DNA from: Solirubrobacterales bacterium | Lineage (GTDB): Bacteria; Actinomycetota; Thermoleophilia; Solirubrobacterales; 70-9 | Assembly: GCA_017882505.1 (NCBI GenBank) | Contig: JADGPJ010000003.1 | Coordinates: 1 to 64,000, forward strand | Direction of reading: 5' to 3' | DNA: 64,000 nucleotides | Part shown: positions 1 through 64,000 of the stretch, piece by piece | How the letters are laid out: each line of letters opens with the position of its first letter | How positions within the stretch are numbered: position 1 is the stretch's first letter | Position numbers and translations under genes: made by a program | Notes under the pieces: generated by a model | Databases searched by the model: none | The model's input: only the letters and a program-made list of their open reading frames with translations | What the model was told of the DNA's origin: nothing

Positions 1-890
1 ACCCCCTCGTCGATCGCCGCGATCGAGGTCCAGCGCCCCTCGCCCGAGTCCGAGACGCGGCCGGCGAAGTCGGAGAGGTCGGGCGATTCCTGCATCGCCG
101 CCGCGGTCAGGTCGAGCAGCCAGGAACCGACGACGCTGCCGCGGCGCCAGACCTCGGTGACCTCCGGCAGGTCGAGGTCGTACTGGTAGTACTCGGGGTG
201 ATCCAGCGGCGCCGTCTCGGCGTCCGCCTCGCGGCTGACTTTGCCGGCGTTGGCGTTCTTGAGGATGTTCAGACCCTCGGCGTAGGCGGCCATCATCCCG
301 TACTCGATTCCGTTGTGGACCATCTTCACGAAGTGGCCGGCGCCGTTGGGGCCGCAGTGGAGGTAGCCGTTCTCGGAGGGCGAGGGATCGCCGGAGCGGC
401 CCGGGGTGCGCTCGGCAGAGTCGACGCCCGGAGCCAGCGAGGCGAAGATCGGGTCGAGCCGCTCGACGGCGCGATCGGGGCCGCCGATCATCAGGCAGTA
501 GCCACGCTCGAGGCCGAAGACGCCGCCGCTGGTGCCGCAGTCGACGTAGTCGATCCCCTTCTGGCCGACCTTGGCGGCGCGACGAATGTCGTCGCGGTAG
601 TAGGAGTTGCCGCCGTCGATGATCGCGTCGCCGGACTCGAGCACCTCGGCGACGCCCTCGACGGTCTTCTCGGTGATCTCGCCGGCCGGAACCATCACCC
701 AGACCGAGCGCGGGGCCGGCATCGCCGAGGCCAGGTCCTGCAGCGAAGAGGCTCCTTCGGCTCCCTCGCCGACCAGTTCGGCGATCGCCTCCGGGTTGAC
801 GTCGTAGACGACGCACTTGTGGCCGTCCCGCATCAGGCGGCGAGCCATGTTGGCTCCCATGCGACCGAGGCCGACGATTCCGAGTTCCAT
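1..890 (-). CDS. gnd: 6-phosphogluconate dehydrogenase (decarboxylating), 3' part outside window
   Basis: Minus-strand translation from ATG at 890: MELGIVGLGRMGANMARRLMRDGHKCVVYDVNPEAIAEL..., Rossmann GLGRMG motif; next to zwf. Confidence 0.9.
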   Translation of the reverse strand, partial: MELGIVGLGRMGANMARRLMRDGHKCVVYDVNPEAIAELVGEGAEGASSLQDLASAMPAPRSVWVMVPAGEITEKTVEGVAEVLESGDAIIDGGNSYYRDDIRRAAKVGQKGIDYVDCGTSGGVFGLERGYCLMIGGPDRAVERLDPIFASLAPGVDSAERTPGRSGDPSPSENGYLHCGPNGAGHFVKMVHNGIEYGMMAAYAEGLNILKNANAGKVSREADAETAPLDHPEYYQYDLDLPEVTEVWRRGSVVGSWLLDLTAAAMQESPDLSDFAGRVSDSGEGRWTSIAAIDEG

Positions 891-947
891 CAAAACCTCC
901 GCGGTGAGCGCTGCAGGGAAGGGTGGGCGCAATCCTAGGCGCTCGAC

Positions 948-992
948 CGAGATTGCAGTTGACCCCGCCATGCCGGGCTAAATGCAATCTCG
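948..992. promoter_or_regulatory. 10-bp inverted repeat in the divergent gnd/zwf promoter region
   Basis: CGAGATTGCA (948-957) and TGCAATCTCG (983-992) are perfect reverse complements between divergent start codons. Confidence 0.45.
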
Positions 993-1030
993 CGCTCGCC
1001 GGGAGGCGAAAGGGATAGCCTGCGCGGCGA

Positions 1031-2434
1031 ATGAGCAAGGGCGCTCCGAAACACGACGCCGCCGCCGCCGACGTGCTGGCGATCTTCGGCATCAGCGGCG
1101 ACCTGGCGAAGAAAATGACCTTCCGGGCGCTCTACCGGCTCGAGGCCGCCGGCAAGCTCGAGTGCCCGATCGTCGGCGTCGCGATCGACGACTGGGACGA
1201 CGAGAGGCTGCGCCGGCACGCCCGCGAGTCGATCGCCGGCTCGGTCGGCGACCCCGACGAGGACGTCTTCAGCCGGCTCGCCGCCCGCCTCTCCTACGTC
1301 CAGGGCGACTACACCGACGCCGACACCTTCAAACGGGTCGGGGTGGCGCTCGGCGGCGCCGAGCACCCGGTCTTCTACCTGGAGATACCCCCTTTCCTCT
1401 TCTCGACCGTGGTCGGCGGGCTCGGTCAGGCCGGCCTGACCGAGAACGCGCACGTGGTGATCGAGAAGCCCTTCGGTCACGACCTCGAATCGGCCCGGGC
1501 GCTCAACGCCGAACTCTGCGTGGTGCTCGAGGAGGAGCAGATCCTGCGGATCGACCACTACCTCGGCAAGGAGCCGGTGATGGACATCACCTACCTGCGC
1601 TTCGTCAACTCGATCCTGGAGCCGGTCTGGAACCGGGAGCACGTCAGCCACGTGCAGATGACGATCGCCGAGGACTTCGGCGTCGACGACCGCGGCCGCT
1701 TCTACGACGCGGTCGGGGCGATGCGCGACGTGATCCAGAACCACGCCCTGCAGGTGCTCGGCCTGGTCGCGATGGAGCCGCCGACCGGCAACCACCACGA
1801 CTCGATCCGCGACAAGAAGCTGGAGCTGTTCAAGGCGATGCGCGCCGCCGACCCCAAGCGCTACGTGCGCGGCCAGTACGAGGGCTTCCTCGACGTCAAG
1901 GACGTGGCGCCGGGCTCGACCACCGAGACCTTCGCCGCGGTCGAGCTGGAGATCGACAACTGGCGCTGGAGCGGCGTCCCCTTCTTCATCCGCGCCGGCA
2001 AGTGCATGCCGTCGAAGTCGAGCGAGGTGACCGCGGTCTTCCGGCGGCCGCCGCAGCTGGGCATCGGACACGGCAAGACGCCGGAGCCGAACAAGATGAC
2101 CTTCCGGATCGAGCCGGTACCGGGGTCGCGGATGCGGATGTACGCGAAGAAGGCCGGCGAGGAGGCATTCGAGCCGGCTGACCTCGAGGTGCTGTTCGAG
2201 AAAGTCCCGGGCGAGGACCCCGAGCCCTACGAGCGCCTGCTCGGCGACGCGATCGCCGGCCGCCACCCCCTCTTCACCCGCCAGGACGCCGTCGAAGAGA
2301 CCTGGCGCGTGGTGCAGCCGCTGCTCGACGAACCGGGCCCGGTCCTCCCCTACGCGCCCGACACCTGGGGGCCGAAGGAGGCCAACGACCTGACCCGCGG
2401 CATAGCCCAGTGGTCGGAGCCCTGGCTGCCCTGA
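1031..2434 (+). CDS. zwf: glucose-6-phosphate 1-dehydrogenase
   Basis: FGISGDLAKKMTFRALYRL N-terminus and RIDHYLGKE active-site motif. Confidence 0.95.
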   Translation: MSKGAPKHDAAAADVLAIFGISGDLAKKMTFRALYRLEAAGKLECPIVGVAIDDWDDERLRRHARESIAGSVGDPDEDVFSRLAARLSYVQGDYTDADTFKRVGVALGGAEHPVFYLEIPPFLFSTVVGGLGQAGLTENAHVVIEKPFGHDLESARALNAELCVVLEEEQILRIDHYLGKEPVMDITYLRFVNSILEPVWNREHVSHVQMTIAEDFGVDDRGRFYDAVGAMRDVIQNHALQVLGLVAMEPPTGNHHDSIRDKKLELFKAMRAADPKRYVRGQYEGFLDVKDVAPGSTTETFAAVELEIDNWRWSGVPFFIRAGKCMPSKSSEVTAVFRRPPQLGIGHGKTPEPNKMTFRIEPVPGSRMRMYAKKAGEEAFEPADLEVLFEKVPGEDPEPYERLLGDAIAGRHPLFTRQDAVEETWRVVQPLLDEPGPVLPYAPDTWGPKEANDLTRGIAQWSEPWLP

Positions 2435-2437
2435 CGG

Positions 2438-2483
2438 CGACGGGCCGAATTACCTCCAAATAGGGTATTTCAGGCCAATCAAC
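2438..2483. repeat. intergenic quasi-palindromic element, first copy
   Basis: CGACGGGCCGAATTACCTCCAAATAGGGTATTTCAGGCCAATCAAC, just after the zwf stop codon. Confidence 0.55.
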
Positions 2484-2523
2484 ACGGAATGCCTAGCGTC
2501 TTGCTAGGTTTTGGGCGGCCTAA

Positions 2524-2537
2524 TTAGGGCCGCCTAA
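2524..2537. promoter_or_regulatory. TTAGG-N4-CCTAA dyad next to efeU start (candidate iron-responsive operator)
   Basis: TTAGGGCCGCCTAA; same arms and spacing as the site upstream of efeO (4640-4653). Confidence 0.5.
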
Positions 2538-2538
2538 C

Positions 2539-3429
2539 ATGATCCCCACCTTCGTCATCACCTTGAGAGAGGGCGTCGAGGCCGCCCTCATCGTCGGCAT
2601 CATCGCCGCCTTCCTGGCCAAGGAGGGCCGCCGCGATGCGATTCGGCAGATGTGGCTCGGCGTGGCGATCGCGATCGGCCTCTGCGTCGGCGTCGCCGTG
2701 ATCCTCGAAATCGTCGGCCAGGACCTGCCGCAGAAACAGCAGGAGGGGCTGGAGACGGTGATCAGTCTGATCGCGGTCTCGGCGGTCACCTACATGATCG
2801 TCTGGATGCGCCGCAACGCTCGCGGCATCAAGGCGACGCTCGAGGGCGAGGCGGCCTCGGCGCTGGCGGCCGGCTCGACGATGGCGCTCGTCGCGATGGC
2901 CTTCCTCGCGGTCCTGCGCGAGGGCCTCGAGACCTCGGTCTTCCTCCTCGCCGCCTTCCAGCACTCGACCGACGCCACCGCCGCCAGCTCGGGGGCGGTG
3001 CTGGGACTGGTCGCGGCGATCGCGATCGGCCTCGGCCTCTACCGCGGCGGCGTCCGGATCAACCTCTCGCGCTTCTTCCGCTTCACCGGCCTGGTGCTCG
3101 TCTTCGTCGCCGCCGGGTTGATCGCGACCGCCGCCCACACCGCGCACGAGGCGGGCTGGATCAACGGGCTCCAGGGCCAGGCGATCGACCTCTCCTGGCT
3201 GGTCCAGCCGGGGACGATCTCCGGCTCGCTGCTGACCGGGATGCTGGGGCTGCAACCGAGCCCGACCGTGATCGAGGCGCTCGTCTACGTCCTCTACGCG
3301 TTGCCGATGGCGCTCTACGTTCTCTGGCCGGACCGCTTCCGCCGCGTTCGCGGCAGCCGGGTCACGAGCCGCCGCCAGGGCGCCCCGGCTGGCACCCCTG
3401 CGCTGAGTTCCTCTCCCGACCTTCGATGA
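2539..3429 (+). CDS. efeU: FTR1-family iron permease EfeU
   Basis: MIPTFVITLREGVEAALIVGIIAAFL and LREGLET motifs (REGxE), polytopic; followed by efeB/efeO. Confidence 0.9.
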   Translation: MIPTFVITLREGVEAALIVGIIAAFLAKEGRRDAIRQMWLGVAIAIGLCVGVAVILEIVGQDLPQKQQEGLETVISLIAVSAVTYMIVWMRRNARGIKATLEGEAASALAAGSTMALVAMAFLAVLREGLETSVFLLAAFQHSTDATAASSGAVLGLVAAIAIGLGLYRGGVRINLSRFFRFTGLVLVFVAAGLIATAAHTAHEAGWINGLQGQAIDLSWLVQPGTISGSLLTGMLGLQPSPTVIEALVYVLYALPMALYVLWPDRFRRVRGSRVTSRRQGAPAGTPALSSSPDLR

Positions 3430-4599
3430 CCCCAATCAGCCGCCGCCGCCTGCTGGCGTCCGCCGGCATCGGCGCCGCGGGGATCGGCCTCGGCGCCGGC
3501 GGCTATCTGGTCGGCCAGGGCACGGCGGAGGCCGGCGGCGAAGGCACCGGCAGCGTTCCCTTCTACGGCGAGCACCAGGCCGGCATCGACACCCCCGCCC
3601 AGGATCGGCTCCATTTCGCCTCCTTCGACCTGCTGACCGACAACCGCGCCGAGCTGCGCGAACTGATGCGCGAGTGGTCGCGAGCGGCAGCGGATATGAC
3701 CGCCGGCGAGTTGATCGGCGACGTCAACGAGATGCAGCTGGCGCCGCCCGACGACACCGGCGAGACCGTCGGCCTGCTCCCCTCGAGCCTCACCGTCACC
3801 TTCGGCTTCGGTCCGAGCCTGTTCGAGCGGCGCGGGCTCGGGCTCGCGGCCAAGCGCCCGGCGGCGTTGCGCCAGATCCCACCGCTCTGACGACCCCCAG
3901 GTCGTCTTCCACGCCGTCCGCAACCTGGCCCGGATCGGCCGCGGCACGGTGGCGATGCGCTGGTCCCAGCTCGACTTCGGGCGCACCGCGAGCACCAGCC
4001 GCGGCCAGGACACGCCGCGCAACCTGATGGGGATGAAGGACGGCACCGCCAACATCCGCGCCGAGGACACCGACGCGATGAGCCGCTTCGTCTGGGTCGG
4101 CGGCGAGGGCCCGGCCTGGATGCGCGGTGGCAGCTACCTGGTCACGCGCCGGATCCGGATGCTGCTCGAGGTCTGGGACCGCTCCTCGCTGGAAGACCAG
4201 GAGCGGACGATCGGCCGCCACAAGTACAGCGGCGCGCCGCTCGGCGCTCACCCCGAGTTCGACCCGCTCGACCTCGACGCCGGGAAGGACGGCCAGCCGG
4301 CGATCCCGGTCGACGCCCACGTGCGGCTCGCCTCGGCCCAGGTCAACGACGGCGAGCGGATCCTGCGCCGCGGCTACTCCTTCACCGACGGCGTCGACGA
4401 GCGGCTCGGCGAGCTCGAAGCCGGTCTCTTCTTCATCTGCTTCCAGCGCGACCCCGAGAGGCAGTTCGTCGCGATCCAGCGCCGGCTCGGCTCCTCCGAC
4501 GCCCTCAACGAGTACATCAAGCACGTCGGCAGCGCCGTCTTCGCGGTCCCACCCGGCGCCCCGCCGGGCGGCTACGTCGGCCAGACGCTGCTCGGCTGA
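3426..4599 (+). pseudogene. efeB: EfeB, Tat-exported Dyp-type peroxidase; reading frame interrupted near 3885-3890
   Basis: N-terminal part in frame of 3426 (MTPISRRRLLASAGIGAAG... to KRPAALRQIPPL*); homology resumes in another frame at 3889 (DDPQVVFHAVRNLARIGRGTVAMRWSQLDFGRTASTSRGQDTPRNLMGMKDGTANI...). The conserved segment with the GGDLCVQACAD motif is missing. Confidence 0.8.
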
Positions 4600-4639
4600 G
4601 CCCCACAGCGCTTAATCCGACTTCTCTTGTCGGTCTTTG

Positions 4640-4653
4640 TTAGGGTGCCCTAA
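4640..4653. promoter_or_regulatory. TTAGG-N4-CCTAA dyad upstream of efeO
   Basis: GTTAGGGTGCCCTAAC (4639-4654), perfect 7-bp arms with 2-bp centre. Confidence 0.5.
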
Positions 4654-4691
4654 CTCTCGTCCCGACACACCCAGCATGGAGCCTCGCCCAG

Positions 4692-5822
4692 ATGAATCGA
4701 ATCCCCGTCCGCGCGGCACTCACCGCCGGCGTCGCCGGCCTCCTCGCCGTCTTCGCGACCGCCTGTGGCTCCAGCGACGAGGCGCCGGCCGGCGCCGCCA
4801 AGATGAGCATCAAGCTGACCGACGCCGGCTGCGATCCCCACGACGCCAAGGCGCCGGCGGGACCGATCAACTTCGAAATCGAAAACGACGGCAGCTCCAA
4901 GGTGACCGAGATGGAGGTGCTCGACGGGGAAACGATCCTCGGCGAGAAGGAGAACCTGACCGAAGGCCTCAGCGGCAGCTTCTCGCTGACCCTCGAGAAG
5001 GGCGAGTACACCCTCCGCTGCAACGGCGGCTCCGCCGAAGACGGCACGCTGACGGTCAGCGGCGAGCTCGAGTCGGGCAACAGCCCCGGGGTCGGAAAGG
5101 CGATCGCGCGCTACCGCGAATACCTCGAGCAGAACACAGCCGAGCTGGTCGCGACGACGAAGCCGTTCGTCGCCGCCGTCGTCGCCGGCAACGTCGCCGA
5201 GGCGAAATCGCTGTACGCGGCGGCGCGGATCCCCTACGAGCGGATCGAGCCGGTGGCCGAGTCCTTCGGCGACCTCGACCCCCGCATCGACGCCCGCGCC
5301 AACGACGTCCCGGCGAGCGAATTCGAGGGCTTCCACCGGATCGAGAAGGCGCTCTGGACCGGAGGCACCGCCAAGGGCATGGCTCCCGTCGCCAAGCGGC
5401 TGCAGGCCGACGTCGAAGAACTGCAGGCCAAGGTGAAGACGGTCGAGCTGCAGGCGGTCCAGATCGCCAACGGCGCCAACGAGCTCCTCGGCGAGGTCTC
5501 CGCCTCGAAGATCACCGGCGAGGAGGAGCGCTACTCCCACATCGACCTGGTCGACTTCGAGGCCAACGTCGAAGGGGCCGAAGCGGCCTTCGACGCGGTC
5601 GAGCCGCTGCTCAGCGCCGGCGACCCGAAGCTGGCGAAGGAAATCGAAGCCGACTTCGGGAAGGTCTACGCGACGCTGAAGCCCTACCGCCGCGACAACG
5701 GGTTCGTCTCCTATACGGAGCTGACGGCGGCGGACACGCGCAAGCTGGCCCAGTCGATCGACGCCCTCGCCGAGAAGCTGAGCGAGGTGCCGGCGGCGAT
5801 TGTCACGGGGGAACAGAGCTAG
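4692..5822 (+). CDS. efeO: EfeO-type iron uptake lipoprotein (cupredoxin + M75/imelysin domain)
   Basis: Lipobox-like FATAC, cupredoxin-like N-terminus, imelysin-like C-terminal part (ELVATTKPFVAAV..., FHRIEKALWTGG...). Confidence 0.85.
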   Translation: MNRIPVRAALTAGVAGLLAVFATACGSSDEAPAGAAKMSIKLTDAGCDPHDAKAPAGPINFEIENDGSSKVTEMEVLDGETILGEKENLTEGLSGSFSLTLEKGEYTLRCNGGSAEDGTLTVSGELESGNSPGVGKAIARYREYLEQNTAELVATTKPFVAAVVAGNVAEAKSLYAAARIPYERIEPVAESFGDLDPRIDARANDVPASEFEGFHRIEKALWTGGTAKGMAPVAKRLQADVEELQAKVKTVELQAVQIANGANELLGEVSASKITGEEERYSHIDLVDFEANVEGAEAAFDAVEPLLSAGDPKLAKEIEADFGKVYATLKPYRRDNGFVSYTELTAADTRKLAQSIDALAEKLSEVPAAIVTGEQS

Positions 5823-5857
5823 AGGCTCAGACGGGGAGCTCTGGCCGGGCGGGGCCT

Positions 5858-5922
5858 GGCGAGGGAGGAGGGGCCTGCGGGCGGGCCAAACTGGGTCCGT
5901 TCTCGGCCCCTCCTCCCTCGCC
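5858..5922. terminator. long stem-loop downstream of efeO
   Basis: Perfect 18-bp inverted repeat GGCGAGGGAGGAGGGGCC (5858-5875) / GGCCCCTCCTCCCTCGCC (5905-5922), 29-nt spacer, no T-tract. Confidence 0.6.
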
Positions 5923-6074
5923 ACCCACCCGGTCAGCGGCTTCCGGCCGAGGGTTGAGCCGTGCCGTGGGTGGGTCCGAGCCGCCGGCTGGCGGTGCTGC
6001 TGCCGAATTTCGGTCGGCGGAAAGTCCAGGATCGGGGGGCATGGCCCATCCGCTGAGTTGCTTAAGGTCGGTGG

Positions 6075-7634
<1,560 letters not shown>

Positions 7635-7675
7635 GCCGAGCCATCGGCCGGCGCCTCCCGGGCGCGGCGAGGGGC

Positions 7676-7719
7676 CTTCACAGATCGGTCACGGCTTGGC
7701 CACCAATCGGCCACATCTG
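7676..7719 (+). promoter_or_regulatory. four tandem 11-bp repeats resembling a PHO box array
   Basis: CTTCACagatc GGTCACggctt GGCCACcaatc GGCCACatctg, exact 11-bp period, 52-95 bp upstream of the 7771 start codon. Confidence 0.45.
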
Positions 7720-7770
7720 GGGAAGACGGCGGCTCTAGCTTCGGGCGGCACCTACTGAAAGGACCCGAAG

Positions 7771-8901
7771 ATGAGACGTGCCCTTGCCACTGCCGCGGTG
7801 CTCGTTCTGGCCGCGCTGACCTCGGTCTCCGTCGCCACCGCGCACGATGGCCATTCCAACGACAACCATCACGGCTTCAACGACCAGCGCGGCCACTCCG
7901 AGGAGCGCTCAAACCGTCCCGTCACCTACGCCGTGATCGGCGATACCCCCTATGGCCAGCCGCAGATCGAGAACTTTCCCAACGACGTGGCCGAGATCAA
8001 CGCCGACCGGCAGGTCAGCCTGGTCCTGCACCTGGGCGACATCAAGAACGGCTCGAGCGAATGCTCGACCAGTTACTTCGAACAGATCCGCGCCGACTTC
8101 AACCTCTTCGCGGACCCGTTCGTCTACACGCCCGGCGACAACGAGTGGACCGACTGCCACCGCGCCAACAACGGTGCCTACTGGCCGGCTGGCCCGGTCC
8201 TCAACGGCGACGTCCGTCCGGCCCGCCTCGAAGAGATCCACCGGATCTTCTTCGACCATCCCGGCTGGACCCTGGGTCAGCAGCCGCGGCGTGTCGAGAC
8301 GCAGGGAGGTCGCTACGTCGAAAACGTGCTCTGGAACGAGTCGAACGTCGAGTTCGGTGACCTCAACGTCCCCGGCTCCAACAACGACTGGCTTCCCTGG
8401 TTCGGCCAGCCGCAGACCAGCTCCCAGATCGACGAGGTCACCAGCCGCACCGAAGCCGACCTGGCCTGGATGGCCCGGATCTTCGACCGCGCTCGCGACG
8501 AGCACGCTAAAGCGGTGGCGATCGGCATCCAGGCCGACATGTGGGACCCGGCGATCGAGGGCGACCCGATCCAGTACGACCATTTCCAGCCGATCGTGCA
8601 GGCGCTCGCGCGCGAAGCGCTGCGCTTCGGCGGGCCGGTGCTGCTGATGAACGGCGACTCCCACAAGTTCGTCGACGATCATCCCCTCGCCGACCCGAGC
8701 CGGCCGCAGAACAAGAGCATCTACGGCATCACCCAGGACGTCCCCAACCTGCGGCGGATCACCGTCAACGGCAGCACCACCCCCTGTCACGAGTGGCTGA
8801 AGCTGACCGTCGACCCCCGCACCTCCGCGGTGTTCAGCTACGTCCGCGAGCAGTTCGCCAGACAGCCGGGCTTCGACCCCACGGTCTGCCCCTCGAAATA
8901 G
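7771..8901 (+). CDS. secreted metallophosphoesterase-like protein
   Basis: Signal peptide, then TYAVIGDTPYG...LVLHLGDIKNG...YTPGDNEWTDC...LMNGDSHKF: calcineurin-like metal-ligand order. Confidence 0.75.
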   Translation: MRRALATAAVLVLAALTSVSVATAHDGHSNDNHHGFNDQRGHSEERSNRPVTYAVIGDTPYGQPQIENFPNDVAEINADRQVSLVLHLGDIKNGSSECSTSYFEQIRADFNLFADPFVYTPGDNEWTDCHRANNGAYWPAGPVLNGDVRPARLEEIHRIFFDHPGWTLGQQPRRVETQGGRYVENVLWNESNVEFGDLNVPGSNNDWLPWFGQPQTSSQIDEVTSRTEADLAWMARIFDRARDEHAKAVAIGIQADMWDPAIEGDPIQYDHFQPIVQALAREALRFGGPVLLMNGDSHKFVDDHPLADPSRPQNKSIYGITQDVPNLRRITVNGSTTPCHEWLKLTVDPRTSAVFSYVREQFARQPGFDPTVCPSK

Positions 8902-8909
8902 GAACCGGC

Positions 8910-8945
8910 CACCGCCCGGTGCGCCCAGCGGCGCACCGGGCGGTG
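8910..8945. terminator. bidirectional hairpin between convergent genes
   Basis: CACCGCCCGGTGCGCC-CAGC-GGCGCACCGGGCGGTG, perfect 16-bp stem with 4-nt loop. Confidence 0.75.
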
Positions 8946-8974
8946 CGCTCGGTCCCTCGACCCGCCGCGCGGCG

Positions 8975-10837
8975 CTAGCGGGGCTTGCGCTGGAGCGTCG
9001 GCAGGCTGACGCTGAGGTCCGAGCTGCGGACCGTGAAGGGGACGGTGCCCGACTGGTAGTAGGGGGCATCGCGGCCGAGCAGCTCGAGCTGGACCGTGTG
9101 GCCCTTGGCGAAGCGGTAGCCGTTGCCGTGCAGCTGGAATTCGATTTCGCCGCTCTGGCCGTTTTCGAGCGCGTAGACGCCGCGGCTGACGAGCAGCTGG
9201 GTGCCTTCGGGGGAGATGTCCCAGAGGCGGGCGTCGATCTGGCCGTACTGGCCGGTGCTGCCGATCTTGGCCTTGACCGTCGGCAGGCCCAGCATCGTGA
9301 AGCCGCCGCTGACCGTCCGCGAGTAGGTGGCGACGTTGGGCTCGGCGGTGACCGGGATCGTCTTGCAGGCTTCGGTCGTGCCGAAGACCGGATCGTAGGT
9401 TTTGGCGACGGTCGGGTCGCCGCCGGCCGAGGTGAATTCCTGACCGGCGCTGGAGCCGAAGCTGAAGCTGCCGGGGTGCAGCGCCTTCCAGCCCTTGCTC
9501 TTGTAGGGACCGCCGTCGGGGGCGATTATCGGGCAGGTCTGGGTGAAGGCGGTGACCGATCCCGGCGCCGGTCCCTTCTTCTTCGCGCCGAGCAGATACG
9601 CGGCGAAGAACTTGGCCGCCTGGTTGTTGAAGTAGTGGTTGGTGGCGGCCTTGTTGGAGCCGCGACTATGGCCGAGGTCGCCGAACTGGAGGCTGACCGG
9701 CGCCTTCTTGTCGAGCGAGCGCAGATAGTCGTAGACGCGGAGGCCCTGTTCGACCGGGAAGAGTTCGTCGGTCCAGCCGCTCTGGATCAGCAGCGGCGCC
9801 GGCGTCGAGGCGCCCTTGAGGAATCGCAGCGGATAGCCGCCGTTGTTGGCGTAGATCCCCTTCAGCGCGGTCTGCGCTTCGGCGTTGAAGGGCTGGCCCG
9901 CGTCGATGTAGGCCTTGTCCTGGGTGACGTTGGCTTCGCTGTCGGCGCAGGGCGTCGACGCCGGCGCGCCACCGCAGTAGTAGCCGTTGAGGACGCCGCT
10001 CAGGTAGAGGCCGTTGAGGAAGCTCGAAATAGGCACCCCGGGCGGTTCCAGGCTCTGCTGCGCCGGCGACACTTCGGTGTCGAGGAAGCGGCCGTTGGGA
10101 ACCAGCGCCGAGACCAGGTCCGACCAGGGCCAGCGCGGGTAGGCGGCGGCGATCTTCATCTTCTTGCCGTCCGGGCTGCGCCAGGGGGCCAGCTTGCCGT
10201 TCGGCTTGCGGATCTTGTCGGCGAGGAAGGCCAGCTCCATGCTCTGGCCGCCGCCGTAGGAGATCCCGGTGACGCCGATGTCGCGCGGCTTGACCACCCC
10301 TTCGTCGGCCAGCAGACCGAGCAGGTACTGGGTGTCGCGGGCCTCGTAGCGGCTGTTGGCGAGGCGGATGTAACCGAGGCCGCAGGCCCCGCTGTGGTCG
10401 CCGTTGGTGCCGCCGCCGCAGGAGTTGCCGAAGCCGCGGGCGGTGTAGTTGACGACCGCGTAGCCACGGTGGGCGTAGAAGTTGTTGTTGTAGCGGTAGA
10501 TCGTCGAGCCGTTGCCGGCTTCGTCGGGCGCCGGCCCCCCCGGCGAGGTGGTCTCGAAGTTCGTCTTGTTGCCGCCGAAGCCGTGCAGCATCACGATCGT
10601 CGGGAACGGGCCCTTGCCCGTTTCGGGGAGGGTGACGTCGACGTCGAGCGGGATCCCGTCGAAGGAGGGGACCCGGGAGGCGGAGTCGGCGGTGGGGCAG
10701 AAGCGGACGCCGTTCTCGGCGACGCAGGGATGGCCGAAAGGGGCCAGGGGCGCGGCGCTGGCCGAAGCGGCCGCGGCCAGAACGACGAGCGCAACCGCCG
10801 TTGCAGCCAGCCGAGATCTGAGCCCTCTCCTCACCAC
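8975..10837 (-). CDS. secreted CocE/NonD-type alpha/beta hydrolase (X-Pro dipeptidyl-peptidase S15-like)
   Basis: Signal peptide; MLHGFGGNKTNFE, GVTGISYGGGQSMELA nucleophile elbow; C-terminal jelly-roll-like region. Start chosen at the GTG giving a signal peptide; ORF is open to 10969. Confidence 0.7.
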   Translation of the reverse strand: MVRRGLRSRLAATAVALVVLAAAASASAAPLAPFGHPCVAENGVRFCPTADSASRVPSFDGIPLDVDVTLPETGKGPFPTIVMLHGFGGNKTNFETTSPGGPAPDEAGNGSTIYRYNNNFYAHRGYAVVNYTARGFGNSCGGGTNGDHSGACGLGYIRLANSRYEARDTQYLLGLLADEGVVKPRDIGVTGISYGGGQSMELAFLADKIRKPNGKLAPWRSPDGKKMKIAAAYPRWPWSDLVSALVPNGRFLDTEVSPAQQSLEPPGVPISSFLNGLYLSGVLNGYYCGGAPASTPCADSEANVTQDKAYIDAGQPFNAEAQTALKGIYANNGGYPLRFLKGASTPAPLLIQSGWTDELFPVEQGLRVYDYLRSLDKKAPVSLQFGDLGHSRGSNKAATNHYFNNQAAKFFAAYLLGAKKKGPAPGSVTAFTQTCPIIAPDGGPYKSKGWKALHPGSFSFGSSAGQEFTSAGGDPTVAKTYDPVFGTTEACKTIPVTAEPNVATYSRTVSGGFTMLGLPTVKAKIGSTGQYGQIDARLWDISPEGTQLLVSRGVYALENGQSGEIEFQLHGNGYRFAKGHTVQLELLGRDAPYYQSGTVPFTVRSSDLSVSLPTLQRKPR

Positions 10838-10904
10838 TTGCGAGCATACGCCTCTCTCGCCGTGTTGAAGAGGCCATGCCCTCGCCCGGTTGAAGAATTC
10901 ACCG

Positions 10905-11984
10905 ATGCCCAGCCTGACCAAACCCCGGGCCGCGATCGCGGCCGCCCTCGCCACCGCGCTGCTGGCCATGCTGGCGCTGGCCGCGCCCGCCGGCGCCGGC
11001 CTGCTCGAACCACCTGGCAGGAAGGTCTACTTCGGCGTCTCCGACACCGGCGACCCGGCCAGCTTCGGCGAGTTCAGCACCGCCGTCGCCCACCACCCGC
11101 CGGTGATCGAGTCCTTCCGCACCTGGGGCAGCGACTTCCACGGGTCGATCGGACGCTGGCAGACGGCGCGGGCCCGGCCGATGATCCACATCACCACCGC
11201 CGACAGCCACGACGGGCACGAGCTCCTCACCCCGCGGGCGATCGCGCAGGGCGCGGGCGACTCCTATCTGGCCCGGCTCAACCGCCTCTTCTGGTCGAAG
11301 AAGATGCGCGCCTACGTGAGGCCGCTCGGCGAGCCCAACCGCTGCCTCAACGTCTACGCGTCCTACGACTGCGCCGGCAACCTCCGCGACGCCGCCCACA
11401 GACCGCTCTGGTACAAGCTCGCCTTCCGGCGGATCTACGTGATCGTCCACGGCGGCGGCAAGCGAGCGACGATCAACCGGCGGCTGGCCGAAGCGGGCCT
11501 GCCGCCGCTGACGATCGCCATCCACGGCCTGCCTGCGGCGCCGGTGGCGATCGTCTGGAGCCCGCTGCCGGCCGGCTCGCCGACCGTGCCCCAGAACCGG
11601 CCCCGTTACTTCTACCCCGGCTCCCGCTGGGTCGACTGGGCCGGGACCGACTTCTACGCCTCCTATCCGGAATGGGGGGCGCTCACCGGCCTCTACCGCC
11701 GCTTCTCGGGCAAGCCCTTCGCGATCACCGAGTGGGGCGTGGAAGCCGGCGACGACCCGAACTTCGTCAGTCGCCTCTTCGCCTGGGTCAAGCGCCACCC
11801 GCGGTGCAAGATGCTCGTCTACTACCAGGACTTCGGATCGACCAGCAACTACCGAATCCAGGGCTACCCGGCGAGCCTCGAAGTGCTCAAGGACCGCCTT
11901 CACTCGCCGCTCTTCCCGTCCTTCGCCACGGCGTTCCCGCACCTGCCACCGCCCCCTCCGGGCGGGGTCGAACCGGGGCATTAG
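10905..11984 (+). CDS. secreted GH26-like glycoside hydrolase, copy 1
   Basis: Signal peptide; FGVSDTGDP..., MRAYVRPLGEPNRCLN (putative acid/base Glu), PFAITEWGVE (putative nucleophile Glu). Confidence 0.6.
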   Translation: MPSLTKPRAAIAAALATALLAMLALAAPAGAGLLEPPGRKVYFGVSDTGDPASFGEFSTAVAHHPPVIESFRTWGSDFHGSIGRWQTARARPMIHITTADSHDGHELLTPRAIAQGAGDSYLARLNRLFWSKKMRAYVRPLGEPNRCLNVYASYDCAGNLRDAAHRPLWYKLAFRRIYVIVHGGGKRATINRRLAEAGLPPLTIAIHGLPAAPVAIVWSPLPAGSPTVPQNRPRYFYPGSRWVDWAGTDFYASYPEWGALTGLYRRFSGKPFAITEWGVEAGDDPNFVSRLFAWVKRHPRCKMLVYYQDFGSTSNYRIQGYPASLEVLKDRLHSPLFPSFATAFPHLPPPPPGGVEPGH

Positions 11985-11996
11985 CAGCCGGCGGTC

Positions 11997-13478
11997 CTAG
12001 CCTCCGGTGCTCGGACCGTCGAGCAGGACCACGTTGTTGGCGTAGCCGGTGAAGTTGTGGACCAGCCGCCCCCAGGGCAGCGCCAGCGGTCGCGGAGCGC
12101 GGTAGCGGACCAGCGTCATCCGCCCCAGCGCCACCTCCTGGACCTGGCGGAACGACGGTGGCAGGGCCCGGTGCAGGCGCGGCGGCGGGCGGCCGCTGAC
12201 GACGTCGACTTCGGCGACCGGGATCGGCCCATGGCGCCACTGCTTCCACTTGACCTCGTGCTCGCCGCGGCCGATGTAGAAGGCCAGCGGTTCGCCGCCC
12301 TGTTCCCAGACCACGATCGCCCGCGGACGGCCGCGGGGAGGCCCGATCTCGCTCGCCACGCTGCGCCAGTCTTCACGCTGGAGGGCGGGACGGAAGTCGG
12401 CGTAAACGCAAAAGGCGAGTGAGTAGAGGACCAGCGCGGCGCCGACCGCGATGCCGAGCCGGCCGGATCGCGGCGCCGCGATCCCCGCCGCGCCGACCAT
12501 CGCCAGCGGGATCAGCGCCGGCAGCAGGTTGCGCGCGAGCACGAAGTCCTGGCCGGCGGCGGCGAGGAGGAGGGCCAGGAGGACGCTGCCGGCGCCGACC
12601 GCGAGGGCCAGGGCGGCGCCGCGCTTCTCCCTCTCGCCGCCCCGCCAGAGCAGCAGCGCGACGGCGGCGGCGAACAGCGCCATCGGGACCAGGGCGTGCT
12701 TGAGCAGCCCGGTTTCGCCGACGAAGAAGGCGATGCCCGCGTCGTGCAGCCGGACGGTGATGTGGAAGCTGGCGATCCAGTCGTTGTTCTTGCCCTGGGC
12801 CTGGTGGAGGGCGATCGGAGCCAGGGCCAGCCCGGCGAGGGCGATGCCGGCGAAGGCCAGGAGAACCCGGCGCAACGGCCGCGCCGCCACCAGCAGGCAG
12901 ACCGCCTCGATCGCCAGCGGGAAGAAGGCGAAGTAGTGAGTGGCCAGCGCCAGCGCCGAGAACGCCGCCCACCAGCCGAGGTCGCGAGCCGAGCCGCTGC
13001 GCCTGGCGCGGAGGAAGAAGAGCAGCGCCGCGGTGCAGAGGAGGACCAGCAGCGCGTAGGCGCGCGCGTCCTGGGAGTACCAGACGAGGATCGGGCTGAC
13101 GGCGACGATCGCGGCGATGACGAGCCCGACGCGGCGCCCGATCAGCTCCCGCCCGGCGAGATAGGCGATCGGGACGGTGGCCGTACCGATCAGCGCCGAG
13201 AGCGAGCGCAAGCCAAACTCGCGCACACCGAACAGATGCGACCAGAACCAGGCGAGGAGGTAGTAGAGAGGCGGGGTCGACTCGCTGGTCCAGACCCGGT
13301 GCATCGTCCCCGAGAGGCTGGAGACGAGGACCCGTCCGGCCGTCACCGCCTCGTCGTGGCGGTAGCTTTGCAGCCCCAGGGTCGGGAAGCGGATCGCTGC
13401 GGCGAGCCCGGTGAGACCGATCACCGACCACAGGAACCACCGGGTCCGGGTCGTGTTGGTGGTCTTGGAAGGCTCCAT
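11997..13478 (-). CDS. polytopic glycosyltransferase family 39-like (ArnT/PMT type)
   Basis: FPTLGLQSYRHDEAVTAGRVL..., STPPLYYLLAWFWSHLFG..., multiple TM segments. Confidence 0.75.
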   Translation of the reverse strand: MEPSKTTNTTRTRWFLWSVIGLTGLAAAIRFPTLGLQSYRHDEAVTAGRVLVSSLSGTMHRVWTSESTPPLYYLLAWFWSHLFGVREFGLRSLSALIGTATVPIAYLAGRELIGRRVGLVIAAIVAVSPILVWYSQDARAYALLVLLCTAALLFFLRARRSGSARDLGWWAAFSALALATHYFAFFPLAIEAVCLLVAARPLRRVLLAFAGIALAGLALAPIALHQAQGKNNDWIASFHITVRLHDAGIAFFVGETGLLKHALVPMALFAAAVALLLWRGGEREKRGAALALAVGAGSVLLALLLAAAGQDFVLARNLLPALIPLAMVGAAGIAAPRSGRLGIAVGAALVLYSLAFCVYADFRPALQREDWRSVASEIGPPRGRPRAIVVWEQGGEPLAFYIGRGEHEVKWKQWRHGPIPVAEVDVVSGRPPPRLHRALPPSFRQVQEVALGRMTLVRYRAPRPLALPWGRLVHNFTGYANNVVLLDGPSTGG

Positions 13479-13500
13479 CCGCTCAGGGGACGGCGACGAA

Positions 13501-14577
13501 ATGACTATCGGACGAAGCTACGCAAAGGTACTCGCAACCGTCGTCGCGGCGGTGTCCCTGCTTGCGGCGGCGCCGGCGAGCGCCGCTCTCCTGCGGCCCG
13601 AACCCGGCCAGGTCTTCTTCGGAGTCTCCGATACCGGGGTCAACTCCGAGTTCACCGAATTCTCCGAACTCGTCGGCAAGCACCCGCCGGTGATCGAGAC
13701 CTTCCGCACCTGGGGCGCCGACCTGACCGGGTCGGTGAAACGCTGGCAGAAGGCCGAAGCCCGCCCGATCCTCCACATCACGACCGCCGACCCCAACGAC
13801 GGCCACGAGCTGATCGACCCGCGGCAGATCGCCAACGGGTACGGCGACTCCTACCTGATCGCTCTCAACTACCTCTTCTGGTCGCAGGGGATGCGCGCCT
13901 ACGTGAGGCCGCTCGGCGAGCCCAACCGCTGCCTCAACGTCTACGCGTCCTACGACTGCGCGGGCGCCCTGCGAGGCGCCCAGCACCGGCCCTACTGGTA
14001 CAAGCAGGCCTTCCGGCGCATGTACATCCTCCTCCACGGCGGCGGCAAGCTGGCGAAGATCGACGCGCGGCTGCAGAAGGCGGGGCTCCCACCGCTGCGC
14101 GAAGAAGGGTCGCCGCTTCCGACCGGCCTGCCGAAGGCCCCGATCGCGGTCCTCTGGAGCCCGCTCCCGAGCGGCTCTCCGGAACTGCGCTGGAACCGTC
14201 CCGAACGCTTCTACCCCGGCCGTGCCTACACCGACTGGGCCGGGACCGACTTCTACTCCGACTACCCGAACTGGAAAGCCCTGACCCAGATGTACGACCG
14301 CTACCGGGGCCAACCCTTCGTCCTCACCGAGTGGGGAGTCACCGGCAGCGACGATCCGACCTTCGTCAAGCGCCTCTTCGTCTGGGTCAAGCGCCATCCT
14401 CAGACCAAGATGCTCGTCTACTACCAGGACTTCGGCAGCGTCAATCTCTTCCGGATCCAGAACTTCCCGGCCAGCCTCGACGTGATCCGACGCCGGATCG
14501 CCGGCCCCGAATTCCCCGACTTCGCCTTCGAACCCCCACGGCCCCCGCCGCCGGCTCCGCGCGGGGTGGGTAAGTAG
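13501..14577 (+). CDS. secreted GH26-like glycoside hydrolase, copy 2 (paralogue of 10905-11984)
   Basis: Strong residue identity to copy 1 (MRAYVRPLGEPNRCLNVYASYDCAG shared exactly; FVLTEWGV). Confidence 0.6.
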   Translation: MTIGRSYAKVLATVVAAVSLLAAAPASAALLRPEPGQVFFGVSDTGVNSEFTEFSELVGKHPPVIETFRTWGADLTGSVKRWQKAEARPILHITTADPNDGHELIDPRQIANGYGDSYLIALNYLFWSQGMRAYVRPLGEPNRCLNVYASYDCAGALRGAQHRPYWYKQAFRRMYILLHGGGKLAKIDARLQKAGLPPLREEGSPLPTGLPKAPIAVLWSPLPSGSPELRWNRPERFYPGRAYTDWAGTDFYSDYPNWKALTQMYDRYRGQPFVLTEWGVTGSDDPTFVKRLFVWVKRHPQTKMLVYYQDFGSVNLFRIQNFPASLDVIRRRIAGPEFPDFAFEPPRPPPPAPRGVGK

Positions 14578-14594
14578 CCACCGCGCTCGAGCAC

Positions 14595-16082
14595 CTGCGG
14601 CGGCGGGCAACCGAGTCGCCGCACCTGGTCGCGCTGGCCGGGATCGTCCTGTTCGGGGCGATTCTGCGATTCGCCACCCTCGATCTCCAGAGCTACCGCT
14701 ACGACGAGGCGGTCACGGTCGGTCGGGTCCTGCAGCCGAGCCTCTTCTCGACCATGTCAGCGGTCCCTCACAGCGAGTCGACGCCGCCCCTCTACTACCT
14801 CGTCGCCTGGTTCTGGTCGCGCCCGTTCGGCACCGGCGAAGTCTGGATGCGCTCGCTCTCGGCGCTGGCGGGAACGGCCTCGATCGCCGTCGTCTATCTC
14901 GGCGCGGTGGCCCTGCCGCTGCCGCGGCGGGCCGGCCTGATCGCGGCGGCGGCGGTCGCCGTCAGCCCGGTCCTGATCTGGTTCTCCCAGGACGCCCGGG
15001 CCTACGCCCTGGTCTTCCTGCTGACCGCGCTCTCCTTCCTCTTCTTCGCCCGCGCCCGCCGCGGCGTCGGCCGCCGCGACCTCGCCTGGTGGGCCGTGTT
15101 CTCGGCGCTGGCGATCGCGACCCACTACTTCGCCGGCTTCGTCATCGCCGGCGAGGCGGTCCTGCTGCTCCTCGGCCGCAACCGGCGCGGCGCTGTCATC
15201 GCGGTCCTCGCCGTCGCGGCGGCGACGGCGCTGCTGGCGCCAATCGCGCTGCAGCAGGCCGACCACGGCCACGCCGGCTGGATCGCCGAACAGCCGCTGG
15301 GCGAACGGATCGAACGAGCGGGGGCGAAGCTCGTCGGCAACGACAACGGCGACGAGCACGGCGCCCGCCAGCCGGGCCCGATCCCCCTCGGCGTCCCGGC
15401 CGCGCTCGCCGTGGCCGCTCTGGCGCTGCTGCTCTGGCGCGGCGACCCGGACGAGCGCCGCGGCGCCGGCATCGCCGCGATCGTCGGCGGCGGCGCCCTG
15501 GCGCTGCCGCTCGCGCTCGGGCTCCTCGGCGCCGACTACTTCGACGGGCGCAACGTGCTGACGGCATTCGTGCCTCTGATCGTGCTCCTCGGCGCCGGCT
15601 TCGGCGTCCGGCGGGCGGGCTGGGCGGGGCTGGGGCTGGCGGCCGCGTTCTGCCTCTGCTCGCTCGTCTTCACGCTCGAGATCGACCGCCTGCCGCGCCT
15701 GCAGCGGGAGGACCTGCGCAACGCCGCGGCCGAAGTCGGGCAGCTCGGCCCCGGTGTCGCGGTGGTGACGATCCGCTACGCCGTCAACCAGCCGCTGCGG
15801 TACTACCTCGGGGCTCAGTTCGCCGAAGGCGCTCTGCCGCCGCTGCGCGAGATCGACCTGGTCGGCTCCGGCCAGGCCGCCGAACGCAACGCCCGCCGGA
15901 TCCTCCCCCCCGCCTTCCGCCAGGTCGAGTCGAAGCCCGTCTCCTACAACTTCACCCTGACCCGGTTCCGCTCGCCCCGCCCCGTGCGGGTGCCGCTGCG
16001 CCTGCTCGAGCGCGGCGCGCTCGTCGCCGGCGGAGGGCGCGCCTCCGTGCTGATCGCGCCTTCGCCCTCTCCTGGGGCGTGA
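14595..16082 (+). CDS. polytopic glycosyltransferase family 39-like (paralogue of 11997-13478); start uncertain
   Basis: LRFATLDLQSYRYDEAVTVGRVL ... STPPLYYLVAWFWSRPFG; ATG at 14754 would remove the conserved YRYDEA segment; no ATG/GTG/TTG in frame upstream, CTG at 14595 is a candidate. Confidence 0.65.
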   Translation: MRRRATESPHLVALAGIVLFGAILRFATLDLQSYRYDEAVTVGRVLQPSLFSTMSAVPHSESTPPLYYLVAWFWSRPFGTGEVWMRSLSALAGTASIAVVYLGAVALPLPRRAGLIAAAAVAVSPVLIWFSQDARAYALVFLLTALSFLFFARARRGVGRRDLAWWAVFSALAIATHYFAGFVIAGEAVLLLLGRNRRGAVIAVLAVAAATALLAPIALQQADHGHAGWIAEQPLGERIERAGAKLVGNDNGDEHGARQPGPIPLGVPAALAVAALALLLWRGDPDERRGAGIAAIVGGGALALPLALGLLGADYFDGRNVLTAFVPLIVLLGAGFGVRRAGWAGLGLAAAFCLCSLVFTLEIDRLPRLQREDLRNAAAEVGQLGPGVAVVTIRYAVNQPLRYYLGAQFAEGALPPLREIDLVGSGQAAERNARRILPPAFRQVESKPVSYNFTLTRFRSPRPVRVPLRLLERGALVAGGGRASVLIAPSPSPGA

Positions 16083-17382
16083 TCGGCTGCAGCGCGTTGA
16101 TGCTCGAGTAGCCGACCAGGTAGATGCGGCGGCCGTCGGAGATCACCGGCGTGTAGGTACCGGTCTTGTAGTGGAAGACCCCGCGGCCGGTCCTCATGTC
16201 GTAGCCGTTGGTCGAGCCGTGGGTGAACTCGGCGACGTAGACGATGTTGCCGATCGCCGAGAGCGAGCCGACCACCTGTCCCCCGGCCGAGTGCGCCCAG
16301 CGGGTTTCGCCATTCTTCGCGTTGAGCGCGTAGATGTTGCCGTCGAAGGAGCCGACGTAGACGGTCGGTGGGGTCGTGGGGGTGCTGGCCACGGTCGGGC
16401 CGGAGTAGACGTAGCCGCCGGTCGAGTGGGTCCAGGCGAGGGTCCCGTCGGTCTGGTCGTAGCTGTACACGCGGCCGTCGTTGTTGCCGGCGTAGACGCG
16501 GCCGAAGGCCACGGCCGCGGTCGAGTAGAAGGCGCCTGAGGCGGCGAAGCCGGGCCCGAGCGAACCGGCCTGCCAGAGCAGCTTGCCATCGGAGGCCCTG
16601 ACCGCGTTCATGTAGCCGCCGTAGTCGCCGACGTAGAGGACGCCGTGACGGAAGGCGGGGGCAGCCTTGATCGGGCCTCCCAGGCTCGTCGCCCAGCGCA
16701 CGTTGCCGTTGCGGGTGCTGAGCGCGAAGAGCTGCCCGCTTTCGCAGCCGAAGTAGACGGTGTTCCCGAGCACCAGCGGCGAGGACTCCGCCCGCCCGGG
16801 CAGCGGCCGTTTCCACAGCACCCGGCCGGTCTTGGCGTCGAGCTTGATGATGTGGCCGGGGACCAGGTTGACGATGTAGAGGCGACCCTTGTGGTACGCC
16901 GGAGAGGAGGCGTTGAGGCGTCCGATCTGTCGTTCCCAGAGCACTTTGCCGGTGTCGGCGTCGAGCGCGAACGCGGTGCCGTCGTTGTTGACCGCGTAGA
17001 GGGTGCCGCGCGCGTAGACCGGCGGGAACTCGAGCAGCGGCTTCTCGGAGTAGTGCCAGAGCAGGCGAAACGGCGGCTTCACCCCCTTCGCCGGCAGGTA
17101 GCGCGTGCGCGCCGGGTTGAGCCCGAACATCGGCCAGTTGACGGTCCGCGCTCTCTTCGGCGGCGGCTTCGACTTTTCGGGCTTGAACGGGACCGCGGCG
17201 TTGTGGACGTCCGGCGGCCGCTTGAGCGCCTCGTAGGCGACGACGATGCCGGCGATCGCCAGGATCGTCGCGGCGATCAGTCCGACCGCGACCCGCCGGT
17301 GCTCCCGCCAGAGCCGCTTCGGGTGCACCAACTGCCCGACGGCGTCGCGGATCCGGCGGGCCTTGGGCCCGCCCTCAGCCAT
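15952..17382 (-). CDS. membrane-anchored PQQ-like beta-propeller repeat protein
   Basis: N-terminal TM helix; repeats such as GTAFALDADTGKVLWERQIG, GQLFALSTRNGNVRWATSLGG, GNIYALNAKNGETRWAHSAGG. 3' end overlaps the convergent GT gene. Confidence 0.8.
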   Translation of the reverse strand: MAEGGPKARRIRDAVGQLVHPKRLWREHRRVAVGLIAATILAIAGIVVAYEALKRPPDVHNAAVPFKPEKSKPPPKRARTVNWPMFGLNPARTRYLPAKGVKPPFRLLWHYSEKPLLEFPPVYARGTLYAVNNDGTAFALDADTGKVLWERQIGRLNASSPAYHKGRLYIVNLVPGHIIKLDAKTGRVLWKRPLPGRAESSPLVLGNTVYFGCESGQLFALSTRNGNVRWATSLGGPIKAAPAFRHGVLYVGDYGGYMNAVRASDGKLLWQAGSLGPGFAASGAFYSTAAVAFGRVYAGNNDGRVYSYDQTDGTLAWTHSTGGYVYSGPTVASTPTTPPTVYVGSFDGNIYALNAKNGETRWAHSAGGQVVGSLSAIGNIVYVAEFTHGSTNGYDMRTGRGVFHYKTGTYTPVISDGRRIYLVGYSSINALQPITPQERAKARSARRRALRRRRARRARAGAAAPARGGASGTGSG

Positions 17383-17818
17383 TCGCCGCGGCGCGCCGCT
17401 CGGACTCGGTGGAGATTCCCTTGACCAGCGACTGGATCGCCAGCTTGACGACGCCGACGACCGCGGTGCCGACGTAGGGCAGGGTCGAGGTGGTGCGGAC
17501 CGCGTAGACCATCCTGGTGCCACTTCCCTTCGGAGTCAGCTCGACCGTGCCGACGTGGTCGCGCACCGGGGCGCCGGAGAGCAGCTTGTAGGAGAAGCGC
17601 GACGGCGGCTGGTAGGCGATCACCTCCTCCCGCAGCGGCGGTCCGACCGAACTCAGAACCCTGATCGCACCGACCCCGTTCGGCGCCGGGTCCCCCTCGC
17701 GCTCGAGCACCGACTTGCGCATCGGCGTGATCGCCGCGTAGCGCTCGTGCTCGGTGAGGACGTCGAAGACCGTCTGCGGCGGCGCCGCGACCTCGCGCTC
17801 GATCGTGAAGCTGGCCAT
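17375..17818 (-). CDS. SRPBCC (START-like) family protein
   Basis: MASFTIEREVAAPPQTVFDVLTEHERYAAITP...; overlaps downstream start by 8 bp. Confidence 0.75.
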   Translation of the reverse strand: MASFTIEREVAAPPQTVFDVLTEHERYAAITPMRKSVLEREGDPAPNGVGAIRVLSSVGPPLREEVIAYQPPSRFSYKLLSGAPVRDHVGTVELTPKGSGTRMVYAVRTTSTLPYVGTAVVGVVKLAIQSLVKGISTESERRAAANG

Positions 17819-17827
17819 CGGGAAAGG

Positions 17828-18838
17828 CTACGTCAACGCCCAGCGCTGCGGATCGGTGCCGGCGACGGCGACGACCTCGCCGGCGATCGCCATGTGGTCG
17901 AGCAGGGAGAGGACGATCTGCAGGACCCAGGCGCTGACCGGCCCGTCGAGGTTCTCCGGGCCGAGGAACTCGGCGACGATCTCGAAGGCGGTCCGCTCCT
18001 CCCCACCGAACGCGTCGCGGACTTTGCCGCTCAGCTCGCCGACCTGGCGGCGGGCCTCGGCGATCTTGTTCTCGGGGTCTCGGAAGGGACGGCCGTGACC
18101 GGCTAGGCAGAGGTCGACCTCGAGCGGCTCGACCTCGGTCAGGCTGGAGAGGAATTCGCCGACCGGGTCGGGGGTGTGCCCGTAGTCGAAGAAGAGAACC
18201 GTCCTCCCCAGCAGGTGGTCGCCGGAGATCATCAGCCTGTTCTCGGGCTGGTGCAGGACGACGTGCGAGGGCGCGTGGCCGGGAGTCTCGTGGACCTGCC
18301 AGATGCCCTGGTCGGTCTCCACCTCGACCCCGGGGAGGAGGTCGCGGTCGGGAACGCGAATCGCGTCGATCCCGGTCTCCTCGCCGCCGCTGCGGGACTC
18401 GCGGTAGCGCTCCAGCGCCGCCGCCGGGACGCCGCTCTGGCGGGCGACCTCGATCCGCTGCTCGAGGGCGGCGGCGGGGTCGTCGGCGAGCAGCCTGACG
18501 TGCTCCCAGGCCGGGTGCATCCACAGCTCGCAGCCGGCGGCTTCGGTGATCGAGGCGGCGAGCCCGTAGTGGTCGGTGTGGGAGTGGGTGCAGACGAGCA
18601 GGCTGATGTCCTCGACGCCGAACCCGGCCTGGGCGAGGGCCAGGTCGAGCTGGCGCAGCCGTCCCTTGCCGCCGATGCCGGTGTCGAAGAGGACGATCCC
18701 GTCCCCGGCGCTCAGCGCCCAGGCGTTGCCGTGCGGCACGCCCGGCCATGGCAGCGGCAGGCGCAGTCGCCAGATCCCCGGCAGCACCCGCTCGGTCCGG
18801 GGCGCGCTCGCCCGTGAGTTCGCATCCATCCGACTCAT
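17828..18838 (-). CDS. MBL-fold metallo-hydrolase
   Basis: LLVCTHSHTDHYGLA (HxHxDH), ETPGHAPSHVVLH, DLCLAGHGRPF. Confidence 0.85.
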   Translation of the reverse strand: MSRMDANSRASAPRTERVLPGIWRLRLPLPWPGVPHGNAWALSAGDGIVLFDTGIGGKGRLRQLDLALAQAGFGVEDISLLVCTHSHTDHYGLAASITEAAGCELWMHPAWEHVRLLADDPAAALEQRIEVARQSGVPAAALERYRESRSGGEETGIDAIRVPDRDLLPGVEVETDQGIWQVHETPGHAPSHVVLHQPENRLMISGDHLLGRTVLFFDYGHTPDPVGEFLSSLTEVEPLEVDLCLAGHGRPFRDPENKIAEARRQVGELSGKVRDAFGGEERTAFEIVAEFLGPENLDGPVSAWVLQIVLSLLDHMAIAGEVVAVAGTDPQRWALT

Positions 18839-18842
18839 CCTC

Positions 18843-19085
18843 TCAGGCTTCCCGCGGGCGCTCGAACTCCTGCATCACTCCATGAACGAGTCGACCAGGT
18901 TGATCGCGAAGACCAGCGTGCCGACGAAGAGGACGAGGGCGCTGAGCCACGCGAGCCGCCCGGCCTCGGCCGACCACCAGCGCCAGGGCTCCGCGGCGAA
19001 GCTCCCGTCGGTCCGCTCGCGCGGCCCAGGCCTGCGCCTGTGAGATCTCCTCCCCGAGCGCCCGCAGGATCCCGCGCTTGCGCAT
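18843..19085 (-). pseudogene. possible frameshifted small membrane protein gene
   Basis: Frame 1 MRKRGILRALGEEISQAQAW...; another minus-strand frame reads SFAAEPWRWWSAEAGRLAWLSALVLFVGTLVFAINLVDSFME*, a plausible TM segment. Confidence 0.3.
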
Positions 19086-19115
19086 CGCCCGCCGGTCGAA
19101 CGGGTGGGCGCCGGT

Positions 19116-19163
19116 CGACGGGCCGATTTCCCTCCATATAGAGGGGATTATCGGCCCATCAAC
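19116..19163. repeat. intergenic quasi-palindromic element, second copy of 2438-2483
   Basis: CGACGGGCCGATTTCCCTCCATATAGAGGGGATTATCGGCCCATCAAC; 38/46 aligned positions match 2438-2483. Confidence 0.55.
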
Positions 19164-19175
19164 CGCGCTGGCGCC

Positions 19176-20015
19176 CTACGGCGCCACGAAGGTGGCGGGG
19201 TCGGGACCGATGCGGTTGCCGCGGTCGAGGCGAGCGATCGCGGCGAGGTCGTCCTCGCTGAGCTCGAAGTCGAAGAGCTCGAAGTTCTCGCGAACCCGCT
19301 CCGGGGTGACCGACTTCGGGATCACCACGTTGCCGATCTGGATGTGCCAGCGCAGGATCGTCTGGGCCGGCGTCTTCTCGTGGTGGGCGGCGATCGTTTC
19401 GATCGTCTCGTCGCTGAGCAGGGCCCCCTGGGCGAGCGGGCTCCAGGCCTCGGTGGCGATGCCGTGGTCGGCGTGCCAGGCGCGCAGCTCGGCCTGCTGG
19501 AGGTCGGGGTGCAGCTCGATCTGGTTGACCGTCGGCAGCATCTCGGCCTCGCGCTCCAGGCGCTCGAGATCCTCGACGCGGAAGTTGGAGACGCCGATCG
19601 AGCGCGACCGGCCCTCCCGGCTGATCCGTTCGAAGGCGCGCCAGGTGTCGAGGTGGCGGTCCTCGCTCGGGACCGGCCAGTGGATCAGGTAGAGGTCGAC
19701 GTGATCCATGCCGAGGCGCTCGAGGCTCTTCTCGCAGGCGCTCAAGGTCGAGTCGTAGCCCTGCTCGGAGTTCCAGAGCTTGGTGGTGACGAAGATCTCG
19801 CCGCGGGGGATGCCGGCGGCGGCGATCGCGGCGCCGACACCCGCCTCGTTGCGGTAGGCGGCGGCGGTGTCGATGTGGCGGTAACCGGTCGCCAGCGCCT
19901 CTTCGACCGCGGTCTGCGTGTCCTCGGGCGGCACCTGGAAGACGCCGAAGCCGAGTTGCGGGATCTCGACGCCGTCGTGCAGGGCGACGGCGGGGACGGA
20001 AGTCGCGTGGGCCAT
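19176..20015 (-). CDS. aldo/keto reductase
   Basis: GFGVFQVP, YRHIDTAAAYRNEAGVG, VDLYLIHWPVP, SIGVSNF. Confidence 0.93.
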   Translation of the reverse strand: MAHATSVPAVALHDGVEIPQLGFGVFQVPPEDTQTAVEEALATGYRHIDTAAAYRNEAGVGAAIAAAGIPRGEIFVTTKLWNSEQGYDSTLSACEKSLERLGMDHVDLYLIHWPVPSEDRHLDTWRAFERISREGRSRSIGVSNFRVEDLERLEREAEMLPTVNQIELHPDLQQAELRAWHADHGIATEAWSPLAQGALLSDETIETIAAHHEKTPAQTILRWHIQIGNVVIPKSVTPERVRENFELFDFELSEDDLAAIARLDRGNRIGPDPATFVAP

Positions 20016-20090
20016 CTACATATCTCCGTTCAAGTTGGGTCTCGCAATCGAGTACCCCTTTCGAACGCCGATCATTCCGCCGCGCGGTGG

Positions 20091-20264
20091 CTAGCTGGTG
20101 GCGAGGCCGATGGCCAGCAGCGGGAAGGCGACCATGACGCCGAGGTAGGCGCCCATCACCGCGCCCGAGGCGACGCTGGCAGTGCGCGAGCGGGCGCCGG
20201 AGATGACGCCGACGAGAAAGGCGAAGCCGGCGATTCCGAGGCCGATCCAGAAGACGGGAGGCAT
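20091..20264 (-). CDS. small (57 aa) two-TM membrane protein
   Basis: MPPVFWIGLGIAGFAFLVGVISGARSRTASVASGAVMGAYLGVMVAFPLLAIGLATS*. Confidence 0.5.
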   Translation of the reverse strand: MPPVFWIGLGIAGFAFLVGVISGARSRTASVASGAVMGAYLGVMVAFPLLAIGLATS

Positions 20265-20348
20265 GCGGCGGCGACAATACCGGGTCGCGGGGCCGAGGCG
20301 GGATCCGGGCCCCGAGACCCGCCTGACGCTGGTACGTTTGCCCGGGTG

Positions 20349-22316
20349 ATGACCGGGCTCAGGCGCTTGGCACCGGCGGTCGCCCTGGCGGCTCTCGTCC
20401 TCCTTCCCGCCACAGCCGCGGCGGCAACCGGCAACAGCGCCGCCACCCAGCGGCTGGCCGCGAAGTACGCGCCGATCACGATGCTGCGCGAACAGCAGGA
20501 CCCGCCCTGCGAAACCTCGGCCGAGCAGTACCAGCCGACCAGCGTCGGGACGATGCTCGGCAACCCCACCGTCACCCTGCAGCGGTTCGTCCCCGGCGAG
20601 GGTCTCGAAGACGTCAAGACGGCGCCGACCGCGGCCGACATCGCGGGGCTCGGCGACGACTACTACCTCAACCTCCGCGGCGAAGCTCTCGGCGACACCT
20701 GCGTCTACGCCAGGGACTTCGCGGCGCTGGTCGAGGAAGGCAAGGCGCCGGCCGTCGCCTACGCCCACATCGCCCGCGAAGCCGGCCACTCCGGCTTCGT
20801 CCTGCAGTACTGGTTCTTCTGGTACTTCAACCAGTTCAACGACCTCCACGAGGGTGACTGGGAGGGGATGCAGATCAGCTTCGAAGCCGACACCCCCGCC
20901 GCGGCGTTGGGCGAAGAACCCGGCGAAATGATCGTCTTCCAGCACGCCGGCGGCGAGCGGGCGGACTGGGGGGACGCGAAGGTGCAGAAGGAAGGGACGC
21001 ACCCGATCGTCTACCCGGCGGCGGGTTCGCACGCGACCTTCTACGACTCCGCCGTCTACGTGCAGAACGGCCAGAACGGCTCCGGCGTCGGCTGCGACAA
21101 CACCACCGCGCCGCTGCGCGAATTGAGGCCGACGCCGGTGCTGCTGCCCGAAGAAGCCTCCGAAAGCGGCCGCTTCAAGTGGCTCAGCTACGAAGGGCGC
21201 TGGGGCGAAAGGGAAAAGGGCTTCAACAACGGCCCGACCGGGCCGACGACGAAGACGGTCTGGCGCGAACCGTTCGCCTGGATGGCTGCCCAGCGCTCGA
21301 CCAGCCCGCGCCTTCCGGGTGGCTCGATCGTCGGGCCCCAGGTCACCGGCGCCTTCTGCGGCGCCGTGGCGACGGTCTCCGACTTCATCAACCTCGAGGC
21401 CAAGTCGCACATCGCCGCGGTGATCACGCTCGTCGTCCTGCTCGCGCTGATCGTCCTCTTCGTCCTGGTCACCAAGTGGCGGCCGGTCGACCTCGAGCAG
21501 CTGCGCCGGCGCCGCGCCTTCGGCCAGCTGGTCCGCGCCGCCCGCCAGCTCTACGGCCGCCACTGGCTGGTCCTGGTCCCGATCGGGCTGACGGCGATCC
21601 CGATCGTCGGCGGCATCAACGCGCTGGCCGGACTACTGGCGGGCGAGCGCGGCGTCGACGGCGGCAAGTCGGGGCTGCACCTGGCGGGGGCCGACCTGCT
21701 CGAATACTTCGGCCGGCCGATCGGCTCCGCCGTCGTCGCGGCGGTCGTGATCGTCTTCGTCCGCTCCCTCGTCCAGGCCTCCCCCACCGGCTTCGGCGCC
21801 TCCTACCGCGGGATGCGGGCCCGCTTCTGGCGGGTCGTCGGCGGCCAGCTGCTGGCGACGCTGGGGGTGACCGCGATGGCGCTCACCGTGATCGGGCTGC
21901 CGTGGGCGATCTGGAAGTACGTCGGCTGGCAGTTCGTCCAGCAGGAGATCCTCTTCGACGACAAGCCGATCCGCGGCGCCTTCCGCGGCAGCTCCGACCT
22001 GGTCCGCGGCCGCTGGTGGCACACCGTCCGCGTCGCCGGCTTCCTCTGGCTGGTCAGCGTCGTCGCCGGCCCGGTGCTCGGCTTCGCCCTGATCTTTCTC
22101 AACCTCTCGCTGCTCTGGATCAATCTGATCGGCTCGGTCGTCTTCGCCCTGCTGATCCCGTACGTGGCCCTCGGCCACACCCTCCTCTACTTCGACCTAC
22201 AGGCCCGGGAGGAGAAGGAACCGGCGAAGCCGCGGCGCTCGTGGCGGCCCTGGCGCCCCCGTCAATTCGGCCGCGTCGCCGCCGATCCCGCCCCCCATCC
22301 CGCTGCGAGCGGATAG
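20349..22316 (+). CDS. secreted Vps62-like domain fused to C-terminal multi-TM domain
   Basis: Signal peptide; YWFFWYFNQFNDLHEGDWEGMQISF, YPAAGSHATFYDSAVY; five or more hydrophobic segments in the C-terminal half. Confidence 0.6.
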   Translation: MTGLRRLAPAVALAALVLLPATAAAATGNSAATQRLAAKYAPITMLREQQDPPCETSAEQYQPTSVGTMLGNPTVTLQRFVPGEGLEDVKTAPTAADIAGLGDDYYLNLRGEALGDTCVYARDFAALVEEGKAPAVAYAHIAREAGHSGFVLQYWFFWYFNQFNDLHEGDWEGMQISFEADTPAAALGEEPGEMIVFQHAGGERADWGDAKVQKEGTHPIVYPAAGSHATFYDSAVYVQNGQNGSGVGCDNTTAPLRELRPTPVLLPEEASESGRFKWLSYEGRWGEREKGFNNGPTGPTTKTVWREPFAWMAAQRSTSPRLPGGSIVGPQVTGAFCGAVATVSDFINLEAKSHIAAVITLVVLLALIVLFVLVTKWRPVDLEQLRRRRAFGQLVRAARQLYGRHWLVLVPIGLTAIPIVGGINALAGLLAGERGVDGGKSGLHLAGADLLEYFGRPIGSAVVAAVVIVFVRSLVQASPTGFGASYRGMRARFWRVVGGQLLATLGVTAMALTVIGLPWAIWKYVGWQFVQQEILFDDKPIRGAFRGSSDLVRGRWWHTVRVAGFLWLVSVVAGPVLGFALIFLNLSLLWINLIGSVVFALLIPYVALGHTLLYFDLQAREEKEPAKPRRSWRPWRPRQFGRVAADPAPHPAASG

Positions 22317-22325
22317 GTTCCCAAC

Positions 22326-22922
22326 GTGAAGCTGCTCGCCTTCAGCGACCTCCACCGTGACCTCGGGCAGGCCGCGAAGCTGGTCGAGACGTCCGCGGGG
22401 GCGGACGTGGTGATCGGAGCCGGGGACTTCGCCTCGGTCCACGAGGGCCTGGAGGAGACGATCGCGGCACTGGCCGCGATCGAGACGCCGACCGTCCTCG
22501 TCCCCGGCAACAACGAGACCGAGGACGCCCTGCGCGAGGCTGCAGCCGGCTGGAGCGCGGCGACGGTGCTCCACGGCGAGGGGACGACGATCGCCGGGAC
22601 CGAGTTCTTCGGCCTCGGCGCCGGGATCCCGGTCACCCCCTGGGAATGGAGCTTCGACCTCGACGACGAGGCGGCGACGCGGATGCTCGAGCCCTGCCCC
22701 GAGGGCGCCGTCCTCGTCCTCCACTCGCCGCCGCGCGGGCACTGCGACGGCGGCGCCGACGGCAGCCACTTCGGCAGCTCGGCGCTGCTGGCGGCGATCG
22801 AGGAGCGCCAGCCGCCGCTCGCCGTCTGCGGCCACATCCACGAGGCCTGGGGCTGCGAGAGCAGGATCGGCGAGACGCCATTGCGCAACCTCGGCCCGGC
22901 CGGCACCTGGATCGAGCTCTAG
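22326..22922 (+). CDS. metallophosphoesterase (YfcE-like)
   Basis: MKLLAFSDLHRD, GAGDFAS, VPGNNE, LHSPPRGHCDG, CGHIHEAWG. Confidence 0.8.
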   Translation: MKLLAFSDLHRDLGQAAKLVETSAGADVVIGAGDFASVHEGLEETIAALAAIETPTVLVPGNNETEDALREAAAGWSAATVLHGEGTTIAGTEFFGLGAGIPVTPWEWSFDLDDEAATRMLEPCPEGAVLVLHSPPRGHCDGGADGSHFGSSALLAAIEERQPPLAVCGHIHEAWGCESRIGETPLRNLGPAGTWIEL

Positions 22923-22933
22923 GCCGGCGGGCG

Positions 22934-24508
22934 ATGGAATCGAGCAGCCCCAAGCGCGCCGGGATCGTCCTCGGCGCCCTGATCCTGGTCGCCGCCGTCG
23001 CCAACCTCAACCTGGCGGTCGCCAACGTCGCCCTTCCCGACATCGGCAAGGAATTCGACGCCGGCCAGACGACGCTCAACCTGGTCGCGGTCGGCTACTC
23101 GCTGGGGCTCGCCGCCTCGGTCCTCTACCTCGGCGCGCTCGGCGACCGCTACGGGCGCAAGATGATGCTGGTGCTCGGCATGGGCCTCTCGATCCCGGCC
23201 TCTCTCCTGGCCGGCTTCGCGCCATCGATCGGCGTCCTCTTCGTCGCCCGGCTGCTCGGCGGCGTCGCCGCCGGCATGGCCTTCCCGACCACGCTGGCGC
23301 TGATCACGGCGCTCTGGTCAGGGCCGGCGCGGACCAAATCGATCGCCCTCTGGTCGGCGCTCGGCGGCGCCATCGCCGCGCTCGGCCCGCTGCTCTCCGG
23401 CGGCCTGCTGGAACATTTCGACTGGGGCTCCGTCTTCCTGGTCACGCTGCCCCTCGCCGTCCTCGCCCTCTTCCTGGCCTGGCGCTACGTCCCGGCCCAC
23501 GTCAACGAGACGACCAAGCCGGTCGACAACCCCGGCGGCCTGCTCTCGATCGTGATGGTGGCGACGCTGGTGATGGGGATCAGCCTCGCCCCGGCGCCGG
23601 GCAAGCTCACCCTCGCGATCGGGCTGATCGTGATCGCCCTGGCGACCGCGGCCGCCTTCGTGCTGCGCCAGCGGCGCGCCGCGGAGCCGCTGTACGACCT
23701 CGAGATCGCCCGCCGGCGCGTCTTCTGGGTCGCCGCCTGCGCCGGGATCATCGTCTTCGGCTCGCTGATGGCGGCGATGTTCGTCGGCCAGCAGTTCCTC
23801 CAGAACGTCCTTGGCTACTCGACCCTGGGCTCGGGAGCGGCGATCCTCCCCGCCGCGGTGCTGATGGTGATCGTCGCGCCGCGCTCGGCGAAGCTGGTCG
23901 AGAGCCGCGGCGCCCGCTTCACGCTGCTGATCGGTTACGCCTTCTGCCTGCTCGGCTTCCTGGCGATGCTGCTGCTCTGGAAGGAAGGCATCCCCTACTG
24001 GAAGGTCGCGCTCGGCTATGGCCTGGTCGGGATCGGCGTCGGCTTCGCCGGCACCCCCGCCTCGCACTCGCTGACCGGCTCGGTGCCGGTGACCCGCGCC
24101 GGCATGGCCTCGGGAACCGCCGACCTCCAGCGCGACCTCGGCGGCGCGATCATGCAGTCGATCCTCGGCGCCCTGCTCACCGCCGGCTACGCCAGCGCCA
24201 CCAGCGCCGCGATCGCCGGCTCCTCCCACCAGGCGCAGATCACGAACAACGTCGAAAACGAGCTGACCAAGTCCTTCTCCAGCGCCGCCGATACCGCCAC
24301 CCAGTACCCCCGCTACACGGAGCAGATCATCGCCGCGGCCAAGACCTCGTTCCTGCAGGGCGACCAGTGGGCCTACACCGCGGGCATCGTCGCCGTCGTG
24401 CTCGGGGCCGCGCTCGTCTTCTTCTGCTTCCCCAAGGGCGAGGAGGAGAGGCGCCTGCTGGAGAGCTACGGAGCCGAGGACGCCGCCGCCGAAGCGGCGC
24501 CGGCGTAG
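22934..24508 (+). CDS. MFS transporter, DHA2-like
   Basis: NVALPDIGKEFDAGQTTLNLVAVGYSL...GALGDRYGRKMMLV, about 14 TM. Confidence 0.85.
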   Translation: MESSSPKRAGIVLGALILVAAVANLNLAVANVALPDIGKEFDAGQTTLNLVAVGYSLGLAASVLYLGALGDRYGRKMMLVLGMGLSIPASLLAGFAPSIGVLFVARLLGGVAAGMAFPTTLALITALWSGPARTKSIALWSALGGAIAALGPLLSGGLLEHFDWGSVFLVTLPLAVLALFLAWRYVPAHVNETTKPVDNPGGLLSIVMVATLVMGISLAPAPGKLTLAIGLIVIALATAAAFVLRQRRAAEPLYDLEIARRRVFWVAACAGIIVFGSLMAAMFVGQQFLQNVLGYSTLGSGAAILPAAVLMVIVAPRSAKLVESRGARFTLLIGYAFCLLGFLAMLLLWKEGIPYWKVALGYGLVGIGVGFAGTPASHSLTGSVPVTRAGMASGTADLQRDLGGAIMQSILGALLTAGYASATSAAIAGSSHQAQITNNVENELTKSFSSAADTATQYPRYTEQIIAAAKTSFLQGDQWAYTAGIVAVVLGAALVFFCFPKGEEERRLLESYGAEDAAAEAAPA

Positions 24509-24691
24509 CGTCCATCGGCGATGATCCGGCGATGGGCTTCCGCCTGCTCTCAGCCGGGGCAGGCCTCGACCAAGCAGCTGCGCGAGCTGTACCCCGACGG
24601 GCCGAAGGCGCTGCCGCCCGAGCTGGGCGGCTGAGCCGAGGTCGGCCGCTCGCTAGCCTGGCTCCGGGTTACGAACGAGCAAGGAGGGTTT

Positions 24692-25342
24692 ATGAGGATC
24701 GGCGTGCTGGGCACCGGCGCGGTCGGACGGGCGCTGGCAACAAAGATGCTGCAGCTCGGGCACGAGGTGACGATGGGCTCGCGCTCGGCGTCGAGCGAGG
24801 CGCTGGCCGAGTGGACCGGCGAGGCCGGAGAGGGCGCCGGGGGCGGCACCTTCGCCGACGCAGCCGCCGCCGGAGAGCTCCTCTTCAACTGCACCGCCGG
24901 GGTCGCCTCGCTGGACGTGCTCGCGGCGGCGGGCGCCGGCAACCTCGCCGGCAAGACGCTGGTCGACGTCGCCGTCCCGCTCGACTTCTCGCAGGGAATG
25001 CCGCCGCGGCTGGCCTTCTGCAACGACGACAGCCTCGGCGAGCGGATCCAGGCCGCCTTCCCGGAGACGCGGGTCGTGAAGGCGCTGAACACGGTCAACA
25101 GCGCCGTGATGGTCGACCCGGGCCGGGTCCGCGGCGACCACTCGATCTTCGTCTGCGGCGACGACGTCGCCGCCAAGGCCCAGGTCAGCGCCCTGCTCGA
25201 GGCGATCGGCTGGCCGGCCGAGTCGATCGTCGACCTCGGCGGCATCGACGCCGCCCGCGGCACCGAGATGTACCTGCCGCTGTGGCTGCGGCTCTACGGC
25301 CACTTCGGCGACCCCGACTTCAACATCGCCGTCGCCCGCTGA
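24692..25342 (+). CDS. NADPH-dependent F420 reductase-like / NAD(P)-binding protein
   Basis: MRIGVLGTGAVGRALATKMLQLGHEVTMGSR; VVKALNTVNSAVM. Confidence 0.8.
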   Translation: MRIGVLGTGAVGRALATKMLQLGHEVTMGSRSASSEALAEWTGEAGEGAGGGTFADAAAAGELLFNCTAGVASLDVLAAAGAGNLAGKTLVDVAVPLDFSQGMPPRLAFCNDDSLGERIQAAFPETRVVKALNTVNSAVMVDPGRVRGDHSIFVCGDDVAAKAQVSALLEAIGWPAESIVDLGGIDAARGTEMYLPLWLRLYGHFGDPDFNIAVAR

Positions 25343-25373
25343 GCCCGCCTGGGGCCCAGCCGCCCCGGAGGCT

Positions 25374-25691
25374 CTAGCGTCTTTCCTCGATCTTGCCCCG
25401 GTCCTTGCCCCGGCGCTGCCTGAGCAGGACGCCGAGCAGATCGCCGATCTCCTGCTCCTGAACGAGCGGGTGGCGCAGCGGTAGGTCGGGCCGCACGTCG
25501 TAGTAGTTGCGCCGGCCCCGTTTCTCGCGCCGCACGTAGCCCTCCTCGACCAGCTGGGAAAGGATCTTGTGGGCGCCGCGCTCGGTGATGCCGACCAACT
25601 CGGCGATGTCGCGCAGGCGAACCCCGGGATCGTGCGCCACGCAGAGCAGAACGTGGGCGTGGTTGGTGAGGAAGTCCCAGTTAGCCGCCAT
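25374..25691 (-). CDS. winged-helix transcriptional regulator (MarR/ArsR-like)
   Basis: LTNHAHVLLCVAHDPGVRLRDIAELVGITERGAHKILSQLVEEGYVRREKRGRRNYY. Confidence 0.8.
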   Translation of the reverse strand: MAANWDFLTNHAHVLLCVAHDPGVRLRDIAELVGITERGAHKILSQLVEEGYVRREKRGRRNYYDVRPDLPLRHPLVQEQEIGDLLGVLLRQRRGKDRGKIEERR

Positions 25692-25784
25692 TGCTCCATT
25701 ACACCACTTCTGATTATGGAATGCTGGTTCATGAATTTCTGTTACTCTGTCGAGAATCCCCCCTGCCTATCACTGGAGCCTCAG

Positions 25785-26969
25785 ATGAGAATCCTGCCCC
25801 CACCGACCCCCTCGCGCTTCTCCCTCTTCTCCGCCATCCGACCCCGTCTGCTCGCGCTTGCGACGGGTCTGGCGCTGCTGCTGACGCTGGCCCTGGCCAG
25901 CGGAGCCCAGGCGGCCACGGCCGTCGGCCTGGGAACCGCCGGCAGCTATGCGGTTCTGGGCGGCTCGGGTGTGACCAACACCGGCCCCAGCGTGCTCAAC
26001 GGCGACCTCGGAAGCGCCCCCACTCCCTCCATTACCGGATTCGGTGGGGCGCCCAACGGAACCGTCAACGGCGCGACCCACCAGGCCGACGCCGCCGCGG
26101 CGCAGGCCCAGGCCGACCTCACCACGGCCTACGACAACGCGGCTGGACAGGGACCCGCCACCACCCTGGCCACGGAGCTGGGCGGGCAGTCGCTGACTCC
26201 CGGCGTCTATAGATCGGGGACCTTCGGGATCACCGGAGCGCTCACCCTCAACGCACAGGGAAACCCGAACGCGGTCTTCATCTTTCAGACCGCCAGCACC
26301 CTGATCAGCGCCTCTTCCTCGCAGATCAACCTGATCAACGGCGCCCAGCCCTGCAACGTCTTCTGGAAAGTCGGCTCGTCGGCGACGCTGGGCACCAGCT
26401 CGGCGTTCGTGGGCAACATCCTGTCCCTGCAGTCGATCTCGGTCAACAACGGCGTCACCGTCAGCGGCCGGCTGCTGGCCCGCAACGGCGCCGTCACGCT
26501 GATCAACGACACCGTCACGCGGCCCTCATGCGCAACCAGCGGGGGCGGCGGAACCGGTGGCGGAGGAGGCGGCGGAGGCGGAACCGGTGGCGGCGGCAAA
26601 AACGGCAACGGCAACGGCTCCGGCGCCAAACCGAACGTGAGGATCAGCGGCATCCCGGTTGGCGGCGCCGGCGGCGAAACCCCGGGCGGTCCGAGCGTCA
26701 GCGCGGCCTGCACCGACAACGGCTTCAAAGCGCATTTCAGGATCCGCGACGCAGCGGGCATGCGCAGCGTCAAGGTCTCCGTCGACGGCAAGGTGATCAG
26801 GCAGACGACCAGCAAACAGTTCTCCGTCTGGGTCAGCTACGAGGGCCTGCGCTCCGGGCAGAACACGATCCGCGTCGTCGCGGTCGACCGCAACGGTCGC
26901 CGCGACGTGTCGAGCCGAAGCTTCCGGGTCTGCGCCGCGGCCGTGCCGAGCCCGAACTTCACGGGCTGA
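25785..26969 (+). CDS. DUF3494 ice-binding-like family secreted protein with Gly-rich linker and C-terminal Ig-like segment
   Basis: VGLGTAGSYAVLGGSGVTNTGPSVLNGDLG..., LTPGVYRSGTFGITGALTLNAQGNPNAVFIFQTASTL, SGRLLARNGAVTLINDTVTRP; GGGGTGGGGGGGGGTGGGG linker. Confidence 0.85.
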   Translation: MRILPPPTPSRFSLFSAIRPRLLALATGLALLLTLALASGAQAATAVGLGTAGSYAVLGGSGVTNTGPSVLNGDLGSAPTPSITGFGGAPNGTVNGATHQADAAAAQAQADLTTAYDNAAGQGPATTLATELGGQSLTPGVYRSGTFGITGALTLNAQGNPNAVFIFQTASTLISASSSQINLINGAQPCNVFWKVGSSATLGTSSAFVGNILSLQSISVNNGVTVSGRLLARNGAVTLINDTVTRPSCATSGGGGTGGGGGGGGGTGGGGKNGNGNGSGAKPNVRISGIPVGGAGGETPGGPSVSAACTDNGFKAHFRIRDAAGMRSVKVSVDGKVIRQTTSKQFSVWVSYEGLRSGQNTIRVVAVDRNGRRDVSSRSFRVCAAAVPSPNFTG

Positions 26970-26982
26970 GCTCGGTCCGAGA

Positions 26983-27768
26983 ATGATCGCTCCGCGCCGC
27001 CTGGCGCTGGCAATCGCCCTACCGGCAGCGCTCGCGCTGCCGGTGTCGGCGAGCGCCGGCGCCGCGCCGGCGTTGCCGGTCCAGACAAGCCTTCCGGGCG
27101 CCGCCGCGAGCAGTGTCCGCCTCTCCAACGAACGGACGTCGACGCGCTGGGCGCACCCGGTCCGCAGGGCTCCGATCCGCTATCAGCCGGCGCCGGGGGC
27201 CCGGCTGATCACCACCACCCACCTCCTCACCGAGGACGGCTTCCCCGAGGTCTACCCGGCCCTCCGCAGCTGGAGGGACCCGCAGGGCCAGAGCTGGATC
27301 GAGGTCCGAATCCCGATGCGGCCGAACGGCCGGACCGGGTGGGTCCGGCACTCGGCGCTCGGGCCCCTCTACCGCGTGCGCACGATGCTGATCGTCGATC
27401 GCCCGAAGCTGCGGGCGACCCTCTACCGGCGGGGGGAGCCGGTCTGGAGCGCGCCGGTCGGCATCGGCAAGCCGAGCACCCCGACGCCGGCGGGACGATT
27501 CTGGATCCGCGAGAAGTTCAGGACGCCCGGCGGAAGCCTCTACGGGCCGGTCGCCTTCGGGAGCAGCGACTACTCGGTCCTCAGCGATTGGCCCGGCGGC
27601 GGGGTGATCGGGATCCACGGCACCAACGAGCCATCCCTGATCCCCGGCCGCCCCTCCCACGGCTGCATCCGCCTGCGCAACGCCGACGCCCGGCAACTGT
27701 GGCGCCGGATGCCGGTCGGCACGCCGCTGCTGATCGGCCGCACCGCCCGCTTCCTCCCCCGGCCGTAG
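26983..27768 (+). CDS. L,D-transpeptidase (YkuD family)
   Basis: IGIHGTNEPSLIPGRPSHGCIRLRNAD catalytic motif; signal peptide. Confidence 0.92.
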   Translation: MIAPRRLALAIALPAALALPVSASAGAAPALPVQTSLPGAAASSVRLSNERTSTRWAHPVRRAPIRYQPAPGARLITTTHLLTEDGFPEVYPALRSWRDPQGQSWIEVRIPMRPNGRTGWVRHSALGPLYRVRTMLIVDRPKLRATLYRRGEPVWSAPVGIGKPSTPTPAGRFWIREKFRTPGGSLYGPVAFGSSDYSVLSDWPGGGVIGIHGTNEPSLIPGRPSHGCIRLRNADARQLWRRMPVGTPLLIGRTARFLPRP

Positions 27769-27823
27769 TCGATCGGCTCCGCCGGGCTGCTCGAGGCCGC
27801 GCTCGGTCCTTCAGTATCTCCCG

Positions 27824-29386
27824 ATGGCCCCGTTCTCAACGGACGAGGAATCGGCGGGCATCGTCTTCGAGAGCGGCGCCGGGCGCTGGCTGCTCGCCGT
27901 CGCCGTCGCCGGCTCGGGCATGGCCTTCCTCGACAGCACCGTCGTCAACGTCGCCCTGCCCGACATCGGCAAGGACTTCAACGCCAGCACCAGCGCCCTG
28001 CAGTGGATCCTCAACGGCTACCTGCTGACGCTGGCCTCGCTGATCCTGCTCGGGGGCTCGCTGGGCGACCGCTACGGCCGCCGCCGCGTCTTCGTGCTCG
28101 GGGTCGGCTTCTTCACCGCGGCCTCGCTGCTCTGCACGGTCGCCCCCAGCGTCGAGTTCCTGATCGGCGCCCGGCTGCTGCAGGGGGTCGGCGGGGCTCT
28201 GCTGACCCCGGGCAGCCTGGCGATCATCGAGGCCAGCTTCCGGCCCAGCGACCGGGCCCGCGCGATCGGTGCCTGGTCGGGGCTGGGCGGCGTCGCCACC
28301 GCCTTCGGCCCGCTGCTCGGCGGCTACCTGATCGGGGCGATCTCCTGGCGGGCGATCTTCGTGATCAACCTGCCGATCGGGATCTTCGTCGCCTGGGCGG
28401 CGACCCGCCACGTTCCCGAGAGCCTCGACCCGAGCGCCGGCGGCCGGATCGACCTGCGCGGCGCCGCGCTCGCCGCGCTCGGCCTCGCCGGCACCACCTA
28501 CGCGCTGATCGAGGCGCCCGGCAAGGGCGCCTCGGCGTCGATCCTCGTCACCGGGATCGGCGGCCTCCTGGCGCTCGCCGCCTTCTTCGTCAGCGAGCGG
28601 CGCGGCGCCAACCCGATGCTGCCGCTGGAGATCTTCCGCTCGCGCCAGTTCAGCGCCGCCAACGGCGTCACCTTCGTCGTCTACGCGGCGCTCGGCGGCT
28701 TCTTCTTCCTGCTCGTCGCCTTCCTCCAGATCTCGATGGGCTACACCCCGATCGAGGCCGGCGCCGCCTCGCTGCCGGTGACCCTGCTGATGCTGGCCCT
28801 CTCGGCGCGCTCGGGGGCGCTGGCGCAGCGCATCGGGGCGCGCCTGCCGCTGACGCTCGGCCCGCTGATCATCGCCGTCGGCCTGCTGATGATGGTGATG
28901 ATCGAACCCGGCGACGGCTACCTGACCTCGATCCTGCCGGCGATCGTCGTCTTCGGCCTCGGCCTCACCCTCGTCGTCGCGCCGGTCACCGCGACCGCCC
29001 TCGCCGCCGCCGACACCCGCCACTCCGGCATCGCCTCCGGCGTCAACAACGCCGTCGCCCGCGTCGCCGGCCTGCTCGCCGTCGCCGTCCTGCCGGTCCT
29101 CGCCGGGCTCACCGGCGACAGCTTCTACGATCCGGCGAAGATGACCGACGGCTTCCACACGGCGATGATCGTCTGCGCCGGCCTGGCCGCGGCCGGTGGC
29201 GTCCTCGCCTGGCTCACGATCGCCACCGCCGTCCTGCACGCCGAGGCCGAGCCCGGCGGCGACACCCCCGAGCGGCTGGGCGAGGACTTCTCCTGCGGGA
29301 TCGGCGGCCCACCGCTGCGGCCCGGGCGCGAGGCGGATTGCAGCCCCGGCGTAGCGGTCGGGGTCAGCGCATCGACCGCGCGATGA
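27824..29386 (+). CDS. MFS transporter, DHA2 (EmrB/QacA) family
   Basis: MAFLDSTVVNVALPDIGKDFNAS..., GGSLGDRYGRRRVFV, about 14 TM. Confidence 0.9.
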   Translation: MAPFSTDEESAGIVFESGAGRWLLAVAVAGSGMAFLDSTVVNVALPDIGKDFNASTSALQWILNGYLLTLASLILLGGSLGDRYGRRRVFVLGVGFFTAASLLCTVAPSVEFLIGARLLQGVGGALLTPGSLAIIEASFRPSDRARAIGAWSGLGGVATAFGPLLGGYLIGAISWRAIFVINLPIGIFVAWAATRHVPESLDPSAGGRIDLRGAALAALGLAGTTYALIEAPGKGASASILVTGIGGLLALAAFFVSERRGANPMLPLEIFRSRQFSAANGVTFVVYAALGGFFFLLVAFLQISMGYTPIEAGAASLPVTLLMLALSARSGALAQRIGARLPLTLGPLIIAVGLLMMVMIEPGDGYLTSILPAIVVFGLGLTLVVAPVTATALAAADTRHSGIASGVNNAVARVAGLLAVAVLPVLAGLTGDSFYDPAKMTDGFHTAMIVCAGLAAAGGVLAWLTIATAVLHAEAEPGGDTPERLGEDFSCGIGGPPLRPGREADCSPGVAVGVSASTAR

Positions 29387-30509
29387 CGACGCGCTGGATC
29401 TCGTTCGTGCCCTCGTAGATCTGGGTGATCTTGGCGTCGCGCATCATCCGCTCCAGCGGGTACTCCTTGACGTAGCCGTAGCCGCCGAGGATCTGCACCG
29501 CCTCGACCGTCACCCGCATCGCGTTGTCGGAGGCGAACAGCTTCGCCATCGAGGAGTACTTGCCGAGCTCGGGATCGCCCCGGTCGGCCATCGCGCAGGC
29601 CTTGTAGAGGAGCTCGCGGGCGGCGGCGGTGCCGGTCTCCATGTCGGCGAGCTTGAACTGGGTGTTCTGGAAATCGATCACCGGCTGGCCGAAGGCGATC
29701 CGCTCCTTGGCGTAGTCGCGGGCGTAGTCGATCGCCCCCTGGGCGATCCCGACCGCCTGAGCGCCGGCGCCGAGCCGCGTCCGCTCGAGCGTGCCGAGGG
29801 CGACGCGCATCCCCCTCCCGACCTCGCCGATCACGTTGGCGTCGGGGACGCGGACGGCGTCGAAGGTCGGCGATCCGGTGGGCGAGCCGTGGATGCCGAG
29901 CTTGCGCTCGAGCTTGCCGACCGCGAAGCCCGGGCGGTCGGCCTCGACGACGAAGGCGGTGATCCGCCGCTGCTCGCGGTCGGTGAGGGCGAAGACGACG
30001 TAGAAGTCGGCGATGCCGGCGTTGCTGATCCAGTTCTTGGCGCCGTCGATCACCCATTCGTCGCCGTCGCGGACCGCCTGGGTGCGCATCGAGCCCGGGT
30101 CCGAGCCGGCCTCGGGCTCGCTCAGGGCGAAGGCCGGCGACCACTCGCCGGAGGCGCACTTGGGCAGGAAGCGCTGCTTCAGCTCGTCCGAGCCGAAGAG
30201 GCGGATCGGCAGCGTCCCCAGCTCCTGCACCATCAGTATCAGGGCCGAGGAGGCGCAGGCCTTGGCGATCTCCTCTACCGCCATCTGCTGCATCAGGGTG
30301 CCGGTGCCGGTGCCGCCGTAGGCCTCCTCGAAGGGCAGGGCGAGGATGTCGTGCTCGGCGAAGAGCCGGCGGATGTCGCGCGGGTACTCGCCGCTCTCGT
30401 CGATCTCCGCCGCCCGCGGCCAGACCCGCTCGCGGACGATCTGGCGGATCGTGTCGCGGAAGTCGATCAGGTCCCGGGGGACCGCGTAGACGCCGTCGGT
30501 GCTCGTCAT
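29364..30509 (-). CDS. acyl-CoA dehydrogenase
   Basis: ALSEPEAGSDPGSMRT, QILGGYGYVKEYPLERMMRDAKITQIYEGTNEIQ. Confidence 0.93.
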   Translation of the reverse strand: MTSTDGVYAVPRDLIDFRDTIRQIVRERVWPRAAEIDESGEYPRDIRRLFAEHDILALPFEEAYGGTGTGTLMQQMAVEEIAKACASSALILMVQELGTLPIRLFGSDELKQRFLPKCASGEWSPAFALSEPEAGSDPGSMRTQAVRDGDEWVIDGAKNWISNAGIADFYVVFALTDREQRRITAFVVEADRPGFAVGKLERKLGIHGSPTGSPTFDAVRVPDANVIGEVGRGMRVALGTLERTRLGAGAQAVGIAQGAIDYARDYAKERIAFGQPVIDFQNTQFKLADMETGTAAARELLYKACAMADRGDPELGKYSSMAKLFASDNAMRVTVEAVQILGGYGYVKEYPLERMMRDAKITQIYEGTNEIQRVVIARSMR

Positions 30510-30528
30510 CTCTCCCTCTCCCGCCGGC

Positions 30529-32193
<1,665 letters not shown>

Positions 32194-32256
32194 GGTCAGT
32201 AGGAATACCACGTAGCCGCGGCCTCCAGGCGATCCCACGAGCGGCCGGCTGGTGGT

Positions 32257-33018
32257 TCAGCCAGGGAGCAGGGTGCGGAGGATCGCCAGCATCGCCGCCT
32301 CGCGGATCACCCCGGCGGCCGTCGTCCGGTAGATCGAGTCTTCCCGCTTCGCCAGCCGCCCGACCGGCTGCAGCCGCGTCGTTTCGACCGGGGGCGCCGA
32401 CGCCGCCGAGGCCGTGACCCCGCTCGATTCCTTGTAGGCGAGGCAGCCGAGGATCCCCTGCGCGATCAGCTGCGCCCGCGCTTCGGAGCCGGCTTCGATC
32501 GGGTGCAGGCCGTCGGACTGCATCAGCTCGGGATGTTCGTGGACGAAGCCGGCCCAGTCGGGCACCTGGGTTCCCGGTCGCGAGGCGGCGAACTGACGCA
32601 CCACCCGGTTCTTGCCGTCGTTGCCCGTGCCTTCGACCGTGTAGCCGTGGACCGTCGGCACGACCATGCAGCGGTCGCCGACCGTCGCCGCCACCTTGGC
32701 CAGGTTTTCTTCGAGGATCTGCGGATAGTTGGGGTTGTCGTTGGTGCCGCCGTCGAAGACGATCACCGACTGCGAGGGGTCGTAGCTTGCTTCGAAGAGT
32801 TCGAGGATTTCGAAGGTGTTGGAGCCGCCGACCGCGTTGACGGTCAGCTTCACCCCCGGCAGCAGATTCGAAAGATAGGGCGAGCTCAGTTCCTCGAGGC
32901 TGTCACCGACGACGAGGACGCTGCCGCCCGGCGCCGCGCGCGCCGCCGGCACGGCGACGGCCAGCGCCAGCAGTGCCGCTGCGACCGCAACCCCCGCTGA
33001 CCTGATGAGCTTCGCCAT
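32257..33018 (-). CDS. secreted SGNH/GDSL-like hydrolase
   Basis: Signal peptide; VLVVGDSLEE, GGTNDN, SDGLHPIEAG. Confidence 0.65.
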   Translation of the reverse strand: MAKLIRSAGVAVAAALLALAVAVPAARAAPGGSVLVVGDSLEELSSPYLSNLLPGVKLTVNAVGGSNTFEILELFEASYDPSQSVIVFDGGTNDNPNYPQILEENLAKVAATVGDRCMVVPTVHGYTVEGTGNDGKNRVVRQFAASRPGTQVPDWAGFVHEHPELMQSDGLHPIEAGSEARAQLIAQGILGCLAYKESSGVTASAASAPPVETTRLQPVGRLAKREDSIYRTTAAGVIREAAMLAILRTLLPG

Positions 33019-33070
33019 CGTCAGGTTTGTACAGCACCCGGTGGCGCCGCGACCCCACTAGCCTTAGACC

Positions 33071-33619
33071 ATGCGCAGCGGCGGCCCAGGATCGCGATCG
33101 GCGAAGTTGACGGCGGCCGCCTGCCTGCTCGCCGTCGCCCTTGCCGCGGCGCTCGGCCTCTCCGCCTGCGGCGGCGGCTCGCCGGCGGCGACCGCGAATG
33201 CGGAGTCCCCCGCCGCGTCGACGGCGAAGCCCTCGTCCCGGCCCGAAGCCGTGCCCGCGAGCGGCGCCGGCATTTGCGCCAGCCAGGTCGGCGCCTTCAT
33301 CGGCGCGATGGACACCCTCCGCACCAACCTCGTCGCCGGCCTCAGCTACGAACAGTACGTCGGCGAAGTCGAGGCGATCCGCGGCACCTACCACCGGATC
33401 CCCGCCGAGCGGCTGGCGCTCGGCTGCCTCAAGGCGGCCGGCACCCCCGGCGAGAACGGGCTCAACAAGTACATCGAGGCGAGCAACACGTGGACCGACT
33501 GCGTCGAAGCCCGCGGCTGCGAAGCGGCCTCGATCGAACCGGCGCTGCAGAGCAGGTGGCGGCAGGCCTCGAAGCTGCTGAGCGAAGCCCAGCGGGGATT
33601 GAAGGAGACGAGGAGATGA
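33071..33619 (+). CDS. hypothetical lipoprotein
   Basis: Lipobox LGLSAC; stop overlaps next start (ATGA). Confidence 0.6.
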   Translation: MRSGGPGSRSAKLTAAACLLAVALAAALGLSACGGGSPAATANAESPAASTAKPSSRPEAVPASGAGICASQVGAFIGAMDTLRTNLVAGLSYEQYVGEVEAIRGTYHRIPAERLALGCLKAAGTPGENGLNKYIEASNTWTDCVEARGCEAASIEPALQSRWRQASKLLSEAQRGLKETRR

Positions 33620-34290
33620 ACGGCATGGACGCACTGGAGGCGATGAGGACGATCGGCGCGAACCGGTCCTACCTGACCAAAGACGTTCCCGACGAGGTCG
33701 TCTACGACGCCGTCGAGTCGGCGCGCTTCGCGCCCCAGGGCGGCAACCGCCAGCCGGTCCGGCTCGTCGTCGTCCGCGACCGGGCAAAGAAAGAACGGCT
33801 GGCCGAGCTCTACATGCCCTGGTGGAAGGCCTACTTCGACGCCGCCGAGGGCGGCACCCGCAACCTCGGCGAGTACGCCTCGGCGCGCAAGGCGCTGATG
33901 GCGGCCAACGACTTCGCCGAGCACCTGGCCGATCACCCCCTGATCATCGTCGTCTGCGCCAAGCTCGACGCCCTCCACATCACCGACCTCGAGCACGACC
34001 GGCCCTCGGTGGTCGGCGGCGCCTCGATCTACCCCTTCGTGCAGAACCTCTGCATCGCCTTCCGCGTCGTGGGCGTGGCGACGACGATCACCAGCCTCCT
34101 GGTCGGCTCCGAGCCCGAGGTCAAGGAGCTGCTCGAGATCCCCGACGGCTACCTCACCGCCTGCCACGTCGTCGCCGGCTACCCGGCCAAGGGCTTCCCG
34201 AAGAAGCTGACCCGCGCCGCGGTCGAGGAGACCGTCTTCATCGACACCTTCGGCAACTCGATCGCGGCGCCGGACGCCGCGACCGAGTAG
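33616..34290 (+). CDS. nitroreductase family protein
   Basis: MRTIGANRSYLTKDVPDEVVYDAVESARFAPQGGNRQPVRLVVVRD; C-terminal GYPAKGFPKKLTR. Confidence 0.85.
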   Translation: MNGMDALEAMRTIGANRSYLTKDVPDEVVYDAVESARFAPQGGNRQPVRLVVVRDRAKKERLAELYMPWWKAYFDAAEGGTRNLGEYASARKALMAANDFAEHLADHPLIIVVCAKLDALHITDLEHDRPSVVGGASIYPFVQNLCIAFRVVGVATTITSLLVGSEPEVKELLEIPDGYLTACHVVAGYPAKGFPKKLTRAAVEETVFIDTFGNSIAAPDAATE

Positions 34291-34297
34291 GAGCTCC

Positions 34298-35098
34298 CTA
34301 CTTCCAGATCTCCGCGTCGTCGAGGTAGTTGTGGATCACCTTGCCGTGCGGGAGGTCGAAGTCGTAGACGCCGAAGTAGCACTCGACGATCCGCTTCGGC
34401 GCCAGCAGGTGCCAGGGATCGACCGAGGAGACGGTGTCCATCGTCAGCGAGCCGCGACCGGCCCAGAGCTTGTGGGTGCCGTCCTGGGCGGTGTGCAGCG
34501 TCGCCGGCACGTCGAGCCGGACCAGCTCGGCGACCGAGGGCGGCTTGTTCGCCTCCGAGTTGGGGATGACGCGGGTCGAGAGCACCGGCGTGTCCTCGAG
34601 CTCGGCGGGATCGGCGAGGCGGTCGCAGACCATCGTCGCGGTCATGATCCGCTGCCCCTTCGGACGGTCGACGGTGAAGACCATCTGCTCGCCGTAGGGG
34701 TTGCCGGAGCCGCCCCAGTTGCGCTCGAACACGGCCAGCTTCTTGGCGTAGCCCCAGATCTCGCGGCCGGCGCCGAGCGGGATCTCGTTGTCGACGAGGA
34801 TGAACGGCTGGTAGAGGTAGGTCTGCTCGCCGTACTTGGCCCGGATCATCACGTAGGCCTCGTGGTAGGGGCCGAAGGTCGAGAACGGCACCCAGCGCGC
34901 CCAGGCGATGCAGGTCGGCACCTCGTCGGCGATCTCGAGGCCCGGCGGCAGCAGGTCTTCGACCCCCGCCGCGTCGGCCTCGTAGACGATGAAGCAGTCT
35001 TCGACCCCGCGGTAGAGATACGGCGGCGGCCCGTACATGCTCCCGGACCCGATCGGCAGTGAATAGGAGGCGGCGAAGGCTGCTTTGTCCATTTTCAT
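34298..35098 (-). CDS. acetoacetate decarboxylase family protein
   Basis: LLPPGLEIADE...ILVDNEIPLGAGREIWGYAKKLA. Confidence 0.85.
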   Translation of the reverse strand: MKMDKAAFAASYSLPIGSGSMYGPPPYLYRGVEDCFIVYEADAAGVEDLLPPGLEIADEVPTCIAWARWVPFSTFGPYHEAYVMIRAKYGEQTYLYQPFILVDNEIPLGAGREIWGYAKKLAVFERNWGGSGNPYGEQMVFTVDRPKGQRIMTATMVCDRLADPAELEDTPVLSTRVIPNSEANKPPSVAELVRLDVPATLHTAQDGTHKLWAGRGSLTMDTVSSVDPWHLLAPKRIVECYFGVYDFDLPHGKVIHNYLDDAEIWK

Positions 35099-35116
35099 TC
35101 TCCTGTTCGTAGGTCG

Positions 35117-35881
35117 CTACTTGGAGTCGAAGCCGCCGTCGACGACGTAGACGGCGCCGTTGACGAAGGAGGCGTCGTCGCTGGCGAGGAAGAGGGCGGC
35201 GGTGGCGAGCTCCTCCGGCTGGGCCCAGCGGCCGATCGGCGCCGAGTTGACCGCTTTCATCACCTCGGCGCTTTCGGAGGCGAAGATCTCCTTCGTCATC
35301 CCGCTCTCCACCGCGCCGGGGCAGATCACGTTGCAGCGGATGCCCTTGCGGGCGTAGTCGAAGCAGAGCTGGCGGGTGAAGCCGATCACCCCGTGCTTCG
35401 AAGTCGTATAGGCGGCGCCGCCGTTGCCGCCGTTGAGGCCGGCGGTCGAGGCGACGTTGACGATCGCGCCGCCGCCGTGCTCGAGCATCTGCGGGATCAG
35501 CGCCCGGGCGGTGAAGAACATCCCGTAGAGGTTGACCCCGAGGACGCGGTTCCAGGTCTCGTCGCTGGTCTCGGCGGCGGGCTCGAAGTCGTCGAGGATG
35601 CCGGCGTTGCTCATCAGCACGTCGACGCGGCCGAAGCGCTCGATCGCAGCGGCGGCCATCGCCTCGACCGCGGCGTTGTCGGAGACGTCGGTCGCGATCG
35701 CGATCGCCTCGCCACCCGCCTGCTCGATCGTCGCGGCGGTCTCCCGCGCGGGCTCGGCGTCGACGTCGACGACGGCGACCTTGGCCCCTTCCTTCGCGAA
35801 CAATTCCGCCGACGCGCGGCCGATCCCCGACCCGGCGCCGGTGACCAGCGCCACCTTTCCCTCCAGCTTTCCCGTTGCCAT
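35117..35881 (-). CDS. SDR family oxidoreductase
   Basis: ALVTGAGSGIGRA, YTTSKHGVIGFTRQL, NVICPGAVESGM. Confidence 0.92.
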   Translation of the reverse strand: MATGKLEGKVALVTGAGSGIGRASAELFAKEGAKVAVVDVDAEPARETAATIEQAGGEAIAIATDVSDNAAVEAMAAAAIERFGRVDVLMSNAGILDDFEPAAETSDETWNRVLGVNLYGMFFTARALIPQMLEHGGGAIVNVASTAGLNGGNGGAAYTTSKHGVIGFTRQLCFDYARKGIRCNVICPGAVESGMTKEIFASESAEVMKAVNSAPIGRWAQPEELATAALFLASDDASFVNGAVYVVDGGFDSK

Positions 35882-35901
35882 TCCGTTCCTTTCGTTGAGC
35901 C

Positions 35902-37533
35902 TCAGCCGACCCGCCGGCGGCCGGGCAACCGGTCCGTCGCGAGCATCTCCCGCAGGATCTTCTTGTCGAACTTGCCCACGCTCGTCTTCGGGATCTCCTC
36001 GAGGTAGGCGAAGTCGGCCGGCAGCCACCATTTGGCCACCCTCGGCGCGATGAACTCGCGCAGCTCCTCGGGGCTGACCTCCCCGGCGGCGACGACGCAG
36101 GCCAGCGGCCGCTCGCTCCAGCGCTCGTCGGGGAGGGCGATCACCGCCGCCTCGACCACGGTCGGGTGCGCCATCAGCGCCGACTCGAGGTCGACCGAGG
36201 AGATCCACTCGCCGCCCGACTTGATCACGTCCTTGGCGCGGTCGGTGATCCGCAGCCAGCCCTCGGAGTCGAGGGTGCCGACGTCGCCGGTCCGCAGCCA
36301 GCCGTCGTGCATCGCCGCCGCGCTCGCCTCGGGGTTCTCGAAGTACTCGCCGATCACGGTCGGGCCGCGGATCTCGACCTCGCCGGGGGTCTCGCCGTCG
36401 TTCGGCACCACCTCGTCGTCGGCGCCGACGATCCGCACCTCGTAGAAGGGGCTGAGCCGGCCGGCGTGCTCGCGGCGATGCCAGCGCTCCTCCTCCCCTG
36501 CCGCCGGCGGATCGTGGGCCAGCGCCGCGCCGGGCAGGGTCTCGGTCATCCCCCACCCCTGGACGACCTTGACCCCGTGGCGCTCCTCGAAGTCGCGCAT
36601 CAACCCGGGCGGGACCTGGGTGCCGCCGCAGATCGCCAGCTCGAGGCTGCTGAGGTCGGCGCCGGCGTAGCGCAGCAGGTCCATCCAGATCGTCGGCACG
36701 CCACAGGTCGCGGTCACCCGCTCCTCGCCGATCAGCCGCGCCAGGTGCTCGGACTGGACGTAGCGCCCGGGCATGATCAGGTCGGCGCCGATCGCCCCGG
36801 CGAGGTAGCCGAGGTTCCAGCCCATCGCGTGGAACATCGGCACCACGGCGAGGATCCGGTCGCGCTCGGACATCCGGTAAGCGTCGTGCCCGGCCATCAC
36901 CAGCGTGTGCAGGCAGAGCGCCCGGTGCGAGTAGAGGACGCCCTTCGGGTTGCCGGTCGTACCCGACGTGTAACAGAGGGCGGCGGCCGAGCGCTCGTCG
37001 AGCTCGGGCCATCCGAAGCCCGGCTCCTGCGCGGCGAGCAGGTCCTCGTAGCGGAGCGGATCACCCGGCAGGGCGCCAGCGTCGCCGTCGCCGATCACGA
37101 CGAAGCGCTCGACCGTGTCCCCGAGATGGGGCAGCACCTTCTCCATCTCGCCGACCAGAGAGTCGTCGACGAGAATGACCCGGTCGCGGGCGTGGTTGAT
37201 CGTGTAGGCGACCTGCTCGGCCGAGAGGCGCGGGTTGAGCGTGTGCAGCACGGCGCCGCTGCAGGGGACCGCGTAGTAGGCCTCGAGGTGCTCCTGCGAG
37301 TTCCAGGCGAAGGTGCCGACGCGGTCGCCGGGTTCGACCCCGAGCGAGCGCAGCCCGGCGGCGAGGCGGTCGGCCCGCTCGGCGACCGCGGCCATCGGCG
37401 CCCGCTTGCGGTTGCCCTCGGCGTCGAGCAGGCTGACCACCTCGGCCCGGTGGTGGACGGTCCGGGCCCGGCCGAGGACGTGGGTCAGCGTCAGCGGGAA
37501 GTCCTGGGTCCCTCCCGCCAGCGCCAGGGTCAC
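35902..37533 (-). CDS. long-chain-fatty-acid-CoA ligase-like AMP-forming enzyme
   Basis: YTSGTTGNPKGVLYSHRAL, GWGMTE, RTGDVGTLDSEGWLRITDRAKDVIKSGGEWI. Confidence 0.92.
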   Translation of the reverse strand: MTLALAGGTQDFPLTLTHVLGRARTVHHRAEVVSLLDAEGNRKRAPMAAVAERADRLAAGLRSLGVEPGDRVGTFAWNSQEHLEAYYAVPCSGAVLHTLNPRLSAEQVAYTINHARDRVILVDDSLVGEMEKVLPHLGDTVERFVVIGDGDAGALPGDPLRYEDLLAAQEPGFGWPELDERSAAALCYTSGTTGNPKGVLYSHRALCLHTLVMAGHDAYRMSERDRILAVVPMFHAMGWNLGYLAGAIGADLIMPGRYVQSEHLARLIGEERVTATCGVPTIWMDLLRYAGADLSSLELAICGGTQVPPGLMRDFEERHGVKVVQGWGMTETLPGAALAHDPPAAGEEERWHRREHAGRLSPFYEVRIVGADDEVVPNDGETPGEVEIRGPTVIGEYFENPEASAAAMHDGWLRTGDVGTLDSEGWLRITDRAKDVIKSGGEWISSVDLESALMAHPTVVEAAVIALPDERWSERPLACVVAAGEVSPEELREFIAPRVAKWWLPADFAYLEEIPKTSVGKFDKKILREMLATDRLPGRRRVG

Positions 37534-38264
37534 AGCGAGGCGCCGCCGTCCGCCGTGATCGTCTGGCCCTGGACCATCGTCAGCTCCGGGTTGGAGAGCA
37601 TCTCGACCAGCGCCGCGCAGTCCTCGACGGTGACGCCGCGGCCCATCGGGTTCGCCTTCGCCGCCGCTTCGAGCCGTTCCTCGTAGGTGTCGGGGAACAT
37701 CGCGCGCAGGGCGGCGGTGTCGACGGCGCCGGGGGCGACCGTCATCACCCGGACCCCCTGCGACGCCACCTCGCGGGCGAGGTAGCGGACGGTGTGCTCG
37801 CCGAGCGCCTTGGCGGTGCCGAGCGAGCCGTAGCTGGGGATCACGAAGCGGGCGCCGCGGCTGGAGAGGTAGAAGACGGTGCTCCCCTCCCCCATGATCG
37901 GCAGCGCCTCGCGGACCAGGTCGACGAGGGCGATGCCGTTGACGGCGATCGACTCGCGCAGGTCGGCCGAGCTCATCTCCAGCAGCGACCCGGTCTGGGC
38001 CTTGGCGGCGCCGTGGACGAGCTGGTCGAGGCGGTCGACCTTCTCGCGAACCGCGCCGATCACCTCGGCGCAGCCCTCGGCCGTGCCGACGTCGGCTTTG
38101 ACCAGGTGCGGGACCCCGCCGGCGGCCTCGACCGCTGCCGCGGCCTCATCGGCGGCGGCATCGTTGGCGTGGTAGTTGATGAAGACGTCGGTGCCGGTGC
38201 GGGCGAAGCGCTCCGCGATCCCCCGTCCGAGTCCGCTGGAGCCTCCCGTTATGCAGATCGCCAT
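37530..38264 (-). CDS. SDR family oxidoreductase (FabL-like)
   Basis: ITGGSSGLGRGIAERF, LSSRGARFVIPSYGSLGTAKAL; ATGA-type overlap with the ligase. Confidence 0.85.
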   Translation of the reverse strand: MAICITGGSSGLGRGIAERFARTGTDVFINYHANDAAADEAAAAVEAAGGVPHLVKADVGTAEGCAEVIGAVREKVDRLDQLVHGAAKAQTGSLLEMSSADLRESIAVNGIALVDLVREALPIMGEGSTVFYLSSRGARFVIPSYGSLGTAKALGEHTVRYLAREVASQGVRVMTVAPGAVDTAALRAMFPDTYEERLEAAAKANPMGRGVTVEDCAALVEMLSNPELTMVQGQTITADGGASL

Positions 38265-38268
38265 CGGA

Positions 38269-38607
38269 TCAGCTCCCGGGGAGGTCGGCGATTACCTCGT
38301 CGCCGGCCTCGACTTCGAGGCTGACCCCGAAGCGCTCGATCATCGTCGCCGAGCATTCGCGCAGGGTCTTCCACTCGTCCGACTCGGCGCACTTCGCCAG
38401 TGCCTCGCGGTCGGCGAAGACCATCTCGGCGATCCGGTAGTGCAGCGGCTCGTTTCCCTCGAAGCCGTCGGTGGTGCGGCTGGTCACCAGGCGCTCGAGA
38501 TGGGGCACGACTTCGGCCTTCGGGCAATGCGTCGAGGCGTAGTACTCCTCGAAAGCCTCGACGTCCTCGGGCTTCGGCGCTGACCAGTACGAGTACAGCT
38601 TGTACAC
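38269..38607 (-). CDS. EthD-family protein
   Basis: YKLYSYWSAPKPEDVEAFEEYYASTHCPKAEVVPHL. Confidence 0.7.
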   Translation of the reverse strand: MYKLYSYWSAPKPEDVEAFEEYYASTHCPKAEVVPHLERLVTSRTTDGFEGNEPLHYRIAEMVFADREALAKCAESDEWKTLRECSATMIERFGVSLEVEAGDEVIADLPGS

Positions 38608-38748
38608 GGCTTCTCCTTCGGTCGGTTGAGCGGGCCCCATTCGACCTTCGCAAATCGGTTTCGAGCCAGAGCGGAAGCGGCGACGCGCGGCTGTCGATAC
38701 CCACAGTTGCCGGCCGCTGGCCGGCTGGAGCTTCGCGCAGGCGAAGGT

Positions 38749-39933
38749 ATGTTCGGATCGGTGATCGACTTCGAGCTCGGTGAGGAGCTGAACACGCTGC
38801 GAGACCGGGTTCGCGCCTTCGTGCACGAGGTCGCGATCCCGGCCGAGGCGCGCGATCGCTCCGAGCACGGCCTCGACCCCGGCCTGCGCTCCGAGCTGCA
38901 GGAGAAGGCGAAGGAATGGGGCGTCTTCGGGCCGCAGCTGAGCGAGGATCTCGGCGGCCTCGGCCTCGACCTGCGCGGCTCCGCGGTGATCCTCGAGGAG
39001 GCCGGCTACAGCGTGCTCGGCCCCCAGGCGCTCAACTGCGCCGCCCCCGACGAGGGCAATATGCACATGCTCGGCCTGATCGCGACGCCCGAGCAGCGCC
39101 GGCGCTACCTGGTGCCTCTGGCCGCCGGCGAGATCCGCTCCTGCTTCTCGATGACCGAGCCGGCGCCGGGCGCGGGCTCCGATCCCTCGATGCTGCTGAC
39201 CCGCGCCGCGAGGGTCGACGGCGGCTGGTCGGTCAGCGGCCGCAAGTGGTTCATCACCGGCGCCGACGGCGCCGCCTTCACGATCTGCATGGCGATCGCC
39301 GAGGAGGGCGCGACGATGTTCCTCGTCGACGCCGAGAACCCCGGCTTCACGGTCGAGCGCACGATCGAGGCGACCGACCGCGCCTTCCCCGGCGGCCACG
39401 GCGAAGTCGTCTTCGAGGACTGCCGGGTCGCCGACGACGCGGTGCTCGGCGCCGTCGGCGAGGGCTTCGCCTACGCCCAGGTGCGCCTGGCGCCGGCCCG
39501 GCTGACCCACTGCATGCGCTGGCTGGGCACGGCGCGGCGCGCCCTCGACATCGCCCTCGACTACGCCAACGAGCGCGAGGCCTTCGGCCGCAAGCTGGGC
39601 GAGCTGGGGATGATCCAGCGCTTCATCGCCGAGTCGGTGATCGACATCGAATCCAGCCGGGCGCTGATCTGGCGCTGCGCCTGGGCGCTCGACCAGGGGG
39701 CGAACGGCCGCCACGAGTCCTCGGTCGCCAAGGCCCACGTCGCCGAGGCCGTGGTCAGGGTCGTCGACCGCGCCGTCCAGATCTGCGGCGCCCTCGGCGT
39801 CTCCGGCGACGCGCCGCTGGCGCGGCTGATGAACGAGGTCCGCCCGTTCCGAATCTACGACGGGTCGACCGAGACGCACCTCTGGTCGATCGCGCGGCGG
39901 ACCCTGAAAGCCCGCGCCGGCGCAAGCCGGTGA
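38749..39933 (+). CDS. acyl-CoA dehydrogenase (start may be GTG 38761)
   Basis: SMTEPAPGAGSDPSMLLT, REAFGRKLGELGMIQRFIAE, YDGSTETHLWSIARRTLK. Confidence 0.9.
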   Translation: MFGSVIDFELGEELNTLRDRVRAFVHEVAIPAEARDRSEHGLDPGLRSELQEKAKEWGVFGPQLSEDLGGLGLDLRGSAVILEEAGYSVLGPQALNCAAPDEGNMHMLGLIATPEQRRRYLVPLAAGEIRSCFSMTEPAPGAGSDPSMLLTRAARVDGGWSVSGRKWFITGADGAAFTICMAIAEEGATMFLVDAENPGFTVERTIEATDRAFPGGHGEVVFEDCRVADDAVLGAVGEGFAYAQVRLAPARLTHCMRWLGTARRALDIALDYANEREAFGRKLGELGMIQRFIAESVIDIESSRALIWRCAWALDQGANGRHESSVAKAHVAEAVVRVVDRAVQICGALGVSGDAPLARLMNEVRPFRIYDGSTETHLWSIARRTLKARAGASR

Positions 39934-40991
39934 GCGACGTCGTCCGCACCGCGGCGCAGGCCGCGGGGTTGGAGCTGGAGCCGCTGCTGGTTTTGGAGCC
40001 GCTGGAGGCGTTCCTCGACGCCGCCGGCCTCGGCGCCGGCCCGATCGAGGCGACGGCGATCGGCGGCGGCCACTCCAACGTCACCTACCTGCTGCGCCGC
40101 GGCGAGGAGAAGCTGGTGCTGCGGCGGCCACCGCGCGGCCCCCTCCCCCCATCCGCCCACGACGTCCTCCGCGAAGCGCGGTTGCTGAGCGCCCTCGGGC
40201 CGCTCGGGTTCCGGGTCCCCGCGGTGCTGGCGATTTGCGAGGACAGCGCCGTGATCGGGGCGCCGTTCTACGTGATGCCGTTCGTCGAGGGCCACGTCCT
40301 CACCGCGACGCTGCCGCCTGAGATCGGCGACGGCGAGGTCCCGCCCCGGATCGCCGAGGAACTCGTCGACTGCCTGGTCGACCTGCACGCGATCGACGTC
40401 GAGGCCGCCGGCCTGACCGCCTTCGGCCGACCGGACGGTTACCTGGAGCGTCAGATCAAGCGCTTCGGCGGCCTGCTCGAGCTGAACGCGACCCGGCCGC
40501 TGCCCGACCTCGAGCGCGTCGCCGAGTGGCTCGCGGACAACGTCCCCGACTCACCCCGTGCCACCGTCGTCCACGGCGACTACCGGCTCGGCAACGTCAT
40601 GTTCGCCCCCGCCTCCCCGCACCTGGTCGCGGTGCTCGACTGGGAGATGGCGACGATCGGGGACCCGCTCGCCGACGTCGGCTACATGACCGCGATGTGG
40701 GCGCAGGCCGACGACCCGCCGAACCCGGTCGGCGACCTCTCCGAGGTGACCCGGCTGCCGGGCTTCCCGGGGCGCGCGGCGCTGGCGCAGCGCTACGTCG
40801 AAGCCACCGGCCTCTCGCTCGAGGCCCTGCCCTGGTACCAGGTGCTGGCGCTCTGGAAGGCGGCGATCTTCCTCGAGGGGAGCTACAGGCGCTACCAGGC
40901 GGGGACTACGGTCGACACGTACTTCGCGCGGCTTGGCGAGGGGGTCGAGAAGCTGGGGCGGCTGGCTTATGAGCGGGCTGAGATCGGGTGA
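39930..40991 (+). CDS. phosphotransferase (APH family, ACAD10/11-type kinase domain)
   Basis: GGGHSNVTYLLRRG...VLRRPPRGPLPPSAHDVLRE; VHGDYRLGNVMF; VLDWEMATIGDPLADVGYM. Confidence 0.9.
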   Translation: MSDVVRTAAQAAGLELEPLLVLEPLEAFLDAAGLGAGPIEATAIGGGHSNVTYLLRRGEEKLVLRRPPRGPLPPSAHDVLREARLLSALGPLGFRVPAVLAICEDSAVIGAPFYVMPFVEGHVLTATLPPEIGDGEVPPRIAEELVDCLVDLHAIDVEAAGLTAFGRPDGYLERQIKRFGGLLELNATRPLPDLERVAEWLADNVPDSPRATVVHGDYRLGNVMFAPASPHLVAVLDWEMATIGDPLADVGYMTAMWAQADDPPNPVGDLSEVTRLPGFPGRAALAQRYVEATGLSLEALPWYQVLALWKAAIFLEGSYRRYQAGTTVDTYFARLGEGVEKLGRLAYERAEIG

Positions 40992-41053
40992 GCTGAGGGG
41001 GAGGGGGTCGGGTGCCTCTCCCCCACCGCCCGGGGCGTCAGCCTTTTTCGTTG

Positions 41054-41668
41054 TCACGCGGCCGAGGCACGGAGGATCACGTCGCAGTAGCCGTCGGCGA
41101 TCTGCTCGGGGCTGAGCCGGCCGCGGGGATTCAGCCATTGCGGCGTGTAGTTGACCATCCCGAGCAGGGTCAGGAGGGCGAAGCTGCGGTCCTCGAAGTG
41201 CATCGTCCCGTCACGCTCACCGCGGGCGAGGACGTCGTCGAGCAGCTTCTCGAACGCCTTGCGCTGGCCGCGGACGCGGCGCCAGTGCGGCTCGCGCTCG
41301 ATCACGTGGCGCTCCTGGGCGAAGACGAGCATGTGGTCACGGTGGCTGGCGATGTGGGCGAGCCAGGCGTGCAGCAGGGCGCGCAGCTGCTGCGCCGGCG
41401 GCGCCTCCTCGGCGGCGATCTCCCGCGCCCGCTCGAGCAGCGGGTCGAGCAGCTCGTCGCAGATGCTGATCAGGAGCTGGTCCTTGCTCTCTATGTAGTG
41501 GTAGAGGCCGCCGGCGGCGAGGCCGGTCGCCTCGGTCAGCTCGCTCATCGAGGTCGCCTGGTAGCCGCGTTCGGCGAAGAGGCGGGCGGCGGTGGCGATC
41601 ACCTCTCGGCGACGGCGCTCGTAGCGCTCGCGCAGCACCGGCCGGGTCGGTGGGGAGATCGCCGCCAT
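41054..41668 (-). CDS. TetR-family regulator
   Basis: RREVIATAARLFAERGYQATSMSELTEATGLAAGGLYHYIESKDQLL. Confidence 0.92.
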   Translation of the reverse strand: MAAISPPTRPVLRERYERRRREVIATAARLFAERGYQATSMSELTEATGLAAGGLYHYIESKDQLLISICDELLDPLLERAREIAAEEAPPAQQLRALLHAWLAHIASHRDHMLVFAQERHVIEREPHWRRVRGQRKAFEKLLDDVLARGERDGTMHFEDRSFALLTLLGMVNYTPQWLNPRGRLSPEQIADGYCDVILRASAA

Positions 41669-41720
41669 CGCGGCCAACCGTAGCGAAAATCCAAGAAAAA
41701 CCGAAGGGATGCTCGAAATT

Positions 41721-41734
41721 CGAGTGATCATTCG
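41721..41734. promoter_or_regulatory. quasi-palindrome between tetR and the ACAD/carboxylase operon
   Basis: CGAGTGATCATTCG (one mismatched pair), preceded by CGAAATTCG; divergent intergenic region. Confidence 0.4.
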
Positions 41735-41747
41735 GTATATATGCCGG

Positions 41748-42881
41748 ATGGACTTCGAGCTATCCGACGAGCACCGCCTGATCCAGTCGACGGTTCGCGA
41801 CTTCGCGCTACAGGAGGTCGCCCCGGTCGCCGAGGAGCTGGACCGCGAGAAGCGCTTCCCCTACGAGATCGTCTCCAAGCTGGGAGATCTCGGCCTGATG
41901 GGGATCCCGTTTCCCGAGAAGTACGGCGGCGGAGGGGGCGACAGCCTCGCCTACGCGCTGGCGGTCGAGGAGCTGACCCGGGTCGACTCATCGGTGGCGA
42001 TCACCCTCTGCGCCCACACCTCGCTCGGCACCCAGCCGATCTACCTGTTCGGCAACGAGGAGCAGAAAGCCGAGTGGCTGCCGAAGCTCTGCTCGGGAGA
42101 AACCCTCGGCGCCTTCGGCCTGACCGAGCCCGAGGCCGGCTCCGACGCCGGCAACGTCCGCACCCGGGCCAGCCTCGAGGACGGCGAATGGGTGATCGAC
42201 GGCGCCAAGCAGTTCATCACCAACGCCGGCACCGAGATCTCCGGCGTCGTCTGCATCACCGCCCGCACCGGTCCGGAGGAGATCTCCAACCTGATCGTCG
42301 AGAACGGCACCCCCGGCTACGAGCAGGGCGAGCCCTACCGCAAGATGGGCTGGAACGCCTCCGACACCCGGCCGCTCAGCTTCGACGGCGCCCGCGTCCC
42401 CGAGGCCAACCTGCTCGGCCCCCGCGGGATGGGCTTCAAGCAGTTCCTCCAGGTCCTCGACATCGGCCGCATCGGCGTCGCCGCGATGGGCGTCGGCCTG
42501 GCCCAGGGCGCGCTCGACGAGGCGCTCGCCTACGCCAAGGAGCGGCAGGCCTTCGGCAAGCCGATCTCCAAGTTCCAGGCGATCCAGATGAAGCTCGCCG
42601 ACATGGCGACCGAGATCGAGGCGGCGCGGCTGCTCGTCTACAAAGCCGCGCGCCAGAAGGATCGCGGCGAATCGTTCTCGCTGACCGCGGCGCAGGCGAA
42701 GCTGAAGACCGGCCGCCTCGCCGTCCGCTGCGCCGAGGAGGCGGTCCAGATCCACGGCGGCTACGGCTACATCGAGGAGTACCCGGTCTGCCGCTTCTAC
42801 CGCGACGCGAAGATCCTCACGATCGGCGAGGGGACCGACGAGGTGCAGCAGATGGTGATCGCGCGGGCGCTCGGCGCATGA
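41748..42881 (+). CDS. acyl-CoA dehydrogenase (possibly isovaleryl-CoA dehydrogenase)
   Basis: MDFELSDEHRLIQSTVRDF, LTEPEAGSDAGNVRT, IHGGYGYIEEYPVCRFYRDAKILTIGEGTDEVQ. Confidence 0.9.
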   Translation: MDFELSDEHRLIQSTVRDFALQEVAPVAEELDREKRFPYEIVSKLGDLGLMGIPFPEKYGGGGGDSLAYALAVEELTRVDSSVAITLCAHTSLGTQPIYLFGNEEQKAEWLPKLCSGETLGAFGLTEPEAGSDAGNVRTRASLEDGEWVIDGAKQFITNAGTEISGVVCITARTGPEEISNLIVENGTPGYEQGEPYRKMGWNASDTRPLSFDGARVPEANLLGPRGMGFKQFLQVLDIGRIGVAAMGVGLAQGALDEALAYAKERQAFGKPISKFQAIQMKLADMATEIEAARLLVYKAARQKDRGESFSLTAAQAKLKTGRLAVRCAEEAVQIHGGYGYIEEYPVCRFYRDAKILTIGEGTDEVQQMVIARALGA

Positions 42882-42924
42882 CCCCGCCCCCCCGCGGGCG
42901 GTCCGGCGAGAGGGGCTGACCGCG

Positions 42925-44912
42925 GTGTTCTCGCGCGTCCTGATCGCCAACCGCGGCGAGATCGCGCTGCGGGTCGAGCGCACGCTGCGCCGGCTCGGGA
43001 TCGAGTCGGTCGCCGTCTACAGCGACGGCGACGCCGGCGCTCCCCACGTTCGCGGCGCCGACCGGGCGCTGCGGATCGGGCCGACGCCGGCCCAGCGGTC
43101 CTACCTCGATGTCGAGCGCGTGGTCGAGGCGGCGCTGAGAAGCGGGGCCGAGGCCGTGCACCCCGGCTACGGCTTCCTCTCCGAGAACCCGGAATTCGCC
43201 CGCGCCTGCGCCGACGCCGGGCTGACCTTCGTCGGCCCCGGACCGGAGGCGATGGAGCTGCTCGGCGACAAGGTCGCCGCCAAGGACGCGGCGGCGGCCG
43301 CCGGCGTCCCGATCCTCTCCGGCCTCAGCGGCGAGCGGCTCGGCGACGAGGAGATCGTCGAGTGGGCGGCCGGGGCCGAGCTGCCGCTGCTGCTGAAGGC
43401 CGCGGCGGGCGGCGGCGGCAAGGGGATGCGCGTCGTCACCGACCTCGGCGACCTGCCAGAAGCGCTGGCGGCGGCGCGGCGCGAGGCGCTCGGCGCCTTC
43501 GGCGACGACCGCCTGTTGGTCGAGCGCTACCTGGAGGCCTCCCGCCACATCGAGGTCCAGGTTCTCGCCGACTCCCACGGCGCCGCCGTCCACCTCGGCG
43601 AGCGTGAGTGCAGCCTCCAGCGCCGCCACCAGAAGGTCGTCGAGGAGTCCCCCTCGCCGGTCGTCGACCCGGAGCTGCGCGAGCGGATGGGCGCGGCGGC
43701 GGTTGCCCTCGCGCGGAGCTGCGGCTACGTCAACGCCGGCACCGTCGAGCTGATCGCCGAGCGCGACGACCCCGGCGCCTTCTTCTTCCTCGAGGTCAAC
43801 ACCCGGCTCCAGGTCGAGCACCCGGTCACCGAGGCGGTCAGCGACCTCGACCTGGTCGAGCTGCAGCTGCGGATCGCCGCCGGGGAGCCGCTCGGGTTCG
43901 GTCAGGAGGACGTCCGCCTCGACGGCCACGCGATCGAGGCCCGCCTCTACGCCGAGGACGCCGCCCACGGCTTCCTCCCCTCCGCCGGGCGCGTCGTCGC
44001 CTACCACGAGCCGGCCGGCGTCCGCGTCGACAGCGGTATCGAGACCGGAACCGAGGTCGGCCTCGACTACGACCCGATGCTGGCGAAGCTGATCGCCCAC
44101 GCCCCCGACCGGGCGACGGCCCTGTCGCGGCTCGAGAGCGCGCTCGCCGAGCTCGTCGTCCTCGGCCCGACGACCAACGCCGCCTACCTGCGGGCGCTGC
44201 TGGCGCGGCCCGAGGTCCGCGCGGGCGCGCTCGACACCGGGCTGATCGAGCGCCTCGGCGCGGCGATCGCGCCGCCGGTTCAGGAGCCGGTCTTAGCTGC
44301 GGTGGCGCTGGCGGAGCTCCTCGGTCCGGCCCCCAGCGACGACCCCTGGGACGCCCGCGACGGCTGGCGCCAGTCCGGCCCGGCCTGGGCGCGGGCGCGA
44401 CTGGCCGGCCCCGAGGGCGAGCTCGAGGTCGCGATCCGCCGCGATCCGGTCGCACTTGTCCCCGGTATGCGGGAAGAAGTGCGACCGCGCCGGTGGGGGT
44501 GGAGCGCCGGCGAGGATTCGGGGGCCTTTGCGATCGAGGGCGAGATGCTCACGGTCGCGGGCGAATCCCGGCGGATCGCGATGCATCGAGATGGCAACGC
44601 GATCTGGCTCGTCGACGGCGCCGCCCAGCCGGCGCGGTTCGACCTGGCCGAACAGGCCAATGCCGCGGCGGGTGCCGTCGGCGGCGGCTCGCTCGAGGCG
44701 CCGATGCCGGGGGTCGTGATCGACGTCCGCTCCGAGCCCGGCGCCGAGGTCGCCGAGGGCGACGTCCTCGTCGTCCTCGAGTCGATGAAGATGGAGCTCT
44801 CGATCCAGAGCCCACGGGACGGCGCCGTCGCCGAGGTCCTGGTCGCACTCGGCGACCAGGTCGCCCGCGGGCAGATCCTGGTCGCCCTGGCCAGCGGCGA
44901 GGAGGAGGCGGG

Positions 44913-44916
<4 letters not shown>
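42925..44916 (+). CDS. biotin-dependent acyl-CoA carboxylase alpha subunit (biotin carboxylase + BCCP)
   Basis: [25 protein letters not shown]-terminal VLESMKMEL biotin site. Confidence 0.93.
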
Positions 44917-46478
<1,562 letters not shown>

Positions 46479-46482
46479 CGGC

Positions 46483-46531
46483 GACGAGTCCTGCATTCGC
46501 CTCCCCATAGGGGCAAAACGCAGGACTCGTC
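46483..46531. terminator. bidirectional hairpin between convergent genes
   Basis: GACGAGTCCTGC (46483-46494) / GCAGGACTCGTC (46520-46531), inner CCCC-ATA-GGGG. Confidence 0.7.
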
Positions 46532-46535
46532 CGCC

Positions 46536-47492
46536 TCAGGCGCCGAAGTTCTTCGTCAGCCAGGGAACCAGGAGGGCGTTGACCTCCTGCGGCTTCTCCT
46601 GCTGCAGCCAGTGGGCGGCGTCGGGGATGACGTGCTTCTCGACCTGGGGGAGGAGCTCCTCCATGCCGTCGGTGGAGCCGGGCATGAAGAACCAGTCGTC
46701 GGCGGCGGTGATCATCAGGGCCGGCTTGTCGATCAGGTAGTCGGAGCCCTGGGCCTCTTCGAAGTCCTTTCGCAGAGCGCGGTACCAGTTGAGGCCGCCG
46801 GTGAAGCCGGTGCGGGAGTAGACGTCGACGTAGAAGCCGAGCTCCTCGTCGCTGACGATCGGCTCGCCGAAGAGCTGGGGATCGCCGACGAAGACGCCGG
46901 CCGGGACTTCCTGGATCTCTTTCGGCGCGGCCAGGAACTGCTCCATCGTGTAGCCGCGGCCGCGGAGCATCGAGCGGAAGGTGTGGTCGACGTCCTGCTC
47001 GAGGATCGCCTCGCCGACGCCCGGCTCCTGGAAGGTCCGCATGTAGTGGTTGGGCCCGCGCAGCTCGTCGTAGATTTCGATCATGTCCTGCGGCGCTTCC
47101 CAGGTGAAGTAGGGAGTGCAGAGGCTGCCGAGGCCGAGCACGCGCTCGGGGGCGAAGACGCCCGAATACCAGGCTGGCATCGAGCCCCAGTCGTGGCCGA
47201 ACCAGACCGCCCGCTCGATCCCGAGGGCGTCGAGCAGACCGGTCAGGTCGGCGACCAGGTTCTTGCAGCTGTAGGTCTGGGCGTCCGCGGGAGCGTCGGT
47301 GCCGGCGAAGCCGCGCTGGCTGGGGACGATCACGCGGAAGCCGGCGGCGGCGATCGGGTCGACCTGGTTGCGCCACGAGTAGGGGTGCTCGGGGAAGCCG
47401 TGCAGGAGCAGCACCGGCGTCCCCTCGCCCTGCTCGAAGTACTCCATCGTGATCCCGTTCGTCTCGGCGGTCTTGGGGGCGGTGAAATCCAA
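46536..47492 (-). CDS. alpha/beta hydrolase, epoxide hydrolase-like
   Basis: LLLHGFPEHPYSWRNQ, WFGHDWGSMPAW, PDAAHWLQQEKP. Confidence 0.85.
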   Translation of the reverse strand: MDFTAPKTAETNGITMEYFEQGEGTPVLLLHGFPEHPYSWRNQVDPIAAAGFRVIVPSQRGFAGTDAPADAQTYSCKNLVADLTGLLDALGIERAVWFGHDWGSMPAWYSGVFAPERVLGLGSLCTPYFTWEAPQDMIEIYDELRGPNHYMRTFQEPGVGEAILEQDVDHTFRSMLRGRGYTMEQFLAAPKEIQEVPAGVFVGDPQLFGEPIVSDEELGFYVDVYSRTGFTGGLNWYRALRKDFEEAQGSDYLIDKPALMITAADDWFFMPGSTDGMEELLPQVEKHVIPDAAHWLQQEKPQEVNALLVPWLTKNFGA

Positions 47493-47522
47493 CTCAGTCT
47501 CCTTCTCGAGGGGTTGGCCGGA

Positions 47523-48278
47523 TCATCCGGGGAGGGTGAATCCCGCGTCGACCGTGAGCGTCTGGCCGGTGACCATCCGCGCTTGGTCGGAGAGCAGGAA
47601 GGCGACGGGCTCGGCGATCTCGTCGGGGTGGAGCGCGCTGCCGAGCGGTGAGCGTTCGCCGGCCGCCGCGGCGATCGCTTCCCACTCGGGGATTTCTTTG
47701 AAGAGGTCGGTGAGGACGACGCCGCCGCAGATGCAGTTGGCGCGGATCCCGTTCGGCCCGCCCTCGACCGCGAGGTAGGTGACGAGCGTCTCGATCGCCG
47801 CCTTGGCCGTCCCGAAGGCCGCGTAGGCGTCGTAGACCCGGTGCGCTCCCAGGCTCGAGATCGCGACGATCGCGCCGCCGCCGTTTTCGCGCATTGTCGC
47901 CGAGACGGTCTGGGCCAGGACCAGCAGCGAGCGCACGTGGGCGGCCATCGTGTAGTCCCAGTCCTCGACCGTCAGCTCGTCGGTCAGGCCGAAGCTGCCG
48001 TTGGCCGCGTTGGCGACCAGGTAGCGCAGCGGCCCGAGCCCCTCGATCGCCTGTTCGACCGCGGAGACGTTGTCCTCGGCGACGCCGACGTCGCCCTGGA
48101 TCACGACGGCGCGGCGGCCGAGGGCGCGGATCTCCTCCGCGGTCGCCTCGGCGGCCTCGGCGTTGGCGACGTAGGTGATCGCGACGTCCGCGCCCCGGCG
48201 CGCCAGCGCCAGCGCGCACGAGCGCCCGATTCCCCGCGAGCCCCCGGTTACGAGGGCGTTGCCTTCGATTCCGTCCAT
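47523..48278 (-). CDS. SDR family oxidoreductase
   Basis: ALVTGGSRGIGRSCALALARRGADVAITY; AFGTAKAAIETLVTYLA. Confidence 0.9.
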   Translation of the reverse strand: MDGIEGNALVTGGSRGIGRSCALALARRGADVAITYVANAEAAEATAEEIRALGRRAVVIQGDVGVAEDNVSAVEQAIEGLGPLRYLVANAANGSFGLTDELTVEDWDYTMAAHVRSLLVLAQTVSATMRENGGGAIVAISSLGAHRVYDAYAAFGTAKAAIETLVTYLAVEGGPNGIRANCICGGVVLTDLFKEIPEWEAIAAAAGERSPLGSALHPDEIAEPVAFLLSDQARMVTGQTLTVDAGFTLPG

Positions 48279-48303
48279 CCGCTCTCGAACGTACCCGCCG
48301 CGC

Positions 48304-51108
48304 TCAACTGGGGATGTCGCGTCCCAGCCAGCCTTTGTAGAAGCCCTCGATGTCCGGCAGGTACTCGTGCATGACCGGGTAGCCAGGTGGTACGGCTTCC
48401 GTCTCGAGCAGGCGCCCGGAGATCGGGCAGTAGAACTCGCGCAGCTCCTGCCACTCGCCCTCGGGGTGGCCGAGCTTGGGGTAGACCTCCTCGTAGAGCT
48501 CGTCGCTGTCGCGGACGAACATCGGCGCGAACATCTTCCAGTTCTGGTCCCAGCGGCAGAGGTCGGCGCCGGCGTCGGTGCGGATCACCATCTCGCCGTC
48601 GCTGGCGCGGCGGACGATGTTCATCCCCTCGCCGTACGGGAGGACGATGCGGTCCTCGTAGTCGACCCGCTCCTGCAGCAGCTCCAGCCACTTCTCGAAG
48701 CGGTCCGGATCCTTGATCGCGGACTGGATGTCCTTGACGGCGCGGCGGGAGAGTTTCTCGTCGAGCAGGTCGGCCAGCGTCTCGCGGGTGACCTGGGTGG
48801 TCACCGGCACCGCCGCCACCTGGCCCTCGGGCAGGTAGACCTCCGAGTTGGCGAGGAACTCGGCGGCCGAGTCCTCGGGCGTGACCTTGCCCGGGACGGC
48901 GCGGGCGACCATCACGGTCGGCGTCACGACGTCGAAGTCGAAGTCCTCGGGCAGATCCCAGAAGCCGCGGAATTCAGCCGCCCAACCCGGCTCCAGCCGC
49001 ATCGACTCGGAGAACATGACCTTGACCGTCTCGATCAGGTCCTGGTCGAGGATCCGCTGGCGCTGCTCGCTCCACCACTCCGAGGCGGGCCGGGCGCGCT
49101 CGAGGCGATGGCGCATGAGGCCTTCGCGGTCGTCGAGACCGTAGGCCCGCTCCGCCCAGCGAGCCTGGATGTGACCGCCGGCGATGTCCTCCTCGACCCG
49201 CTCCACGCTGCGCAGCAGCGGGTCGCCGAGGCCGCCGCCGCCGCGCCCCGAGGAGAGGTAGAGATCGCCGGTTTTGACCGCGATCATCATCGTGTACGGA
49301 TCCTGCTCGAGCTGGTGCTCGCCGGCGAAGGCGGACATCGCCGCCTCTTCGCCGCTGACGTCGCCGACCGGGTAGGCCTTGCCGTCGGCCGCCTGCTCGA
49401 AGACGTCGGAGCCGAACACGTTGTGGACGTAGGCGCTGGGCGCCGGGTAGCCGCCGAAGAGGCCGGGCGAGGTCAGCATCCCGCCGGCGCCGATGTTCTC
49501 GATCTCGAAGTCCTGGGTGCCGTTGACGAGCAGCAGCGTCTCGAACGAGGAGCCACCGCGGTGGCGGCCCCAGCCACCGGTGTTGGGCTTGATCTGACGG
49601 CCGAGGTAGACCATCGGCTTGACCAGCTCCCACATCTCGATGTCGCCCATGTCGCCCTCGGGGTTGAAGACGGCGGCGCCGTAGTCGAGGCCGTCGAGGA
49701 CGTACTTGGCGCCCTGGCCCTGGGCGCCGATCTCGAAGTTCATGAAGCCGGAGATCTGGCCGTACTGGTCGATCCCGCCGCCCTGGGCGACGTTGCCCGG
49801 GACCGTGTAGGTGGAGACGACCTCCTCGATGTAGCCGCGCGACTGCAGGGCGCGGGAGACCGCGCGCAGATACCCGGTCGAGGTCGTGAACATCGGCATC
49901 CACGGGAACGAGGAGGAGCAGGGAGCGTCGCCGAGGTCGGCCCAGCTGCCCTCGGTCAGCAGCAGCTCGGTCGCGTAGTAGGCGCCGTCGTTGATCTTGT
50001 CGTTGCAGATCAGCGTCTGCGTGAAGAGGATCCACTGCATCCCCTGCTGGGCCGAGGGGGTGGCGTTGAAGGAGTGCCAGCCCCAGGCCGAGGAGCCGCG
50101 CAGGTCGGTGGTCCAGCGGCCGTCCTTGTCGACGATCGCCTCGTAGGCACCGTGGATGATCAGGTCGCGCTGGGCCCGCTTCGGCAGGTTCATCTTGTTC
50201 GCGTATCTGGCCTCGGTGAAGCCGGCGGAGCGGTAGCGGCCGGGGACCAGGAGGCCGCGGACGCGCGACTTGAAGTCGCGGCGGCCATCCTCGATCGCCT
50301 CCCGCATGAAGACCTTGAACGGCTCCTCGCCTTCTTCCAGCACCAGCCGCTCGACCGCGTCGCGGATCATGTGGCAGCCGGCGAGGCGGGTGCGCTCGTC
50401 GAGCAGGTAGAGGCCGGGGGCGCGGCTCTGCATCGAGACGCGCTTGTTGTGCCACGCGGCGATCGTGTCGTTCTCGCCGATCTTCATGCAGTGCAGGTCG
50501 ATGCCGTCGTCGAAGCGGGTGGTCGGCCCCACCGGGACGCCGCCCGGGGTCGTGGCGCCGATGTCCATCACGTGGATGACGCCGCCGGCCCAGCCGAGCA
50601 GCTCGCCGGGGCGGCCGGGGTTGAAGATCGGGACGAAGGTCTGGACGTCGGCGTTGTGGACGTCGCCGATCGTCGGCTGGTTGTTGGCGAAGATGTCGCC
50701 GGGCTTGATCCCGGGGTTGTCCTCCCAGCCGTTGCGGACCATGAACTTGATCGCCTCGCTCATGGTGTGGACGTGGACGATGATCCCGGTCGAGAGCGCG
50801 ACGTTGTCGCCCTCGGGCGTGTAGAGCGCGAAGCAGATCTCGCCGAGCTCGCGGACGATCGGCGAGGCGGAGATGTTGAGCGCGGTCTCGCGCGCCGTGA
50901 CCATGCCGCCGCGGACCCGCGAGAAGAGCTTCTCGAAGTGGAGCGGGTCGGAGTCCTTCATCTCGAGGTCGCGGAGGCCGTGGTAGTAGCCGGTCTCCTC
51001 GAACTTGCGCTCGGAGACGTCGAGCATCTCGGCCAGCTTCAGGCCATCCCAACCGATCGGTGCGCGCTGGTCGGGCTCGAGAGTGCGGACGGTGTCGATC
51101 GTGGCCAT
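48304..51108 (-). CDS. acetone carboxylase-like alpha (HyuB) subunit fused to gamma subunit
   Basis: HyuB motifs (SPIVRELGEICFALYTPEGDNVALSTG, GDVHNADVQTFVPIF); C-terminal about 150 aa DPDRFEKWLELLQERVDYEDRIVLPYGEGM...WDQNWKMFAPMFVRD...YPVMHEYLPDIEGFYKGWLG resembles the acetone carboxylase gamma subunit. Confidence 0.85.
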   Translation of the reverse strand: MATIDTVRTLEPDQRAPIGWDGLKLAEMLDVSERKFEETGYYHGLRDLEMKDSDPLHFEKLFSRVRGGMVTARETALNISASPIVRELGEICFALYTPEGDNVALSTGIIVHVHTMSEAIKFMVRNGWEDNPGIKPGDIFANNQPTIGDVHNADVQTFVPIFNPGRPGELLGWAGGVIHVMDIGATTPGGVPVGPTTRFDDGIDLHCMKIGENDTIAAWHNKRVSMQSRAPGLYLLDERTRLAGCHMIRDAVERLVLEEGEEPFKVFMREAIEDGRRDFKSRVRGLLVPGRYRSAGFTEARYANKMNLPKRAQRDLIIHGAYEAIVDKDGRWTTDLRGSSAWGWHSFNATPSAQQGMQWILFTQTLICNDKINDGAYYATELLLTEGSWADLGDAPCSSSFPWMPMFTTSTGYLRAVSRALQSRGYIEEVVSTYTVPGNVAQGGGIDQYGQISGFMNFEIGAQGQGAKYVLDGLDYGAAVFNPEGDMGDIEMWELVKPMVYLGRQIKPNTGGWGRHRGGSSFETLLLVNGTQDFEIENIGAGGMLTSPGLFGGYPAPSAYVHNVFGSDVFEQAADGKAYPVGDVSGEEAAMSAFAGEHQLEQDPYTMMIAVKTGDLYLSSGRGGGGLGDPLLRSVERVEEDIAGGHIQARWAERAYGLDDREGLMRHRLERARPASEWWSEQRQRILDQDLIETVKVMFSESMRLEPGWAAEFRGFWDLPEDFDFDVVTPTVMVARAVPGKVTPEDSAAEFLANSEVYLPEGQVAAVPVTTQVTRETLADLLDEKLSRRAVKDIQSAIKDPDRFEKWLELLQERVDYEDRIVLPYGEGMNIVRRASDGEMVIRTDAGADLCRWDQNWKMFAPMFVRDSDELYEEVYPKLGHPEGEWQELREFYCPISGRLLETEAVPPGYPVMHEYLPDIEGFYKGWLGRDIPS

Positions 51109-51112
51109 TGGG

Positions 51113-53260
51113 TCAGGCCTCCTTGTTCTCGAGGTGGAAGATGCCGTGCTCGTCGAGCCAGGCCCGGCGGTCGGGCGGGATCGGGAAGGTCGTCGACTCG
51201 GCCTCGAGCACGGCCGGGCCCTCGATCGTGTGGCCGAAGCGAATGTCTTCCATCTCGTAGACGTCGGTGGTCGCGTGGCCGTCGTTCCACCAGACCTGGC
51301 GCGTCTCTTTGACGGTCGGGGCGGCGGCTTCGCGGGGCAGCGTCGGCAGCGTCGGCTGTTCGATCGGGACCGAGCCCTTGACGATCGCCTGGGCGACCAG
51401 GTAGCCGAGCTCGGGCGAGGAGGCGGCGCGGGCGTACATCCGCGTGTAGGTCGTCTCGAAGGTCTCGATCAGGTCGCGGACGTCGTCGGCCGACTCCAGC
51501 GCCGGCTTCGGCGCGTCGACCTCGATGTCGACCAGCTGGCCGTAGTACTGCATCCGCACCATGTGGGTGAAGGAGATGTCCTCGGACTTGTAGCCGGACT
51601 TGGCGAACTCGTCGCGGACGCGGTCCTCGAGCGAGCGCCAGGCCTGGGTCAGGAGGCCGCCCGCCTGCTCGCGTTCGGCGTCGTCCTGGACCGGCATCAG
51701 CGGCAGGTCGACCTGGCGGTCGAAGCGGTACTCGAACTCGGCGCAGGCACAGCCGAAGGCGGAGAAGCCCGCCGCCCACTCGGGCACCAGCACCTGCTGG
51801 TAGGGGACGCCGCTGGTGTAGCCGGCGACGTGCAGCGGGCCGCCGCCGCCGTAGCAGAGCAGGGTGTAGTCGGCGGGGCTGTAGCCCTTGCCGAGGATGC
51901 GGCCGACGGCCTCGTTGCGGAGCGAGGTCTCGAACAGCTCGATCACTCCCGAAGCCGCCTCCTCGACGCCGAGCCCGAGCGGGTCGGCGACCTGGCGCTT
52001 GACCTCGGCCCGGGCGCGCTCGACGTCGAGCTGGACCTGGCCGCCGAGGAAGTACTCGGGGTTGAGCCGGCCGAGCACGAGGTTGAGGTCGGTGATCGAG
52101 ACCGTTTCCACCCCGCCCTCGGGCCAGGCGGTGCCGATCATCGCCCCTGCGGAGTCGGGCCCGATCTCGGGCCGGCGCGCGTTGGGGTCGATGCGGACGA
52201 AGGAGCCGCAGCCGGAGCCGACCGAGTCGATCTGGACCAGCGGCATGTTGAGCAGGAATTTCGCGATGTCCGGGGTCGTCGTCACCTCGTAGCGCTTGCC
52301 GGTAAGCAGCGCGATGTCGAACGAGGTGCCGCCGATGTCGGTGCAGAGCACGTTGTTGAGGTCGATCCGGTCGGCCAGGTAGCGGGCGCCGACGACGCCG
52401 CCGATCGGGCCGGAGACGAGCGTCGTCGCCAGCTGGTCGGCGTCGATCGAGATCGTGCCGCCGTGGGACGCCATCACCCTCAGCTCGAAGGCGGCGCCGC
52501 GCTCCTTGGTGCGGTCGCGGACGGCGCGCAGGGTGCCGCGCGAGGGCTCGGCGGCGTAGGCCTCGATCACGGTCGTGTTCAGCCGCGGGAAGTCGCGGCG
52601 CGAGGGGTAGAGGTCGCTGGAGACGAAGACCGGGCAGTCGCCGTTGACGCTGCGTTTCGCCTTCTCCTCCTCGACGATCTCGCGCACCCGCTGCTCGTGA
52701 GCTGGGTTGCGGTAGCTGAAGATCAGCGAGATGACGATGCCCTCGACGCCGTCGTCGAGCAGCGCGTTGACCGCCTCGCGGGCGTCCTCGTCGCGCAGCT
52801 GCAGGACCTCTTTGCCGAAGAGGTCGATGCGGCCGCGGACACCGTGGACGCGGTCGCGCGGGATCAGCGGGTCGTTGTGATGGTGGGTGGCGATATGGAG
52901 GCGGTCGGCGTAGGAGTAGCCGAGGTAGGTCTGGATGCCGCGCTCCATCTGCAGCGAGTCCTCCTGGCCGGCGGTGACCAGGGCGCCGACGCGGCGGCCC
53001 TTGCGGCTGAGCAGCCGGTTCAGCATCGCGGTGCCGCTGAAGACGGCGGACTGGATCCGCGGGAAGCCCTCCTCCGGAGTCGAGTCCCACTGGCGGAACG
53101 CGTCCTCGGCGGAGCTCATCAGCCCCACGGACTCGTCCTGCGGGGTCGTCTGTGCCTTGCCGACGATGAAGCTGCCCTCGTCGTCGACTATGAACGTGTC
53201 GGTCATCGTGCCGCCAGCGTCAATCGCCAGCACGCGCGGATCGTGCTCTCTCTTTCCCAT
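51113..53260 (-). CDS. acetone carboxylase-like beta (HyuA) subunit
   Basis: LAIDAGGTMTDTFIVDDEGSFIVGKAQTTPQDESVGL, MASHGGTISIDADQLATTLVSGPIGGVVGARYL, DIGGTSFDIALLTG, FSAFGCACAEFEYRFD. Confidence 0.88.
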   Translation of the reverse strand: MGKREHDPRVLAIDAGGTMTDTFIVDDEGSFIVGKAQTTPQDESVGLMSSAEDAFRQWDSTPEEGFPRIQSAVFSGTAMLNRLLSRKGRRVGALVTAGQEDSLQMERGIQTYLGYSYADRLHIATHHHNDPLIPRDRVHGVRGRIDLFGKEVLQLRDEDAREAVNALLDDGVEGIVISLIFSYRNPAHEQRVREIVEEEKAKRSVNGDCPVFVSSDLYPSRRDFPRLNTTVIEAYAAEPSRGTLRAVRDRTKERGAAFELRVMASHGGTISIDADQLATTLVSGPIGGVVGARYLADRIDLNNVLCTDIGGTSFDIALLTGKRYEVTTTPDIAKFLLNMPLVQIDSVGSGCGSFVRIDPNARRPEIGPDSAGAMIGTAWPEGGVETVSITDLNLVLGRLNPEYFLGGQVQLDVERARAEVKRQVADPLGLGVEEAASGVIELFETSLRNEAVGRILGKGYSPADYTLLCYGGGGPLHVAGYTSGVPYQQVLVPEWAAGFSAFGCACAEFEYRFDRQVDLPLMPVQDDAEREQAGGLLTQAWRSLEDRVRDEFAKSGYKSEDISFTHMVRMQYYGQLVDIEVDAPKPALESADDVRDLIETFETTYTRMYARAASSPELGYLVAQAIVKGSVPIEQPTLPTLPREAAAPTVKETRQVWWNDGHATTDVYEMEDIRFGHTIEGPAVLEAESTTFPIPPDRRAWLDEHGIFHLENKEA

Positions 53261-53325
53261 CAGCCGACTGTAGGTCGGCTGATCGCCGGTGTCGTCGTCC
53301 TCCCCAACCGATCTGACCGGCGCCA

Positions 53326-53344
53326 TTTGTGGTCTCGCCACAAA
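53326..53344. promoter_or_regulatory. TTTGTGG-N5-CCACAAA dyad between divergent carboxylase operon and PucR-type regulator
   Basis: Perfect 7-bp arms, spacer TCTCG; 17 bp upstream of the regulator ATG. Confidence 0.6.
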
Positions 53345-53361
53345 CTGGCTACCTTGAACCG

Positions 53362-54615
53362 ATGGCGAACGAGAGCGCGATCGCACCGCCCCACGCGAGC
53401 CGCGGCGAGATCGCCGAGATCGTCGAGAACCTCAGCGCCGAGCTCGACGAAGTCTCCGCCGCCCTCACCGACACGATCCACGAGCACCTCGACGAGCTCG
53501 ACGACGACATGCGCACCTGGACCCTGCAGAGCACGCGGGCGAACCTCGGCGTGATGGTGACGCTGATGCGCGAGGGCGCCGACCCGCGCTCGGTCGTCGC
53601 CCCGCCGGAGGCGATCGGCTACGCCAAGGAGTACGTCGTCCGCGGCCTCGACTTCGGCCTCCTCCAGCGCGCCTACCGCAGCGCCCAGGGGGTCTTCTCG
53701 GGAATGATCCTCGAACGCCTGCGCCAGGCGACCGACGATCCCGACCACCTGGCCGACGCGATGGTCTTCTTCAATGCCTGGATCTTTGCCTGGATCGAGG
53801 CGATCGAGCGCCAGCTGACCGATGTCTACATGGGCGAGCGCGAGCAGTGGGTGCGCGGCGCGGCGGCGATGCGGGCGGCCGAGGTGCGGGCGCTGCTGGG
53901 TGGCGCCCGCGTCGACGTCGCCGAGGTCAGCACCCGGCTCGGCTACGACCTCGACCGCTTCCACGTCGGCTACGTGGTCTGGAACGAGACCGCCGAGGAC
54001 GCGCCCGGCGGCGGCCACGCGCTGTTCGGCGAGATGGAGCAGGTCGCGGCCGCCGTCGCCGAGTCGCTCGGCGCCCGTTCGGCGCTGACCGTCGCCCAGG
54101 GCCGCCACCTCGCCTGCTGGGCCGGGCGCCACGAGCCCCAGCACCTCGGCGACCTCCGGGTCCCTCGCGGCGCCGGCAAGGGGATCTCGGTCGCCGCGGG
54201 GACGCCGGCGCACGGGGTCGAGGGCTTCGTCCTCAGCCACCGCGAGGCGCTGCTGGCCCGCCGTGTCGCCCAGCTGCGCGGCGACTCACGCGCCGCCCGC
54301 GTCACCTTCCCCGACCTCTCCCTGGAGGCGCTGATGGTCAACGACGTCGACGCCGCCCGGCGCTTCGCCGAGCGCGAGCTCGGCGCCCTCGCCGCCGCCG
54401 ACGACGCGACCGTGCGCCTGGCCTCGACCCTCGCCGTCTTCCTCGACGAGGGCGCCAGCTTCGTCCGCGCCGCCCGCCGCCTCGGCGTCCACACCAACAC
54501 CGTCACCTACCGCGTCCACCGCGCCGAGGAGCTGCTCGGCCACCCCGTCGGCGAGCGTCAGCTGGAGCTGCGGGTGGCGCTGCGCCTGACACGGCTGGTG
54601 CCAGCCGACGGCTAG
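53362..54615 (+). CDS. PucR/CdaR-type transcriptional regulator
   Basis: C-terminal HTH: STLAVFLDEGASFVRAARRLGVHTNTVTYRVHRAEELLGHPVGERQLELRVALRL. Confidence 0.88.
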   Translation: MANESAIAPPHASRGEIAEIVENLSAELDEVSAALTDTIHEHLDELDDDMRTWTLQSTRANLGVMVTLMREGADPRSVVAPPEAIGYAKEYVVRGLDFGLLQRAYRSAQGVFSGMILERLRQATDDPDHLADAMVFFNAWIFAWIEAIERQLTDVYMGEREQWVRGAAAMRAAEVRALLGGARVDVAEVSTRLGYDLDRFHVGYVVWNETAEDAPGGGHALFGEMEQVAAAVAESLGARSALTVAQGRHLACWAGRHEPQHLGDLRVPRGAGKGISVAAGTPAHGVEGFVLSHREALLARRVAQLRGDSRAARVTFPDLSLEALMVNDVDAARRFAERELGALAAADDATVRLASTLAVFLDEGASFVRAARRLGVHTNTVTYRVHRAEELLGHPVGERQLELRVALRLTRLVPADG

Positions 54616-54657
54616 CGCTGGAGGCCGGCCAATTCCCTGATTGCTCTCTCCGGATGC

Positions 54658-55698
54658 TCAGTCCCAGGCCACGCGCAGGAGGAGCTTTCCCATGTTGCTG
54701 CCCTCGAAGAGCCGGCCAAGGGCTTCGGGTGCCTTCTCGATGCCGCCGGGGACGATCGTCTCGTCGTAGTGGAGCTTGCCTTCGCCGAGCATGCCGGCGA
54801 GGTGGTTGATCGCCTCTTCGAAGTGCTCGACGTAGTCGAGGACGAGGAAGCCGCGAATCGTCGCCCGCTGCATGATCAGCTGGCCGACGTTGAGCAGGCC
54901 GCTGCCGCCCTCGCCGTCGTTGTAGGTGTTGTACTCGGCGATCATCCCGCAGAGCGAGATCCGGGCGCCGATGTTGAGGTGCATCAGGACCTCGTCCATG
55001 ATCGGGCCGCCGACGCTCTCGAAGTCGACGTCGACGCCGTCGGGCGTCGCCGCGGCGAGCTGCTCGCGCCAGTCGTCGGCGCGGTGGTCGACGCAGGCGT
55101 CGTAGCCGAGCTTCTCGACCGCGTGGCGGCACTTCTCCGGACCTCCGGCGACGCCGACTACGCGGGCGCCGCGCTGCTTGGCGATCTGGCCGGCGATCGA
55201 GCCGACGGCGCCGCAGGCGGCGGAGATCACGATCGTCTCGCCCTCCTTCAGCTCGGAGAGCTGGATCCCCTGGTAGGCGGTGATCCCGGTGTGGCCGAGC
55301 GCCCCGAGGAAGGCCGAGAGCGGCGCCGGCAGCGGGTCCGGGAGCACGGTCAGCGGCGCCTCCAGCAGGTTGTCGTCGGCGAGGCAGAGCTCCTGCCAGC
55401 CGAGGAAGCCGTTGACGATCGCCCCGACCGGCATGTCGTCGCGGCGGGAGGCGATCACCTCACCGACGCCGAGCCCGCGCATCACCGCGCCGAGCGGGAC
55501 CGCCGGCATGTAGCCGCGGATGTCGCTCATCCAGATCCGGTTGGTCGGGTCGAGGGAAAGCAGCTCGGTGCGGACCAGCGCCTGCCCGTCGGTGAGCTCG
55601 GGAACCTCCTCCTCGACCAGCTCGAGGTCGCCGTCGGCGAGGTTGCCGTTGGGTCGCTTGCGAAGGCGGAACGCGCGGTTGACGGTCGTCTCTGACAT
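54658..55698 (-). CDS. NADP-dependent oxidoreductase (MDR, leukotriene B4 dehydrogenase-like)
   Basis: VISAACGAVGSIAGQIAKQRGARVVGVAGGPEKC; LLSLDPTNRIWMSD. Confidence 0.9.
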   Translation of the reverse strand: MSETTVNRAFRLRKRPNGNLADGDLELVEEEVPELTDGQALVRTELLSLDPTNRIWMSDIRGYMPAVPLGAVMRGLGVGEVIASRRDDMPVGAIVNGFLGWQELCLADDNLLEAPLTVLPDPLPAPLSAFLGALGHTGITAYQGIQLSELKEGETIVISAACGAVGSIAGQIAKQRGARVVGVAGGPEKCRHAVEKLGYDACVDHRADDWREQLAAATPDGVDVDFESVGGPIMDEVLMHLNIGARISLCGMIAEYNTYNDGEGGSGLLNVGQLIMQRATIRGFLVLDYVEHFEEAINHLAGMLGEGKLHYDETIVPGGIEKAPEALGRLFEGSNMGKLLLRVAWD

Positions 55699-55742
55699 CT
55701 CTCAGCTCTCCTCGAATTGGGTGGCTTCTGCGGGCGCCTGGT

Positions 55743-57200
55743 TCATCGGTTCAGTTCGATCGCCCAGCGCTCGGTGGCGACGCGTACGTAGGGGGACTGC
55801 GTGGTGCGGATCAAGTTGCGGAGCTCGTCGACCTCGGGCGCGAGTAGCGGGTAGTCGCGCTTGACCGGCCCGGCCGCCTGCATCGCGGCGATGTCGGACT
55901 CGGGGATCAGTGCCCTGAGGATCAGCAGGTCGTCTTCGCCGGGACCGGTTCCGTGGCGGGCGCGCAGCTCCTCCAGGGTCGGCTGTTCGGGCGGGTTGGC
56001 GACGACGCGGGCGGCGTTGTCGGCGCTCATGATCCGGTTGAGGACCTCGGGGTCGATCGGCGCCGGCGGCTCGCCGTAATGGCCGGCGGTGTAGGCGACG
56101 ACCTGGTCGGGGACGAGCTTGTAGCGATCGCCGCTGACGACGTTGAGCACGGCCTGGGTGCCGACCAGCTGGCTCAGCGGCGTCGCCATCACCGGCCAGC
56201 CGAGCTCGCGCCGGACGTCGGCGATCTCGGCCAGGACCTCGTTCAGGCGATGGGTCATCCCGTGCTGCTCGAGCTGGGCTTTGAGCGTCCCGACCATCCC
56301 GCCCGGGATCTGGTGGGTGACGTTGAAGAGGTCGTACTCGCTGACCTGGTCGACCAGGTGCCCGGCCGCCCTGCCGACGGCGCGGAAGTGCTCGTCGACC
56401 GGCGCCAGCAGCGAGGTGTCGAGCGAGTGATCCCAGCCCATCAGCTCGAGGTTGCGGACGACGCTCTCGGTCGAGGGGACCGAGGGTCCGTTCGACATCG
56501 AGCGGGCCGCCGTGTGCAGGACCTTGACCCCGTGCTTGACCGCTTCGACGTAGGTCAGGCCGGAGGTGCCCATCAGGTTGTTGGCGTGGATCTCGACCGG
56601 CTTCGGCGCCGCCGCGGCGACGATCTTCGGCAGCAGCTCGCGCAGGCGCTCGACTTCGAGCACACCGGCGGTGTCGTAGAAGAGGACACCGTCGATCTCC
56701 GGCACGGCGGCGATCTCGGCCGCTTTCGCCGCCAGGTACTCGTCGGTGTGGACCGGGGAGATCGTGTAGAAGACGGTGCCGACGACCTCGGAGCCGTACT
56801 CCTTGGCGACCCGGGCCAGGCGGGCGAAGTTGTCGATCCCGTAGAGGACGTCGTAGATCCAGTAGGAGCGGACGCCGTGCTCGTTCAGGCGCCGCATCCA
56901 GAGGTCCATCAGGGCATCGGGGGAGACCCCGAAGGAGATGCAGGCGTTGGCCCGCATGCCGCCCCGCATCGGCGTCCGGTGGATCGCGGCGCGCAGCAGG
57001 TCGAGGCCTTCCCAGGGGTTCTCCCGCTTGTACTTGAGCAGCACCTCCATGTGGGAGCTGCCGGCGAAGTCGATGACGCTGAAGCCGGTGCGGTCGAGGA
57101 GGTCGGCGACGGGCAGCGCCATGCCCGCCTGCATCCGCATCCCCCAGAGGCTCTGCTGGCCGTCGCGCAGGGTCGAGTCGAGGATCTCAACGCTGGGCAT
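55743..57200 (-). CDS. biotin-type carboxyltransferase / HMGL-like (OadA / pyruvate carboxylase B-like), no biotin domain
   Basis: LDSTLRDGQQSLWGMRMQAGMALPVADLLDRTGF; NVTHQIPGGMVGTLKAQLEQHG; ends without an M-K-M biotinylation motif. Confidence 0.8.
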   Translation of the reverse strand: MPSVEILDSTLRDGQQSLWGMRMQAGMALPVADLLDRTGFSVIDFAGSSHMEVLLKYKRENPWEGLDLLRAAIHRTPMRGGMRANACISFGVSPDALMDLWMRRLNEHGVRSYWIYDVLYGIDNFARLARVAKEYGSEVVGTVFYTISPVHTDEYLAAKAAEIAAVPEIDGVLFYDTAGVLEVERLRELLPKIVAAAAPKPVEIHANNLMGTSGLTYVEAVKHGVKVLHTAARSMSNGPSVPSTESVVRNLELMGWDHSLDTSLLAPVDEHFRAVGRAAGHLVDQVSEYDLFNVTHQIPGGMVGTLKAQLEQHGMTHRLNEVLAEIADVRRELGWPVMATPLSQLVGTQAVLNVVSGDRYKLVPDQVVAYTAGHYGEPPAPIDPEVLNRIMSADNAARVVANPPEQPTLEELRARHGTGPGEDDLLILRALIPESDIAAMQAAGPVKRDYPLLAPEVDELRNLIRTTQSPYVRVATERWAIELNR

Positions 57201-58722
57201 GCGCGCTCCCGGCCGCCAGCTCGCGCAGCTGGCCCTTGAGCACCTTGCCGGCGGGGTTGCGCGGCAGCTCGGCGACGACGTTGTAGGAGCGCGGTCGCTT
57301 GTGGCGCGCGATCGAGTCGAGGCAGCGCCGGTCGAGCGCCGCCTCGTCGACCTCGGCGTCGGCGGCGGGGACGACGAAGGCGACGATCAGCTCGCCCCAC
57401 TCGGGGTCCTCGACGCCGACGACGGCGACCTCGGCGACGGCCGGGTCGAGGTCGATCACGTCCTCGACCTCGCGCGGGTAGACGTTGTAGCCGCCGGTGA
57501 TGATCACGTCCTTGGCGCGGTCGACGAGGGTGAGACGCCCCTGCCCGTCGAAGCGCCCGAGGTCACCGGTGTGCAGGCAGCCGCCGCGCAGCGTCTGCGC
57601 GGTCGCCTCGGGCATGTCGAGGTAGCCCGCCATCACGGTCGGGCCGTCGACGACGACCTCCCCCACCTCCCCCGTGGGAAGCTCGCGGTCGTCCTCGTCG
57701 ACGACGCGGACGATCAGCCCGACCCTGGCGACACCGACCGAGCGCAGGGCCTCCTCGTCGCCGGCCTCAACCGCGGCGCCGATCGCCGCCTTGCCGTTGG
57801 CGGTGATCGTGCAGGGCGACTCGCCCTGGCCGTAGCCGTTCCAGACGACCGGGCCGAGGGCGCGCACGGCGTCGCGCAGGTCGGCGGGCAGCAGCGGCGC
57901 GGCGCCGGCGATGATCGTCCCGATCCTCCCGGCGGCCTCGCCCGCGCGAGGGTGGGCCGAGAGCCGGCGCAGCAGCGTCGGCGGCACGAAGAAGGTCGAG
58001 CGCCGCCCGGTGGCGAGGAGGTCGAAGAGCTCGTCGGCGTCGAAGCCGCCCGAGGGAGGCAGCACCTGCGCGGCGCCGCGGCAGAGGAAGGGCAGCGACA
58101 TCAGGCCGGAGGCGTGGCTGAGGGCGGCGACGTGGATCATCGAGTCCTCGGGCGTCACCGTGGCGGCGTCGGCGAGGTAGGCGGCCGTCATCGCGAAGAG
58201 GTTGTGGTGGCTGAGCCGGGCGCCCTTGGGCTTGCCGGTGGTGCCGGAGGTGAAGAACGTCCAGGCGTCGTCGGTCGCCGCCCGAGCCACCGGCGCGATC
58301 GGCTCCGGCGCCAGCAGCGCCGCGTCCTCGTCCTCGCCGAAGACGACGACCGGAACCTCGACCTCGGCCACCAGGTCGGCGGCGACGTCGGCGGTCGAGA
58401 AGCAGAGCTTGGCGTGGCCGCGGTCGACGATGTCGGCCGCCTCGCGCGCGTGCAGGCGGCTGGAGATCGGCACCGCGACCCCGCCCGCGTGCCAGATCGA
58501 GAACAGGCTCTCAATGTAGGCGGTGTGGTTGGAGGCGAAGAGCGCGACCGCATCGCCGGCGCCGACACCGTGGCGATCACGCAGGCCCGCCGCCCGCCTT
58601 GCCACCGCCTCGGCCAGCTCGCCCCAGCTGCGCTCAGGGCGATCGCCGACCAGGATCGCGGCTTCGTCCGCGGCCCAGTGGGCGGGGCCGTCGAGCAGCC
58701 CGGCGAGGTTCGCGCCGTACAT
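57187..58722 (-). CDS. acyl-CoA synthetase (AMP-forming, class I adenylate-forming)
   Basis: TFFTSGTTGKPKGARLSHHNLF, GYGQGES, HTGDLGRFDGQGRLTLVDRAKDVIITGGYNVYPREVE. Confidence 0.92.
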   Translation of the reverse strand: MYGANLAGLLDGPAHWAADEAAILVGDRPERSWGELAEAVARRAAGLRDRHGVGAGDAVALFASNHTAYIESLFSIWHAGGVAVPISSRLHAREAADIVDRGHAKLCFSTADVAADLVAEVEVPVVVFGEDEDAALLAPEPIAPVARAATDDAWTFFTSGTTGKPKGARLSHHNLFAMTAAYLADAATVTPEDSMIHVAALSHASGLMSLPFLCRGAAQVLPPSGGFDADELFDLLATGRRSTFFVPPTLLRRLSAHPRAGEAAGRIGTIIAGAAPLLPADLRDAVRALGPVVWNGYGQGESPCTITANGKAAIGAAVEAGDEEALRSVGVARVGLIVRVVDEDDRELPTGEVGEVVVDGPTVMAGYLDMPEATAQTLRGGCLHTGDLGRFDGQGRLTLVDRAKDVIITGGYNVYPREVEDVIDLDPAVAEVAVVGVEDPEWGELIVAFVVPAADAEVDEAALDRRCLDSIARHKRPRSYNVVAELPRNPAGKVLKGQLRELAAGSAHAQR

Positions 58723-58766
58723 CGATCGCGTCCTCTCGCCGGACCGCTCGCGCGGGCCCGCCGCCG

Positions 58767-60257
58767 TCAGCTCCCCGAGTTGCTCGTCGCCGCCGCCAGC
58801 TCGGCGGCCTGCGGGGCATCGGGATGGTTCTTGGCCCAGACGTCGTCGTCGTAGTGGCGCAGGTCGAACGCCTTCGAGTGGAACGCCTTGGCGGCCGCGT
58901 TGCACTCGTCCTGGGTCAGCTTGCCCTGGGTCGTGGTCCACTTCGCCGTTTTCGCCGGCAGCGAGGTGCTGCCCGCCTCGATCGGCCCGACGCCCGCGGT
59001 CCACTCGTCGTCGGCCAGCACCGAGTAGGGGATCGGGGTCCACATCTCGGACCGCTCACCCGAGTAGCGGGCCATCCGGTGCGGGCTGCGGTTCTGCGAG
59101 GTCAGCGTGATCAGGCCGACCAACTCGGCGATCGCCGAGTTGCCGTACTCGTCGTTCATCAGCGGCTTGAAGCGCTGGGTGCGCTCGTCGACGAGCATCC
59201 AGTCGTCCTGCTCGTAGACGCCGGCGAAGTGGGCGACGTCTTTGAGGGTCCCGTAGTAGACGAGGAGCCCCGCGTCGATCATCTGCTCGCGGCTCCAGCC
59301 GGCCATCATCTTCCACATCGTCGCGGTCGCCGACTCCATCTTCGCCCGCTGGTCGTCGAGGTAGTCGGCGAGCTCGGAGGCGCTGTCCATGTGGACCGGG
59401 ATGTACCCGTCGGAGAGGAAGTCGGAGGCGTAGACCCCGAGCGAGACCAGGTTGTCGTTGTTGTAGGACGGTTCGGCCTCGAAGCTGCCCCAGTCGTCGA
59501 CCATGTTGAAGTGGGTGTCCTTCATGGTCACCGTGATCGTCAGGTTGTTGTGCTCGATCTCGCCCGCCACCCCGTCCATCCACGGGTAGTCGCACTCGGA
59601 GAGGTCGAGGGCATCGCGGACGAGCATCTCGTTGCCGTCCTTGGTCTTGTACGGGCCGTGGTTGCAGAAGCTCAGCCGGCACTCGCAGTGGCTGAGGAAG
59701 CCGTAGGCGGAGACCGCCGCCATGAAGCGGGTGAAGGCGGTGTGGAGCTTGTCGCCGGACGTGACGCCGATCGCGGCGTCTTCGAAGGCCTCGGTCTGGC
59801 GGGCGGTGTGGATCTGGTCTTTGTGGTTGCCGTCGCTCGGCATGATGTGCGCCTCGGAGCGGTGGTAGGCGAGGTTGAGGCGCCGCGTGAAGTCGAGCAC
59901 GTCCATCATGTCTTCGACCGCGTCGGTCGGCTTCAGGATCCCCATGTCCAGCAGCCACTGATGACCGCCGAGGTAGAACTGGGTGGCCACGTCCATCGTG
60001 ATCGTGTTGACGTAGCTGCCGACCTGGCGGGCGCGGTCGGCGATCTCCTCCGCCGGCATCGCCGCGTCGATCTTGCGCACCAGCTCCGGGTAGCGGTACC
60101 AGGCGTTGTAGTAGGAGAGCGCGATGTAGGGGTTGACGGGGAAGAGTTTCGACTCCTGAACGGTGCGCGTCGTGCACTGGAAGTAGAAGGAGTCGGCGAG
60201 CTTCTGGATGTAGGTGTTGACATCCAGCACGTCCACGTAACTGCGTTTGATCGGCAT
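58767..60257 (-). CDS. protein of unrecognised family, 496 aa, in dikinase operon
   Basis: Long ORF, operonic, no family I recognise; HCECRLSFCNHGPY and AYHRSEAHIMPSDGNHKDQIH segments rich in His/Cys. Confidence 0.8.
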   Translation of the reverse strand: MPIKRSYVDVLDVNTYIQKLADSFYFQCTTRTVQESKLFPVNPYIALSYYNAWYRYPELVRKIDAAMPAEEIADRARQVGSYVNTITMDVATQFYLGGHQWLLDMGILKPTDAVEDMMDVLDFTRRLNLAYHRSEAHIMPSDGNHKDQIHTARQTEAFEDAAIGVTSGDKLHTAFTRFMAAVSAYGFLSHCECRLSFCNHGPYKTKDGNEMLVRDALDLSECDYPWMDGVAGEIEHNNLTITVTMKDTHFNMVDDWGSFEAEPSYNNDNLVSLGVYASDFLSDGYIPVHMDSASELADYLDDQRAKMESATATMWKMMAGWSREQMIDAGLLVYYGTLKDVAHFAGVYEQDDWMLVDERTQRFKPLMNDEYGNSAIAELVGLITLTSQNRSPHRMARYSGERSEMWTPIPYSVLADDEWTAGVGPIEAGSTSLPAKTAKWTTTQGKLTQDECNAAAKAFHSKAFDLRHYDDDVWAKNHPDAPQAAELAAATSNSGS

Positions 60258-60267
60258 CTGATTCCCC

Positions 60268-60987
60268 CTAGGAGATCTTGATAATCCGGGCGCGATGACC
60301 GCTCGCGCTCTCGGCGTCGGCGTAGGCGTCGGCGGCGGGCTTGGAGTACTCGACGGTGACCTCGTCGCCGTCGGCGAGCCCGTCCAGCGTCGCGTTCATC
60401 AGGCACGGCACGTTGTACTCGCGGGTGAGGATCCCGAGGTGCGAGCGGACCGTGCCCCCCATGCAGACGACGGCCTTGAAGTCGCCGAGGATCGGCGCGG
60501 TCAGGGTGCCGCCGGAGTCGTCGATGATCGCCACCGTGTTCTCGGGCACGCCGCCGGTCAGCATCTCCATCACCCTGTCGACGTCGGAGATGTAGCGGGC
60601 GGTGCCGGTGACGTCGGCGGGAGCCTTGAAGACGTTGTCGCCGTGGCCGACGATCGGCCGCCCCTGCTCGTCGGACTCGTTCTCGCCGGTGTTGGCGATG
60701 CCCGCCAGCGGTTTGTATTTGTCGGGCTCCTCCTTGAGCGAGATCGTCGCCGAGACGTCGAACTTGTAGCCCTCGGCGAGCAGCGCCGCCTCGATCTTCT
60801 CGAAGTCCTCGCGGGTGGGCTCCAGCGAGCCGTCTTCGACCGCCTGCTCCCACGTCTTGCCGCTGGCGGCGAAGCGCTCGGCGACAAGGGCCCTGATCGC
60901 GCCGTGGTACTTCTCGACCGTGGGCGTCGCCGACTCGCGGGCCCAGATGTCCGGGTACGGCCTTGCGGCCGCGTCTGAATCGCTCAC
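60268..60987 (-). CDS. stand-alone PEP-utilising-enzyme mobile (phosphohistidine swivel) domain protein
   Basis: GDFKAVVCMGGTVRSHLGILTREYNVPCLMNATLDGLADGDEVTVEYS; GTG start overlaps the preceding stop (GTGA). Confidence 0.8.
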   Translation of the reverse strand: MSDSDAAARPYPDIWARESATPTVEKYHGAIRALVAERFAASGKTWEQAVEDGSLEPTREDFEKIEAALLAEGYKFDVSATISLKEEPDKYKPLAGIANTGENESDEQGRPIVGHGDNVFKAPADVTGTARYISDVDRVMEMLTGGVPENTVAIIDDSGGTLTAPILGDFKAVVCMGGTVRSHLGILTREYNVPCLMNATLDGLADGDEVTVEYSKPAADAYADAESASGHRARIIKIS

Positions 60988-62756
60988 GTCTGTTTCTCCT
61001 CCTCGAGATTCGCCTTCTCCTGAGCCAGTCGCAGCAGCAGTGCGGCGGTGGGCTGTCCTGGCAGTCTCTCCAGCTTGGGCACGCCCGCGGCGATCAGCGC
61101 CCGCGCGCCCTCGGCGCTCGCCAGCACCGAGCCGCGCGCGGCGGCGGCCCCGCGGAGGCGCTCGGCGAGAGCCTCCGGGTCCGGCGCGCCCTCGTCGATC
61201 ATGACTCCCTCGGCGTCGAGGTCGACCGCGCCGGGCGCCTCGTCGACCACCTCCACCGGGCTCAGCTCCCTTGCCCACTCGATCAGCTCGCTGAGACCGG
61301 GAATCTCGGTCGGGTCGACCTCCTCGGTCGGCAGGACGCCGGCGTAGACGACACCGGCGGAGCCGTCGACGGTGAGCTCGCGGCCGACGAGCCCGTCGGT
61401 GACCCCGTCGCCGACGCCGACGACGCTGGGCCGGCCGAGGGCGCGGGTGACGACGGCGGCGTGGGAGGTCGAGCCACCGCGCTCGGTGACGACGGCGCGA
61501 GCGGCGATCATGCCGCTGACGTCCTCGGGGCTGGTCGTCGGCCGGACCAGGACGGCCCCGCCCTCGTCCGCCTCTGCGGCCTCGGAGTCGGAGACCGCCC
61601 TGCCGCCGGCGACGCCGGGGCAGGCGGCGACGCCACGGGCGACGATCTCGGCCCCGGCGGTGACCTCCTTGGAAAGACGGGGGGCCAGCACGGTCGCGAG
61701 CTGCTCGGCGCTGACCCGGCAGACCGCCTCCTGGTGGTCGATCGCGCCCTCGTCGGCGAGGTCGACGGCGGCGCGAACGGCGGCCAGCGGCGAGCGCTTC
61801 GCCGATCGGGTCTGCAGCAGGTAGAGATTGCCGCGCTCGACCGTGAACTCGATGTCCTGGACGTCGCCGTGCTCGCGCTCGAGCAGCTTCGCCGCCTCGA
61901 GCAGCCGCTCATGGGCCTCGGGCATCTGGCTCGCCAGGGCATCGAGCGGCAGCGGGTCGTGGGTGCCGCTGACGACGTCCTCGCCCTGTCCCTTCGCCAA
62001 CCACTCGCCGTAGGGCTCGGGGTGGCCGCTGAGCGGGTTGCGGCTGAAGAGGACGCCGGTGCCGGAGTCCTCGCCGAGGTTGCCGAAGACCATCGCCTGG
62101 ACGATCACCGCGGTGCCGCCCTCCTCGGAGATGCCCCAGTGGCGGCGGTAGGTCTTGGCGCGGCGCGAGGACCAGGAGCCGAAGACGGTGCTGATCACCG
62201 CTCGCAGCTGCTCGTGGGGATCGCCGGGGACCTCCTCGCCAGTGTCGCGGCGGACGGCCTCGCGGGTCTCCCCGGGAGTCGCGTCCTCCCCGGGCTCCTC
62301 GATGTCGGCGCCGAGCACGGTCTGGCCGAACTGGTGGATGAAGCGGTTGTGAGTCGAGCGGGCGAAGGCCTCGTCGCCGGAAAGGCGGCCGAGCGCCGCC
62401 TCGACGTCGTCGGTGATGCCGAGGTTGAGGACCGTGTCCATCATCCCCGGCATGCTCACCGCCGCACCCGAGCGGACCGAGACCAGCAGCGGGTGCTCGC
62501 CGCCACCGAATTCGCGTCCCAGCTTTTCCTCGAGGCCGGTGACACCGGCGAGCACCGAGCTCCAGGCCTCGTCTTCGAGCTCGCCGCCGGCGGCGTGGAA
62601 GCGGCGGCACTCGTCGATCGGCAGGCACAGCGCCGGCGGCACCGGCAGGCCGAGGCTGAGCATCCAGGCGATGCTGCGACCCTTGTTGCCGACGACCTCG
62701 CGGCTCGGCACCGTGGCGCCGTCGAGAACGACGACGCGGTCGGCGACTGCGGTCAA
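60984..62756 (-). CDS. truncated pyruvate,phosphate dikinase-like protein (ATP-grasp + His domain, no PEP/pyruvate barrel)
   Basis: VSVRSGAAVSMPGMMDTVLNLG, MVFGNLGEDSGTGVLFSRNPLSG, DIEFTVERGNLYLLQTRSAKR, VTERGGSTSHAAVVTRALGRP; 590 aa; TTG start. Confidence 0.88.
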   Translation of the reverse strand: MTAVADRVVVLDGATVPSREVVGNKGRSIAWMLSLGLPVPPALCLPIDECRRFHAAGGELEDEAWSSVLAGVTGLEEKLGREFGGGEHPLLVSVRSGAAVSMPGMMDTVLNLGITDDVEAALGRLSGDEAFARSTHNRFIHQFGQTVLGADIEEPGEDATPGETREAVRRDTGEEVPGDPHEQLRAVISTVFGSWSSRRAKTYRRHWGISEEGGTAVIVQAMVFGNLGEDSGTGVLFSRNPLSGHPEPYGEWLAKGQGEDVVSGTHDPLPLDALASQMPEAHERLLEAAKLLEREHGDVQDIEFTVERGNLYLLQTRSAKRSPLAAVRAAVDLADEGAIDHQEAVCRVSAEQLATVLAPRLSKEVTAGAEIVARGVAACPGVAGGRAVSDSEAAEADEGGAVLVRPTTSPEDVSGMIAARAVVTERGGSTSHAAVVTRALGRPSVVGVGDGVTDGLVGRELTVDGSAGVVYAGVLPTEEVDPTEIPGLSELIEWARELSPVEVVDEAPGAVDLDAEGVMIDEGAPDPEALAERLRGAAAARGSVLASAEGARALIAAGVPKLERLPGQPTAALLLRLAQEKANLEEEKQT

Positions 62757-63367
62757 GGAGCCTCCTCGCGCTCGCGTCCGAGCATCCTCAGCAGATCCTC
62801 GTGGAGCTCGAACCAGACCGTGTGGTAGCTGTCGATGCGGACCCCGCTGACGAAGTCGAGGTCGCCGGCGAGCGTCTTGTCGTGGGCCTCGTCGAGGCGC
62901 TCCCTGTAGACCGACATCCGCGGTTGCAGCTCGGCGAAGCGGTCGATCACCTTCTCGGCCCGCTCATGCTGGGCGCCGAGGCGGTCGACGATGCCGTGGT
63001 CGTAGTCGGCGTCGGAGTGGTCGTTGGGCACCCGCTCGCCGCCCCCCGAGGGCATCATCTGCCAGTCGGTGAAGAGTTCGAGGAGCGCCCGGTTGATCCG
63101 CTCGAAGCGCTCGTAGGTCTCGGTCCCGGCGGGGTCGGCGCGAAAGTCGGCGAAGGCCTCGGGGTAGCGCTCGTCGAGCCACTCGCGTCCGGCGGGAGTG
63201 ACCATGAAGGTCCCCTTGGCGCCGGCCGCGCGGCCGGCCTCGACCGCGGCCTCGAGGGCGGCGGCGACGCCGGCCTCGTCGGCGCCGAGGATCGCGGCGA
63301 CGGCCTCGGGCCCCCCGGCCTTCTTCACAGCCAGGCCGTGCAGAGCGAGCAGGTCCAGATCAGTCAT
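62753..63367 (-). CDS. hypothetical protein (204 aa), first gene of dikinase operon
   Basis: Stop overlaps the dikinase start (TTGA); N-terminal region looks winged-helix-like. Confidence 0.65.
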   Translation of the reverse strand: MTDLDLLALHGLAVKKAGGPEAVAAILGADEAGVAAALEAAVEAGRAAGAKGTFMVTPAGREWLDERYPEAFADFRADPAGTETYERFERINRALLELFTDWQMMPSGGGERVPNDHSDADYDHGIVDRLGAQHERAEKVIDRFAELQPRMSVYRERLDEAHDKTLAGDLDFVSGVRIDSYHTVWFELHEDLLRMLGREREEAP

Positions 63368-63422
63368 TGGCCCAGCCTCTCATGCGTACCTGTGCATAGC
63401 CACCAGTGCGGCGGGGCGGAAG

Positions 63423-63439
63423 TTGTGGATTCCCCACAT
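63423..63439. promoter_or_regulatory. TTGTGG-N5-CCACAT dyad upstream of dikinase operon
   Basis: TTGTGGATTCCCCACAT; same arms and spacing as 53326-53344. Confidence 0.55.
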
Positions 63440-63517
63440 GGGGTTGGGGCGGCGGTGGGGGCGTGGAGGAGTCGGGGGTCTCTCCCCACGAAACCGGGCA
63501 CCGCTCCCAAGGTCAAC

Positions 63518-63591
63518 AGCTTCCGTGGGCCGAGAAGCTCCCGAGGGACGGGAGCTTCGGTAGCTGGAACAGCTCCCGAGAGACGGAAGCT
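63518..63591. repeat. nested inverted repeats upstream of dikinase operon
   Basis: GAAGCTCCCG(63534-63543)/CGGGAGCTTC(63549-63558) inside AGCTTCCGT(63518-63526)/ACGGAAGCT(63583-63591). Confidence 0.55.
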
Positions 63592-63690
63592 TGCGTGGGG
63601 CGACTGGGTACCCCGTCGCCTACCGCGCCCGCTGCGCGACGGTCTCCGGGAGAGGGGCACCCGGCCCTCCTCCCCGATCCCATCTCGAAG

Positions 63691-64000
63691 TTATCCAGCC
63701 GCTTTCCAGTGCCGCAGCAGCGCCTCGGCGGTCTCCGCCGGCCGCTCGAAGGGCCACCAGTGGCCGCACTCGAGGACCACCAGCTCCCCTTTCATCCGGG
63801 CGGCGAGGCGCTCGCCGAATTCGAGCGGCACGTAGGGGTCGGTGCGACCCCAGATCACCATCGCCGGCAGCTCCAGGCGCTCCAGGTCCGGCTGCCATTC
63901 CGCGCCGATGTCGATCGCCGAGCGGTAGAGCTTGAGGATCGTGTCCTTGCCGTGCGGGTTGAGCCAGATGTTGCGCTCCGCGTCCTCGCGCGGGACCCCG
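63691..64000 (-). CDS. alpha/beta hydrolase, 3' part only (start outside window)
   Basis: Minus-strand frame missing from the ORF track: ...IWLNPHGKDTILKLYRSAIDIGAEWQPDLERLELPAMVIWGRTDPYVPLEFGERLAARMKGELVVLECGHWWPFERPAETAEALLRHWKAAG*. Confidence 0.8.
   Translation of the reverse strand, partial: GVPREDAERNIWLNPHGKDTILKLYRSAIDIGAEWQPDLERLELPAMVIWGRTDPYVPLEFGERLAARMKGELVVLECGHWWPFERPAETAEALLRHWKAAG

Follow-up and report, generated by a model that had tools for sequence, protein, structure and literature searches.

A putative four-part dikinase of the phosphorylate-first type encoded beside an acetone carboxylase operon in a Solirubrobacterales bacterium

Introduction

Degradation of hydroxyaryl ketones by the Hpe pathway of Rhodococcus rhodochrous GD02 and the Acv pathway of Sphingobium SYK-6 relies on a dikinase together with a carboxylase and a phosphatase, and in the Hpe pathway also on a CoA ligase (PMC9618137, PMC12167813). 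In the Hpe pathway HpeHI is the kinase for acetovanillone or 4-hydroxyacetophenone, HpeCBA accepts only the phosphorylated ketone for carboxylation, HpeD takes the phosphate off, and HpeE is proposed to form the CoA ester (PMC9618137). The two-component phenol dikinases phenylphosphate synthase (PpsAB) and CreHI likewise carry the ATP-grasp donor and the swivel-His arm on separate polypeptides, and a non-barrel module binds the acceptor. Rifampin phosphotransferase (RPH) holds ATP-grasp, swivel His and a dedicated acceptor domain in a single chain. VadK (Rv1127c) of Mycobacterium tuberculosis, encoded in an operon with Rv1126c, autophosphorylates on swivel residue His422 and has been described as a regulatory kinase of methylcitrate enzymes (PMC13400623). 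Acetone carboxylase (AcxABC; PDB 5m45 and 5svb) uses ATP to make a phosphoenol intermediate by itself, and the Mn ligands of its alpha subunit are Glu89, His150, Asp153 and His175 (PMC5543143).

Here we analyze a locus in which dikinase-like genes lie beside those of an acetone carboxylase. On balance we favor the reading that its larger operon encodes a four-part ATP-dependent small-molecule dikinase feeding an Hpe-like catabolic pathway. A sequence-only reading of the same DNA knew of no experimental description of such a combination; this was too strong, as the Hpe and Acv pathways have been described (PMC9618137), and the logic of phosphorylation, carboxylation and CoA ester formation is already known. 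The novel elements are the proposed acceptor subunit, the presence of two swivels and the placing of VadK-type proteins in a small-molecule setting. We found no literature description of this set of dikinase proteins, or of an acetone carboxylase together with PPDK or phenylphosphate synthase.

Results

Two operons flank a PucR-type regulator gene

The window, meaning the whole stretch of 64,000 nucleotides analyzed, belongs to a 2.6 Mb draft genome (G000). All genes listed by the sequence-only reading were confirmed as real and correctly placed, with two operons, here termed A and B, flanking a PucR-type gene:

46536..47492, minus strand: alpha/beta hydrolase, final gene of operon A (order kept in genome G220, locus L098)
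47523..48278, minus strand: SDR oxidoreductase, operon A
48304..51108, minus strand: HyuB-gamma, predicted fused alpha and gamma subunits of acetone carboxylase (5m45_A and 5m45_C matches)
51113..53260, minus strand: HyuA, predicted beta subunit of acetone carboxylase (5m45_B match)
53329..54615, plus strand: PucR-type regulator (PucR C-terminal HTH, PF13556, E 5e-15)
54658..55698, minus strand: NADP-dependent curcumin-reductase-like MDR oxidoreductase
55743..57200, minus strand: OadA-like carboxyltransferase (CT), homologous to the CT encoded in BCCP-BC-CT operons next to this kinase
57187..58722, minus strand: AMP-binding acyl-CoA ligase (ATG at 58722 the probable start)
58767..60257, minus strand: orf496 (496 aa), proposed acceptor-binding subunit of the dikinase (adjacency or fusion to swivel; tree)
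60268..60987, minus strand: free-standing swivel-His protein, 239 aa (PF00391; invariant His183)
60984..62756, minus strand: VadK-type short PPDK, 590 aa (Pfam PF01326 and PF00391; NCBIfam PRK05878 at 660 bits, a model whose cut-off full-length PPDKs also pass)
62753..63367, minus strand: small204, 204-aa subunit, Rv1126c-like by profile, without Pfam match
63691..64000, continuing to contig position 64419, minus strand: alpha/beta hydrolase, first operon B gene of the part beyond the window (L090)

The PucR-type gene and HyuA diverge, 68 bp separating their starts, and the regulator gene is convergent with operon B. Within operon A, 30 bp separate the SDR gene from that of the alpha/beta hydrolase. 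The overlapping start/stop junctions noted earlier in operon B are genuine (4, 4 and 14 bp), and genes overlap in the Hpe and Acv clusters as well. The gene content assigned to operon B also held, but its extent did not: the operon runs past position 64000 on the same contig, where a hydrolase, a His phosphatase, a zinc ADH, an SDR, a CoA ligase and a thiolase-like gene follow upstream in the same direction (L090). Operon B gene order is largely repeated at four other loci (L007, L008, L009 and L041). A scan for sigma-70 promoters found nothing.

Operon A encodes a predicted acetone carboxylase only loosely tied to operon B

HyuA matched the beta chain of acetone carboxylase (PDB 5m45_B) with an E value of 2e-232. 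HyuB-gamma matched the alpha chain (5m45_A; E 2e-178) over residues 34-724 and the gamma chain (5m45_C; E 1e-42) over residues 773-933. The matches of both proteins to 5m45 chains lay far above those to acetophenone carboxylase chains, and the four Mn ligands of the alpha subunit were all identical in the HyuB-gamma alignment (4/4). The assignment of a HyuA-like beta and a fused HyuB-gamma subunit made from sequence alone was thereby upheld; judged by homology, operon A encodes an acetone carboxylase with beta, alpha and gamma all present. It has the three subunits of AcxABC and all four Mn ligands, but its alpha and gamma subunits are fused in one chain of 934 aa. The same genome carries a second acetone carboxylase copy on contig C79 (L097).

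The sequence-only reading had joined this carboxylase and the dikinase in one system and proposed co-occurrence of the 496-aa family with HyuB-gamma as a check. Among 399 Thermoleophilia genomes, an even sample of this one class in which related genomes are not independent, HyuB-gamma was present in 34, an orf496 homologue in 15 and both in only 3 (Fisher p 0.13). Thus, HyuB-gamma occurred without orf496 in 31 of 34 genomes and orf496 without HyuB-gamma in 12 of 15. HyuA-HyuB-gamma units without the dikinase were found at L094 and L097, the former being a PucR-HyuA-HyuB-gamma arrangement in a genome without any orf496 match (G324). Conversely, G364, whose genome is a single contig, carries dikinase and PucR genes but lacks HyuB-gamma (L041).

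An integrated ketone system, in which the dikinase phosphorylates the ketone (as enol) or alcohol and HyuA/HyuB-gamma carboxylates the product, would account for the synteny of dikinase operon, PucR, HyuA and HyuB-gamma in the window, in L008 and in L007 taken together with L098, and for the presence of HyuB-gamma in 3 of the 5 genomes with a close orf496 (Fisher p 0.005). Against it, the three genomes carrying both, and with them all three syntenic cases, belong to a single genus and are not independent, and in the wider sample the two parts are apart far more often than together. Moreover, acetone carboxylase phosphorylates acetone itself, so a separate kinase is unneeded. We consider integration improbable; operon A is only loosely tied to operon B, and the dikinase instead tracks a biotin-dependent carboxylase, as set out below. 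Operon A would then be a separate acetone carboxylase beside a divergent PucR gene, which may use acetone released downstream or may be a mere neighbor.

The short PPDK and the free swivel protein supply two swivel histidines

The short PPDK consists of an ATP-grasp domain (PPDK_N) and its own swivel domain (PEP-utilizers) with His432. Pfam found no C-terminal PEP/pyruvate barrel, and the PDB match stops near PPDK residue 540. The ATP-grasp motifs and the swivel His are conserved in 26/26 aligned short PPDKs. Because the barrel is absent, a role of operon B in making pyruvate or PEP was ruled out. The downstream swivel protein contains His183, invariant in 19 sequences as the phospho-accepting swivel His is conserved in PpsAB, CreHI and HpeHI, together with an extra N-terminal region of approximately 110 aa. 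Its profile matched the swivel domains of PEP synthase and RPH; the likeness to RPH is confined to this swivel, and orf496 had no RPH match. The earlier notion of a dikinase in split form, its substrate module replaced, is therefore borne out, with ATP-grasp and swivel kept, the barrel gone, and swivel and orf496 separate. That reading correctly recognized a barrel-less PPDK-like protein and a separate swivel-His protein, but missed His432 of the PPDK itself, which brings the swivel histidines to two. No tested precedent for two swivel histidines per system was found.

In its ATP-grasp domain, swivel His, absent barrel and Rv1126c-like partner gene, the short PPDK is of the VadK type. The same profiles find both members of the VadK/Rv1126c pair, a short PPDK with conserved swivel His and a small operonic partner, and the small204 profile detects the partner gene next to short PPDKs that we call mycobacterial-type from their highest PRK05878 scores (L066, L067 and L070). 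The mycobacterial VadK loci differ in having neither the free swivel protein nor orf496, and short PPDKs commonly occur without orf496. An AlphaFold model of small204 (pLDDT 74) gave no PDB match below E 0.001 in Foldseek.

Dikinase genes keep company with biotin-dependent carboxylases

On plasmids of Rhodococcus and Novosphingobium, as well as in Nanopelagicales, genes of the same kinase are accompanied by those for a biotin carboxylase (BC), a carrier, a carboxyltransferase, a CoA ligase and a thiolase, and in most cases for a phosphatase. Plasmids pRB98 of Rhodococcus oxybenzonivorans and pA of Rhodococcus pyridinivorans share the order swivel, orf496, ligase, small204, PPDK, BCCP, BC, CT, OB-fold, thiolase, phosphatase, SRPBCC; on Novosphingobium pSA1 the order is orf496, BCCP, BC, CT, ligase, thiolase, swivel, small204, PPDK. 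Overall, L073, L074 and L075 have the dikinase in an operon with BCCP, BC, CT, CoA ligase and thiolase genes, to which L073 and L074 add a phosphatase. In L010/L011, BC, BCCP, two CTs, a thiolase, a ligase and a HAD phosphatase surround the kinase genes. Phosphatases were found at L007, L008, L009, L010, L041, L073, L074 and L090. Ligase and CT are absent directly after orf496 in L008 and L041, which weighs against the pathway proposed here.

The CT of the BCCP-BC-CT operons beside the kinase is homologous to the OadA-like protein of the window (46 to 61%). CT homologues were present in 5/5 genomes with a close orf496, including that of the window, versus 0/10 with only a distant one. BCCP-BC-CT cassettes occur in G000 (contig C119), G220, G278 and G364. 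The genome of the window encodes CT in operon B and BC and BCCP on contig C119, and full sets beside the kinase are seen in relatives only.

The window CT has Tyr and HxN in place of the Lys and HxH of OadA-type carboxyltransferases. These residues are not decisive against a carboxyltransferase role: the Novosphingobium homologue, whose gene lies between those of BC and ligase, has them as well. The idea that the Lys and His losses exclude the OadA-like protein as a carboxyltransferase was dropped, the BCCP-BC-CT-ligase operon of L075 having the same residues.

Like the Hpe cluster, L073 and L074, and partly L075 and L010, group dikinase, BC, carrier, CT, phosphatase and CoA ligase. They depart from it in that HpeH is replaced by orf496, a free swivel and a donor of PPDK type that has a swivel itself, and HpeF by a thiolase-like protein; the operon of the window is without BC and carrier. 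Its His phosphatase (L090) is of a different family from HpeD, and its ligases lie at 57187-58722 and in L090. The sequence of phosphorylation, carboxylation and CoA ester formation suggested earlier thus stands by comparison with L073, L074 and L075 and with the neighborhoods at L010/L011, but the carboxylase that fits it is of the biotin type and not the acetone carboxylase.

This company also bears on a regulatory alternative, in which short PPDK, small204 and swivel protein would relay phosphate to enzymes, or to orf496 serving as a sensor; a role of this sort has been proposed for VadK in connection with the methylcitrate cycle. Methylcitrate enzymes are interaction partners of VadK, for which a small-molecule substrate has not been reported (PMC13400623). 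A regulatory role nonetheless seems unlikely here: carboxylases, phosphatases, P450s and CoA ligases constantly accompany the dikinase; in L069 and L071 short PPDK and small204 share an operon with PpsA-like proteins bearing a C-terminal swivel, and in L068 they lie near such proteins; and the swivel can be fused to orf496.

orf496 is probably the acceptor-binding subunit

As the sequence-only reading had it, the 496-aa protein is of unassigned family: searches of Pfam, NCBIfam and PDB gave no match. Family members are found in Thermoleophilia, on the Rhodococcus and Novosphingobium plasmids and in Methylibium PM1; viral contigs scanned for further relatives contained none. They are approximately 500 aa long; Arg194 is invariant, and a Gly-Pro-Tyr motif is present. 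The roughly 30 loci were collected via orf496, so that counts describe its company: in almost all of them orf496 is adjacent or fused to a swivel, and most loci that are long enough have small204 and/or short PPDK. Direct fusions join swivel to orf496 (L073 and L076) and small204 to orf496 (L051-L054, and also L076), and in Rhodococcus opacus B4 swivel, orf496 and small204 form one annotated protein of 793 aa. All carboxylase-linked members fall in one clade of the orf496 tree (12 rows; support 100/99), with most P450-linked members outside it.

In PpsA, CreH and HpeH, a substrate domain is followed by the swivel in one chain, whereas here swivel and orf496 are separate genes. Sequence comparison of orf496 with PpsA-like proteins, including their N-terminal region, detected no relation (hhalign probability 0.1), although the profile is shallow and a shared fold could still exist. 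An AlphaFold model built from six close sequences was unusable (pLDDT 30). The acceptor-binding role is assigned from position, linkage and exclusion; on these grounds orf496 is probably the acceptor-binding subunit of the dikinase, and it represents a new family that nobody appears to have studied. That orf496 is instead a separate enzyme on the phosphorylated product, such as a lyase or isomerase, with Arg194 and the Gly-Pro-Tyr motif as a potential active site and tandem pairs in L048-L050, is very doubtful given its fusions to swivel domains and small204 and the lack of any other acceptor-binding candidate in these operons.

Discussion

The putative dikinase of operon B differs from HpeHI, CreHI and PpsAB (PMC12167813) in the donor's own swivel, the free second swivel and an acceptor module whose sequence shows no recognizable kinship with theirs; the donor of those systems is an ATP-grasp protein only. 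It would add an unstudied, probable acceptor-binding family to the small-molecule dikinases and offer VadK-type proteins a concrete small-molecule setting that can be tested. Moreover, catabolic operons of unassigned function that contain orf496 would be likely pathways of the "phosphorylate first" type.

By analogy with His422 of VadK, the short PPDK would move phosphate from ATP to its own His432, with small204 as a possible docking or regulatory subunit. Phosphate would then reach His183 of the free swivel, whether straight from the ATP-grasp site or handed over from one His to the other, and the swivel, paired with orf496, would pass it to a hydroxyl or enol of the orf496-bound substrate. 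Gene linkage suggests that the phosphorylated compound is carboxylated by the CT of operon B with BCCP and BC from elsewhere, e.g., contig C119, that the His phosphatase of operon B removes the phosphate, and that the AMP-binding ligase joins CoA before a thiolase-like enzyme cuts. The gene sets of relatives correspond to Hpe pathway steps, and by this analogy a hydroxylated ketone is the most likely substrate.

A more speculative extension, to which we give limited weight, is that a VadK-type donor phosphorylates itself and relays phosphate from His to His to a free swivel serving exchangeable orf496 subunits, with mycobacterial VadK representing the donor half. Exchangeable acceptors of this type would place orf496 subunits in both ketone-carboxylating and P450-linked pathways.

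Proposed acceptor modules and neighboring genes at related loci

In three of the compared loci (L068, L069 and L071), PpsA-like (phenylphosphate synthase-like) proteins bearing a C-terminal swivel lie beside a VadK-type PPDK, the proposed phosphate donor. These neighbors suggest that VadK-type donors serve acceptor modules of more than one kind. The 204-aa Rv1126c-like subunit (small204) accompanies the VadK-type PPDK in L069 and L071.

The 496-aa family (orf496) is proposed to bind the acceptor. Loci L048, L049 and L050 carry one swivel gene followed by two orf496-like genes in tandem, which could mean that a pair of acceptor subunits makes up a heterodimer or handles two substrates; small204 is present with the tandem pairs of L049 and L050. 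Two Rhodococcus plasmids harbor additional swivel and orf496 sets upstream of the carboxylase operon (L073, 7899-11100; L074, 7305-10876), one of which is fused. On megaplasmid RPME01 of Methylibium petroleiphilum PM1 (L077), genes for orf496-like, swivel, small204 and DUF7064/7065 proteins occupy 12315-16776, and a set of cobalamin-dependent mutase, AMP-binding and MeaB genes is found a few kb away.

The source genome of the window encodes a second swivel and orf496 gene, located at the start of contig C109 and the end of contig C69 (L043 and L044), apparently a single gene interrupted by the contig break. Its neighborhood includes a P450 as well as genes for a PaaK-like ligase, an OB-fold protein and a thiolase. 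Within the window, a branched acyl-CoA region (29364-46478) adjoins the acetone carboxylase operon and contains:

Within 29364-46478, a methylmalonyl-CoA-mutase-type large subunit, an acetoacetate decarboxylase, and a CoA ligase together with an SDR
Within 29364-46478, genes resembling those for the alpha and beta subunits of methylcrotonyl-CoA carboxylase, accompanied by an acyl-CoA dehydrogenase

Follow-up and report, generated by a model that had tools for sequence, protein, structure and literature searches.

Here we propose a role for an orphan protein of 496 amino acids, P0002, which we consider likely to be the subunit that holds the phosphate acceptor in a multi-component small-molecule dikinase derived from pyruvate, phosphate dikinase (PPDK), a proposal that draws on gene context and on natural fusions. 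The window, meaning the whole stretch of DNA that was analysed, comprises 64,000 nucleotides from a Solirubrobacterales bacterium, and in it the orphan gene lies within a tight minus-strand run in the order alpha205, PPDK-like, swivel, orphan, acyl-CoA ligase and carboxyltransferase. The features of this region are:

48304..51108, minus strand, hydantoinase B fused to a C-terminal acetone carboxylase gamma domain (PF02538 1.6e-73, PF08882 4e-32)
51113..53386, minus strand, hydantoinase A / acetophenone carboxylase gamma-like subunit, with its true start probably inside the listed open reading frame
53362..54615, plus strand, PucR-type regulator that separates the kinase operon from the HyuAB pair
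54658..55698, minus strand, zinc-type NADP-dependent oxidoreductase (ADH_N_2 and ADH_zinc_N)
55743..57200, minus strand, PYC/OADA-type carboxyltransferase, 485 aa (PF02436 7.4e-30)
57187..58722, minus strand, AMP-forming acyl-CoA ligase, 511 aa from MYGANLAG (PF00501/PF13193)
58767..60257, minus strand, orphan P0002, proposed substrate-binding subunit, 496 aa, ATG at 60257 and stop at 58767
60268..60987, minus strand, stand-alone swivel P0003, 239 aa, GTG start (PF00391, PEP-utilizers mobile domain, 2.1e-5)
60984..62756, minus strand, P0004, PPDK-type ATP-grasp with its own His swivel, VadK-like, 590 aa, TTG start (PF01326, PF00391)
62753..63367, minus strand, alpha205 (P0005), 204 aa, without known family, partner of the truncated PPDK

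The alpha205, PPDK-like and swivel genes are joined by 4-nt overlaps, and the gap between the orphan and the acyl-CoA ligase gene is 44 nt. An earlier note had placed a 496-aa open reading frame at 58767-60257, directly downstream of the swivel gene, and both statements hold: the frame fits these coordinates exactly, on the minus strand (which that note did not give), and its ATG, closely preceded by GGGGGA, lies 10 nt past the stop codon of the swivel gene. The codon-position composition score (0.66), relatives in congeneric genomes (92, 80 and 48% identity) and a dN/dS of 0.18 against the 92% identical relative, a sign of purifying selection, together indicate that P0002 is a working gene. 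Its core domain spans approximately residues 1-355, and the C-terminal extension (approximately 360-496) is confined to the close subfamily. Antisense to it runs an open frame of 560 aa (58599-60281 of the window, plus strand), an effect of high G+C. Genome G000 carries a second orphan copy, in two pieces at the end of contig C69 (31618-31863) and the start of contig C109 (6-1211), with 55% and 50% identity over residues 1-82 and 93-493, respectively; these are probably one gene split by assembly.

The kinase side of the run is a truncated PPDK. P0004 carries the PPDK_N ATP-grasp domain (PF01326, 5.9e-36), keeps the motifs RSGAxxSMPGMMDTxLNLG and TSHAAVV, and in Pfam shows PPDK_N and PEP-utilizers only, with no PEP/pyruvate barrel; its alignment to the PPDK structure 1kbl (8e-104) ends at or just after the swivel. 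It scores 659.9 bits against NCBIfam NF004531 (cut-off 456), a family of which Rv1127c is presumably a member. The swivel histidine of P0004, His432 in TSHAAVV, is kept in at least 95% of 64 relatives, and that of P0003, His183 in the motif rSHLgIL.REy, in at least 95% of 72; since both are conserved, we propose a His-to-His relay.

Among 396 genomes of the phylum, alpha205 occurs in 34, including all six that have the orphan, for which the chance would be about 3e-7 if the two were independent, a figure not corrected for kinship. In a mycobacterium-like genome, judged as such from PE/PPE-like proteins, an alpha205-type gene overlaps a VadK-type truncated PPDK by 4 nt (L132, 5756-8016), and the genomes around L131 and L132 yielded no orphan. 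This distribution and this adjacency indicate that alpha205 travels with the truncated PPDK. By gene layout it may represent the Rv1126c family. We regard swivel and orphan as a pair added onto truncated PPDK plus alpha205.

Relatives of P0002 were confirmed at 140 places in a scan of GTDB genomes and are spread over Actinobacteria and Alpha-, Beta- and Gammaproteobacteria. Eighty of these loci were fetched, 45 of them with wide flanks; because the scan query was the closer alignment (A3), the 80 lean towards close relatives. A swivel gene lies directly upstream of the orphan on the same strand in 79 of the 80, and the probable exception (L065) is a sequence that starts just 139 bases before the orphan match. 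In the 45 wide loci the orphan is accompanied within 10 kb by alpha205 (44), a PPDK-like gene (42), CoA ligase (41), BCCP (41), PYC/OADA-type carboxyltransferase (41), BC (40), thiolase (18) and phosphatase (14), counts that come from single queries and probably understate rarer neighbours such as the last two. Homologues beside PPDK-like genes are thus clearly present elsewhere, and the earlier note had named their absence as grounds for giving up its proposal. The three loci with no PPDK-like gene nearby (L094, L100 and L101) count against reading P0002 as a dikinase subunit. Between-family distance correlations of 0.47 to 0.71, calculated without correction for species phylogeny, are not counted as evidence.

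The recurrent order is swivel, orphan, CoA ligase, alpha205, PPDK, BCCP, BC and carboxyltransferase, often with thiolase next, and is seen in Rhodococcus, Pseudonocardia, Amycolatopsis, Alphaproteobacteria and Gammaproteobacteria. The operon of R. oxybenzonivorans is annotated in RefSeq as PEP-utilizing enzyme, hypothetical, AMP-binding, hypothetical, pyruvate phosphate dikinase, biotin/lipoyl, biotin carboxylase, carboxyltransferase, OB-fold, thiolase and tyrosine-protein phosphatase. In the window genome BC and BCCP are not beside the cassette carboxyltransferase; contig C119 has a BC gene followed directly by a carboxyltransferase paralogue, and there is a fused BC-BCCP at 42925-44913. The zinc-type oxidoreductase adjoins the cassette in congeners too. 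Beyond it, the hydantoinase B-gamma fusion next to a HyuA-type subunit is a fused version of acetone/acetophenone carboxylase subunits, and this HyuA/HyuB pair with its acetone carboxylase gamma domain points to ketone metabolism nearby. Searches of the literature for this operon or for its substrate turned up only HpeHI and VadK.

Some loci depart from this pattern. A distant cassette (L036, 2783-8215) encodes a PPDK-like protein that, at 852 aa, exceeds P0004 in length, and between its swivel and orphan lies one more protein, of 153 aa. Two distant orphan loci have no carboxylase in sight: one adjoins a PucR-like regulator and a protein of 314 aa without assignment (L018, 6773-7717), the other a probable P450 (L017, 11399-12625), and these branches likely use other substrates. 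At a further locus (L016, 8225-9166) a phosphotriesterase-like amidohydrolase, which could be a product-handling enzyme, lies directly 3' of the orphan and alpha205 genes.

Natural fusions place the orphan inside the kinase. Rhodococcus, Pseudonocardia and relatives have a second set with swivel and orphan in one chain, exemplified by the 541-aa protein of R. koreensis (L075, 5477-7099). This set (L075, 3855-8271; also L129, 8899-13269) comprises a small swivel, an orphan and the swivel-orphan fusion, together with a conserved but unassigned protein of about 382 aa. In two genomes, R. opacus B4 and G071 (L017), swivel, orphan and alpha205 form one chain of about 795 aa. In the 793-aa version on R. 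opacus B4 pROB02 the swivel covers residues 16-143, the orphan 225-549 (E 3.5e-41) and alpha205 609-789 (7e-38), and the fusion gene has a free-standing PPDK gene and one for a tyrosine-protein phosphatase close to it.

The sequence of P0002 itself matched nothing in Pfam, NCBIfam or the PDB sequences, alone or as a 58-row profile, and the members of that profile gave no family match when searched one by one; weak Pfam and PDB matches of single relatives were scattered and taken as chance. The earlier note's remark that no family could be assigned is therefore confirmed, and the profile and structure searches it had recommended matched P0002 to no characterised unrelated family. The AlphaFold2 model built from the 58 rows (pLDDT 88.5, pTM 0.90) had no significant Foldseek match in the PDB, where the best hit reached E 0.57 and no probability exceeded 0.11; of the 316 chains that VIA-align aligned, none scored Z 2 or higher. 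In the same structure pipeline, residues 1-115 of the swivel-orphan fusion model matched the swivel of rifampin phosphotransferase (RPH; 5fbu, Z 14.8, rmsd 2.1 over 104 residues) as well as those of PPDK, enzyme I and pyruvate kinase, and this recovery of the swivel indicates that the pipeline works. The absent fold match for P0002 is no proof of a new fold. A profile comparison of P0002 with the RPH substrate domain in hhalign gave 0.1% probability, with a shared fold still possible; among RIF-binding-type domains the comparison covered that of RPH, to which no relation was detected.

Conservation was read from two alignments, of 58 close and 14 wide rows. Residues kept in the family are T32, S36, L38, P40, Y44, P57, F187, R194, G201-P202-Y203, R214, W226, P263, G330, Y334 and A345-G346, of which R194, GPY201-203, R214, W226 and P263 form the conserved core. 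In the wide alignment R194, G201 and P202 are kept in 14 of 14 rows and Y203 in 13. The His/Cys/Asp clusters that had looked conserved from the single sequence are not: the histidines of the first cluster recur in 5 (H132), 6 (H137), 2 (H145) and 4 (H150) of the 14, and in the second cluster C191, C193, C198 and H200 recur in 6, 5, 4 and 3. As no His or Cys of either cluster is kept in more than 10 of the 14 wide relatives, they do not behave as invariant metal ligands, and a reading of P0002 as a His/Cys metalloprotein was rejected. Arginine and aromatic residues around the 'R......GPY' core would suit a mostly non-polar, phosphate-receiving substrate.

P0002 is nearly always beside, and at times fused to, a phosphate-carrying swivel, and therefore it probably holds the small molecule to be phosphorylated. 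We infer substrate binding by P0002, the phosphate relay and the identity of the substrate as follows. P0004 would take phosphate from ATP onto His432, whose equivalent in VadK, His422, has been shown to be phosphorylated (PMC13400623). From there the phosphate may reach His183 of P0003 via the swivel of P0004 itself; alternatively, His183 could be charged directly in the ATP site of P0004. Charged P0003 would then dock on P0002 and phosphorylate the substrate bound there, so that P0002 with P0003 apparently takes the place of the PEP/pyruvate barrel, and alpha205 may assemble or steady the P0004 side.

The PYC/OADA-type carboxyltransferase of known enzymes carboxylates the methyl group of a keto compound. 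In the proposed pathway a carboxylase of this biotin-dependent type would act on the phosphorylated compound, the carboxylated product would be activated by the acyl-CoA ligase and then cleaved by the thiolase, and in some operons a phosphatase would remove the phosphate. The Hpe pathway begins with the phosphorylation of a hydroxyphenyl ketone by HpeHI; the biotin enzyme HpeCBA carboxylates the phosphorylated form only, and HpeD then dephosphorylates, HpeE joins CoA and HpeF cleaves (PMC9618137). By analogy, what is phosphorylated here is probably a hydroxylated ketone, and Hpe-like logic, the carboxyltransferase type and the thiolase together point to a hydroxylated methyl ketone as the most probable type of substrate. 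A plain ketone that ends up as its enol phosphate is also possible. A more specific version, in which P0002 is a structurally new substrate module of a ketone dikinase that relays phosphate via two swivel histidines, phosphorylates the enol of a simple ketone and so primes it for biotin-dependent carboxylation, is conceivable though doubtful; if true, it would be a biotin-based counterpart of acetone carboxylase in Actinobacteria and several classes of Proteobacteria.

The reading given in the earlier note thus stands in part. Its main suggestion, that P0002 is the likely substrate-binding subunit of a dikinase, has good support from gene context and fusions: the swivel is adjacent (79/80), PPDK-like genes are neighbours (42/45), natural fusions occur and P0004 lacks a barrel. 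Conserved His/Cys clusters and detectable homology to the RIF-binding domain of RPH did not emerge. A system with two swivel histidines rather than one is unusual, which speaks against the subunit role, as does the lack of homology or fold match to RPH, the only solved substrate domain of its kind.

The best of the alternatives, which we still consider unlikely, is that P0002 acts enzymatically on the phosphorylated product, for instance as an ATP-driven dehydratase or lyase, with the kinase module serving only as phosphate donor. According to the available part of a report on Sterolibacterium, a tertiary alcohol is dehydrated in an ATP-dependent manner via a phosphorylated intermediate (PMC7411048), so that enzymes of this sort exist; that part names no genes, and no link from it to P0002 was found. 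The invariant Arg, Trp and Asp residues of P0002 would also fit an enzyme, as would fused systems such as that of R. opacus B4, which occur with P450 and alcohol and aldehyde dehydrogenases and without carboxylase. However, most loci set the orphan in a biotin carboxylase cassette, and an orphan fused between swivel and alpha205 sits inside the kinase. Less probable again is a His-phosphorelay that regulates metabolic enzymes, with P0002 as the regulated or regulating protein. This has been proposed for VadK, which phosphorylates itself on His422 and has been presented as a regulatory kinase (PMC13400623), and P0004 is a VadK-type protein; yet the operons here are dedicated to catabolism and encode CoA ligase, carboxylase, thiolase and phosphatase, the swivel-substrate-domain architecture is that of HpeH, and P0002 has no known regulatory domain. 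That P0002 is an unrelated metabolic enzyme sharing only its operon with the kinase would suit a protein with no known sequence or fold relative, but is highly improbable given three fusion layouts and a swivel adjacency (79/80) that holds across phyla, including at loci without the other genes.

The preferred reading, that P0002 holds the phosphate acceptor, offers a role for a family without a Pfam, NCBIfam or PDB relative or a significant fold match, whose members, present in well over a hundred genomes, mostly carry the annotation 'hypothetical protein'. On this view swivel dikinases would have gained a new substrate module in more than one way, P0002 becomes a candidate for the acceptor side of VadK-type truncated PPDKs, and environmental (soil, marine) and contaminant-degrading bacteria would have a so far undescribed pathway of phosphorylation followed by carboxylation.

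Compared with known systems, P0004 has the ATP-grasp and swivel in common with PPDK (8e-104 to 1kbl) but is without the PEP/pyruvate barrel. RPH likewise combines ATP-grasp, swivel and a special substrate domain, and its swivel fold matches; in RPH, however, all three are in one chain, and no relation between its substrate domain and P0002 was detected. VadK (Rv1127c) of M. tuberculosis is the same kind of truncated PPDK as P0004 (NF004531), and its solubility was improved by co-expression with its operon partner Rv1126c (PMC13400623). The VadK-type gene of the mycobacterium-like L132 likewise keeps a small neighbour of about 200 aa, of alpha205 type, where VadK has Rv1126c as operonic partner. 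Unlike the system proposed here, VadK is described as a regulatory kinase, and the orphan is absent around L131 and L132.

By working principle the module would belong with the split small-molecule dikinases of the PpsAB/CreHI/HpeHI class, its activity being predicted. HpeHI (hydroxyphenylethanone dikinase of Rhodococcus rhodochrous GD02), CreHI and PpsAB are likewise barrel-less, with the ATP-grasp split from a swivel plus substrate part (PMC12167813, PMC9618137). HpeI, CreI and PpsB resemble PEP synthase (PMC12167813), and HpeI has no swivel, whereas P0004 is of PPDK type with its own. The orphan-system swivel is a separate or N-terminal domain, in contrast to HpeHI; there is an extra partner protein, alpha205, and no relation of the substrate protein to the RIF-binding-type domain was detected. 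Swivel and orphan in one chain with the ATP-grasp in another reproduce the layout of HpeH plus HpeI, and from the adjacency (79/80) and the fusions we infer that the part joined to the swivel is the substrate holder. The HpeHI cluster likewise includes a biotin-dependent carboxylase, a phosphatase and a CoA ligase (PMC12167813, PMC9618137). The orphan cassette has a thiolase instead of the beta-ketoacyl-CoA hydrolase of the Hpe pathway, and the orphan operon of R. oxybenzonivorans parallels HpeHI-CBA-D-E-F (PMC9618137).
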